Below, one piece after another: positions 1 through 43,043 of a stretch of 43,043 nucleotides of DNA. The stretch spans positions 1-43,043 of the forward strand of contig WQUW01000007.1 of NCBI GenBank assembly GCA_009781915.1. The letters run 5' to 3'. Each line of letters opens with the position of its first letter. The first letter of the stretch is position 1. The stretch comes from Treponema sp. (GTDB lineage: Bacteria; Spirochaetota; Spirochaetia; Treponematales; Breznakiellaceae). The notes under the pieces are model-generated. The model was not told where the DNA came from, ran no database searches, and saw nothing but the letters and a program-made list of their open reading frames with translations. A program made the position numbers and the translations under genes.

Positions 1-204
<204 letters not shown>

Positions 205-1326
205 CTACGGAACGGTAATCTGGACATAGTTAAGCCGCCCGACCGTGCTGCCTTCACCAAGCCTGCCCGACCCGTTGTTCCCCCACGCCCACAGCGAGCC
301 GTCCCTTCTAGTGGCCACCGTGTGGGAACCCCCGGCGGACACGTACGCCCAGTTTGCCGACGTGCCTATCCGGGCCGGGTTACTGCGGTGGGTCGTCGTG
401 CCGTCCCCAAGCCTGCCGTTGCCGTTATGCCCCCACGCCCACAACGAGCCGTCCGCCATAATGCCCGCTGTGTGGGAGCTGCCTGCCGACACGGATGCCC
501 AGTTCACGTCCGCCCCCACCCTGATGGGCGTACTGCGGCTGGTTCTCGTACCGTCCCCAAGCTGGCCGTTGCCGTTAAGCCCCCACGTCCACAGCGACCC
601 GTCCGTCCTAATCGCCACCGTGTGAGCGTCCCCGGCGGACACCCTAGCCCAGTTCGTGTCCGTGCCTATCCTGACGGGGACGCGGCGGGCGCTTGTCGTG
701 CCGTCCCCCAGCCTGCCGTTGCCGTTATGCCCCCACGCCCATAGCGAGCCATCGGTTCTGATCGCCATCGTGTGAGCGTCCCCGGCGGACACTCTAGCCC
801 AATTTGTATCCGTGCCTATTCTGACTGGAATAGCGCGGTGGGTCGTCGTGCCGTCCCCCAGCCTGCCGTTGCCGTTATGCCCCCACGCCCACAGCGAGCC
901 ATCGGTTCTAATCGCCACCGTATGAGCGCCGCCTGCCGACACGGATGCCCAGTTCGAGGCCGTGCCTACCCGGACAGGGATAGCTCGGGCGGTCGTCGTG
1001 CCGTCCCCCAGCCGCCCGTTCCCGTTGTGCCCCCACGTCCACAGCGAACCGTCGGCTCTAATAGCGGCGGCGTGGGCGTCGCCCGCCGACACCGATACCC
1101 AGTCTGCCCCTATGCCTACCCGGGTGGGAATACTGCGGACGGTCGTTGTGCCGTCCCCCAGCCGTCCGTTGGCGTTATTTCCCCACGCCCACAGCGAACC
1201 ATTCTGCCTGACGGTCGCGGTAAAATTGCCGCCGCTAGAGTAGTTGCCGTGCGCCGGGGCCGCCAATCCGACCAACGCGATAAGAGCGATAACGCCGCTC
1301 AGACGCCACGATGTGTTCTTTTTCAT
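205..1326 (-). CDS. Exported RCC1-repeat protein
   Basis: A 373-residue protein with a signal peptide (basic start MKKNTSWR, hydrophobic core about 11-22, likely cleavage after AHG near residue 27) followed by six full and one partial RCC1-type repeats from residue 43 to the end. Each repeat is exactly 50 residues and reads roughly GSLWAWGxNxxGRLGDGT, a variable loop, then NWxxVSAGxxHT. RCC1 repeats form beta-propeller blades, so this is probably a single exported propeller; ligand and function are unknown. The start is supported by AAGGAG about 7 bases upstream. It stands alone, divergent from cysK. The repeats are very alike at DNA level, indicating recent expansion. Confidence 0.9.
208..1200 (-). 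repeat. 150-bp tandem repeats encoding RCC1 blades
   Basis: The DNA repeats with an exact 150-bp period: the same block can be read at 301, 451, 601, 751, 901, 1051 and 1201. Six full units and one partial unit are in frame, so unit gain or loss would add or remove whole 50-residue blades. Confidence 0.9.
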
Positions 1327-1643
1327 ACAAAACTCCTTGAAGTGCTATGGATGTACTATCATTATGGAACGCCGCTTCACGGCCCGCGCGGGCGGCCTTC
1401 CATTGGGTGCTAATGCGAGTTTGTCTACGAGTTTGTTTACAACGGGGAAAAGAGTTACAGAGAAAGGGGTATGCAAGGCACATAAGACACTCTATAGAGT
1501 CTAATACGGCGGCGGGTGATTGTCAAATAAAACTACAAAAAATAGTAATATGCGCCAGCGCGCTTCTAGCGGCTTTCGCCCCCGCTTGCGTGCGGCGCTG
1601 TTTCGGGGTATACTGGGAAAACTAGCGTAAAGGGGGCAGCCTT
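1327..1643. other. Divergent intergenic region, RCC1 gene / cysK
   Basis: This 317-bp gap separates two divergent genes. It holds a perfect 12-base GC palindrome (GCCCGCGCGGGC, 1382-1393), a 12-base AT-rich palindrome (ACTCTATAGAGT, 1489-1500) and the cysK promoter listed separately. I see no convincing promoter for the RCC1 gene, no RNA gene and no small ORF with a good ribosome site. Confidence 0.6.
1586..1614 (+). promoter_or_regulatory. Candidate sigma70 promoter for cysK
   Basis: TTGCGT (1586-1591), a 17-base spacer and TATACT (1609-1614). The start site would fall near 1621, giving a leader of about 23 bases that includes the ribosome site AAAGGGGG. Confidence 0.55.
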
Positions 1644-2660
1644 GTGGATAGCGTAATACAGAAAAAGTTTGACGAAATAGGAAAACTGGTCGGCAATACG
1701 CCGATGCTGGAAATCCGGTACCGCTACGGGAAAGAAGAGCGGACATTGTACTTCAAACTGGAATACTACAATATAAGCGGCTCCGTAAAAGACAGAATGG
1801 CGCTTAGCGTGCTGCGCTCGGCCTACAAAACCGGGGCGATTTCTCCCGGACACGCCATAGCCGAAACCACAAGCGGGAACACCGGCATTTCCTTCTGCTG
1901 CTTGGGCTCGTACCTTGGGCATGAGGTGCTGATCTATATGCCGGACTGGATGAGCGAAGAGCGAAAACGGATGATGAGCGCTTTTGGGGCGAAACTGCAC
2001 CTTGTAAGCAGGGAGCAGGGCGGCTTTAAGGGCTGCCTGAAAGCCGTCGAAGAGCTAAAGGAACGGCGGGGCGGGATTTTCACCCCGCATCAGTTTGAAA
2101 ACAACGACAACACCTTGGCCCACTACCACACCACCGGCCCGGAAATCGCCGCCCAGTTGCAGGCGGCGGGCAAAACCTGCGACGCGGTTATCGCGGGCGT
2201 GGGCACGGGCGGCACAATAATGGGCGTGGGCAGTTACCTAAGAACCGTGAACAAAAACGTCAAAGTGTATCCAATGGAGCCGGCCTCCAGCCCCACGCTC
2301 AGCACGGGATACCAAGTAGGCAAGCACAGAATACAGGGCATATCCGACGAGTTTATCCCCCCGATACTGAAGCTTGACAGCTTGGATGACATTATCGCCG
2401 TAGACGATGGGGATTCTATCATCATGGCGCAGAAACTCGCCTGCGAGCTGGGGCTTGGCGTGGGAATCTCGTCCGGGGCGAATTTTATAGGGGCGGTAAA
2501 AGTACAAAACCTTTTGGGGGCGGATAAAACTGTCGTAAGCGTATTTTCCGACGACAACAAAAAATACCTTTCCACCGACCTTTTGAAAGAAGAGCCGGCT
2601 AGGGACGGGTATCTGTCGCCCGGCATAGAACTGTTAGAGTACAGTACCATACGAGCGTAG
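1644..2660 (+). CDS. cysK: Cysteine synthase (O-acetylserine sulfhydrylase family)
   Basis: A 338-residue fold-type II PLP enzyme that would make L-cysteine from O-acetylserine and sulfide in the cytoplasm. The family opening IGKLVGNTPM is at 12-21, the PLP-binding lysine is K49 in SGSVKDR, the substrate loop TSGNTG is at 76-81, the phosphate-binding GTGGT follows later, and the C-terminal SSGAN serine motif is present. Length is normal for CysK/CysM. The start is GTG, supported by AAAGGGGG eight bases upstream; no better ATG lies nearby. The MATE gene follows after one base, so the two are probably cotranscribed. CysM or a cystathionine beta-synthase-like role cannot be excluded from sequence alone. 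Confidence 0.88.
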   Translation: MDSVIQKKFDEIGKLVGNTPMLEIRYRYGKEERTLYFKLEYYNISGSVKDRMALSVLRSAYKTGAISPGHAIAETTSGNTGISFCCLGSYLGHEVLIYMPDWMSEERKRMMSAFGAKLHLVSREQGGFKGCLKAVEELKERRGGIFTPHQFENNDNTLAHYHTTGPEIAAQLQAAGKTCDAVIAGVGTGGTIMGVGSYLRTVNKNVKVYPMEPASSPTLSTGYQVGKHRIQGISDEFIPPILKLDSLDDIIAVDDGDSIIMAQKLACELGLGVGISSGANFIGAVKVQNLLGADKTVVSVFSDDNKKYLSTDLLKEEPARDGYLSPGIELLEYSTIRA

Positions 2661-2661
2661 A

Positions 2662-4017
2662 ATGCCTCCTTCCATGAAGGAACGCTGGAACAACCGGGCG
2701 CTGTTCAGCCTTCTGTGGCCCCTTGTCGTGGAGCAGCTTCTTGCCATGACTATGGGGGTCGCCGCCACCGTAATGGTAAGCCCCGTGGGGGAATTCGCCG
2801 TATCGGGCGTCAACGTAATTGACAACATCAATAACCTGTTCATTATCACCTTTATCGCCCTTTCAACCGGCGGGGCGGTGGTCGTAAGCCAGTACATAGG
2901 CCGGGGCGACGCTCCCAACGCCGGCCTCGCTTCGCGCCAGCTCGTCTACATTGTCATCATCGCCTCCCTTGTCATTGCCGCCGTGGCCCTCTTGTTCCGC
3001 GAGCCCGTGATCCGCGGCATCTACGGCAGCCTTCAGGACGATGTAATGGACGCCGCCATGACCTTCTTCCTGTTCTCCGCCCTCTCATACCCGGCGCTGG
3101 CCCTTTACAGCGTGTGCGCGGCGCTGTTCCGCTCGACAGGGGACAGCCAAAGCCCCATGAGGGTGTCCATTTTGATGAATATCCTGCATATAGCCGGAAA
3201 CGCCTTTTTTCTTCACTGGCTGCACATGGGGGTACAGGGGGTAGCGCTGTCCATGCTGGTAAGCAGAATCCTTGCCGCGGCCCTGATCTTCTTCATGCTC
3301 GTTAAAAATTCCACCCTTCCCGTCTCCCTTTCGGGCATCCTGAATTTCAAGCTTGTCCCCTCCATGATCCGCCAAGTGCTGAACATCGGAGTTCCCACAG
3401 GGCTTGAGCAGTCCATGTTCATGTTCGGCAGGCTTCTTACCCAGCGCATATTCCCCTACTTCGGAACCGGCATGATCGCCGCCAATGCCGTGGCGAGCGT
3501 TTCCATATCCGTTTCCTTCATGGCCGGAACGGCTTTCGGCATGGCCCTTCTTACGGTGGTAGGCCAGTGCATGGGGGCCGGCGACATCGAGGCGGCGAAG
3601 CGGGAAACGGCGAAGATATTGAAGATCGCGTGGGTCGCGGTTTTTATCACCAGCGGCCTTACGTTTATTTTCAGGGATGTTCTGACGGGCCTTTTTAACC
3701 TAAGCCCGGACGCTCAAGAGGCGGCGAATCTTTTTCTGGCCGTGCATAGCGTAACCATGCTCGTAGGCTGGACGCTCAGTTTTACCCTTCCCAACGCTCT
3801 TAGAGCCGCCGGGGATGTCAGGTACGTGATGCTTGTCGCCTTTATTTCCATGTGGGCGATACGGGTTACCGCCGCCTACCTTCTTAGTTTTACCTTCGGG
3901 ATAGGCCCGCTGGGGGTCTGGATTGCCATGGCGGGGGATTTTCTAGTCCGGGGGATATGCTACCTTCACCGCTGGAGAAGCGGGCGCTGGCAGAGGATGA
4001 AGGTGATAGACCGGTAG
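2662..4017 (+). CDS. MATE family multidrug/metabolite exporter
   Basis: A 451-residue polytopic inner-membrane protein with about twelve hydrophobic segments. The MATE pattern is visible in both halves: the first half has LLWPLVVEQLLAMTMG and STGGAVVVSQYIGRGD, and the second has GVPTGLEQSMFMFGR and GTAFGMALLTVVGQCMGAGD. It should exchange a cation (H+ or Na+) for an organic substrate; the substrate is not readable. It begins one base after the cysK stop with no clear ribosome site, so translational coupling is likely. A second ATG four codons in (2674) is possible. The C-terminus is basic (RWRSGRWQRMK). A link to cysteine export is only suggested by position. Confidence 0.9.
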   Translation: MPPSMKERWNNRALFSLLWPLVVEQLLAMTMGVAATVMVSPVGEFAVSGVNVIDNINNLFIITFIALSTGGAVVVSQYIGRGDAPNAGLASRQLVYIVIIASLVIAAVALLFREPVIRGIYGSLQDDVMDAAMTFFLFSALSYPALALYSVCAALFRSTGDSQSPMRVSILMNILHIAGNAFFLHWLHMGVQGVALSMLVSRILAAALIFFMLVKNSTLPVSLSGILNFKLVPSMIRQVLNIGVPTGLEQSMFMFGRLLTQRIFPYFGTGMIAANAVASVSISVSFMAGTAFGMALLTVVGQCMGAGDIEAAKRETAKILKIAWVAVFITSGLTFIFRDVLTGLFNLSPDAQEAANLFLAVHSVTMLVGWTLSFTLPNALRAAGDVRYVMLVAFISMWAIRVTAAYLLSFTFGIGPLGVWIAMAGDFLVRGICYLHRWRSGRWQRMKVIDR

Positions 4018-4036
4018 GCTCATGCTCGCGGCGGGG
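4017..4036 (+). repeat. REP-like GC-rich motif, copy 1
   Basis: GGCTCATGCTCGCGGCGGGG directly at the stop codon of the MATE gene. It matches, with a two-base insertion and a change, an 18-base motif at 13699-13716 and 15891-15908. All copies sit at gene boundaries. Confidence 0.45.
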
Positions 4037-4059
4037 TCTTTTCCAAGAAATGCGCCCCC

Positions 4060-4089
4060 TTGACAAACACCCGCGTTTTCGCCGATACT
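4060..4089 (+). promoter_or_regulatory. Promoter of yjfB-like gene (sigma70 or sigma28)
   Basis: TTGACA (4060-4065), 18 bases, GATACT (4084-4089). The same place also reads GCCGATAC (4081-4088), one base off the flagellar sigma28 -10 consensus GCCGATAA, though no good TAAA -35 sits 15 bases upstream. Either way the start site falls about at the ATG (4096). Confidence 0.5.
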
Positions 4090-4095
4090 TGAGGC

Positions 4096-4281
4096 ATGGA
4101 AATACAAGGTTTATCGACAGGTATGTCTGGGGGCTATATTCAGGAAGCGGCTGCGGTGCAGGTTCAGGCGATGACGGTTCAATCCGCGCGGGATACGGCG
4201 GAGGATCTGGCCCGTGTTATGGGATCCGCGGAATTCATCACCGACCCCTCCAGGGGCAACTTTCTTGACATGACAGCCTAA
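4096..4281 (+). CDS. YjfB-like putative motility peptide
   Basis: A 61-residue protein beginning MEIQGLSTGMSGGYIQEAA, followed by VQVQAMTVQSARDTAEDLARVM. This resembles the small YjfB family (named a putative motility protein after Bacillus subtilis YjfB), which has the same short N-terminal block, Q-rich middle and helical end. Function in the family is not established. No signal peptide or membrane segment is visible. The gene stands alone downstream of the MATE gene, and its promoter contains a GCCGATA box also found before the flagellar rod operon here, which supports coregulation with motility. GAGG three to five bases before the ATG is a weak ribosome site. Confidence 0.7.
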   Translation: MEIQGLSTGMSGGYIQEAAAVQVQAMTVQSARDTAEDLARVMGSAEFITDPSRGNFLDMTA

Positions 4282-4335
4282 GGACGCTCCGAATAGCGTT
4301 AGCGTGCCTCAACTCCCCTCTTCGGCTGTATTGTC

Positions 4336-4375
4336 TTGAAGGCGGTGTGTGGGATGAGGGACACTGCCCCTTCAA
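4336..4375 (+). other. Imperfect inverted repeat in intergenic gap
   Basis: TTGAAGGCGGTGT (4336-4348) can pair with ACACTGCC (4361-4368) and TTCAA (4371-4375), with one G-U pair and a two-base bulge. It lies between the yjfB-like gene and the TPR lipoprotein. No T-tract follows, so it may be a weak terminator or just a structured spacer. Confidence 0.3.
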
Positions 4376-4433
4376 ATTCCTGAACCTTCCTTAGCGCCAT
4401 AACAGGTGTCGCCAAGGGAACGTGAAGCGGGCG

Positions 4434-4462
4434 TTGTCATAGCCCTTTTTTTCTGGTATACT
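4434..4462 (+). promoter_or_regulatory. Strong sigma70 promoter of TPR lipoprotein gene
   Basis: TTGTCA (4434-4439), exactly 17 bases, TATACT (4457-4462), with TGG before the -10. The ATG is only seven bases after the -10 box, so transcription should begin at or beside the start codon. Confidence 0.7.
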
Positions 4463-4468
4463 TAACGC

Positions 4469-5395
4469 ATGAATCGCGTGGTTCCGGTTTTCCTAGCCCT
4501 TGCCCTGCTTCTATCTTCCTGCGCCTCGCGGGGAGCGGCGCAGGCGGAGGAGTTTTTCTCCATAGGCATGGCCTTTTTCGACTTAGGCAGGTTCGCCGAG
4601 GCCGAAGTCTGGCTTAACCGTGCCCGCGCCGCGGACAGAACCATGACAGCCTCCGAGTACAACCTTGGGCGAATAGCGTTTGAAACCGGACGTTTCGACG
4701 AGGCCGCCCTGCTCTTCGAGCGCATCCTTCGCCGGGATCCGTATAACGTAATGGCGCTCAGGGCCGCCGCCTACTCCCGCGTCAACAACGGCGATTTCCA
4801 GCGGGCCGAGGCCCTCTACGCGCGGGTGCTCGCCCTTGTCCCCGAGTACGCCGACGGCGGCTTTAACCACGCGCTGGTTCTTTACGCAATGGGCAGGTAC
4901 GAGGACAGCGAGGCCGCGCTGAACAGGCATCCCCACGCGCTGGAAGGAAGCGCCCCATCCCTCCTGCTCCTCGCGCGGACTAAAAGAGCCCAAAACAGGA
5001 TAGAAGCCGTGGATGCCTACGCCAGATGGGTGGCGGCTGTTTCTCCGGCAACACCGAGCCCGCAGGGGCTTTTTGAGTTCGCCATGGTGCTGGAAGACGC
5101 CGGTTTTTATTCCCGTGCGATAGAACAGCTTGATGCCGCAATCGAAGCCCTTACCGTCGATACCGCGGCCCTCCAAAGGTCAACGCTCCGGTTCGAAAAG
5201 GCCCGCGTCATGCTTACCGCCGATCCGGAAAATGTCGAAGGGATGTACGAATTCAACACCGCCGTTGAGGCGGGCTTTGCTGGCACGGACGCCATTCAGG
5301 AACTTCTTCAAGACCAACGGGTAACCGAGGCGAACATTGCCCGAATCCGGGAGATTCTGAGCGACATTCTGGCCAGAACCGAAACGCCGGAGTAG
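4469..5395 (+). CDS. TPR-repeat lipoprotein
   Basis: A 308-residue lipoprotein: signal peptide with lipobox LSSC, acylated cysteine C18. From about residue 25 on it is built of TPR-like helix pairs (FFSIGMAFFDLGRFAEAEVWLNRA, then YNLGRIAFETGRFDEAALLFERIL, and more), about five in all, with a less regular C-terminal third. TPR lipoproteins act as scaffolds in envelope assembly; the partner is unknown. An OmpA-domain protein and another lipoprotein follow within 2 kb, suggesting an envelope-linked neighbourhood. There is no Shine-Dalgarno; the promoter -10 box lies seven bases from the ATG, so the mRNA is probably leaderless. Confidence 0.85.
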   Translation: MNRVVPVFLALALLLSSCASRGAAQAEEFFSIGMAFFDLGRFAEAEVWLNRARAADRTMTASEYNLGRIAFETGRFDEAALLFERILRRDPYNVMALRAAAYSRVNNGDFQRAEALYARVLALVPEYADGGFNHALVLYAMGRYEDSEAALNRHPHALEGSAPSLLLLARTKRAQNRIEAVDAYARWVAAVSPATPSPQGLFEFAMVLEDAGFYSRAIEQLDAAIEALTVDTAALQRSTLRFEKARVMLTADPENVEGMYEFNTAVEAGFAGTDAIQELLQDQRVTEANIARIREILSDILARTETPE

Positions 5396-5439
5396 GGGCG
5401 GCCCCCCGGCGCGTACTACGCAAACCGCCCGTATTTTTG

Positions 5440-5445
5440 TATACT
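5440..5445 (+). promoter_or_regulatory. -10 box of DUF503 gene
   Basis: TATACT at 5440-5445, ten bases before the ATG at 5456. The region 17 bases upstream (TACGCA, 5417-5422) is a poor -35. No ribosome site lies between the box and the ATG. Confidence 0.45.
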
Positions 5446-5455
5446 GTGCAAGAAT

Positions 5456-5743
5456 ATGATTGTTTCCATGATCCAGTTCATATTTGAGATTCCAGATGTG
5501 GACAGCATAAAGGAGAAGCGGCGGCTTATCCGTTCAATGAAAGACAAGCTCCAGCGCCGTTTTCACATGAGCGTCGCGGAGGTTGACTTACAGGATTCCC
5601 TGTCCTTCGGGCAGATTGGGGGGGCGCTGGTTTCGAATTCCCGTGATTTCGGGGAGTCCGTGCTACGCAAGGCCTTTGAGATGATTGAACGGGAAGTACC
5701 CGTGCGCATTCAGGACATGAGCATTTATTCACAGGAGTTTTAG
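5456..5743 (+). CDS. DUF503 (YlxP-like) family protein
   Basis: A 95-residue cytoplasmic protein with the DUF503 hallmarks: SIKEKRRLIRSMKDKLQRRF (18-37), then SVAEVDLQDS and GGALVSNSRDFGESVLRKAFEMIE. In many bacteria this family (YlxP) sits in the nusA-infB-rbfA operon and is thought to touch ribosome assembly; here those genes are absent, and it is followed after six bases by a small lipoprotein gene. It has no visible Shine-Dalgarno, and its -10 box ends ten bases from the start. Confidence 0.85.
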   Translation: MIVSMIQFIFEIPDVDSIKEKRRLIRSMKDKLQRRFHMSVAEVDLQDSLSFGQIGGALVSNSRDFGESVLRKAFEMIEREVPVRIQDMSIYSQEF

Positions 5744-5749
5744 CCGTCT

Positions 5750-6397
5750 ATGAAACGAATAACCGTCATTATGCCGCTTTTTTTTGCCGTGCTGTTGGGC
5801 TCCTGCTTTGGCCTAAACGCCGACATTTCGCTAAACCCGGACGGGTCGGGAACTATCGCGCTGGAATATCGTGTTTCACGGTCTCTGGACGCGCTGGGCA
5901 GGCTGGACGGCAATGAAAGGTGGAACACCATCCCCGTGGGCCGGGCCGATTTCGAGCGTACGCTGGACAGGCTTCCCCAGATGCGCCTCGTTTCCTTTTC
6001 GTCCACAGAGGACGAGCGGGACATAATCGTATCCGCGAGGCTGGAATTCTTAAGCGTTTACGGCCTTCTTGAGTTTCTGGACGCCTCCGGGCGGCGCGCG
6101 TCTTTCGCCGGGAACGCCGGTTCCGGCAGCATGGTTCTTACTTTGAGCGAAGGCGCGGCCCTTGACAGCCCTGAACTTTCAGCGCTTCTTGCCGCCATAA
6201 GCGAAGGATATTCGGTAGGAATAAGCATGAGTTTCCCCGGCACAGGCAGCCTTGCCGTGCTGGACAGTCAGGGCCAGCCCCTCGCCCCGATACCCTCCAG
6301 CGAAATCCATCCTTCCGGCAGGCGGGTGTCCGGCTCTTTCCCCCTGTACGAAGTCCTTACGTCCGCCGGGGGGATCAGCCTTCAGTTTAGCTGGTAG
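5750..6397 (+). CDS. Small lipoprotein, LppM-like
   Basis: A 215-residue lipoprotein with signal peptide and lipobox LGSC (acylated cysteine C19). The mature start reads ADISLNPDGSGTIALEYRVS, a pattern I associate with LppM-type envelope proteins, which carry a beta-rich domain after a DGSG motif; this is a resemblance, not a firm family call. No transmembrane helix follows. The ribosome site AGGAG lies about 12 bases before the ATG, inside the end of the DUF503 gene, so the two genes are likely cotranscribed. Function unknown. Confidence 0.7.
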   Translation: MKRITVIMPLFFAVLLGSCFGLNADISLNPDGSGTIALEYRVSRSLDALGRLDGNERWNTIPVGRADFERTLDRLPQMRLVSFSSTEDERDIIVSARLEFLSVYGLLEFLDASGRRASFAGNAGSGSMVLTLSEGAALDSPELSALLAAISEGYSVGISMSFPGTGSLAVLDSQGQPLAPIPSSEIHPSGRRVSGSFPLYEVLTSAGGISLQFSW

Positions 6398-6412
6398 GCA
6401 AGCCCCCCGCTA

Positions 6413-6442
6413 TTGATCAAAACCGAAAAGTACACCAATAAT
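6413..6442 (+). promoter_or_regulatory. Candidate promoter of OmpA-domain gene
   Basis: TTGATC (6413-6418), 18 bases, AATAAT (6437-6442). The ATG at 6451 is eight bases after the -10, again a very short or absent leader. Confidence 0.45.
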
Positions 6443-6450
6443 GGGATAGC

Positions 6451-7677
6451 ATGAAACTATCACGCTGGATATTTCTCCTTCTCGCGGGCTTGGCGCTTAA
6501 CTGCCCCTCCGCGTGGGCGCTTGAGTTCTACTATAGGTTCAGGGCCGGGGACAGATACCGCATCCTTTCTACCGTACACCACGACATTTTCGTGAACCGG
6601 AGATTTTCTTTCAGATCGGAAATCGTCAACCGCATCGCGGTCGAGGTTACCGAAGTTACCGGCACAAGCGCCCGCCTAAGCGCCACCTTCCAGTCTGCCG
6701 AAAGAACCGTCCCCGTGGGCGTAGGCGGAAGGATGGAAAACATTCAGGGCAGCCTTTTCGAGTGGTCAAGGAATTACTATTCCAAGTTCGAGCAGGACAG
6801 GCTTGGTCATGTAACCGTCCCCCCGCAATACTTTAAGCCCATGGTACGGAATGTGCCGGTGTTTCCCGACAGACGGCTCGATGTCGGCGATTTCTGGTCT
6901 GCCCCCGGATTGATAGTGCATGATTTCCGCTACAGCCTTGGTATCCCTGAGCCCTTCAAGATTCCGCTTCACGCCCTTTACACGTATCTGGGCGAGCGGG
7001 AATGGAGGGGCAGGCGCTACCCGGCCTTTTCGGTTTCTTACAGGGTGTCCTACAGGCCGCGGCTGGTTTCCCCGGCGGTTTTCCCCCGGCGTATAGAGGT
7101 ATCCTCGGATAAAATCATTTTCTGGGACCCGCAAATGGGCCAGATCGTAGCCTACGAGGAGAGCTTTAGAACCATCCTTGAGCTTTCCAACGGCGATGTG
7201 TGGGAATACCGGGGCCGGGCCGAAGCGGAGGTTGTTGAATCGCCGCCAATGGACAGGGAAGAAATGCTGCGGGAAATAGCCGGGGACATCGCTGGCATTC
7301 CCGACGCCACCGTGCGGATTACCGGTGAAGGCATTGTGATAAGCCTTGAAGACATCCAGTTCGCCCCGGATTCCCCCGTGCTGCTGCCCGGAGAGCTCGC
7401 CAAGCTGGACATAATCGCCGAAATACTCATGAGGCATCCGGACAGGGATATACTCGTGGCGGGCCATACCGCCCTTGCCGGAACCCCCGAAGGAAGGCTT
7501 CAGCTTTCTGTCGAGCGGGCCGGGGCGGTGGCGGATTACCTGTTGCGAAGGGGCGTGCGCGCCCCCGAACGGATAGTTATCCGGGGCTACGGGGCCGAGC
7601 GCCCCATAGCGGACAACGCCACCGAGGAAGGAATGCGCAGAAACCGGCGGGTCGAAATTATCATACTTGAACATTGA
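6451..7677 (+). CDS. OmpA-domain envelope protein
   Basis: A 408-residue exported protein with a Sec signal peptide (cleavage probably after SAWA, near residue 23). Residues about 24-270 are a beta-rich domain of unknown type. The last 120 residues are an OmpA/MotB-like peptidoglycan-binding domain: IQFAPDSPVLLPG, then LMRHPDRDILVAGHTA, LSVERAGAVADYLLRRGV, RIVIRGYGAERPIADN and the closing RRNRRVEIIILEH. It should tie the outer membrane or periplasm to the cell wall. It is followed by prs, which has its own promoter. The start shows only a weak GGGA upstream and a -10 box eight bases away. Confidence 0.87.
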   Translation: MKLSRWIFLLLAGLALNCPSAWALEFYYRFRAGDRYRILSTVHHDIFVNRRFSFRSEIVNRIAVEVTEVTGTSARLSATFQSAERTVPVGVGGRMENIQGSLFEWSRNYYSKFEQDRLGHVTVPPQYFKPMVRNVPVFPDRRLDVGDFWSAPGLIVHDFRYSLGIPEPFKIPLHALYTYLGEREWRGRRYPAFSVSYRVSYRPRLVSPAVFPRRIEVSSDKIIFWDPQMGQIVAYEESFRTILELSNGDVWEYRGRAEAEVVESPPMDREEMLREIAGDIAGIPDATVRITGEGIVISLEDIQFAPDSPVLLPGELAKLDIIAEILMRHPDRDILVAGHTALAGTPEGRLQLSVERAGAVADYLLRRGVRAPERIVIRGYGAERPIADNATEEGMRRNRRVEIIILEH

Positions 7678-7695
7678 CGGCTAGTATGGTATTCT
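7667..7695 (+). promoter_or_regulatory. Candidate sigma70 promoter of prs
   Basis: TTGAAC (7667-7672, inside the last codons of the OmpA-domain gene), 17 bases, TATTCT (7690-7695). The ATG of prs lies ten bases further, without a ribosome site between. Confidence 0.55.
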
Positions 7696-7705
7696 GTCCC
7701 TACCC

Positions 7706-8950
7706 ATGAATTATTCTAACCCCGCTAAACTCGCGGTGCTTGCCTGTCCCGGCGGCGAGGTTTTCGCCGGTGAGGTGATAGCCCACTTGAAGAAAGTATA
7801 CCACCGCAGTTTTGACTATGTCATTGACGAATTAGCCGGACGCTACGGCATGGAAACTCAGGCGGTAATCCGTCAGGTCAATTTTATCAATGACGCGCTC
7901 TCGCCGCCCCGGCATTTTCATGGCACGCCCGATCATTGCCGCTCGCCCCAGTTCAAGGTTCCGGCTAAATTCACCATGTTCCCCAACGGCGAAATCAAGG
8001 CGGAAATTCTGGAATCTATCCGGGGGAAAGACCTCTACATCGTGCAGGATGTGGAAAACCATAACCCTGTGGCGTTTAACGGCGGGGAAACAAACATCGT
8101 TCTTTCCATAAACGACCACCTGTTGACAACCTTTGTCGCCGTGGACGCCGCGCGGCAGGCCGGGGCCGAAAGCGTTACGCTGGTGATGCCGGTGTATCCC
8201 TACGCCCGCCAGCATAAAACCAAGGGAAGGGAAGGGCTTACCGCCGCCCGCATAGGAACCATGCTTGAAAACTTAGGGGTAAACCGGATTATCACGCTGG
8301 ACATTCATTCGCGGGAAATCAATAACGCCTTTGGCAACATGAGGCTGGAAAACCTTCACGCCAGCTACCAGTTTATCCGCGCCCTTTCCCGTATGCCGGG
8401 GATTCTGGACGATGAGTTTGTGGTGGTTTCGCCTGACACCGGCGCTGTTGACCGGAACAAGTTTTTCGCCTCCGCTCTGAAGAAACCCTTGGCCCTCTTG
8501 TACAAAGAGCGTGATTATTCCAAAGTTTCCAGTGACGCGCTGAAAAACAACATCACCGAAATAAAGCTTTTGGGGAATGTCCGGGACAAAACGGTTTTTA
8601 TGGCCGATGACATACTGGGAACCGGGGGAACCCTTCTTAAAGCCATGAAATTTTTGAAAGAGCAGGGGGCGGGCAAAGTTATCTGTTCGGTAAGCCTTCC
8701 TCTTTTTTCCGGGGACGCGATCAAGTATTTTGACGGCGCGTTCAAAGAGGGGCTTTTTTACAAAATCATCGGCACGAACGCGGTGAGTCAGGGGGAGCTG
8801 CTTAAACGGGAATGGTACACCAGCGTGAATATCACAAAGCTTTTCGCCAAGACTATCTTCCGGCTTCATAAGGGGCTTTCGGTAAGTTCCCTCTTGGACA
8901 ACCGGGAGACCATCGCCAAGCTTTTCCAAGGCCCGCCGGCCGGGGCCTAG
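7706..8950 (+). CDS. prs: Ribose-phosphate pyrophosphokinase (PRPP synthetase)
   Basis: A 414-residue enzyme that would make PRPP from ribose 5-phosphate and ATP for nucleotide, histidine and tryptophan synthesis. Visible family marks are the ATP-binding region PYARQHKTKGREGLTAARI, LDIHSREI, VVVSPDTGAVDRNKFFA, and the PRPP loop MADDILGTGGT at 299-309. It is about 100 residues longer than the usual ~315, with an extra N-terminal block of about 90 residues before the FPNGEI motif; this resembles the long PRPP synthetase variants of some spirochaetes and other anaerobes. An FGGY kinase gene starts two bases after its stop. Confidence 0.87.
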   Translation: MNYSNPAKLAVLACPGGEVFAGEVIAHLKKVYHRSFDYVIDELAGRYGMETQAVIRQVNFINDALSPPRHFHGTPDHCRSPQFKVPAKFTMFPNGEIKAEILESIRGKDLYIVQDVENHNPVAFNGGETNIVLSINDHLLTTFVAVDAARQAGAESVTLVMPVYPYARQHKTKGREGLTAARIGTMLENLGVNRIITLDIHSREINNAFGNMRLENLHASYQFIRALSRMPGILDDEFVVVSPDTGAVDRNKFFASALKKPLALLYKERDYSKVSSDALKNNITEIKLLGNVRDKTVFMADDILGTGGTLLKAMKFLKEQGAGKVICSVSLPLFSGDAIKYFDGAFKEGLFYKIIGTNAVSQGELLKREWYTSVNITKLFAKTIFRLHKGLSVSSLLDNRETIAKLFQGPPAGA

Positions 8951-8952
8951 GC

Positions 8953-10326
8953 ATGGCGGGGATAATCCTCACTGTTGACATTGGCACGTCCTCGCTTAAA
9001 GCGGCTTTTATCGATCTTGACGGGAGGCTTTTGGCCTTTAGCCGGCAGGCGTACCGGCCGGATGCCGGGAGGGAGCCGGGCGCGGGCGACTGGGAGCTGG
9101 CCTTTGCCCGTGCCCTTGAAGGACTCTACGCTAGGGCCCCGGATTGCGTGCCCTGCGGAGTGTGCGTTTCCGGCAACGGGCCCACGCTTGTGCCGGTAAC
9201 GGGGGCGGGGGAGCCCTTACAGCCCCTGTACTGGCATGACGGCAGAACGGCCCTGCCCGCCGAAGGCCCGCCGCCACGCTCTTTCTTCCTTCCCCGCGCC
9301 GCGTGGCTTAAAAAAAACGCCCCCGCGGAGTACGAAAAAACCAGCCTGTTTTTCTCCCCCCACGAATGGCTCGCGCTCAGGCTTGGGGCCGAAGCCTTGA
9401 CGGTCTTGCCCTCGGCGGCCTATGAGCCCTATTACTGGGACGATGAGCAATGCCGCTATTTCGATCTGGACAGGGAAAAGTTCCCGCCTTTTGTAAGCAT
9501 GGGCAGCGTTATGGGCAGCGTTTCGGCGAAGGCCGCTTCCTTTTTTGGCCCATCGCGCGGGGGCCGCCTTAAAAGCGGAATTCCCATCGTCGCCGCCGGG
9601 CCTGATTTTATCACCGCCCTTATCGGCACAGGGACGCTGCGGCCGGGCGATGTCTGCGACCGGGCCGGAAGCTCTGAAGGCATTAACGTCTGCGCCCCAT
9701 ACCCGGTTGAAGGGGAGGGTCTTAGGGCGCTTCCCCACGCGAGGGAGGGCCTTTGGAACATCGGCAGCCTTATTCCCTCGTCGGGCAGGCTGTTTGAGCG
9801 GTACAGGGCCTTTACCGGACAGGAAGCCCTGTCCTACGAGGAGCACCTTGCCGCTCTTATTCCTCAAACCGCTCGCGTGGACGTTTTCCGCCGCCTTCAA
9901 GCCTTCCCGCTTTCAGGCGACGCTTTTCCCTGCCCCCCGCTTACTTCTTCCCCGCTGGATTTGGGCCGGGCGGTGTTATGCGCCATAGGCTTTGCCGTCA
10001 GGGGGGCGGCTGAAGCGCTGGGCAAGCATGGCTTCGCCGTCAGGGAGATGAGGGTCTCTGGCGGTCAGGCCAAAAACCCCCTCTGGAACCAGCTCAAGGC
10101 GGATATTACCGGCATCACTGTCATGGTTCCGGAAATCCCGGACGGCGAACTCGCGGGGAACGCCGTTCTTTCCGCCACGGCCTTGGGAGTAGCCCGTGCG
10201 TTCGAGGAAGCCGCGGACAAGATGGTTCGCCTGAGGGAAATCTACAAACCCCGGACGCAGACCGCCTCATTCTGGGACGAGCAGTACTGGCTGCACAGGA
10301 GCCAGAAACGGGAGTCCGCCCGCTAG
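8953..10326 (+). CDS. FGGY family carbohydrate kinase
   Basis: A 457-residue sugar kinase. The N-terminal phosphate-binding motif VDIGTSSLKA is at 8-17, the putative catalytic aspartate is D218 in AAGPDFITALIGTG, and the C-terminal adenosine motif VSGGQAKNPLWNQLKADITG is clear. Family members phosphorylate xylulose, gluconate, glycerol and similar polyols; overall it reads closest to xylulokinase-like members, but substrate cannot be set. It follows prs after two bases, suggesting a pentose-phosphate supply link to PRPP. Shorter in the middle than typical xylulokinase (about 490-510). Confidence 0.82.
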   Translation: MAGIILTVDIGTSSLKAAFIDLDGRLLAFSRQAYRPDAGREPGAGDWELAFARALEGLYARAPDCVPCGVCVSGNGPTLVPVTGAGEPLQPLYWHDGRTALPAEGPPPRSFFLPRAAWLKKNAPAEYEKTSLFFSPHEWLALRLGAEALTVLPSAAYEPYYWDDEQCRYFDLDREKFPPFVSMGSVMGSVSAKAASFFGPSRGGRLKSGIPIVAAGPDFITALIGTGTLRPGDVCDRAGSSEGINVCAPYPVEGEGLRALPHAREGLWNIGSLIPSSGRLFERYRAFTGQEALSYEEHLAALIPQTARVDVFRRLQAFPLSGDAFPCPPLTSSPLDLGRAVLCAIGFAVRGAAEALGKHGFAVREMRVSGGQAKNPLWNQLKADITGITVMVPEIPDGELAGNAVLSATALGVARAFEEAADKMVRLREIYKPRTQTASFWDEQYWLHRSQKRESAR

Positions 10327-10330
10327 AATC

Positions 10331-10445
10331 CTACTATGCTTTTCGCAAGCGCTCTGTTTTACTTTTCGCCATATGTCTACTATATTTTTCGCATATAACC
10401 TACTTTACTTTTTGCCATATGTCTACTATACTTTTCGCAGGCGGC
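10331..10445 (+). repeat. Five 23-bp tandem units upstream of ATPase gene
   Basis: Five consecutive 23-bp units start at 10331, 10354, 10377, 10400 and 10423. They alternate between type A (CTACTATACTTTTCGC) and type B (CTACTTTACTTTTTGCC), so the exact period is 46 bp. Aligned at the same place, type B carries TTTACT and type A carries TATACT-like boxes. Since units are 23 bp long, B and the next A make a -35/-10 pair with a 17-base spacer: TTTACT 10358 with TATATT 10381, and TTTACT 10404 with TATACT 10427. The array probably is the promoter and perhaps operator of the ATPase gene. Confidence 0.75.
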
Positions 10446-10461
10446 TTTCGATGGAGGGTTT

Positions 10462-11700
10462 ATGTTAAAAGATTATAGGCGTTGGCAGACTGAAAGCGTA
10501 AAAGAAGTGATGCAGCGCAGGCGCGCGGTGGCGGTATCCGGCGCGAGGCAGTCAGGCAAGACAACGCTTTCACGGCAAGTTTTGGGCAGCGCGGGTGATT
10601 ACCGTTCTCTTGATGATACGGATATGCTGGGGTTTGCCCTTCAAGACCCCAAGGGCTTTGTTATGAACAAATCGGGCCTGATGGTCATTGATGAAATACA
10701 AAAAGCGCCGAAACTTATCCCTGAAATAAAGCAGATCGTGGATAAAAATAACCGTCCGGGGCAGTATTTGCTGACAGGTTCCACAAACATCCTGACTTTG
10801 CCGGTAATTTCCGACAGCCTTGCCGGGCGTGTAAAATACATACGCCTTAGGCCCCTGACGGTCGGGGAAATCCTTGGGAAAAAGCCGTCTTTTCTGAGCC
10901 GGGCGTTTGCTATGGATTTTCCCGGCAAAATAACGGGGTACGACAAGGAGCATATTATCGACCTCGCGTTTCGCGGCGGCTATCCTGAGGCTGTGGCTAT
11001 TAGCAACCTGCGGCACAGAAAAGACTGGCATATCGACTATCTACAGGCAATACTAAGCAGGGATTTGAAAGATATCGCCAATATCCGAAGGCAGGATGTT
11101 CTGCATAGTTTGTTTGGTATTCTGGCTTCATGGTCAGCCAAGTTTATGGAGATTTCTCAAATAACTCAAAGCATGTCCATAAACAAAATCACTCTGGACA
11201 GCTACATCAACACATTGATTTCAATGTTTATGTTCGAAAAAGTACCCCCTTGGCTTAAAACCGATTACGAGCGGATTGGCAAGCGGTCGAAGTTTTACGC
11301 GACGGACACGGGGATTATGACATCTGTGCTTGGCTGGAACCCCAAAGAAGTGTTCATGAATCAGGATCGTTCAGGAAAATTGATCGAGACGTTTGTGTTT
11401 TCGGAACTGGCGGCCCTTGTCGATCTGGAGAATAAGTACAATCTCTTTCAGTACCGGGACAGAACAGACAGGGAGATAGATTTTCTTGTGGAACGTGAGG
11501 ACGGGGCGATGCTTGGCATAGAAGTAAAGGCTGGGCATAACGTATCCAAAGACGATTTTACCCCGCAAAAATGGTTCGCCGAAAACATACTAAAAAACAA
11601 GAGCGCGTACACGGGGCTTGTTGTTTATTCGGGCGACAGGACAATTCAATTTGGCGAGAATATGCTCGCCCTTCCCATAGCGGCGCTTTGGACGGAATAA
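10462..11700 (+). CDS. AAA-type ATPase with DUF4143 C-terminal domain
   Basis: A 412-residue protein of the AAA_14/DUF4143 family. Walker A is GARQSGKTT (27-35), Walker B is LMVIDEI with DE at 77-78, and an arginine-rich sensor region follows (LTGSTNIL, SLAGRVKYIRLRPLT). The C-terminal part has the PD-(D/E)xK-like signature EIDFLVE...LGIEVKAG near residues 336-356. The family is common, often present in many copies, and of unknown function; mobile-element or toxin-related roles have been suggested. The start is supported by GGAGG six bases upstream. It stands alone behind a 23-bp tandem array and has no partner gene. Confidence 0.87.
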   Translation: MLKDYRRWQTESVKEVMQRRRAVAVSGARQSGKTTLSRQVLGSAGDYRSLDDTDMLGFALQDPKGFVMNKSGLMVIDEIQKAPKLIPEIKQIVDKNNRPGQYLLTGSTNILTLPVISDSLAGRVKYIRLRPLTVGEILGKKPSFLSRAFAMDFPGKITGYDKEHIIDLAFRGGYPEAVAISNLRHRKDWHIDYLQAILSRDLKDIANIRRQDVLHSLFGILASWSAKFMEISQITQSMSINKITLDSYINTLISMFMFEKVPPWLKTDYERIGKRSKFYATDTGIMTSVLGWNPKEVFMNQDRSGKLIETFVFSELAALVDLENKYNLFQYRDRTDREIDFLVEREDGAMLGIEVKAGHNVSKDDFTPQKWFAENILKNKSAYTGLVVYSGDRTIQFGENMLALPIAALWTE

Positions 11701-11725
11701 GGCCCCGTTTCGCGCACTGTTACTT

Positions 11726-11754
11726 TTAGACCGGGAGTTTGTATTTTGTATACT
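11726..11754 (+). promoter_or_regulatory. Candidate promoter of lipid kinase gene
   Basis: TTAGAC (11726-11731), 17 bases, TATACT (11749-11754). The leader would be about 14 bases and carries the ribosome site AAGGAG (11761-11766). Confidence 0.5.
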
Positions 11755-11774
11755 GAATAAAAGGAGAATGGCCA

Positions 11775-12911
11775 ATGCTGTTTGAAGAGTTCGGTTCCCT
11801 TATCTCTCAGGTGTGCTCTCGCAGCCTTCTGGCGGCGGACAGGTATCTTGTGTGGACTGTCATCGTCAATCCTCGCGCCGGCGGGTTTACCATTCGTTCC
11901 CGCTGGAAGGAGCATTACCGCCAGCTTACCGAGGCCGCGAAAAAGGCGGAGAAAAACACGCTCCGCCGGGGAGGGCCGTCCGATACCGCCCGCAAGGAGG
12001 GGGAGGCCGGGGCGTTGGGCCTTATTTTTACCAAGGCTGCGGGCCATGCCGAAGAGATTGCCAACGCCCTGCTTACCGAGGCCCAAGCCCGCGTCGCACC
12101 TCGCGCCACGGCGGTGCAGGCGGCCCCGGCAGAGCGGCCCTTCTACCTTATCATCACGGCAGGCGGGGACGGCACAAGCTGCGATGTGATGACAAGCCTT
12201 TACCACGCTCCGGCCTCAGTCCGGGAGAACTTCGCCATTCTGCGCCTGCCTATGGGAACCGGGAACGATGGCTCTGATACATGGGAACTCGGCAAGGCGC
12301 TTGATCTTCTGATAGAGCCTGCGGCGCTTGCGTGGCAGCGGGCGCTCAGGCTTAAAACATCAAGCGGGAAAGGCCCCTTTCTGGCCTTCAACATACTTTC
12401 CGTGGGGCTTGACGCCTTTGTAACCCACATGACCAACAAAACAAAGGGGAGGCTTCCCGGAGATTCCTACAAGGTTTGGGTGGATTTAGCCGCCCTTTTC
12501 TACGACCTCATCTACAAGGTCGGCTACATGGATGTCCGTGTCCGGGACATCGAGGGAAATGACGTGAAGGCATTTCGGGAGAAGCTGCTACTGTTGGCGG
12601 TAGGCGAAAGCGGGCGGCGGACATACGGTTCCCACAAATGGGTACTGCCCGATGACAGAAACCTGTGCGCCATGAGGCAGATGTCCCTTTTTAGGAAGTT
12701 CGCCCTTAAGGGCCTTTTTTCCCGGGGGGGCCATATCGACAAGCCCGAGGCGATACTCATGAACGCCGGGGAAGTCCAGTTCAGCGCGGAGTACCCGCTG
12801 CTTGCCCAGATGGATGGCGAAACCGTCCGGCTTGAGGCCGGGGATTTTCCGGCGGTTATAGAGCTTACCGGGCCTGTGATACCGGTAATAAAGCCTAATA
12901 CTTCTCTTTAA
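11775..12911 (+). CDS. Diacylglycerol kinase catalytic-domain protein
   Basis: A 378-residue soluble kinase of the DAGK/YegS/sphingosine kinase family, which phosphorylates lipid hydroxyls using ATP. IVNPRAGG is near residue 34-41, the nucleotide motif GGDGT is at 130-134, and PMGTGND at 159-165; NILSVGLDAFVT follows. The family's C-terminal beta domain is present, ending LAQMDGETVRLE. An insert of about 45 Ala/Arg-rich residues separates the first two motifs. The start is set by AAGGAG eight bases upstream; an ATG at 11768 is out of frame. Its last 17 bases overlap the convergent MgtC gene. Confidence 0.85.
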   Translation: MLFEEFGSLISQVCSRSLLAADRYLVWTVIVNPRAGGFTIRSRWKEHYRQLTEAAKKAEKNTLRRGGPSDTARKEGEAGALGLIFTKAAGHAEEIANALLTEAQARVAPRATAVQAAPAERPFYLIITAGGDGTSCDVMTSLYHAPASVRENFAILRLPMGTGNDGSDTWELGKALDLLIEPAALAWQRALRLKTSSGKGPFLAFNILSVGLDAFVTHMTNKTKGRLPGDSYKVWVDLAALFYDLIYKVGYMDVRVRDIEGNDVKAFREKLLLLAVGESGRRTYGSHKWVLPDDRNLCAMRQMSLFRKFALKGLFSRGGHIDKPEAILMNAGEVQFSAEYPLLAQMDGETVRLEAGDFPAVIELTGPVIPVIKPNTSL

Positions 12912-13593
12912 TTTCCACCTTGCCCACGTTGCCGGAAGACTTGATGGACTTGGCGATGGAAGCGATGTCAACGGTAACAGGAATTCTAACAAGCAGCCTG
13001 AGCTTTGTCCCCTTGCCTTTGGAGCTTTGGTTTACGTCCATGGATTGAACGCTTACCTCCGACGCTTTGATAATATCCAACGCTTCCTTGGTATCCGGGG
13101 AATTATCCTTGTAGGAAATTTCCAGCATTTTGTAGCGTTCCGAGGGGAATATCTTTTTTTCGAATATGTTTAAAAGCATAAGGGTGATAAGCCCCAGAAC
13201 CACAGCGCCTGCCGCAACAACAAACATCCCGCCCCCAATGGCAAGGCCCACAGCGGCGACAAACCAGATGGAGGCGGCGGTGGTAAGCCCCCGGACATTG
13301 TTCCCCAGCCGGATTATCGCCCCGGCCCCCAGAAAGCCTATGCCCGAAACTACCTGCGCGGCAATGCGGCCCGGATCGCCTGAAACGCCTGAGCCTAACT
13401 GCTGCGGAAGGTAAATGGAAAGAAGCATAAGCAGAGTTGCCCCGGTGGAAATAAGAATGTGCGTTCTAAGCCCGGCCACCTGCCTCCGGCTGGAGCGTTC
13501 AAAGCCGATTATCGCTCCGGCGGCGAAGCCAAGGCAGAGACGGATAATCATGTCCAATTCGGTCAGGGGCGTATTCATGGATGCTTTAATCAT
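12895..13593 (-). CDS. MgtC/SapB family membrane protein
   Basis: A 232-residue inner-membrane protein. The MgtC signature is plain: IIRLCLGFAAGAIIGFERSSRRQVAGLRTHILISTGATLLMLLS, then QVVSGIGFLGAGAIIR and VRGLTTAASIWFVAAVGLAIGGG. Four to five membrane segments fill residues 14-145, and a C-terminal soluble ACT-like domain follows. MgtC proteins help cells in low Mg2+ and modulate the F-type ATPase in some pathogens. Three starts are possible; homologues usually begin close to the first helix, so M6 (13578) or M16 may be the real one. Its 3' end overlaps the lipid kinase gene by 17 bases. Confidence 0.87.
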   Translation of the reverse strand: MIKASMNTPLTELDMIIRLCLGFAAGAIIGFERSSRRQVAGLRTHILISTGATLLMLLSIYLPQQLGSGVSGDPGRIAAQVVSGIGFLGAGAIIRLGNNVRGLTTAASIWFVAAVGLAIGGGMFVVAAGAVVLGLITLMLLNIFEKKIFPSERYKMLEISYKDNSPDTKEALDIIKASEVSVQSMDVNQSSKGKGTKLRLLVRIPVTVDIASIAKSIKSSGNVGKVEIKEKY

Positions 13594-13680
13594 AACCGTA
13601 AAGGGGAAAAAACGCTAGGAGTTTGCAGACATTGACAGGGGGCACGTGGCTCCGGAGCGGGTTCTCTGGGCGGGAATGTT

Positions 13681-13716
13681 GGCTCATGTGCGGCGGGAGG
13701 CTCACGCGCGGCGGGG
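13681..13716. repeat. REP-like GC-rich motif, tandem copies 2 and 3
   Basis: Two adjacent 18-base units, GGCTCATGTGCGGCGGGA (13681-13698) and GGCTCACGCGCGGCGGGG (13699-13716). The second is identical to 15891-15908 and covers the last codons and stop (13702-13704) of the flgJ-like gene. Confidence 0.5.
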
Positions 13717-14151
13717 CCCGTGTCCTGCCAGCTCCCTGTAGGCCATTTCCGCGAAGCCAAAGCCCGCGTTTCGTGTAACAAGCCGCGCGTATTCGTCAAA
13801 GAGCATATCCTCGTATATTTGCCCGGCAAAACCGGTGTCTATAAGGTTTGTTCTCTGAATCGTATTGCGCATACCCCTAATCAGGTTTTGAACCAAAAGG
13901 GTTTCCAGTTCCAGGGCCGCTTCAAAAAGTTCCTTGTTCTGAACAATCGCGGGAATGCCGGGGGGTCTTGGGGCCTGCGAAGAAGCCTCCCCGTCACCCG
14001 AAGCGCCCGCGTTCTGCGCCCTGCGTAACAGGTCGGCAAAGCCGCTTTCGGCGTTCTGGCCCGGCGCTTGAAGCGAGGGAGCAGTCGCAAAGGGAAGGTT
14101 CGCGGAATTAATGTTCTGAAGCTGCTGAAGGCGAAGAAAATTTATGTCCAT
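13702..14151 (-). CDS. flgJ: FlgJ-type flagellar rod-binding protein
   Basis: A 149-residue protein matching only the rod-binding (rod-capping) half of FlgJ: ELFEAALELETLLVQNLIRGMRNT, then GQIYEDMLFDEYARLV and GFGFAEMAYREL. It lacks the muramidase half of enterobacterial FlgJ, as is usual in spirochaetes. The N-terminal 65 residues are low-complexity Ala/Gly/Pro-rich linker. It would chaperone or cap the growing rod in the periplasm. It begins eight bases after flgG, with GAGGT as ribosome site. The order matches the flgF-flgG-flgJ arrangement I recall from Treponema pallidum (TP0961-TP0959), from memory only. The last codons (PRRA) lie in a repeat. Confidence 0.82.
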   Translation of the reverse strand: MDINFLRLQQLQNINSANLPFATAPSLQAPGQNAESGFADLLRRAQNAGASGDGEASSQAPRPPGIPAIVQNKELFEAALELETLLVQNLIRGMRNTIQRTNLIDTGFAGQIYEDMLFDEYARLVTRNAGFGFAEMAYRELAGHGPRRA

Positions 14152-14158
14152 AACCCGG

Positions 14159-14956
14159 CTACCTCACAAGCCCCACAGCCGTAGCCAGCATACTATCGCT
14201 GGTTTGTATGGTGCGGGAGTTAAACTCGTACGCGCGCTGAGCGATAATAAGGTCAACCATCTCCCTTACCACAGAAACGTTGGACATTTCAAGATGCCGG
14301 TGGGCTATCCGCCCCATGCCCTCGTAGCCCGGTACGCCGGGAATGGCATCGCCTGAAGCGCCCGTTGCCCTGAACAGGTTTTCCCCTATCGCCGTAAGAC
14401 CCACCGGGTTCGGAAAGCGGAACAGGTCGATCTGCCCAACCTGAATGGGCTCGTCATCAATATCCGGCACTATCACGGAAACCCTGCCGTCCGGGGTAAC
14501 CGTAATGGAGTCGGGAAGAAAAAGCTCCGGCATAATGATGTCGGGCAGAAGCCAGTAGCCGTTACTCGTAACCATCCGTCCGGTCGGGTCTACGTGGAAG
14601 TTCCCGTTCCGGGTATAGGCCCACGAGCCATCGAACATCTGTATCCTGAAAAAACCGTCTCCCATAATCGCCATGTCGGTAACCACATCAGTATTTTGCA
14701 GCGCCCCTTGGGTAAACACCCGCTGGGTTCCGGCGAGCGTTACGCCATGCCCCATCTGAATACCCACGGGAACCACTGTGTTTTCGGTCGCCGGAGTTCC
14801 CGCGGTTCTTATTGTTTGATAGATAAGGTCTTCAAAATCCGCCCGCATTCTTCTGAACCCGGCTGTGTTCACGTTTGCCAAGTTATTGGAAATCGTATCG
14901 ATATTGGCCTGCTGTCCTATCATTCCGGAAGCGCCTGTCCACAAACTTCTAACCAT
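14159..14956 (-). CDS. flgG: Flagellar distal rod protein FlgG
   Basis: A 265-residue axial protein of the distal rod that links the basal body to the hook. It has the flagellar rod N-terminal motif MVRSLWTGASGMIGQQANID-TISNNLANVNTAGFR, the central QNTDVVTDMAIMGDGFF and YTRNGNFHVDPTGRMV, and the C-terminal LEMSNVSVVREMVDLIIAQRAYEFNSR. Length fits FlgG (about 260). The ribosome site AAGGAG lies seven bases before the ATG. It is the middle gene of the flgF-flgG-flgJ operon. Confidence 0.93.
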   Translation of the reverse strand: MVRSLWTGASGMIGQQANIDTISNNLANVNTAGFRRMRADFEDLIYQTIRTAGTPATENTVVPVGIQMGHGVTLAGTQRVFTQGALQNTDVVTDMAIMGDGFFRIQMFDGSWAYTRNGNFHVDPTGRMVTSNGYWLLPDIIMPELFLPDSITVTPDGRVSVIVPDIDDEPIQVGQIDLFRFPNPVGLTAIGENLFRATGASGDAIPGVPGYEGMGRIAHRHLEMSNVSVVREMVDLIIAQRAYEFNSRTIQTSDSMLATAVGLVR

Positions 14957-14978
14957 TCGTTCACTCCTTGCAGTAATG

Positions 14979-15833
14979 TTAATTCACTCTGGCTGTCTGA
15001 TTTATCAGAATACCCAGCATGGAATCGTGGGACTGTATTACCCGCTGATTGGCCTCGTAGGCCCGGTTTACTTCTATCATCTGCACCATTTCCCGCACTG
15101 GATCGACATTCGCCGTTTCGATAAAACCCTGATGCACCACGGCCCGGTTTGCCCCTTCCATTGTCATAGCGGGCCCGGAAAACTCGTTTGAAGAAAAAAG
15201 ACTTGATCCCTGCTTTCGAAGATACCGGTCAAAATCGAAGTCAACGATTCTAAGGGTGTCTAAAAGGATGGGCTCCCTCCACGTGTTTTGCTCCATTGAC
15301 ACCAGCGCGTTGGGGTCGTCCAGCTCGAACTCTGAGTTAACCCAAACACGGCCTTCGGGGTCTACCTGAAAATTATTGGCCCGTACCGATATGGGCCCGT
15401 TTTCGCCCATCACCTGATAGCCTTCCTTGGTCAGCAAATACCCTTCCCTTCCAAGGATAAAAGAGCCGTTGCGGGTGTAGCGCTCGCCCCAAGGCGTGGA
15501 AACAACAAAAAAGCCCTTGCCGTCCAGAGCGAGGTCAAAATCGCTGTGAGTTTCCCTGAGGGATCCCTGCGAAAAACAGGTGAAAAGCTCGTTTAGCTCT
15601 ACGCCAGTGCCCAGCCGCCCGATAATGGGGGCGGCGTCCCCGGAGCCAAAGGGGTGCGGGTAAAGGCCGTCATCATTCATGCGCCGCATAAGCAGCGAAG
15701 AAGCCGTCCTGAAAGCCGCCTGCTCCCGCTTAAAGGCATCGGTATTCACGTTAGCAAGATTATTTGCCACCGCGTCCAAGCGCCACTGCTGGGCTCTCAT
15801 CCCGCTGACGGCGGTGTACCATCCACGTATCAT
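14979..15833 (-). CDS. flgF: Flagellar rod protein FlgF (FlgG-like)
   Basis: A 284-residue proximal rod protein. It shares the axial-protein motifs with FlgG: MIRGWYTAVSGMRAQQWRLD-AVANNLANVNTDAFKR, FDLALDGKGFFVV, RYTRNGSFIL and C-terminal NVDPVREMVQMIEVNRAYEANQRVI. In Treponema this gene is often annotated as a second flgG. The middle domain has an insert (MRRMNDDGLYPHPFGSGDAA). It is first in the operon, just downstream of a sigma28-like promoter; there is no Shine-Dalgarno before the ATG. Confidence 0.87.
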   Translation of the reverse strand: MIRGWYTAVSGMRAQQWRLDAVANNLANVNTDAFKREQAAFRTASSLLMRRMNDDGLYPHPFGSGDAAPIIGRLGTGVELNELFTCFSQGSLRETHSDFDLALDGKGFFVVSTPWGERYTRNGSFILGREGYLLTKEGYQVMGENGPISVRANNFQVDPEGRVWVNSEFELDDPNALVSMEQNTWREPILLDTLRIVDFDFDRYLRKQGSSLFSSNEFSGPAMTMEGANRAVVHQGFIETANVDPVREMVQMIEVNRAYEANQRVIQSHDSMLGILINQTARVN

Positions 15834-15842
15834 ATAAGATAG

Positions 15843-15870
15843 CTATCGGCATTCGGGCGGGGCGGGTTTA
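15843..15870 (-). promoter_or_regulatory. Sigma28-like promoter of flagellar rod operon
   Basis: Read on the minus strand: TAAA (15870-15867), 16 bases, GCCGATAG (15850-15843). The flagellar sigma28 consensus is TAAA, 15 bases, GCCGATAA. The start site would be about 15836, three bases from the flgF ATG. Confidence 0.55.
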
Positions 15871-15873
15871 ATA

Positions 15874-15910
15874 CCCCCCGCCGCGCGGGGGGCTCACGCG
15901 CGGCGGGGGG
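15874..15910. repeat. Perfect 14-bp GC hairpin, REP-like copy 4
   Basis: CCCCCCGCCGCGCG (15874-15887) and CGCGCGGCGGGGGG (15897-15910) are exact inverted copies with a nine-base loop. It lies between two divergent promoters, so it cannot end either operon. The right half contains the 18-base motif seen at 13699-13716. Confidence 0.75.
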
Positions 15911-15916
15911 GCGAAC

Positions 15917-15945
15917 TGGAAACATTCGCCCTTTTCCGCTATACT
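15917..15945 (+). promoter_or_regulatory. Sigma70 promoter of tex-pyk
   Basis: TGGAAA (15917-15922), 17 bases, TATACT (15940-15945). The ATG of tex is at 15952, six bases after the -10 box, with no ribosome site. Confidence 0.6.
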
Positions 15946-15951
15946 CGTCAT

Positions 15952-17568
15952 ATGGAATTGAATCAGGAATTTATCGACAGCCTTGCCGTCAACGAAGTAC
16001 GCCTTATGCAGAAGATTTCGGGCGCGTTGGGCATAACCACAGGACAAGTTTCAACCGTAGTCGGGCTCTTTGCCGAAGGAAGCACCGTGCCCTTTATCGC
16101 CAGATACCGCAAGGAGCAGACCGGCAGCCTTGACGAAGTGCAGGTCAGGGACATCGATCACCTTTTCAAAAGCGGGACAAACCTTGAAACCCGCCGTGTC
16201 GAAATTATCAAGGGGATTTTTGAGCAGGGCAAACTCACACCGGCCCTGTACGAGAACATTACCAAGGCGGCGACCCTTGCCGAGCTTGAAGATATTTACG
16301 CTCCCTACAAGCGGAAGAAAAAAACACGGGCCATGCTCGCCGTGGAAAAGGGGCTGGAACCCCTCGCGCGGGCCATGAAAGAAATGCAAGCGCCCGCCCT
16401 TGTAGCCAAGGCCGCGGAGTTTATCGTGGCGGAAGACGATCCCCGGATTACCGGGCATCCCGAACTGGCTGTCGCCACGGCAGACGACGCCCTGCAGGGC
16501 GCTATGGACATTATCGCCGAAGAAACCAGTCAGGAAACCGCTAACCGGGCGGCGGTAAAGGCGTTTTACCTTGCCGATGGAAGAATTATCGTTAAAGGCT
16601 CAGGCGTCCCCGGCAAGGGCGATGAGGAAGCGAAAAAGACCTCCACCTACCAGATGTACTGGGATTACACCGAGCCCCTGTCTCAAATCAAGGCGCACCG
16701 CGTTCTGGCGGTAAATCGGGGAGAGCGGGAAGAGGCGCTTGAAATCACGATTGACGTTGACGAAAACACTGCTGCAACCATGCTTCAGGGAAAGTATGTT
16801 ACACACAACGACTATCACCGCGCCGCCATAGAGGACGGTCTTAAACGCCTTCTTTCCCCAGCCGTAATCCGGGAAATCAGGGGAGATCAGGGCGACAGCG
16901 CGGACGACCACGGTATTTCCGTGTTCAGCGAAAACCTGAAAAACCTGCTTTTGCAGCAGCCCATTAAAGGAACAAGGGTACTCGGCATCGATCCGGGCAT
17001 ACGCACCGGAACCAAGTGCGCCTTTCTGGACGACACCGGAAAATACCTTGGAAACTTTGTTATCTACAACCACAGAGCAGAGGAAGCCAAGAAACTCATT
17101 CTTGAAGGCGTAAAAAAATACGACGTTCAGCTTATCGCCGTGGGGAACGGAACCGGAACGCGGGAAGTGCAGGAAATCGTGTCAGCCGTAATTTCCGAAA
17201 ACGCCCTTGAAACGCTCTTTACCGTTGTGGACGAGGACGGAGCCTCCGTGTATTCCGCCGGAGACATTGCCCGCGAGGAATTTCCCGAACTGGACTTGAC
17301 CATCCGGGGGGCCATTTCCATAGGCCGCCGCCTTCAAGACCCGCTCGCCGAGCTTGTAAAAATCGATCCCAAGTCCATTGGCGTGGGCCTTTATCAGCAC
17401 GATGTCAACCAGAAAAGGCTTTCGGACAAGCTGGACGAAGTCGTTTCTTCGGTGGTAAACAATGTCGGGGTAAACCTGAATACTGCGAGCGCCTCCCTGT
17501 TGAAGTACGTTTCGGGAATCAACAGCGCTCTGGCCCGGAAAATCGTGAAGTACCGGGACGAAAAGTGA
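15952..17568 (+). CDS. tex: Tex transcription accessory protein, N-terminal part
   Basis: The first 538 codons of a Tex (Toxin expression) RNA-binding protein. An N-terminal helical region is followed by the YqgF/RNase H-like domain starting near residue 342 (TRVLGIDPGIRTGTKCAFLD) and the first part of the helix-hairpin-helix domain (NTASASLLKYVSGINSALARKIVKYRDEK). An in-frame TGA (17566-17568) then stops it at codon 539. Homologues read YRDENGxF at this place, so the stop replaces a conserved glycine, as by a single GGA-to-TGA change. The same frame continues without shift to 18375. Either the gene is freshly broken, there is readthrough, or the base is an error. It begins six bases after a -10 box. 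Confidence 0.85.
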   Translation: MELNQEFIDSLAVNEVRLMQKISGALGITTGQVSTVVGLFAEGSTVPFIARYRKEQTGSLDEVQVRDIDHLFKSGTNLETRRVEIIKGIFEQGKLTPALYENITKAATLAELEDIYAPYKRKKKTRAMLAVEKGLEPLARAMKEMQAPALVAKAAEFIVAEDDPRITGHPELAVATADDALQGAMDIIAEETSQETANRAAVKAFYLADGRIIVKGSGVPGKGDEEAKKTSTYQMYWDYTEPLSQIKAHRVLAVNRGEREEALEITIDVDENTAATMLQGKYVTHNDYHRAAIEDGLKRLLSPAVIREIRGDQGDSADDHGISVFSENLKNLLLQQPIKGTRVLGIDPGIRTGTKCAFLDDTGKYLGNFVIYNHRAEEAKKLILEGVKKYDVQLIAVGNGTGTREVQEIVSAVISENALETLFTVVDEDGASVYSAGDIAREEFPELDLTIRGAISIGRRLQDPLAELVKIDPKSIGVGLYQHDVNQKRLSDKLDEVVSSVVNNVGVNLNTASASLLKYVSGINSALARKIVKYRDEK

Positions 17569-17592
17569 AAAATCGAAAGCAGGGAAGAACTT

Positions 17593-18375
17593 GTGTCAGT
17601 TCCGGGCATGGGGCCAAAGAGCTTTGAGCAGGCCGCCGGGTTTTTGAAGATTCCAGAAAGCGGTGAAGCGCTGGACAACACTTGGGTGCATCCTGAAAAC
17701 TACGCTGTCGCGCGGGACATCCGGGGAGAACTTGAAAAGGGCGGGGCCCTTACAACCACAAGCTCCCTGTCATCGGGCGTTATGGCAAGGATCAAAGAGC
17801 GCTACGAGGTCGGAGAAACTACCATAAACGATATTATTGAAGAACTTAAAAAACCCAACCGCGACCCGCGGGACGGCTACCCCAAGCCAATCATGCAAAA
17901 GGGCGTGATTAGTTTTGAAGACCTCCATGAAGGCATGAAGGTTACGGGCAAGATCAAAAACGTGGTTGATTTCGGGGCCTTTGTGGACATGGGAATAAAA
18001 GAAACCGCCCTTGTCCACATTTCCGAACTAAGCGACACGTATGTTAAAGACCCCATGAGCGTGATTAAAGTCGGGGATGTGCTTGAGTTCCGTGTTATCG
18101 CGTTAGATCAGGACAGGCGGCGCATTAGTCTGTCCCGGCGAAGTTCCAGCCCTCAGGCGCAGGGCGCTGGCGCGGGAAGCAAGACTCCCCCGGCGAAGGT
18201 TCCCGTTACCGGGGCCCTTGCCGCTCGCGGGAAAGGCGGCGAGGCCGGAAGGCCAAGAGGCCACAGACCAGAGGCCAAAAGGCCGGAAGCGAAAGCCTCT
18301 TTCGAAAGCGATGACGGGTCTATGTACAATCCCTTCGCGGAAGCGTTCAAAAAAATGAAGGAAAAAAAGAAGTAA
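17593..18375 (+). CDS. tex: Tex, C-terminal part (HhH end and S1 domain)
   Basis: The remainder of tex in the same frame as 15952 (distance exactly 547 codons). It has the rest of the helix-hairpin-helix region (LVSVPGMGPKSFEQAAGFLKI), then the S1 RNA-binding domain at about codons 650-730 of the whole gene (GMKVTGKIKNVVDFGAFVDMG...LVHISELSD), and a basic Arg/Ala-rich tail. A GTG at 17593 with AGGGA seven bases upstream could start it separately, so two polypeptides are possible. Pyruvate kinase starts three bases after the stop. Confidence 0.75.
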   Translation: MSVPGMGPKSFEQAAGFLKIPESGEALDNTWVHPENYAVARDIRGELEKGGALTTTSSLSSGVMARIKERYEVGETTINDIIEELKKPNRDPRDGYPKPIMQKGVISFEDLHEGMKVTGKIKNVVDFGAFVDMGIKETALVHISELSDTYVKDPMSVIKVGDVLEFRVIALDQDRRRISLSRRSSSPQAQGAGAGSKTPPAKVPVTGALAARGKGGEAGRPRGHRPEAKRPEAKASFESDDGSMYNPFAEAFKKMKEKKK

Positions 18376-18378
18376 CGT

Positions 18379-20205
18379 ATGGAAAAAAGAAAAACAAAAA
18401 TTGTGTGTTCGCTCGGCCCTTCCACGGCCAAGGACTCTGTTGTCCGTGACCTTATTATCGCGGGCATGAACATCGCCCGCCTTAATTTTTCGCACGGCAC
18501 GCATGAAACCCACCGCGCCTCAATCGAGCAGCTTAGGCGTGTTTCCTCAGGGCTTGGCCTTTCCGTTGCCGTTATGCTGGACACCAAGGGCCCGGAAATC
18601 AGAACCGGCGTGGTGGAGCCGGAGCAGGGCCGCGCCGGGGACACTGTAACGATACACAAAGACGATACGGTTATCGTTACCACTGACGGGTGTCCAACTG
18701 CTCAGGCGCGCGGAAAAACGCCCGCCCGCATTTCGATTTCGTGGAAAGACGCGCCGGAAAAACTGAAAAGCGGACACCGCATTCTTATAGCCGACGGGCT
18801 CCTTGAGCTGGAAGCGCTTGATGTTGCCGGGGGCGCTATTACCTGCAGGGCAAACAACAGCGCCGCTATCGGCAGCAAAAAAAACGTCAACCTTATCGGC
18901 ATTCACGCCGGGCTTCCGATTATGAGCGATCAGGACAAAAAAGACATCGCCTTCGGAGCGGAGATGGATGTCGATTTTATCGCCGCGAGCTTTGTAAGTT
19001 ACGCTCACGAAGTTACTGAAATCAGGAAGTACCTTGAACTTCTGCATTCGCCCATGAAAATCATAGCGAAAATTGAGTGCGCCGAAGGGCTTGAAAACAT
19101 CAGGGAAATTGTAACGCTCGCTGACGGCGTCATGGTGGCGCGCGGCGACCTTGGGGTACAGCTTCCTACGGAGCAGATTCCCCTCGCGCAAAAACGCATT
19201 ATCAGCGTGTGCCGCAAGGTGGGAAAACCGGTTATCACGGCGACGCAGATGCTGGAGTCAATGATTGTAAATCCCCGCCCCACCCGCGCCGAGCTTACTG
19301 ACGTGGCGAACGCTATTTTTGACGGGACGGACGCCGTGATGCTTTCCGGCGAAACGGCGGTTGGGGCGTATCCTGTGGAAGCGGTGGAAATGATGGACAA
19401 AATCGCCCGCACGGTTGAAGAATCAGACGATTTTCGCTCGCACATGAAAGACCTTCTTCCCGAATGTTTTTCATTAGCGCATAACTCACGGGAAAACTTG
19501 GGCGTTATTATGGCGAAATCGGGGGTCGAAATCGCATCTTCCGTGAAGGCGAAGGTGATCCTGACTCCTACACGTAGCGGCAATACGGCGCGCCTGTTGA
19601 GCGTTTTTAGGCCGAACCAGCCCATACTCGCCGTAACCCCCGACAAACACGCCGAGCGGGCGATGCAGTTGTACTGGGGGGTTCAGTCTTGCATTAGGCC
19701 CCACGTTGACGAATCGGAAACGATGATTCAAAACACGGTACAGGTGGCCTCGGAAACGGGAGCGGCGGGCATATCGGACAAGGTAATACTTGTCGCGGGC
19801 TTGCCGCTTAACAGTCCGAACATGCTGAATACTGTCCGTGTTCTTATTCTTGGAACCGTGCTTGCCCGTTCCAGCTCCGGCGGTTTCGCCGATCCCGACA
19901 TTTCTCGCGCCCGCGGCAGAATTATCCACGCCTCAAGCCCCGCCGAAGCGCGCGGCAGGATCATGTCCTTTGGCGGCGAAATACTGGTATGCAGGGTGCT
20001 GACCGACGACTACACGCCTATCATCCGCATTGTAAACGGGGTTATCTGCGAGGGCGTTTCCGAAATCAGCGAAAAAAAACTGCGGGACATAAATCCCAGC
20101 CTTGTGTGGCTTACCCACATTAGGCACGCCACGCAAAAGCTTGAATCGGGGCTGTCGGTAACGCTGGACGCGAAACAACTGCTGGTGTACGAGGGCTCTA
20201 TCTAA
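18379..20205 (+). CDS. pyk: Pyruvate kinase with extra C-terminal domain
   Basis: A 608-residue glycolytic enzyme converting phosphoenolpyruvate and ADP to pyruvate and ATP. Core motifs are KTKIVCSLGPST, MNIARLNFSHG, MLDTKGPEIRTG, the catalytic MIIAKIECAEGLENI type strand (KIIAKIECAEG), VMVARGDLGV and KPVITATQMLESM. After the normal ~480 residues it has a C-terminal domain like the PEP-utilising mobile domain seen in Bacillus-type kinases (GEILVCRVLTDDYTP...VICEG), but the usual GGxTSHAA motif is replaced by unrelated residues. It is coupled to tex with a three-base gap and is convergent with fba, eight bases away. Confidence 0.92.
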   Translation: MEKRKTKIVCSLGPSTAKDSVVRDLIIAGMNIARLNFSHGTHETHRASIEQLRRVSSGLGLSVAVMLDTKGPEIRTGVVEPEQGRAGDTVTIHKDDTVIVTTDGCPTAQARGKTPARISISWKDAPEKLKSGHRILIADGLLELEALDVAGGAITCRANNSAAIGSKKNVNLIGIHAGLPIMSDQDKKDIAFGAEMDVDFIAASFVSYAHEVTEIRKYLELLHSPMKIIAKIECAEGLENIREIVTLADGVMVARGDLGVQLPTEQIPLAQKRIISVCRKVGKPVITATQMLESMIVNPRPTRAELTDVANAIFDGTDAVMLSGETAVGAYPVEAVEMMDKIARTVEESDDFRSHMKDLLPECFSLAHNSRENLGVIMAKSGVEIASSVKAKVILTPTRSGNTARLLSVFRPNQPILAVTPDKHAERAMQLYWGVQSCIRPHVDESETMIQNTVQVASETGAAGISDKVILVAGLPLNSPNMLNTVRVLILGTVLARSSSGGFADPDISRARGRIIHASSPAEARGRIMSFGGEILVCRVLTDDYTPIIRIVNGVICEGVSEISEKKLRDINPSLVWLTHIRHATQKLESGLSVTLDAKQLLVYEGSI

Positions 20206-20213
20206 GGCTCAGC

Positions 20214-21212
20214 CTAAGCCCGTTGCGCTGACCCCAGAACAGTAACGTTCTTGTGGGCGTATATTTTTTTCAGTTCGTCGCGGGCCGGGCCGAGTATCTT
20301 TCTGGGATCGAACTCATCGGGGGTTTCGGCAAGAACCTTGCGGATAATGGCGGTCATGGCGAGCCGCCCATCTGAGTCGATGTTGATTTTGCACACCGCG
20401 CTTTTGGCGGCCCGGCGGAGCTGATCTTCGGGGATACCCACCGAACCGGTCAGTTTGCCGCCGTATTTTTCTATCATCTGCACATATTCCACAGGAACCG
20501 AGGACGAGCAGTGAAGCACAATGGGAAATCCGGGTATTCTCTTTTCAATTTCTTCCAGAATATCGAAGCGCAAGGGGGGGGGCACCAGAAGGCCGTTAGC
20601 GTCCCGGGTACACTGTTCCGGTTTGAACTTGGCCCGCCCGTGGCTGGTTCCAATGGAAATCGCCAAGCTGTCTACGCCGGTCTTTTTCACAAAATCTTCG
20701 ACCTCTTCCGGCTGAGTGTAGTGACTATGCTCCGAGGAGACATCGTCCTCCACCCCGGCAAGAACTCCCAGCTCCCCTTCCACGGAAACGTAGTCTTTGC
20801 GGGAATGGGCGAACTCGCAGACCTTTTTCGTCAGGGCCACGTTTTCATCGAAAGGGAAGTGGGAACCGTCGATCATAACCGACGAAAAACCCGATTCAAT
20901 ACAGTCCTTGCAAATTTCAAAACTGTCGCCGTGATCCAAATGAAGGACAATGGGAATATCACAGCCCAGTTCACGAGCGTACTCGACCGCCCCTTTTGCC
21001 ATGTATCTTAAAAGATGCTGGTTGGCGTACTTGCGGGCCCCGGCGGAAACCTGCAAAATAACCGGCGATTTGGTCTGGACACAGGCCTGAATAATGGCCT
21101 GAAGCTGCTCAAGATTGTTAAAATTATAACCGGGCAGCGCGTAGCCGCCCTTTACCGCTTTTTTAAACAATTCAACTGTGTTGACAAGGCCCAATTCGGC
21201 ATAACTAATCAT
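20214..21212 (-). CDS. fba: Class II fructose-bisphosphate aldolase
   Basis: A 332-residue zinc-dependent aldolase that splits fructose 1,6-bisphosphate in glycolysis. HLDHGDS at 91-97 supplies the catalytic D93 and zinc-binding H94; VEGELGVLAG, SIGTSHGRAKF and VLHCSSSVP give the remaining metal and phosphate ligands. Length fits the ~330-residue Treponema-type class II enzyme. The ribosome site AAGGAG is eight bases before the ATG, and a good promoter lies upstream. Lying back-to-back with pyruvate kinase, it forms a small glycolytic group, though the two are on opposite strands. Confidence 0.93.
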   Translation of the reverse strand: MISYAELGLVNTVELFKKAVKGGYALPGYNFNNLEQLQAIIQACVQTKSPVILQVSAGARKYANQHLLRYMAKGAVEYARELGCDIPIVLHLDHGDSFEICKDCIESGFSSVMIDGSHFPFDENVALTKKVCEFAHSRKDYVSVEGELGVLAGVEDDVSSEHSHYTQPEEVEDFVKKTGVDSLAISIGTSHGRAKFKPEQCTRDANGLLVPPPLRFDILEEIEKRIPGFPIVLHCSSSVPVEYVQMIEKYGGKLTGSVGIPEDQLRRAAKSAVCKINIDSDGRLAMTAIIRKVLAETPDEFDPRKILGPARDELKKIYAHKNVTVLGSAQRA

Positions 21213-21243
21213 GAAATACTCCTTAACCTAAGGGGATAACAAA

Positions 21244-21272
21244 AATATAAGGCATAGGGGGCGTTTGGTCAA
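21244..21272 (-). promoter_or_regulatory. Sigma70 promoter of fba
   Basis: On the minus strand: TTGACC (21272-21267), exactly 17 bases, TATATT (21249-21244). The leader would be about 25 bases and contains AAGGAG. Confidence 0.65.
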
Positions 21273-21360
21273 GAACATGAAACATAAATTGTGTAAACGG
21301 CTATTCTCCTTGCCGCTGTTGACGGGCTGACTGTAAAAGGGTGTTGAAAATCAGCCTGTG

Positions 21361-21509
21361 TAAGTATAGTATTTTGTAAATTTGTAACGGTTCCATTTAG
21401 CTGACTTATGTTGGTAATATTTTTTACCTATTCTCTTCCAAATATTGCCTTTAGATCCTTCCGCATTAGCCAGCCAAAAAAATCACGGGAAGATTTTTTT
21501 TAAGAACAT
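21361..21509 (-). pseudogene. Decayed 5' end of a coiled-coil/ATP-grasp paralogue
   Basis: Read on the minus strand, this stretch is clearly like codons about 672-711 of the neighbouring 1159-residue gene. It translates RDFFGWLMRKDLKAIFGRE, stop, VKNITNISQLNGTVTNLQNTI, against RDLFGKLRRISLKAIFGRE, L, VNNIANINQLNETIVNLQNTI. A TAG replaces a Leu codon, and the reading frame is lost before RDFF. An ATG at 21509 overlaps the upstream stop (TAATG), as if this had been the next gene of the operon. Homology ends near 21361. The remaining gap to fba (21273-21360) holds only a weak inverted repeat (21325-21330 with 21351-21356). Confidence 0.75.
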
Positions 21510-24500
21510 TATGCTTTTTGATCCTTATCAATTGGTAATTTTATCATTTCTCCCCAAATACCATCCCATTTAGCAGGTTCAAATTTTCCAATTCCTGCTG
21601 CATTTGTAAACGTCATTTCACCGAAATAAATCTTTGAATTTATAGAGTAAAAATCAACACGGACATGATAAAACCCTTCAGATAAATCTTTTGCCAAGGA
21701 TATCATTTCTTTTAAGTTTGCCGGAGGAGAGAGTGAATCATCGCCTTTAGGGTAATTTAATGAGAATGGCAATAGATTCCATTCTAGATCATAAATATTC
21801 CGTTTGTGATCTGTGTACCTGTCAAAATCTACCCATATAAACTTTGGTTCACCACCAAAACATACGAATCTATAATCTTTTAATTGTCCGCTCTCATCTA
21901 CCATATACTTTTCTGCGATAATTTTTGGTTTAATATCACGATAATGCAATTCAAGCCCTGCACGGTATGCAAAATTTGTACGCATGAAATCATCAAACCT
22001 GCTTTTCTTCTTTTCTTTATCAAATTCGGTTTTATCCTTTACAACAGCATTCCACGCACTGCCGTGATTTGCCTTCAATACAAACTGATTTGGAAGCATG
22101 TCAAAATCAATTTCATCAAAACTGTTATATACTCCCAAAAGATGAATCAAATACTCTTCTCCTATTTTGTCTTTAATCCAATCCCTTACCAAATATTTAT
22201 CAGCCAAACGTGTTTTAAGCGGTGTTGAATCATATAACTTAAGCCATTGGATTTTTTCATTAAAGGTACGGGGATTATTTAAATCCAATTTTTTGTTTGT
22301 TTTTTCAGCGTACCAATCAGATAATATTTCAGAGTACTTATTCTCATGAGCGTATTTTTGCACCCGATACCATGAATTTTTATTAAACTGCTCGTCCATT
22401 TTCTTCACACTTTCATTTACCGCATTGGTTCGCTCGTGTATTTTGTTGCTCAAATCATTCGCCTTCTGATCTAAGCCATCTACTTTTTGAGTAATATTAT
22501 CTGTCTTATGGGTCAAGATATCCACTTTCTGACTATAAATATCTATTTTCTGGTTAAAAATATCTTCTTTCTGATTGAAAATGTCAGTCTTTTGGCTTAA
22601 AACATCTGTTTTACCATCCAAGATATCAGCCTTTTTGTTCAAAATTACCGTATTCTGGTTTAAGGCATCTGTTTTACTGTTCAAATCGTTGATTTTTTTG
22701 TTTAATTCTTCTGTCCTTTGGTTTAAGCTGTCTGTCTTCTGAGTAAAGTTATCTAATTTCTGTTCCAACCTCTGTTCCAAATTGTTTGTCTTTTGGTTGA
22801 AGTTGCTTTCGATACGAGAAAATGCCTGCTTATGAAATTCACTATTTGCATTTATAGTATTTTGTAAATTTACAATGGTTTCATTCAACTGGTTTATATT
22901 GGCAATATTGTTTACCAACTCTCTTCCAAATATGGCCTTTAGGGATATCCGCCTTAGTTTACCAAAAAGATCACGAATGTCTAATTTTTTCATGGACTGC
23001 CTCTCCTTTAACATTATTTGTCTATCAGACTGTTCTATTTTATACTTTTTAAAACAACTTTGGTTAAAATAGTCAAACCACTCATCAGTATAATCATTTG
23101 TATATTTCCAAGGTTTATCTTTTGATGAAAAATGCAGGATAACGGCACTCTGTTCAACATCGCTTAATGAAGCATATTTTGATCCAAACAAATTATTGAG
23201 CTCGCCTATCGAAACCTTTCCGTGAGCAACAGCTCTTTTAAGGTTCAGGCACAAAAAATTGTATTTAATATCAAGAATTTCTATATTATTGTTGAATACG
23301 ATATTGAAAACATCTTGATCCATTAAATTAAAATTTGTCATATTCTTTTTAGTTTGCAGCAGTATATCGCATGATTTATCATCTCTAAGTTTTTTTAAAT
23401 TCAGTAACATCACTCCCGAATTGAAATAGTTAGTAACATTAATTTTTTTTAGTCTATCGTTGTAAATTATTCCAGTATCTCTGCATACAGCAGCGTAAAT
23501 ATTCTCTATATTTGTATTATACAGCATGGTTAAATCATCTTTGACCAAAATATCGCCATCTAGATAGAGTATTCTGTCTTCATTATGAATTAGATTTGGA
23601 ATCTCAAATTTTAGCAAGGCAGATATTGTCGCAATACAGCTTGCATTATTGTCATATGTATGCAAATTGTGGAATTTTCCCGATGAAGTTTTTATTATTT
23701 TTATTTCAACGCTGCTGTCTTTATACGACAGAAATTTTCTCCGGTTTTTTCGAAATAATTTGTCGCAAACAATATATATCCTATATCCCGTTGAGGCACT
23801 CTTGTTTTTTATGATTGATGTGATTGCAACTGCAGTAGGAATAACGAAATTATTGTCAGTAATAAAACATAATGGTATGATTTCTCTTTTCGGTTTTGTG
23901 CTGTTAAGCAGAGCGGATAAATTACCTAGGCTAGTAGTTTTTATTCTTTCTGCTGTGCTTTGCAAGCATTGTTGTTTGTCCCTATACTCTTCTTCGGTCA
24001 TATTACAGGCCAATCGCATGGCAACAGCCAAATTTTCTTGGTAAACAATACTGTTCTTTGTATTTAGGTGGTAAGCTTCGGCAAATTTTTGGTGAATTAC
24101 GGCTGGTTTAACAAAACCATAGACAAGTTGCATGGCCCCGGAAGAACAACGGGTTATATATTTTTCATGATCTATGTCTTCAGGATCAAGCAGGGCTAAA
24201 AGAAAATCTGCATTTTCCATTTCGCAATACATTTTTGGGAAATCTAGGCGCCCCTTAATTTCTATGTAAGGCGCCATAACGGGTGGAATGACAAACTCTT
24301 TTGATACAGCATTGCCAACTAATGATATTTTAAAATTCATTTTTGCGTTAATTAATTCTTGGACAGCAGAAAATAATAAATTATAATTTCTGCGATGAGC
24401 TTCAATATTCCCGACGCAGACGAAATTAGCAATTCGATTTTTCGGTGTAATGTTAACATTGCCAAAGAAGTGTGGGTTAACCATGACACGCCCGGAAAAA

Positions 24501-24988
24501 TCATTAAGAGAAATAACATTCGACTGATTTGCTGAATATTTTGCTACATTGTGTTCAACAAAGAAAAATTTTGCTTTACCAACGTTATTTTTCAATTTGT
24601 TAAATATTTTTTCCGCTTCCTTCACTGCGAAAAATGTATTTAACAAAATCATTTTATACCCCTGGAGTTTTGCGGCAGAAACTATAGGAATAAAATGCTC
24701 TGGCAACCATTGGTAAAGACGTAACTGCCTATTGTTGAAACGACAAAAGGTTTTTTCAAAAAATACATTTTCCCGGCATAGAATATCAACATTGTATCCA
24801 AGATCAATAAAGTGCTTTGCAAAACCAGGCAATGTTTCGGCATGCCATTTGTTAGGTTCGATAATTAATACGCTATTAAAGCGAACTGAAGCAGACATAA
24901 AATGCATATAAGGCTTTGGATAAATTTTTGATCCTTTAGTCAAACCGAAGAATTTTTGTAGCAGAAAAGTTCTAGCAGTTAATCTCAT
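21509..24988 (-). CDS. GT-B / GT8 / coiled-coil / TupA-like ATP-grasp protein
   Basis: An 1159-residue multidomain protein. Residues about 35-365 look like a GT-B glycosyltransferase (VCVGNIEAHRRNYNLLFSA, ISLVGN). Residues 370-645 are a GT8 transferase with metal motif DGD at 477-479 in LYLDGDIL, and HFSSKDKPWKY near 619-629. Residues about 693-870 are a heptad-repeat coiled coil. Residues 880-1159 resemble TupA-like ATP-grasp enzymes (KYSEILSDWYAEK, TFNEKIQWLKLYD, FVLKANHGSAWN, KDYRFVCFGGEPKF, YHVRVDFY). An internal ATG (M666, 22993) has a perfect ribosome site, so the coiled-coil/ATP-grasp half may also be made alone (494 residues). It overlaps the FkbM gene by 17 bases. Confidence 0.75.
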   Translation of the reverse strand: MRLTARTFLLQKFFGLTKGSKIYPKPYMHFMSASVRFNSVLIIEPNKWHAETLPGFAKHFIDLGYNVDILCRENVFFEKTFCRFNNRQLRLYQWLPEHFIPIVSAAKLQGYKMILLNTFFAVKEAEKIFNKLKNNVGKAKFFFVEHNVAKYSANQSNVISLNDFSGRVMVNPHFFGNVNITPKNRIANFVCVGNIEAHRRNYNLLFSAVQELINAKMNFKISLVGNAVSKEFVIPPVMAPYIEIKGRLDFPKMYCEMENADFLLALLDPEDIDHEKYITRCSSGAMQLVYGFVKPAVIHQKFAEAYHLNTKNSIVYQENLAVAMRLACNMTEEEYRDKQQCLQSTAERIKTTSLGNLSALLNSTKPKREIIPLCFITDNNFVIPTAVAITSIIKNKSASTGYRIYIVCDKLFRKNRRKFLSYKDSSVEIKIIKTSSGKFHNLHTYDNNASCIATISALLKFEIPNLIHNEDRILYLDGDILVKDDLTMLYNTNIENIYAAVCRDTGIIYNDRLKKINVTNYFNSGVMLLNLKKLRDDKSCDILLQTKKNMTNFNLMDQDVFNIVFNNNIEILDIKYNFLCLNLKRAVAHGKVSIGELNNLFGSKYASLSDVEQSAVILHFSSKDKPWKYTNDYTDEWFDYFNQSCFKKYKIEQSDRQIMLKERQSMKKLDIRDLFGKLRRISLKAIFGRELVNNIANINQLNETIVNLQNTINANSEFHKQAFSRIESNFNQKTNNLEQRLEQKLDNFTQKTDSLNQRTEELNKKINDLNSKTDALNQNTVILNKKADILDGKTDVLSQKTDIFNQKEDIFNQKIDIYSQKVDILTHKTDNITQKVDGLDQKANDLSNKIHERTNAVNESVKKMDEQFNKNSWYRVQKYAHENKYSEILSDWYAEKTNKKLDLNNPRTFNEKIQWLKLYDSTPLKTRLADKYLVRDWIKDKIGEEYLIHLLGVYNSFDEIDFDMLPNQFVLKANHGSAWNAVVKDKTEFDKEKKKSRFDDFMRTNFAYRAGLELHYRDIKPKIIAEKYMVDESGQLKDYRFVCFGGEPKFIWVDFDRYTDHKRNIYDLEWNLLPFSLNYPKGDDSLSPPANLKEMISLAKDLSEGFYHVRVDFYSINSKIYFGEMTFTNAAGIGKFEPAKWDGIWGEMIKLPIDKDQKA
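22379..22798 (-). repeat. Degenerate 21-bp repeats encoding a heptad coiled coil
   Basis: Residues about 731-870 of the 1159-residue protein repeat every seven residues with the pattern NQKTDxL, for about 19 heptads; the DNA shows the matching 21-bp period. Heptads near the middle (VLSQKTD, IFNQKED, IFNQKID, IYSQKVD) are the most alike. Changes in copy number would lengthen or shorten the rod without shifting frame. Confidence 0.8.
22991..23008 (-). promoter_or_regulatory. Internal ribosome site and ATG
   Basis: On the minus strand AAGGAG (23008-23003) is followed by nine bases and ATG (22993-22991), which starts MKKLDIRDLFGKL. It is as good as any start in the window and lies exactly at the junction between the GT8 part and the coiled-coil part. 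Confidence 0.65.
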
Positions 24989-25946
24989 AACATCGTCCGT
25001 TTAGCTTCCTATACAGTGGTTGAAATTCTTGCGGTACAAGAATTATATCACAATGTGCTCTTAAAAGAAGTTTATATCCCATTGTATTCATAAATTTAAC
25101 AACATCGCTATTTTCACGTGCTTCAATAGCTATAAACCCAAACGAATATTTGTCAAAATTTATTGACTTTAAAACATTCATCTCATGTCCTTCTGTATCG
25201 ATAGTCAAAAAATCAATATAATTCACATCAGGAAAATCTTTCATCATGTTGTTAAAGGTTATTGTGTCTATTATTTCAATTTTTACGGAACTGACCTTTT
25301 TTGCTTCATCGATATGTTTTGGCGTCATGGTATCTGCGATACCACTTCTGGTATCTCTTTCTGGAAACGAAATAAATTCGATTTGTTTGCGTTTATCAGA
25401 AATTGCAAATTTATATAACGCACAATTCCTGTGTTTAGATAAGCGTTTAAAAGCTTCCTCTTGAGGCTCAACACATATTCCCTTCCAGCCTAATTGTTCT
25501 GCCCAGAAGGTTGTGCTCCCGTTGCGTCCTCCGTTTGCTCCGATTTCAATATAAAACCCATCGCTTTTGCCCAAAAAAAATAAATAGGCCATAATATCTT
25601 GTGCAGCCTCTGCCGAGAAAAATATACCTTTCGCTTTAGCATTTCTCATATATTGTTGGTACGACTTTAATGGCAAAAATGTTTCCTTAAGATATCTTTG
25701 AACAATGTCTTTTCTGAAAGGCTCCAATGCATAAAAATCGTCCTGAAAAGAATTTTGATTTTTATTAAGCATAATTAATTTTCGAAGGACATTCCGCACT
25801 TTCCGTGGAAACCACGTAAGCATACGCCCCAAACGAAATGACCAAGAGGCAAGAAAGGCATCGCGTTCCTGCCGTAGTTGGTTTTGTTCTTCTAGCAGTC
25901 GATCGTAATCTTCATGTAACCGTTTCTTTTCGTTTTGCATTTGCAC
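24972..25946 (-). CDS. FkbM family methyltransferase with coiled-coil tether
   Basis: A 324-residue SAM-dependent methyltransferase. Residues 3-30 are a charged coiled coil, followed by SWSFRLGRMLTWFPRKVR (34-51), probably a basic amphipathic membrane or partner tether. The FkbM domain starts near 128, with SAM motif FYIEIGANGG (131-140), CVEP (158-161) and YIDFLTIDTEGHE. FkbM enzymes O-methylate sugars and other small molecules; here a sugar of the glycan is likely. The first codon given is GTG; the ATG two codons later (25940) has a better-spaced GAGGTG site and matches the start of the paralogous gene. The first 147 bases from that ATG are a duplicate of 26800-26946. Confidence 0.83.
   Translation of the reverse strand: MQMQNEKKRLHEDYDRLLEEQNQLRQERDAFLASWSFRLGRMLTWFPRKVRNVLRKLIMLNKNQNSFQDDFYALEPFRKDIVQRYLKETFLPLKSYQQYMRNAKAKGIFFSAEAAQDIMAYLFFLGKSDGFYIEIGANGGRNGSTTFWAEQLGWKGICVEPQEEAFKRLSKHRNCALYKFAISDKRKQIEFISFPERDTRSGIADTMTPKHIDEAKKVSSVKIEIIDTITFNNMMKDFPDVNYIDFLTIDTEGHEMNVLKSINFDKYSFGFIAIEARENSDVVKFMNTMGYKLLLRAHCDIILVPQEFQPLYRKLNGRCYEINC
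25794..25940 (-). repeat. 147-bp duplicated 5' cassette, copy A
   Basis: This is the first 147 bases of the FkbM gene counted from ATG 25940. It is very similar to 26800-26946, of the same length and position in the next methyltransferase gene. Similarity stops after the shared WFPRKVR codons, where the two enzymes diverge completely. Confidence 0.85.
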
Positions 25947-26109
25947 CTCATGGAATCTAATACTGCGACTATCTATAAATTTCTATATTGCCAACAAAAG
26001 ATATTTTAAACCGCATTTTTTACAATACTCTATGTTCGACAATGAAAAGTTTTGGTTTTCTAATGTTTTTTATATTATTATCATCTCTCGACCAATTCAG
26101 AACTCATTG

Positions 26110-26952
26110 CTACCTTTCCTTTTTTTCACAATAAAATATTGTATCATTGCCAATATTCATTTCCGTTTTTTTCACATTAGTCATCAATTCATTTGCCTTT
26201 ATTGGTTTAACAGTAAATCCAACTGAACGTAATCTATCAATAAAATCTGGGCCGTATGCTCTTACATGATCTTTTTGTCCGAAGGCTTTCAGCCGGCCCT
26301 CAGGTGTATTTATAGCATAATCTTCTTCTGTAATTTTTCGAATAATTGGTACAGTAAACATTGCCCAGCCAGTAGTTTTTAAGGTTCTATAAAACTCATT
26401 CATTGCCTTAATATCATCTATAACGTGCTCAAACACATGATTGCAAATTATTATATCAAATGTTTCTTCTGGGTAATCTATATTTGTTATGTCTAATTTT
26501 ATCATTGCCCTTGTATCATATAGATCAGCTGTTAAATACCCATCCTTGAAAATTACATTTAACTTATTCTTTAAGCAAGGCTCTGCGGCAATGTGTAGTA
26601 ATTTTTTATTTTTTCCCTTGTCTTTTGCTGTTTTTCTTTTTAAGAAAATCCATAATAATCTATGCCGCTCTAAAGAATTACAATAATTACACTGTGCCTT
26701 TTGACGTGAAACAATGCCGAAAGGTTTGAACTCTGATCTCTTATTGCAAATTGGACAATAATTCATGTTTTTGCTATTTTTCATATATCGGCGAATCCCC
26801 CGCACTTTCCGTGGAAACCAAGTGAGTATCCGCCCAATACGAAATGACCAAGAAGCAAGAATGGCATCACGCTCATACCGCAGTTGGTTTCGTTCTTCTA
26901 GCAGTCGATCGTACTCTTTATGTAGCTGTTTCTCTTCGTTTTGCATCTCCAT
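26110..26952 (-). CDS. Class I SAM methyltransferase with coiled-coil tether and zinc knuckle
   Basis: A 280-residue protein. Residues 3-50 are the same coiled coil and SWSFRIGRILTWFPRKVR tether as in the FkbM gene. A four-cysteine element follows (C66, C69, C88, C91 in CPIC and CNYC), then a class I methyltransferase core: LLHIAAEPCLKNKL, GYLTADLY, and the DIIICNHVFEHV loop near 166-177. Likely it methylates a sugar or glycan intermediate. Of two starts, the ATG at 26946 fits the ribosome site AGGAG better (six-base gap); AGGAG directly abuts the ATG at 26952. It is separated from FkbM by a 163-base AT-rich gap with no visible feature. Confidence 0.8.
   Translation of the reverse strand: MEMQNEEKQLHKEYDRLLEERNQLRYERDAILASWSFRIGRILTWFPRKVRGIRRYMKNSKNMNYCPICNKRSEFKPFGIVSRQKAQCNYCNSLERHRLLWIFLKRKTAKDKGKNKKLLHIAAEPCLKNKLNVIFKDGYLTADLYDTRAMIKLDITNIDYPEETFDIIICNHVFEHVIDDIKAMNEFYRTLKTTGWAMFTVPIIRKITEEDYAINTPEGRLKAFGQKDHVRAYGPDFIDRLRSVGFTVKPIKANELMTNVKKTEMNIGNDTIFYCEKKER
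26800..26946 (-). repeat. 147-bp duplicated 5' cassette, copy B
   Basis: Partner of 25794-25940, encoding the coiled coil and WFPRKVR tether. Both copies start at the ATG and have exactly the same length. Confidence 0.85.
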
Positions 26953-26991
26953 CTCCTAGAATTTTCCACACTCAAATTAAAACAGGACTCA

Positions 26992-27447
26992 CTATTCCCC
27001 ATCTGCCAAATATTTCTCGCAATACTTATTTACACCCTTTATTACCTCAAGCAATACCGGTGTATATTTATGCACATCGGCAAAGAATTTTGTTATCTCG
27101 GCAATTTTATATTCATGGACAATATTGTTCCTTAAATCTTTGATCGTGCGCAATAATTCTGCTGACGATACAATTCCACGCTTCTCCGCACGGTTTGTAA
27201 TATCAATAACCGTGCCAGAATCTTCATATTCGACTGCATCTATGTTTCGTAATACTTTATTAACCAGCATATCGGTAGTTCTGGCATAGCGGGAAGCCAA
27301 ATTTTCAAGTTTATCAAATTCTTCGGCTGTATAGCTTTCCTTTTGCCCTATCGCAACTGTTTGTTCATATGAGCGCCGTACCCAAGCGGCGCTTAAATTA
27401 AGGGCATTAAGGTTTTCCCGCAACAGATCAATGCGCACGTGGTTCAT
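26992..27447 (-). CDS. hepT: HEPN-domain toxin (HepT-like)
   Basis: A 151-residue all-helical HEPN protein. Its motif R106-NNIV-H111-E-Y113 matches RX4HXY of HepT toxins, which act as RNases and are silenced when the partner MNT protein AMPylates the tyrosine. The middle reads DKLENLASRYARTTDMLVNKVLRNID, typical of the family. It overlaps the MNT gene by four bases (ATGA), which implies coupled translation. The order, MNT first, is opposite to the characterised Shewanella pair, where hepT comes first. It sits inside the polysaccharide gene block, 40 bases before the next methyltransferase gene. Confidence 0.83.
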   Translation of the reverse strand: MNHVRIDLLRENLNALNLSAAWVRRSYEQTVAIGQKESYTAEEFDKLENLASRYARTTDMLVNKVLRNIDAVEYEDSGTVIDITNRAEKRGIVSSAELLRTIKDLRNNIVHEYKIAEITKFFADVHKYTPVLLEVIKGVNKYCEKYLADGE

Positions 27448-27734
27448 CGGAGCTGTACTCCTTCCGCAACAGCCAATCTAAAAATAGCCTCTTTTCCATC
27501 GCTTGTAGTAATAATGTCTATCTTCTGCTCTCCAATTTTATCGCAGATAAGCCTATTTACTTTTATTTTTTGCATAATATCTTTGTTTATTCTGTCGGAA
27601 AAAATCGCAATGTCTATATCACCGCCTTTTTTATTATCATCGGCACGAGAACCAAAAAGCCATACTTCAGCATCTGGGTCAACAGTTTTTACTGCCTTTA
27701 CAATAACATTTTTCTCATATTCTGTTATACGCAA
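27444..27734 (-). CDS. mntA: MNT-type minimal nucleotidyltransferase antitoxin
   Basis: A 96-residue nucleotidyltransferase with the motif GSRADDNKKGGDIDIAI (G28-S29, then D39 and D41) and a third acidic residue at D73. It would neutralise the HEPN partner by AMP transfer. I chose TTG at 27734 because AGGA lies eight bases upstream and the protein then starts MRITEYEKN like its relatives; the frame is open to a TTG at 27794, with GTG at 27740 and 27761 as alternatives. With the chosen start it begins 16 bases after the stop of the large GT-methyltransferase-kinase gene. Confidence 0.8.
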   Translation of the reverse strand: MRITEYEKNVIVKAVKTVDPDAEVWLFGSRADDNKKGGDIDIAIFSDRINKDIMQKIKVNRLICDKIGEQKIDIITTSDGKEAIFRLAVAEGVQLR

Positions 27735-27750
27735 AATCACTTTCCTATCA

Positions 27751-30384
27751 TCATAATTCACGTCTTGAAGCCAGAAGCTTGCGCAGTAAAGCAAGTAAAC
27801 CCGTCTTTTTTGCTAGCATAAGGAGCGCACGCAACAGAACCAGTATGCCGGTTTTTCCGGCGATGCGGCGCAGTAAGAGCATTGTACGGTAACTTCTGGA
27901 ATTCAGCGAATCAGTAAGGGCATTTATTGTATCATTTGCACACCGGATACGCTGGTGACCAGTTTGCAACAAGGCTATGTTGTTGGACACGGTATCGCTT
28001 GGCATGTGCCCTAATTTCCTCATAACAGAGCTGTCTTTGCCCATAATACCTTCAATAAGTGAGTTTTCCAGCAGCATATAAGACGGCCATAACAAATCCA
28101 TCCCATACTGGCTTTTCCAATACTCGATAGAACACAACTCTTCCAAAAAAGGGTTTGGCCAATATGTGTTTACAAGCGCGCGAAAAAAAACAAAGCCCGC
28201 AGGCAAATCGTGCGCCACCCATTCTTGATCAAAAAACAGGAACCCGCCGTCCACAAAAAAGCAGTTGCGCATATTCATATCGAAATATGCGTCTTTAAGA
28301 ATTACACCAAAATCAAGTTCCCGGCTTTCCAGCGGCAATCCTGTGCGTTCAATAAACCCTTCCCTTGAATCCGCAGCATCCGAGGAGCGGAGGATGAAGG
28401 CATAAAGGCGATCCAGCAATTCCTTCGCGCCGTCAATATTGCGTTTTCGCACTAGGTGTATAAACCGCTGCTCGACTGTTTCGTGCCGCATTATGGGCGT
28501 GGACAATACACCTTGCTCATACCGATGAGGCACAACTGGAACGCCTCGCTTCTCCAATATAGTTATGGCTTCAAAACAGCGCCTGATATGCTCTAGCGCT
28601 TTTGCATTGGCAGCGTATTTATAAAAGCGCTCACCGTCAAAACGTGTTGTTACCAGATACTCGTCCGAGCGGTTGCCATCCGTCAGCGCAAATAGCGTAT
28701 CGTCATAGGCGGCATTGTCAATCGAACACTCAATCAGAAATGAGTTTGCGAAAAAGGGAAAAACTCCGTTGCGAACGATTGCTTCCCGAACTTTGCCCTC
28801 GTCAGCAACGACTGGTAAGTCTTTCGTGTAATTATGGGAGTAATACAACGGCCCTCCCATTAGGTGCTGCTCTGCAGGTAAAAATTCATCCGTGAAAACC
28901 GAACGGGGGAGCTTATAGTCGGGCATGGGGTAGTAGAACTTCTGGTTCACAAGTCCTGCTTCGGACAAAAGAGCGCACAGCTCCTGCCTGTCAAACGTCA
29001 TGGCTTTTTTCGCCGCCCCGCCATGTGCAAAGCTGTTTATTGAATCGAATGGGACACCTGAATGATCCTCCCCTTCACCTGTCCAGTATTTCAAACCAAG
29101 CCTGTTCTCAATCGCAAGTATAATTTTGCCGCCGGGCGCAAGCAACTCTGTCAGCGCCTTTAAAAAATCAAGATGGGGTGTGGCGCTGCTTCCGTACACA
29201 CTTTGGTATTCCAAAACCCCAATTACGGTTATGTAGTCGTATTTTCTATCAAACCGCATTTGCGCAAAATCGCCTACCATAATCTCAAGGTTTTTATGCT
29301 TTCTGCATCTAATTTGAATGGCAGTGGCTCTTCTTTTAGACATTTCCACAGCCGTAACGTGCCCGCATTTTTCGCAAAACAGAGACGTAAGCGCACCCAT
29401 CCCGGCGCCGATTTCCAGTAACGCAGCCCCTGACCTAAAGCTGTACCAGTTTAGAAGATTTTTGCGTATCTGGGTCAGGTGATAAAAGACTGGCCAGTTA
29501 TCATCTTTTTCGAAAATACCGGAATAACATTCAGGTTCGTGGGTAAAAATGTAATCAAGAATTCTATCTTCTGCATCGCCGTCTGAATATTTGTCTTCAC
29601 CTTCGTAATATTGGAGGTTTACCGGTACAATAGGGCTTATACCACCCGAATTCACCAATTCTTTTTTTAACCATGCTCCGCCCCAATGGCTAACATTTGA
29701 AGCATTTTTTAAATAATACTTTTGATCATCTGTCATTTTATTGGGATCAAGATACCAATCAAGGTGGCGTGCCCAATAAGGCTGATATGTTCGATACCCC
29801 TTGCTAAGCCTATGGAATTTATAGCTCTTGCGGTACATACCAAAGGTCGTGTCAATTAACGCTTCTTGAAAACCAACATCACAATTTTTCCATTTTAGAA
29901 AAGATGGTTTTTTATGCCAAAACTGTTCATTATGGCGTTGAATAACTTCATTTTTTAGAGGGTAATAGTCTGGAATATCATCTATCCGGAGCATTGGCCC
30001 AACAACTTCAATCGACGGATTTGTATCAAGAATATGCGCATAAAAATCAATAATGTCATCACACTGTTGGACTAATGCAATATCAGGGTCGGTAACAATG
30101 TAATAAGGCGCATCATGTTCATTAAACCAATTTTCTATTGTCGCAGATACATTGTTTAACTCATAATCAAAATTTACCTTGGCGCTGGAGCGGTAAACTA
30201 AAACGCCTTCGCCTTCAAGCTGTTCCAAATAGTTGAGCAAAGGGACATATGAAGAGCAGTTGTCATGTATAACGATCTGAAATGGAGCTGCAATAAATTT
30301 CCTGAATGAATTGATACATTCCTGCAAAACAGTAACTCTATTGCAGCTAATGATAAATATGGGAATTTTTGAATCTTTGGTCAC
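27751..30384 (-). CDS. GT2-methyltransferase-kinase fusion, WbdD-like
   Basis: An 877-residue protein. Residues 1-280 are a GT2-like domain (IFIISCNRVTVLQECINSF, DPD at 99-101). Residues about 300-480 are a SAM methyltransferase (LLEIGAGMGALT at 322-333). Residues about 575-730 look like a protein-kinase-like fold: K589, DMNMRN (D702, N707), and FDQEW (D719), corresponding to catalytic lysine, loop and metal aspartate. A helical C-terminus follows, with SLNSRSYRTMLLLRR (826-840) and hydrophobic/basic repeats. Methyltransferase plus kinase plus helical tail is the layout of WbdD, which caps O9a-type O-antigen in E. coli; the added GT domain is unusual. Overlaps the upstream GT2 by four bases. 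Confidence 0.72.
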   Translation of the reverse strand: MTKDSKIPIFIISCNRVTVLQECINSFRKFIAAPFQIVIHDNCSSYVPLLNYLEQLEGEGVLVYRSSAKVNFDYELNNVSATIENWFNEHDAPYYIVTDPDIALVQQCDDIIDFYAHILDTNPSIEVVGPMLRIDDIPDYYPLKNEVIQRHNEQFWHKKPSFLKWKNCDVGFQEALIDTTFGMYRKSYKFHRLSKGYRTYQPYWARHLDWYLDPNKMTDDQKYYLKNASNVSHWGGAWLKKELVNSGGISPIVPVNLQYYEGEDKYSDGDAEDRILDYIFTHEPECYSGIFEKDDNWPVFYHLTQIRKNLLNWYSFRSGAALLEIGAGMGALTSLFCEKCGHVTAVEMSKRRATAIQIRCRKHKNLEIMVGDFAQMRFDRKYDYITVIGVLEYQSVYGSSATPHLDFLKALTELLAPGGKIILAIENRLGLKYWTGEGEDHSGVPFDSINSFAHGGAAKKAMTFDRQELCALLSEAGLVNQKFYYPMPDYKLPRSVFTDEFLPAEQHLMGGPLYYSHNYTKDLPVVADEGKVREAIVRNGVFPFFANSFLIECSIDNAAYDDTLFALTDGNRSDEYLVTTRFDGERFYKYAANAKALEHIRRCFEAITILEKRGVPVVPHRYEQGVLSTPIMRHETVEQRFIHLVRKRNIDGAKELLDRLYAFILRSSDAADSREGFIERTGLPLESRELDFGVILKDAYFDMNMRNCFFVDGGFLFFDQEWVAHDLPAGFVFFRALVNTYWPNPFLEELCSIEYWKSQYGMDLLWPSYMLLENSLIEGIMGKDSSVMRKLGHMPSDTVSNNIALLQTGHQRIRCANDTINALTDSLNSRSYRTMLLLRRIAGKTGILVLLRALLMLAKKTGLLALLRKLLASRREL

Positions 30385-31502
30385 AGTTCATTTTTCCCAA
30401 ACGAGATATTCTTTATTATTGAATGTCGAATCTTTAACAAAGCTCTAACTGCTTTGGTGTTTAATATCTTGTCTCTGCTATTTATCTCTTGCAGTAGCGA
30501 TGCGTTGTCATTTACCAGCTTCAATTCACGCTCTCTTATTTCTTTCAGGTTTTTATACACAATAAGCCGCTTGCCAGGCAAAACCGCATCCAGTATCTGT
30601 GCGCTCTCTGACCAGTACGCCAGCTTCGCCGTTACACAATGATCCCAAAGCCAAGCATAGGCATCGAATATTTCCTCGACTTCATCATTGAGTAATTTAG
30701 ATTCAAGAACCTTATTGAAGCAGAAAGACAAAAAAGCTGCGGCGCATTGACCCAATAACGCAGATTGCCCATTTTTGCCAAGTAGTTCCATATAGAGTTT
30801 ATACGCCTGATTTAGCCCCAAAAAATAGCTCTTTGAGCCTGAATATGAAATGCTTTCCAGATGCCTAGTGTATTTGTAGACGGGCTTGTCAATATAATAT
30901 GCGGTTTTGCAGGCAAGCAAATAGCTTAAAAAAAATACAACATCCTGTCCGGGAATACCGTGCGGCAAAGTAAGACTTTTCTCGCGGACAAGCGCAGTTT
31001 TGTATATTTTAGTAAAAAAGCCTCCTACCGGTACAAAAGATGCAAAATCACCGGGAAAGTGGAAAACCTTCTCCCCGTTGTCGAAAGCTTTATTTTTTTC
31101 AAGAAGAACCGTGCCTGCTGCATCCACTTCGCTAAAGTAACCGTAGGCAAAATCAACATCCGTACGTTCTATCGCATCATACAGCAGCCGGCAGGCATCT
31201 ATGGTAAACTCGTCGTCCGAATCGAGAATCATAAAATACTTCGCTTTAGCCAGCCCCAACGCAGCGTTTCTGGGCGCGCCGCCCGATCCGCTATTTTGGG
31301 GCAGGCGCACCGGTTCCACATTGGCATGCGCCCTGCCAAATTCCTGTATGATTTCCCAGCTTGTATCGGTGGAGCAGTCATCGGCAAAAATGACTTGCAG
31401 GTTTTCAAAACCTATGGTCTGGAGCTTAAGGGATTCAAACGCTCTTCTAAGAAATTTTTCTCTGTTGTATACGGCTATGATAATGCTGATTTTGTAATTC
31501 AC
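30381..31502 (-). CDS. Family 2 glycosyltransferase
   Basis: A 373-residue GT-A enzyme. It begins KISIIIAVYNREKFLRRAFESL, has FADDCSTD near 39-46 and the metal motif DSDD at 94-97, then GIPGQDVVFFLSYL as the acceptor/base region. It would add one sugar to the growing glycan on the inner membrane. The C-terminal 45 residues form a coiled coil (LKLVNDNASLLQEINSRDKIL) and end in a basic amphipathic stretch (NTKAVRALLKIRHSIIK), similar in kind to the tethers on neighbouring enzymes. Overlaps the next gene by four bases (ATGA). Confidence 0.87.
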   Translation of the reverse strand: MNYKISIIIAVYNREKFLRRAFESLKLQTIGFENLQVIFADDCSTDTSWEIIQEFGRAHANVEPVRLPQNSGSGGAPRNAALGLAKAKYFMILDSDDEFTIDACRLLYDAIERTDVDFAYGYFSEVDAAGTVLLEKNKAFDNGEKVFHFPGDFASFVPVGGFFTKIYKTALVREKSLTLPHGIPGQDVVFFLSYLLACKTAYYIDKPVYKYTRHLESISYSGSKSYFLGLNQAYKLYMELLGKNGQSALLGQCAAAFLSFCFNKVLESKLLNDEVEEIFDAYAWLWDHCVTAKLAYWSESAQILDAVLPGKRLIVYKNLKEIRERELKLVNDNASLLQEINSRDKILNTKAVRALLKIRHSIIKNISFGKNEL

Positions 31503-31513
31503 GCTACTTTCTC

Positions 31514-33700
31514 TTATTCAAAACAAGCTTCCAAGAGCTTATAAGCGCTTTTCTCTGGGTAATACCCGCATATATCTCCCGCCGCTTGATATGCCAGCTT
31601 ATATAAATACTCATGATCATCAATAAGGCGGCGCAAAGCCTTTAGGCAAGCGGCTTTATCCGTTGAATCCACTACAATTCCGTTCTTTCCGTCAACAACA
31701 AACTCTGTAGAGCCGCCGTTTTTGGGAACTATTACCCCACATCCACAAGCCATAGCTTCCATTGATGTTAATCCCATAGCCTGGAAAGAAGAGAAATCCG
31801 CAAAAACATCTACACAAGACAATAACGATGCCATCTCATATCTACTAAGCTTTCCAAGATTGATTACTTGCGGATCTTTATAGTTTGCATTCCAGAAATC
31901 CTTATCGCAAAATGACTCTTTCGGATCTGAACCAAAGACTAATATCACTGCCTTGTCACCGTATGTTTTAGCTATTTCATTCATAACTTCCAACGTCAAC
32001 TCTGGTGCCCGCCTGGGACTATCAGGCCTAACCATAGCAGCGATAATCGTTTTATCCCGGTTCGGAAAAAGCTTTCTGGGACAATATAGATCAATGTCTA
32101 CACTTTTTCCTATGACTGTAGCTTTGGCTCCTGTCATATGTTCAACAATTAAACGATTCCATTCGGTTTTCGTTATATGTGTCATTTCAGGTATGGATGT
32201 ATAAGATTTAATGGCTTTTCCATACTCTGGATCTCCCTCTTCTAAAAAGTAGGGCTCAAAGTCCTGTATATAATAAGCGGGGCGTGTTTTTATTATACCA
32301 AGACTGCTAAAATCGCATTCTTGCACAGTATAATACGCAGTTGCGCATACAATATCAAATTCACTTGCAAATTTCCGGAAAGAGCCATGTCTATCACCGT
32401 AAATAACGGGAATGTCCAAATCGGGATAACTAGCCTCAAAGCCGTTCCTAAATCTTTTAAGATTATATATCCTTACATCTATGCCCATTTTTATCATGCT
32501 GCGGGCTTCCTGTATTATTACATTACCCCCACCGCCAGCACTATTCGCGTGTAAAAGAAAAAGAATGCGTTTCCCTACCCACCGCTCTCTTGCGTTCTTA
32601 ATAAGACGCTCTCGTTCCGCTACAATTCTCGTTCTTGTGCGTATGCCTTCCAATACAAAGTTATACTTCATAATATGGACGCTTGTGTCTAACAGCGCAT
32701 CGCCATGTTTTTTTCGTAATTTCACGCCATTCTCATTGCACAGAGCAATTCTTCTTTCATCTGAATAACTTTTTGACTGGGCATGAAAAATAAAGGTGTC
32801 ATCTGCAAGCGCTAATTGAAATCCGGCTTTACCGGCTCTAAGATTATAATCGTCTTCTTCCCCAAAACCATTGCCAAAATTCTCTTCGTCGAAATACCCA
32901 ATTGAATCAATAACTGATCTATGAATCATTAAGCAAAACCCATTAAGCAGGGGGAGCCTTGGATATAACTGTTTTGCTCCTTTATCTAATAACTCAGAAA
33001 ACTGTTCTAGGCCAATGTCCTCAGGCAGTCTATTATGCGCCCAATCTCCATTCCCATTAGAAACCTCAGGTACTGATTGCCATGACGCTGTGTTTGATAA
33101 AGCACTGACAATGCCAATATTATCTCCGCTTTTTTGGCATTTTATCATTTTATCAAGCCAGCCTTCAGTAACAATGGTATCGCTGTTCAGAAGAAGACAA
33201 TACTCCGCATCGGAAAACTTCAACCCAATATTTGCCGCGCGTGTATAGCCAGAGGCATATTCATTTCGAAATAATTTAACGTTTGGGCGTTCCATTAAAA
33301 GCGATATCAAATAATCTCTTGTTTGTTCGCCACTTCCATCATCTACCAATATAATACGGAATGGTTCTAAAGTAAATTTGAATACAGATTCAATACAGTG
33401 TTTCGCATCTTCATAAGCGTTGTGAACGCATATTATAATATCGATAGTTTCTGTATGCCTCGATGCCGGTTTCCGGAAATTCAAAGGTGGAATTTGACCG
33501 CAATATATCTGGCGGGCATCATTGTCCGCAAACGCCAAAACAGGAGCAACCCGTACATTACTATTAAGCGCCCTCTTAATTTTTCCTTTTATCCCCTTTA
33601 GCCCATCATATCTAATCTGTTGAATTACTTTTTTGATATACCCATTTGATATATACCAGGGTAAGTTAAATAAAAATCTTGCCAAAGAATAAGGTTTCAT
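31514..33700 (-). CDS. Bifunctional GT2-GT4 glycosyltransferase
   Basis: A 728-residue protein with two transferase domains. Residues about 85-330 are GT2 (DIIICVHNAYEDAKHCIESV, ILVDDGSGEQT, LLLNSDTIV, NGFGEEDDYNLR). Residues about 375-728 are GT4 of the GT-B fold (GKRILFLLHANSAGGGGNVI, AYYIQDFEPYF, AAMVRPDSPRRAPEL, and EAMACGCGVIVPKNGGSTE near 648-666 for the donor sugar phosphate). The GT4 part resembles WsaF-like rhamnosyltransferases, which would suit the rml genes here, but that is inference. The N-terminus carries a basic YDGLKGIKGKIKRAL segment. No clear ribosome site precedes the ATG. Confidence 0.85.
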   Translation of the reverse strand: MKPYSLARFLFNLPWYISNGYIKKVIQQIRYDGLKGIKGKIKRALNSNVRVAPVLAFADNDARQIYCGQIPPLNFRKPASRHTETIDIIICVHNAYEDAKHCIESVFKFTLEPFRIILVDDGSGEQTRDYLISLLMERPNVKLFRNEYASGYTRAANIGLKFSDAEYCLLLNSDTIVTEGWLDKMIKCQKSGDNIGIVSALSNTASWQSVPEVSNGNGDWAHNRLPEDIGLEQFSELLDKGAKQLYPRLPLLNGFCLMIHRSVIDSIGYFDEENFGNGFGEEDDYNLRAGKAGFQLALADDTFIFHAQSKSYSDERRIALCNENGVKLRKKHGDALLDTSVHIMKYNFVLEGIRTRTRIVAERERLIKNARERWVGKRILFLLHANSAGGGGNVIIQEARSMIKMGIDVRIYNLKRFRNGFEASYPDLDIPVIYGDRHGSFRKFASEFDIVCATAYYTVQECDFSSLGIIKTRPAYYIQDFEPYFLEEGDPEYGKAIKSYTSIPEMTHITKTEWNRLIVEHMTGAKATVIGKSVDIDLYCPRKLFPNRDKTIIAAMVRPDSPRRAPELTLEVMNEIAKTYGDKAVILVFGSDPKESFCDKDFWNANYKDPQVINLGKLSRYEMASLLSCVDVFADFSSFQAMGLTSMEAMACGCGVIVPKNGGSTEFVVDGKNGIVVDSTDKAACLKALRRLIDDHEYLYKLAYQAAGDICGYYPEKSAYKLLEACFE

Positions 33701-33742
33701 AATCCGGTTATGCTATTATTGTATGGTTCATAATTTTTCGGG

Positions 33743-35584
33743 TCATTCTATATAATAATCTGCTCTATCAAGTGAGAAATTGCAATTATAGTAGGGATCT
33801 CTCTGAACAAGCTCTTTTCCCCATTTCTCTTTAAACAAAGCAATTTCCTGCGCAAGCACATTTTGTTTCTCAGGCGTATCCGGATATCCTCGTGTTTTTG
33901 ATTCATGGTGGTAAGCTTCGGCAAAAGGTGTCCACACTATCAAAAAATTTGCCTTACGGATTTTCATGCATAAATCAACATCATTAAACGAAGCGGGAAA
34001 CTCTTGTGAAAAGCAACCAACACCTTCATATACCGACCTTCTAATCATAACACAGGCAGCGGTAACCGCACTCATATTTTGTACAATTTTTAATCTTGCC
34101 ATATAGCCCACAGCCTCACGAGGAGCGAGGTGAAAAATATGTCCTGCTAATCCATGCAACCCTAATATAACGCCAGCATGTTGAATTGTATCATCCGGAT
34201 AATATAATTTTATTCCAACAGCTCCAACATCATTTCGCTGGCTGTACATGAGCATTTCTTCAATCCAGTTAGGCGTTATTATTTTTACATCATTGTTCAT
34301 GAGGATTAACTGTGTGCCTCTTGAATATTTAAAGCCAAAATTATTCAATTCGCTGTGATTAAATCCTATGCCTTCCCAATATACAACACGGATGTTTTGA
34401 TATTTTTTTAACTCTTCATAATAAGCAAACGTAGCATTGTCTGTACTATTATTTTCAACTATGATAACCTCATAATTACTATATGTTGTTTTCTCCATAA
34501 TTGAAGCGAGGCAATCTTGCAGTAATAAGATATTATCTTTATTTGGAATAATTATTGAAACTAACGGTCTTTCAATTAAATCATAAACTATCCTGTAAAA
34601 AACTGGTGACTCGATTGTGCTCTCAACTTCAGCGGTAATTCCATGTTTTAATAACTGCTCCTTTATAGCATTTTTTCCGGCAGTAATCGCATATAACTTC
34701 GTACTTGTATCAGATGCAGCAGAATTTATATGGCTTCTCCAGAAGTATAATAATTTTGGGATATGAACTATTTTAGATGCGATCTCTGTATATCGAAGTA
34801 TCAAATCATGATCTTGACTTCCGTCAAATTCACTCCTAAATATACCTGCTTTTTCTTTTGTTTCTTTTGAAAATACCGAAAAATGGCAGATATAATTGTA
34901 GGAACGTAAAGTATCAATCGCATAATCTGGTTTAAAATGTTTTAAAGTAATGTTTCTATCATGGTTAGTAAAAGTTGCTTCGTCAGTATAGATAAAATCA
35001 GCATCTTCATAACATATTGCTTTCATAACTTCATAGAGAGCGGAAGGGTGTAGCATATCATCATGATCCAAAAGCCCGAAGTAATCACCCGTTGCCATTT
35101 CTATGGCTCTGTTGGAATTCCCCGATATACCCTCATTTTTGTCAAGTTTTTTGTATTTTATTCTTTCATCTTTTCTAGCATACTCTCTGCAAATACGCTC
35201 GACCTTTCCGTGTTCTTTGTCACTTCCATCGGCAAGACATAATTCCCAATTATTATATGTTTGATGCCTGACAGAGTCTATCATTTCTTTTAGGAATTGT
35301 TCTGGCGTATTATACAGAGGGGTAATAATACTTATCAATATCTGTTTCGGGAAAATTGTATTTCTTTGTGACAATAATTCGTGTTCTGTTAAGCAAATAT
35401 GCTCGTCAAGTGAAAGTAATCGCTTTCGCTGGCGTTTTTTATAATCTTTAACCCTATTCAGGGTCTCTCTAATTCCAACTCTCTTTAAGGATAATAATCC
35501 TTTCGCAAAAAGACGCAAAACCTTATTAAGCCTGTCTCGTTCTCGATTAAAAATTATGTTATCATCGGGACTTTTATAAACCAT
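33743..35584 (-). CDS. Tandem GT2 glycosyltransferase, AT-rich copy
   Basis: A 613-residue enzyme with two GT2 domains. The first (about 80-300) has ISIITPLYNTPEQFLKEMIDS and metal motif LLDHDDML with DHDD at 173-176. The second (about 345-600) has VSIIIPNKDNILLLQDCLASI, IVENNSTDN, LMNNDVKI and SFNDVDLCMKIRKANF. It is a close paralogue of the gene at 40883-42727, but its DNA is much richer in A and T. The N-terminal SLKRVGIRETLNRVKDY helix is common in this type of enzyme. The ATG lacks a good ribosome site; AGAGGAGAG lies instead before a 12-codon out-of-frame ORF at 35612. Confidence 0.85.
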   Translation of the reverse strand: MVYKSPDDNIIFNRERDRLNKVLRLFAKGLLSLKRVGIRETLNRVKDYKKRQRKRLLSLDEHICLTEHELLSQRNTIFPKQILISIITPLYNTPEQFLKEMIDSVRHQTYNNWELCLADGSDKEHGKVERICREYARKDERIKYKKLDKNEGISGNSNRAIEMATGDYFGLLDHDDMLHPSALYEVMKAICYEDADFIYTDEATFTNHDRNITLKHFKPDYAIDTLRSYNYICHFSVFSKETKEKAGIFRSEFDGSQDHDLILRYTEIASKIVHIPKLLYFWRSHINSAASDTSTKLYAITAGKNAIKEQLLKHGITAEVESTIESPVFYRIVYDLIERPLVSIIIPNKDNILLLQDCLASIMEKTTYSNYEVIIVENNSTDNATFAYYEELKKYQNIRVVYWEGIGFNHSELNNFGFKYSRGTQLILMNNDVKIITPNWIEEMLMYSQRNDVGAVGIKLYYPDDTIQHAGVILGLHGLAGHIFHLAPREAVGYMARLKIVQNMSAVTAACVMIRRSVYEGVGCFSQEFPASFNDVDLCMKIRKANFLIVWTPFAEAYHHESKTRGYPDTPEKQNVLAQEIALFKEKWGKELVQRDPYYNCNFSLDRADYYIE

Positions 35585-35723
35585 TATGCAGACAGGTATC
35601 CGAAAATACCATCTCTCCTCTTTACCGTTAAAGTCAAATTATTATTTTTTACGAATTTGCACAAACATTACTTAACTTGATTATAACACCGTGACAAAAT
35701 CCTTTTCAATTTTTACCTTAAAG

Positions 35724-35741
35724 ACTGGCGAAACCGCCAGT
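35724..35741 (-). terminator. Candidate terminator downstream of rmlB
   Basis: A perfect 7-bp stem (ACTGGCG 35724-35730, CGCCAGT 35735-35741) with a four-base loop, 20 bases after the rmlB stop. On the minus strand it is followed by CTTTAAGG, so the T-tract is weak. It marks the boundary between the GC-rich rml genes and the AT-rich GT genes. Confidence 0.45.
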
Positions 35742-35760
35742 TCCGAACTCTCCGTTTCGA

Positions 35761-36873
35761 TTACCGCTTCCCGTAGTTCTCTTCTATCCAGCGCCGGCAG
35801 TCTCCACTGCGTATGCCATTAACCCATTCCTTGTTGGACAAATACCAGTCCACGGTGCGTTCAAGCCCTTGCCGGAAACTAACGGCTTGTTTCCAGCCGA
35901 GTTCGGCCTTGATTTTGGAACAGTCGATGGCATAGCGGCGGTCATGACCGGGGCGGTCTTTGACATACGTAATGGTAGAACGCATTGCCACGGCTTGCGC
36001 TGCCGGAGCGTCCGAATTTGATTTGGCGGCAACGACGTCAATAAGCTCATTAAGCAGCCTTATATTTTCCCATTCGTTTTCGCCGCCGATGTTGTACGTT
36101 TCCCCTGCCCTGCCCTTTTCCATAATTGCCCAAACCGCACTGTTGTGGTCTTCCACATACAGCCAATCGCGGACATTTTTTCCGTCCCCATAAACCGGAA
36201 GCGGCTTGCCTTCCAGCATATTTGAAATCATCAGGGGAATCAACTTTTCAGGAAACTGGTAGGGGCCGTAATTGTTGGAACAATTGGAAAGGGTAACCGG
36301 CAGCCCATAGGTGTGATGGTACGCCATTGCCAGATGATCGCTTGCCGCTTTGCTGGCCGAATATGGCGAGCGGGGATCGTAGGCGGTAGTTTCCGTAAAA
36401 TAGCCGGTTTCCCCAAGGGAACCGTACACTTCATCGGTACTGACATGGTGAAAAAGCACATCGCTCCCGAATGAGCCGTCGCTTTTTTTCCAGGCACTTC
36501 GGGCAACGTCCAGAAGGGTAAACGTTCCCAAAACATTGGTTTTAATAAACGCTTCGGGGCCCAAAATTGAACGGTCTACATGGCTTTCTGCCGCAAAGTG
36601 CACCGCCGTATCAATATCGTATTTTCTAAAAATAGCTTCGACAAGGGCACGGTTGCCAATATCGCCCTTCTCAAAGAAATACCTTGTCCCTCCGAATTTT
36701 TCATCTATTTCTTTAAGGCTTGCGATATTCCCAGCGTACGTAATAGCATCCAGATTAACAATACGGCCCTTGAATTCAGGCGCTACAGTTCCCTGTCCAA
36801 AAAGAAAACGAATAAAATTGACGCCTATAAATCCAGCGCCGCCCGTAACAAGAATGTTTGTTAATTTACGCAT
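35761..36873 (-). CDS. rmlB: dTDP-glucose 4,6-dehydratase
   Basis: A 370-residue extended SDR enzyme that turns dTDP-glucose into dTDP-4-keto-6-deoxyglucose, the second step to dTDP-L-rhamnose. NAD motif GGAGFIG is at 11-17, catalytic STDEVYG at 145-151, and Y171-SAS-K175. FAAESHVDRSI and NNYGPYQFPEKLIPL are family hallmarks. Length is normal (about 340-370). Its ATG overlaps the rmlD stop by eight bases. It is the last rml gene of the set. Confidence 0.95.
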   Translation of the reverse strand: MRKLTNILVTGGAGFIGVNFIRFLFGQGTVAPEFKGRIVNLDAITYAGNIASLKEIDEKFGGTRYFFEKGDIGNRALVEAIFRKYDIDTAVHFAAESHVDRSILGPEAFIKTNVLGTFTLLDVARSAWKKSDGSFGSDVLFHHVSTDEVYGSLGETGYFTETTAYDPRSPYSASKAASDHLAMAYHHTYGLPVTLSNCSNNYGPYQFPEKLIPLMISNMLEGKPLPVYGDGKNVRDWLYVEDHNSAVWAIMEKGRAGETYNIGGENEWENIRLLNELIDVVAAKSNSDAPAAQAVAMRSTITYVKDRPGHDRRYAIDCSKIKAELGWKQAVSFRQGLERTVDWYLSNKEWVNGIRSGDCRRWIEENYGKR

Positions 36874-37762
36874 ATTCGGAAAGGAACCTCTTTAAACTTT
36901 CGTCCCATGCGGGAATGGGTATTCCCAGCGCCTTCTTGATTTTGCCCTTGTCCAGCACCGAATACGCGGGGCGTTTTACCTTTGCCGGAAAATCGGCGCT
37001 GGCGCACGGCTTAACTTCGCAACCTTTCGGCAAAATACCCAAGGCCTTGGCCCGCTCGTAAATCTCCTTGGCAAAATCAAACCACGTAATTTCACCTTCG
37101 TTTGTATAGTGATACACCCCATAGGGAATTGTTTTGCCTTCGCCCGACAAACGAATGAAAGCGCAGATTGCCCCTGCAAGATCGCGCGCCCATGTGGGGC
37201 TGCCCCGCTGATCGTTGACAACGGAAACGCTCTCCCGCTCTTTCATAAGCCTGAGCATGGTATGTACAAAATTGTTGCCGTGCTTGCCGTAAAGCCACGC
37301 TGTCCGGATAATGTACGACGCTTCGTTTTCTTCAAAAAGCTTTATTTCCCCGTCCCGCTTTGTCATGCCGTAAACGCCTATGGGATCGGCAACGTCTTCC
37401 TCGGTATAGGGTTTGTTTCCCTTGCCGTTAAACACATAATCGGTTGAAATGTGAATTACCTTGGCGTTTAGCTCGCTCGCCAACGCGGCTATATTTCCCG
37501 GGCCCTCGACATTAAGCAGGCGGCAGATTTCTATATCATCCTCCGCCTTGTCAACCGCTGTATAGGCGGCGCAGTTAATTATCCAGCCGGGAGGCGGTGT
37601 ATTGCCAAACCGCGTTTGGGCAAAATCCCTAAGGGCAGGGCCGGTAATATCTACCTCGCGTCCCGTCCCGATAAATGGAGCGCCGGATTTTTTCAGAAGC
37701 AGGGCCAGAAGCTGGGCAAGCTCTGTTCCCAGCATACCTTTATTGCCGATAAGCCATATCAT
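36866..37762 (-). CDS. rmlD: dTDP-4-dehydrorhamnose reductase
   Basis: A 298-residue SDR that makes dTDP-L-rhamnose in the final step. Nucleotide motif GNKGMLG is at 6-12, INCAAYTAVDKAE at 62-74, STDYVF at 106-111, and the catalytic pair Y131 and K135 in YGMTK. NDQRGSPTWARDLA is typical. The start overlaps the rmlC stop (ATGA). Confidence 0.95.
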   Translation of the reverse strand: MIWLIGNKGMLGTELAQLLALLLKKSGAPFIGTGREVDITGPALRDFAQTRFGNTPPPGWIINCAAYTAVDKAEDDIEICRLLNVEGPGNIAALASELNAKVIHISTDYVFNGKGNKPYTEEDVADPIGVYGMTKRDGEIKLFEENEASYIIRTAWLYGKHGNNFVHTMLRLMKERESVSVVNDQRGSPTWARDLAGAICAFIRLSGEGKTIPYGVYHYTNEGEITWFDFAKEIYERAKALGILPKGCEVKPCASADFPAKVKRPAYSVLDKGKIKKALGIPIPAWDESLKRFLSEYA

Positions 37763-38298
37763 TGCGGGTTAAACCCCGGTAGCTTTCTGTCCTTGTCCGA
37801 TAAAACATACTCCATGCCCAAGTCGGGCCATGTAATGCCGATAAAGGGATCGTTCCAAACAATGCCGCCCTCATCTTCGGGGTAGTAAAAATCCGTGCAT
37901 TTATAGGCAAAAATCGCCCCGTCGCTTAAAGCTAAAAAACCGTGGGCGAACCCCGGCGGTATATAAAACTGGTTTTGCTTTTCGCCGCTTAAAATAACGG
38001 CGTGCCACTTACCACAGGTTGACGAGCCGGGGCGTATGTCCACCGCTACGTCAAAAACCTCGCCCTGTATGGCCCGCACCAGTTTTCCCTGAGGCCGCTG
38101 CCTTTGGAAGTGCAAGCCCCGGAGCGTACCTTTGCCCGAGCGGGACTGGTTATCCTGTACAAACGGGAGCGTAAGCCCGGCGGCGTTAAAGTCCCGCTCG
38201 GAATAACTTTCAAAGAAATAGCCCCGCTCATCGCCAAATACTTTCGGCTGTATTTCATAAAGGCCGGGAATTGGGCATGGTGTAAAAGTAAACGGCAT
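37759..38298 (-). CDS. rmlC: dTDP-4-dehydrorhamnose 3,5-epimerase
   Basis: A 179-residue cupin epimerase, third step of dTDP-L-rhamnose synthesis. FGDERGYFFESY opens the fold, the catalytic histidine is H63 in LRGLHFQ, and YIPPGFAHGFLAL with Y132 and Y138/Y139 completes the site. Length is normal. Its ATG shares bases with the rmlA stop (TAATG). Confidence 0.95.
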   Translation of the reverse strand: MPFTFTPCPIPGLYEIQPKVFGDERGYFFESYSERDFNAAGLTLPFVQDNQSRSGKGTLRGLHFQRQRPQGKLVRAIQGEVFDVAVDIRPGSSTCGKWHAVILSGEKQNQFYIPPGFAHGFLALSDGAIFAYKCTDFYYPEDEGGIVWNDPFIGITWPDLGMEYVLSDKDRKLPGFNPQ

Positions 38299-39173
38299 TA
38301 AGTATTCTCCGCGATATACTTTAAATATTCACCGTATTCGGCCTTATAATCCGCCGCAAGCCGCAAAAGGTCTTCCTTTTTTATCCAGCCGTTGGCGTAG
38401 GCTATTTCCTCTATGCAGGAAACATACATTCCCTGCCGCTTCTGTATGGTTTCTATGAAGTTGGCGGCTTCCAAAAGGCCATCGCAAGTGCCGGTATCAA
38501 GCCAAGCCATGCCCCGGCCCAGAGTTTCCACGGAAAGTTTGCCCATCGCAAGATATGCGTTGTTGACTGCCGTAATTTCAATTTCTCCCCTTGCGGACGG
38601 CTGTACATTTTTGGCTATATCGATTACCGCGTTATCATAAAAATAAAGACCGGGGACAGCGTAATGGCTTTTGGGGCGGGCGGGCTTTTCTTCAATGGAA
38701 AGCGCCTTGCCGCTTTCGTCAAATTCCACCACCCCGTAGGATTTTGGATCCTTAACGTAATACCCGAAAATCGCCCCTCCCCCATCCTTTTCGATCCGGC
38801 TTTTTGTCTCCCTGAGCGTGCGCCCAAATCCACGCCCGTAAAAAACATTGTCGCCCAGCACCATAACGCAGTTTTCAGTGCCGATAAAATCTTCGCCAAC
38901 AATAAAAGCATCGGCAAGGCCCTTGGGGCTTTCCTGAACCTTGTAGTCAAAGTTCATGCCAAGCCAGCCGCCGCTCCCAAACAGCTCCCTGAAAAGCGGA
39001 ATATCCCTTGGGGTCGAGATAATCAGAATCTCCCGAATCCCGGCAAGCATCAGCACCGAAAGGGGGTAATAGACCATCGGCTTGTCGTACAGGGGTAGAA
39101 TCTGTTTGGATACCGCTTTTGTGACAGGAAAGAGCCTAGTGCCGGAACCCCCGGCTAAAATAATGCCTTTCAT
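38298..39173 (-). CDS. rmlA: Glucose-1-phosphate thymidylyltransferase
   Basis: A 291-residue nucleotidyltransferase that joins dTTP and glucose 1-phosphate, first step of the rhamnose pathway. LAGGSGTRL is at 6-14, then [40 protein letters not shown] and [14 protein letters not shown]. The start has GGAG upstream and overlaps the wzt stop (ATGA). Confidence 0.95.
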
Positions 39174-39907
39174 TTGTAATGCTCCGTATAAGCCGCGCAG
39201 ATTTCTTTAGCGCTACCGGTCATTACTACTTCGCCCTTGCGTAGCCAAAGCGCCTTTTCGCATAGCTGCTCTACCATAGTGTTACTGTGGGACACAAACA
39301 ACAGCGTTACGTTGCCTTGCAACATTTTCTGTATCCGGCTTGCGCACTTGCGCTGGAAAGCAGCGTCCCCCACAGAAAGAGCCTCGTCAATAATAAGTAT
39401 TTCGGGCTTTACCACGGTAGCCACAGAAAAAGCCATGCGGGCCTGCATACCGGTAGAGTAATTTTTTATGGGCATATCCATAAACTCCGCAAGTTCGGAA
39501 AATTCTACGATCTCGTCATAGTGTTCCTGCATAAAAGCCCGGCTGTGGCCAAGCAATGCTCCCTGCAGGTAGATATTTTCCCCGGCTGTTAATTCCGGGT
39601 CAAACCCGGCCCCCAGTTCCAGTATCGGGGATATGTTCCCATTTACCCTGACTGAACCTGTGGTTGGAGCGATAACACCGCAGATAAGCCGTAACAAGGT
39701 TGATTTCCCCGCTCCGTTACGGCCTACTATGCCCCAAGCCTCGCCCCGTTTTATTTCAAGGCTGATATTTTTAAGGGCAAGAAACTCCCTGAAATGGAGC
39801 TGGCCCTTAAAAAATTTCACAAAATATTCCTTGATGTTGTCGATTTTTTGCGAGGCTATGTTAAAACGCACTGTAGCGTCTTCTACTTGGATGACTGTCT
39901 CTTTCAA
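39170..39907 (-). CDS. wzt: Polysaccharide ABC transporter ATPase (short Wzt)
   Basis: A 245-residue ATPase that powers glycan export. Walker [10 protein letters not shown] is at 62-70, the signature YSTGMQ at 150-155, Walker B LIIDEA at 171-176, and [16 protein letters not shown] matches the O-antigen/teichoic-acid export subfamily. It ends right after the nucleotide-binding domain, so it lacks the C-terminal carbohydrate-binding domain of E. coli O9a-type Wzt, which reads a capped chain end. The start is TTG with GAGG seven to eight bases upstream; no ATG fits. Confidence 0.9.
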
Positions 39908-39956
39908 AGAATACCTCGTATGAAGCTATTCCAAAATCTGATGTTCTGGAACAGTT

Positions 39957-40748
39957 TCATATATGCAGAATAAATTTATTCTTGCTGTAAGAGAAACTTA
40001 CAAGCCCCAATAACAGCATTGCCCCGGCCGCAATCGCCCCGCGAATTGCCAAATCAAGACTGCCCATATAAGCGCCGCCGATGGTAAAATTACGGAACAT
40101 GGTTATGTAGAAAAACATGGGGTTGTAGTTTGTAACAATGTAGTAGAGCCTGTCGGGCAGAATCTCCACTGGGTAGAATATCGCGGAAAGAAACATCCAT
40201 GCCGTAGTAACAACACCCCAAATATGCTGGGTATCCCGGAAGAAAACAGTAGCCTGGGCAAGAAACAGGCCCAAGCCGATGCAAAAAATATACAATTGAA
40301 TAATGGGAATAAGGACAAAAACAAAACGCCCCGTAATGGGGACACTGGTAGCGATAATCAATACAACAAGCGCCCCAAGCGAAAAAATAAAACTTACCAT
40401 CTCGCTGCTTACTATCGCCAAAGTAAAAATATACTTGGGGACATATATCTTCTTTAAAAGGCTCGCGTTTCCTATTACCGAGTTAAGAGAGCGGGAAGTC
40501 GCCCCGCCCATAAGCGAAAAAAGCAACTGCCCAATAATGACATAAATGGGAAAATGTTCAATTCCACGGCCAAATATGTTGGAAAAAACAACGGTCAAAA
40601 CAATCATGGTAAGCAGGGGATTGAGCATACTCCAAATGTAGCCCAAAAAACTGCGGCGGTATTTAAGTTTAATGTCCCGGGACACAAGCTGGAAAAAAAG
40701 TTCCCTGTATCTTAAAAGGGTACGTAAACGAGAAATGGTTCTTTGCAT
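39957..40748 (-). CDS. wzm: Polysaccharide ABC transporter permease (Wzm)
   Basis: A 263-residue ABC-2 permease with about six membrane segments. The N-terminus ELFFQLVSRDIKLKYRRSFLGYIWSMLNPLL is the hallmark cytoplasmic-interface helix and coupling region. It pairs with the following ATPase to move an undecaprenyl-linked glycan across the inner membrane. The gap to wzt is 49 bases. The 134-base gap upstream, between it and the tandem-GT2 gene, holds no feature I can support. The ribosome site is weak. Confidence 0.92.
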   Translation of the reverse strand: MQRTISRLRTLLRYRELFFQLVSRDIKLKYRRSFLGYIWSMLNPLLTMIVLTVVFSNIFGRGIEHFPIYVIIGQLLFSLMGGATSRSLNSVIGNASLLKKIYVPKYIFTLAIVSSEMVSFIFSLGALVVLIIATSVPITGRFVFVLIPIIQLYIFCIGLGLFLAQATVFFRDTQHIWGVVTTAWMFLSAIFYPVEILPDRLYYIVTNYNPMFFYITMFRNFTIGGAYMGSLDLAIRGAIAAGAMLLLGLVSFSYSKNKFILHI

Positions 40749-40882
40749 GCTTTCAAAACATCCTGCGCAATCTACTGGTCAAGCCAAACGACAGCCTTAC
40801 CGCCCAAAGCGGCTTTTTTACTTGAATTCAACAAAAACACCCGGTCGCCGCCGAAACAGGCTGACAGGGCCACGGCTAAGAG

Positions 40883-42727
40883 CTATCTTTTCCCGCTTGG
40901 TTGTATCATTTTAATCCTATAGTCAGTCTTGTCAAGAGAGAAGTTACAGTTGTAGTACGCATCCCCAACAGCCAGCTCTTTTTCCCATTTTGCCTTAAAC
41001 AAGGCTGTCTCCCGCATGAGCTTGCGCTTTTTTTCGGAATTTACATTGTACCCGCGTGTTCTTGACTCTAGATGATAGGCTTCGGCATAGGGAGTCCATA
41101 CAATTGAATACCCTGCCTTTCGTATGTTCATGCATAAATCGACATCGTTAAACGAATCGGAAAACCCAGGCGCGAACTGTCCGGCTTCTTCGAAAACCTC
41201 CCGCCTGACCATCATGCAGGCGGCGGTAACCGCGCTCATATTCTGCACGATCTGCAATTTCCCCATGTAGCCTGTGGTATCGTAGGGGGCCCCGTGGTAA
41301 ATATGCCCGGCAACCTCGCCCAAGCCCGCTATTACGCCCGCGTGTTGAATGCAGCCGTTAAGATAGTACAATTTTGCCCCCACAGCCCCCACATCGCTAC
41401 GCTGGCTGTACATGAGCATTTCTTCGATCCAGTTCGGCGCAATTACCAGTACATCGTTGTTCAAGAAAACCAGATGCCTGCCACGGGCGTTCAGAACGCC
41501 GAAATTGCATATTTCACTGAAGTTGAACCCCCTTCCTTCCCAGTGCACAATGCGGATGTTTTTGTATCTTTCAAGTTCTTCGTACAAGGCAAAAGTGGCG
41601 GCTTGCGAACTATTGTTCTCTACAACGATAATCTCGTAATTCTCGTAGGTTGTTTTTTCCGAGATGGAAGAAAGGCACTTCCGCAATAGCGGCGCGTTAT
41701 CCTTGTTGGGGATAACTATGGACACGAGCGGCTTGTCCGCCAAATCATAGATTACCCTGTAATATCCGGGAAGTTCGATTTTGCTTTCTACACGGGCAGG
41801 CTTTTCACGCTCTTTCAGGAACCCGGCTATGGCTTTTTCCCCCGTTAAAACAGCCTCCATTCTTTTCCCGGTATCAAGCGCCGCTGTTTTTTCACCATCT
41901 CTGCGGAAGTACAGCAGCTTGGGAATATGGCATATTCTGGACGCCGCGTCCGTATACCGGAGGATCAGATCATAATCATGGCTTCCGTCAAACTCGCTTC
42001 TGAATACGCCGGTTTTTTCCACAAGCGCTCTGGAAAAAACGATGAACCGGCCAATATAGTTGTGGGAACACAGGGTATCAGGGGCGTAACCGGGTTTATG
42101 ATGCCTGAACGTAACGTTATGAATACCGGAAAAAACGGCTTCGTCGGAATATATAAAATCGACGTTGTCGCTACAGATGCTCTTCACCGCTTCGTAAAGG
42201 GCAGAGGGATGAAGCACATCGCCTTCGTCCAAAAGCCCCAAGTAGCCGCCCGTGGACATTTCTATTGCCGTATTCAGTCTGCCGGATATGCCAGAATCAC
42301 CGTCAGATTTCCTGTATTTGATCCTGTTGTCGGTTCGGGCATAGGTTTCGCAGATATGGCTAGGGGTTTCATGGGCTTCGCCGCTTCCATCGACCAGGCA
42401 AAGCTCCCATTCGCCGTATGTCTGCGCCACGACTGATTCTATCATTTCCCTGACAGACTCCTCCGGCGTGCCGCATAGGGACACTATTATGGAGATTTTT
42501 ACCTTTTGGGGAAAAACCGCCCTTTCCTGGGCTATTTTTTCGTGCTTTGGCAACAGGACATAGGTCTTTAGCGGGGCCCACTCCCCCCGCAGTCCGGCCG
42601 AGATTTCCCTGATTGTCTTTCTGATTCCGTGCCTTTTTATGGAACGCAAACTTTTCGCAAAAAGGAACAGCCGCCTGTTGCGCCGTATAAAATTAATCAA
42701 GCCCCAAGTTGGTCTAACGAGACACAA
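40883..42727 (-). CDS. Tandem GT2 glycosyltransferase, GC-rich copy
   Basis: A 614-residue paralogue of the enzyme at 33743-35584, with the same two GT2 domains (first about 77-290, second about 335-600). In the first domain the metal motif DHDD of the paralogue is replaced by DEGD at 167-170, so that domain may be weaker or inactive. The second keeps VSIVIPNKDN, VENNSSQ and FLNNDVLV. The start is TTG (42727) supported by GGAGG seven bases upstream. It is the first gene of the polysaccharide block in this contig. Confidence 0.85.
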   Translation of the reverse strand: MCLVRPTWGLINFIRRNRRLFLFAKSLRSIKRHGIRKTIREISAGLRGEWAPLKTYVLLPKHEKIAQERAVFPQKVKISIIVSLCGTPEESVREMIESVVAQTYGEWELCLVDGSGEAHETPSHICETYARTDNRIKYRKSDGDSGISGRLNTAIEMSTGGYLGLLDEGDVLHPSALYEAVKSICSDNVDFIYSDEAVFSGIHNVTFRHHKPGYAPDTLCSHNYIGRFIVFSRALVEKTGVFRSEFDGSHDYDLILRYTDAASRICHIPKLLYFRRDGEKTAALDTGKRMEAVLTGEKAIAGFLKEREKPARVESKIELPGYYRVIYDLADKPLVSIVIPNKDNAPLLRKCLSSISEKTTYENYEIIVVENNSSQAATFALYEELERYKNIRIVHWEGRGFNFSEICNFGVLNARGRHLVFLNNDVLVIAPNWIEEMLMYSQRSDVGAVGAKLYYLNGCIQHAGVIAGLGEVAGHIYHGAPYDTTGYMGKLQIVQNMSAVTAACMMVRREVFEEAGQFAPGFSDSFNDVDLCMNIRKAGYSIVWTPYAEAYHLESRTRGYNVNSEKKRKLMRETALFKAKWEKELAVGDAYYNCNFSLDKTDYRIKMIQPSGKR

Positions 42728-42789
42728 GCATCAGCCTCCACTTCACGACCTTTCTTTTTGGACACAGGTATTCTTCGCATACATTACTA

Positions 42790-42817
42790 ATACTATAATA
42801 TAATACAATTAGTTCAA
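42790..42817 (-). promoter_or_regulatory. Candidate promoter of the polysaccharide block
   Basis: On the minus strand: TTGAAC (42817-42812), 16 bases, TAGTAT (42795-42790), within a very AT-rich stretch that offers other -10 choices. The leader would be about 55 bases and contains GGAGG before the TTG start. Confidence 0.45.
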
Positions 42818-42900
42818 CCTTGTCCAGAGGCTGATATTTACTGCCATCGGCAACTTCGCCACACGGGCTTGCATGATTACGCGTATGTTGAAAAGTAGCG

Positions 42901-42925
42901 TAAGTCCTTACAAGATAAGGACTTA
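42901..42925. other. Perfect 10-bp hairpin near contig end
   Basis: TAAGTCCTTA (42901-42910) and TAAGGACTTA (42916-42925) are exact inverted copies with a five-base loop. It lies upstream of the polysaccharide block and may end transcription from a gene beyond the contig, or be a protein-binding site. It is close to the unreliable end. Confidence 0.45.
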
Positions 42926-42928
42926 TGG

Positions 42929-43043
42929 GGGAGGGGGGGGGGGGGGGAAAAAAAAAAAAAAAAAAAATACCCCCCCCAAAAATTCTCCATTGGGTGCATT
43001 TAAATCAAACAAAGGGGGGGGTGCCAGCGGAGGGAGAAAGGCA
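42929..43043. other. Contig end with homopolymer runs
   Basis: Long G, A and C runs with little normal sequence between them. This mirrors the start of the window and looks artefactual. Nothing coding is seen from 42728 to the end. Confidence 0.7.

Follow-up and report, generated by a model that had tools for sequence, protein, structure and literature searches.

The window analysed here is an entire contig of 43 kb (43,043 nucleotides) from a 97%-complete draft Treponema genome of 2.8 Mb in which no SSU rRNA turned up, and most of its second half is taken up by a cluster of glycan genes (Table 1). Among them is the gene for an 877-aa protein, the start of which overlaps the stop of the upstream GT2 gene by 4 nt, so that the two are translationally coupled. 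The protein consists of a GT-A/GT2-like glycosyltransferase (GT; residues 1 to ~235), a class I methyltransferase (MT; ~256-505), a kinase-fold domain (~556-785) and a short helical tail. A preliminary description of this DNA, made from the letters alone, had already placed a GT2-like domain in front of a methyltransferase, a kinase and a helical tail in one chain, and the single reading frame, Pfam and AF2 models all bear this out.

Table 1. Features of the glycan cluster and domains of the 877-aa protein (positions in the window)
Feature	Position	Strand	Basis
Whole gene, 877 aa	27751..30384	-	one uninterrupted ORF running from a GTG at 30384 to a stop at 27751
N-terminal GT-A/GT2-like glycosyltransferase, residues 1-235	29680..30384	-	Pfam, AF2 fold, invariant residues, stand-alone relatives
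Class I SAM-dependent methyltransferase, residues 256-505	28870..29619	-	Pfam; residue mapping and conservation
Kinase-fold domain, residues 556-785	28030..28719	-	conservation, AF2, APH/AmiN-type fold
C-terminal tail, residues 786-877	27754..28029	-	composition, hydrophobic moment, heptad heuristic; inference
GT2 glycosyltransferase, immediately upstream, overlapping the 877-aa gene	30381..31502	-	Pfam
GT2-GT4 bifunctional glycosyltransferase	31514..33700	-	Pfam
Tandem GT2-GT2 glycosyltransferase	33743..35584	-	Pfam
rmlB, rmlD, rmlC, rmlA (dTDP-rhamnose synthesis)	35761..39173	-	Pfam
Wzt-type ABC ATPase, 245 aa, without C-terminal carbohydrate-binding domain	39170..39907	-	
Wzm-type ABC permease	39957..40748	-	
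Tandem GT2-GT2 glycosyltransferase	40883..42727	-	Pfam
Downstream low-GC modification genes: MT11 methyltransferase, FkbM methyltransferase, GT8-TupA ATP-grasp fusion	21509..26952	-	Pfam, composition

The cluster is mosaic in composition (GC 0.33-0.52) and looks like a mosaic island, judging from its sequence. Positions 21509-35584 form a low-GC stretch (0.33-0.44) between housekeeping genes (0.53-0.55) and the rml and Wzt genes (0.48-0.52). Two other products encoded there deserve mention: a 1159-aa protein (21509-24988) that combines a GT8 glycosyltransferase with a TupA-like ATP-grasp domain and a long stretch resembling a coiled coil, and, within the glycan cluster, a 151-aa ORF (26992-27447) with a sub-threshold HepT-like match.

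In the kinase-fold domain the window protein has no Pfam or NCBIfam match, and the kinases found in a profile search of the PDB were not significant matches. The AF2 model of residues 556-800, built from a 76-row alignment, is a kinase fold (pLDDT 91.2, pTM 0.87), as the preliminary description had supposed for the region 575-730. Among solved structures it comes closest to aminoglycoside and macrolide phosphotransferases and to amicoumacin kinase, the best being APH(3')-Ia (Z 12.9, 192 residues, 4.0 A) and AmiN (Z 11.6), and on the strength of the model we assign the domain to the aminoglycoside-phosphotransferase/AmiN type. The four residues originally singled out are correctly placed and are kept, not missing, in homologues: K589 of beta-3 in 76 of 81, the catalytic D702 and N707 in all 81, and D719 of the metal loop in 80 of 80. 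The same loop, a DxEW motif (D719-x-E721-W722), also has E721 in 80 of 80 and W722 in 76 of 80. Conservation of this kind across 81 homologous sequences is not chance. At the alphaC position, where protein kinases have their glutamate, this family shows no conserved Glu; a His, H599, is conserved in 70 of 81.

The methyltransferase is recognized by several Pfam models above their cut-offs at residues ~313-480. ORF6 of Klebsiella pneumoniae O7, an MT-kinase-coiled coil-GT2-GT2 protein, represents the second of the known types of methylphosphate terminator and is distinct from WbdD according to its authors; in vitro it makes 3-phospho- and methylphospho-rhamnose, D441A abolishes the phosphorylation, and the closest solved relative of its kinase is AmiN (PMC11231755). 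ORF6-O7 itself was compared by its published residue positions. A Pseudomonas asturiensis plasmid protein (L005), with MT and kinase N-terminal and GT2-GT2 C-terminal, was used as its stand-in, because it has Y28, Y66, G91, G93, E112 and Y158 at exactly the ORF6-O7 numbers and D443 for D441. All of these SAM-site residues map through L005 onto identical ones in the window protein (Y266, Y301, G326, G328, E347 and Y393, respectively), and the catalytic Asp onto D702. With hhalign, the kinase profile gives a probability of 93 against L005. The MT-kinase of the window protein is thus, by sequence, of the O7 ORF6 type. Besides the six SAM-site residues and an unannotated APH/AmiN-like kinase with the same catalytic Asp, the two have in common an ABC-transporter, dTDP-rhamnose cluster and the presence of GT modules in the same polypeptide. 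They differ in that O7 carries two GT2 modules at the C-terminus, past a coiled-coil ruler, whereas the window protein has a single N-terminal GT of another family, a short tail, no immunoglobulin-like CBM that we could see, and a partner Wzt without a carbohydrate-binding domain (CBD).

The preliminary description had likened the layout to that of WbdD, and part of that comparison stands. The order MT-kinase-helical tail is shared with E. coli O9a WbdD (PMC3482155; L100:12967-15093), as is the proposed kind of product, a methylphosphate on the terminal sugar, which characterized cases of both types write (PMC3482155). The likeness does not extend to homology of the kinases: against E. coli HS WbdD the kinase profile reaches an hhalign probability of 0.2 (E 0.37), and BLASTP with the whole protein gives E 0.14, over an unrelated stretch, on which grounds homology to the WbdD kinase was rejected. 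The absence of WbdD from the structural matches listed for the kinase model was given no weight. The methyltransferases are weakly related (hhalign probability 61), at the generic Rossmann level. WbdD is moreover a 708-aa protein without a GT and with a 250-residue coiled-coil C-terminus, against a tail of ~92 residues after the kinase here. The idea of a genuine WbdD homologue preceded by a GT is therefore scarcely credible; the contrast between the two profile probabilities points to an enzyme that would work like WbdD with a kinase that is not of the WbdD type.

In the tail, at most about 30 residues (804-833) are heptad-like, by a crude heuristic that gives low scores on relatives too, and hydrophobic and basic segments follow. 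From this sequence an extended coiled-coil ruler after the kinase is likely missing, and the tail is possibly membrane-associated.

The glycosyltransferase at the other end is harder to place. Scanned over the whole protein, Pfam PF00535 (GT2) scores 20 bits; for residues 1-260 alone it scores 23.4 bits, barely at the cut-off of 23.3. The AF2 model of the same residues (pLDDT 82.8) is a GT-A fold with a DxD motif, with Z 12-14 to GnT-I, SpsA, TarP and RmlT. In an alignment of 22 sequences the DxD aspartates D99 and D101 never vary, nor do H207 and W210; D178 is also listed among the residues of the domain. The family is small: 393 genomes of the phylum yielded one stand-alone relative (L016, 275 aa), and others form the C-terminal half of a GT2-GT protein (L017) and part of a TPR-GT protein (L134). 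It is present in two of 39 genomes carrying the MT-kinase and absent from 37. Members are also found in 24 IMG/VR viral contigs (L101-L124). In every fused homologue examined, including L005 and the same-family spirochaete protein of L131, the GT modules follow the kinase on its C-terminal side, and by sequence they belong to a different GT family from the one at the N-terminus here. The fusion of a GT to a terminator, put forward at first as a novelty, is already found in O7 ORF6 (PMC11231755); what is new in the window protein is the N-terminal position of the GT and its family.

Third-position GC also changes along the gene, from 0.26-0.40 over codons 1 to ~280 to 0.47-0.59 from codon ~281, a step near the GT/MT join that is suggestive, though not proof, of a young chimera. 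The GT-MT-kinase order was met once, in this one draft genome; a single-sequence scan of genome contigs, viral contigs, plasmids and phages found no close homologue of the full-length fusion, nor did a sample of ~300-390 genomes of the phylum (Spirochaetota). With no second copy seen, a composition step near the junction and weak internal start candidates (TTG at codon 243, GTG at codon 244), one might suspect an assembly or frame artefact, or an MT-kinase that is additionally made separately from the internal start. We regard this as very improbable, since the ORF is continuous and in frame, with the join at a domain boundary and neither an N run nor a stop, and misassembly rarely joins two genes in frame exactly at a domain edge.

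The MT-kinase part itself is widespread. A genome scan gave 320 relatives, of which the best 80 are mostly from Lachnospiraceae and other Bacillota, Paenibacillus and Sulfurovum, and the homologues align across both domains. At most of ~90 homologous loci, no more than 200 bp separate a wzt gene from the gene for the MT or MT-kinase. A tree of the MT sequences places that of the window with two from Bacillota, L020 and L025 (100/90), and three MT sequences from its own taxonomic family form a clade of their own, away from it. The nearest neighbour, from the Lachnospiraceae locus L020 (57% identity), is likewise a fused MT-kinase, in a Wzm-Wzt cluster with a short Wzt (256 aa) and two RgpF rhamnan proteins; it differs in that an N-terminal GT is absent and its C-terminal part has a long helical region plus one more domain (1355 aa). 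The locus of the same-family genome G569 (L131) has rmlADBC, Wzm, a short Wzt (53% identical), MT, kinase, GT2 and GT4, and it counts in favour of the main reading given below; there, however, the MT is a separate 322-aa protein in another well-supported clade, and GT2-GT4 are attached C-terminally to the kinase.

The transporter departs from the systems that have been studied, in which the CBD of Wzt reads the methylphosphate cap and is essential for export (PMC9445017). The best NCBIfam model for the window Wzt is the galactan-type one, at 231 bits, under that model's cut-off of 400. At the settings used, Wzt_C (PF14524) had no match in the window's own draft genome and none was found in three same-family genomes carrying the kinase, results compatible with a divergent CBD or with one in the genome's missing 3%. 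Short Wzt proteins (~244-262 aa) occur in the window and at L020, L026, L028, L047, L051 and L131; at most other loci the Wzt beside the MT gene has 420-560 aa.

With the gene beside Wzm/Wzt and rmlABCD, the phosphorylating and methylating role that the preliminary description proposed is likely, by analogy, and the 877-aa protein is most likely a writer of methylphosphate on a rhamnose-containing glycan. The APH-like kinase would move a phosphate from ATP to a sugar hydroxyl of a lipid-linked rhamnose-containing glycan, probably at the non-reducing-end rhamnose (in O7 it is C3 of the terminal rhamnose that is phosphorylated; PMC11231755), and the methyltransferase would next methylate that phosphate with SAM as donor. 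The N-terminal GT would belong to this assembly complex too, its simplest task there being the addition of one defined sugar near the modified place. This reading, an O7 ORF6-type MT-kinase with an extra GT-A domain in front, seems to us somewhat better than an even proposition. The cap, if there is one, would more likely limit length or decorate the end than license export, because the Wzt has no cap-reading domain. Set against this reading are the Wzt without a CBD, the lack of an evident long ruler, the unconserved alphaC glutamate and the neighbourhood of one close relative, L021 (Velocimicrobium porci, 1-15365), in which fliD, flagellin genes and DUF3880 glycosyltransferases are located a few kb away from the MT-kinase. 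That gene arrangement suggests that the L021 enzyme serves flagellin glycosylation and not O-antigen export, and hence that chain termination is not the role of every family member.

The L021 locus thereby strengthens the serious rival, in which the enzyme decorates a sugar with phosphate or methylphosphate without ending the chain, on a side group of the repeat, a short oligosaccharide or a protein-bound glycan, with export independent of it. A CBD-less Wzt of the galactan type, a tail with no evident ruler (by the heuristic above), the MT-kinase of L019 beside LicD and PEP-mutase genes, and downstream FkbM and MT11 methyltransferases suggestive of a decorated glycan would all suit such an enzyme. 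The Wzm/Wzt and tandem-GT2 context, and the wzt gene adjoining most homologues, speak for termination, as does the fact that ORF6-O7, the sole characterized member of the family, terminates chains (PMC11231755); on balance decoration seems to us the less likely of the two. For the glycosyltransferase, a tentative alternative, to which we give somewhat less than even weight, is that it is an adapter or side-branch enzyme fused by chance, with no linked step of last sugar and then cap. Its family occurs alone or with other modules, in ORFs that have no MT-kinase, it is missing from nearly all MT-kinase genomes (37 of the 39), and the composition step would fit a recent joining. But the fusion sets the GT beside the cap-writing sites, and characterized terminators keep their polymerizing GTs at the far end of the coiled coil (PMC11231755), so that, for a GT adjoining the terminator, a part in adding the capping sugar is a better fit than polymerization. 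The fullest form of the capping proposal, close to what was first suggested for this protein, is a single-chain machine in which the GT adds the last sugar and the kinase and MT make the methylphosphate end, which a CBD-less transporter could not read, so that the cap would set the length or the structure of the end but would not license export; this we consider doubtful, and rather unlikely in all its parts together.

In the window and several relatives a putative cap-writing enzyme adjoins an exporter without a cap-reading domain, which makes the separability of capping and export licensing directly testable. The O7-type MT-kinase, characterized in one Klebsiella serotype, is also extended here to spirochaetes, many Bacillota and Campylobacterota, groups in which the kinase, having no Pfam model, tends to stay unannotated.

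Some minor observations on the homologues may be added. MT and kinase are separate ORFs, divided by one in-frame stop at a nearly constant place, at L011, L033, L039, L049, L057, L059, L060, L062, L064, L068-L071, L081, L087, L091, L092 and L095. The frequency of this split is probably a ranking bias, at least in part, because loci of this kind gain in rank when tblastn carries a single match across an in-frame stop, and it was set aside; stop-codon readthrough and recurrent fission are other candidate explanations. The MT-kinases of L074 (labelled Methanobrevibacter) and L083 (Chloroflexota, Thermoflexaceae; next to L098) are nested among those of Bacillota, and from their sequences these contigs are likely mis-binned or mislabelled. 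On a contig from human faeces labelled "unverified phage", the methyltransferase contains an in-frame TAG (L012:462-464), which looks like a nonsense mutation or an error.
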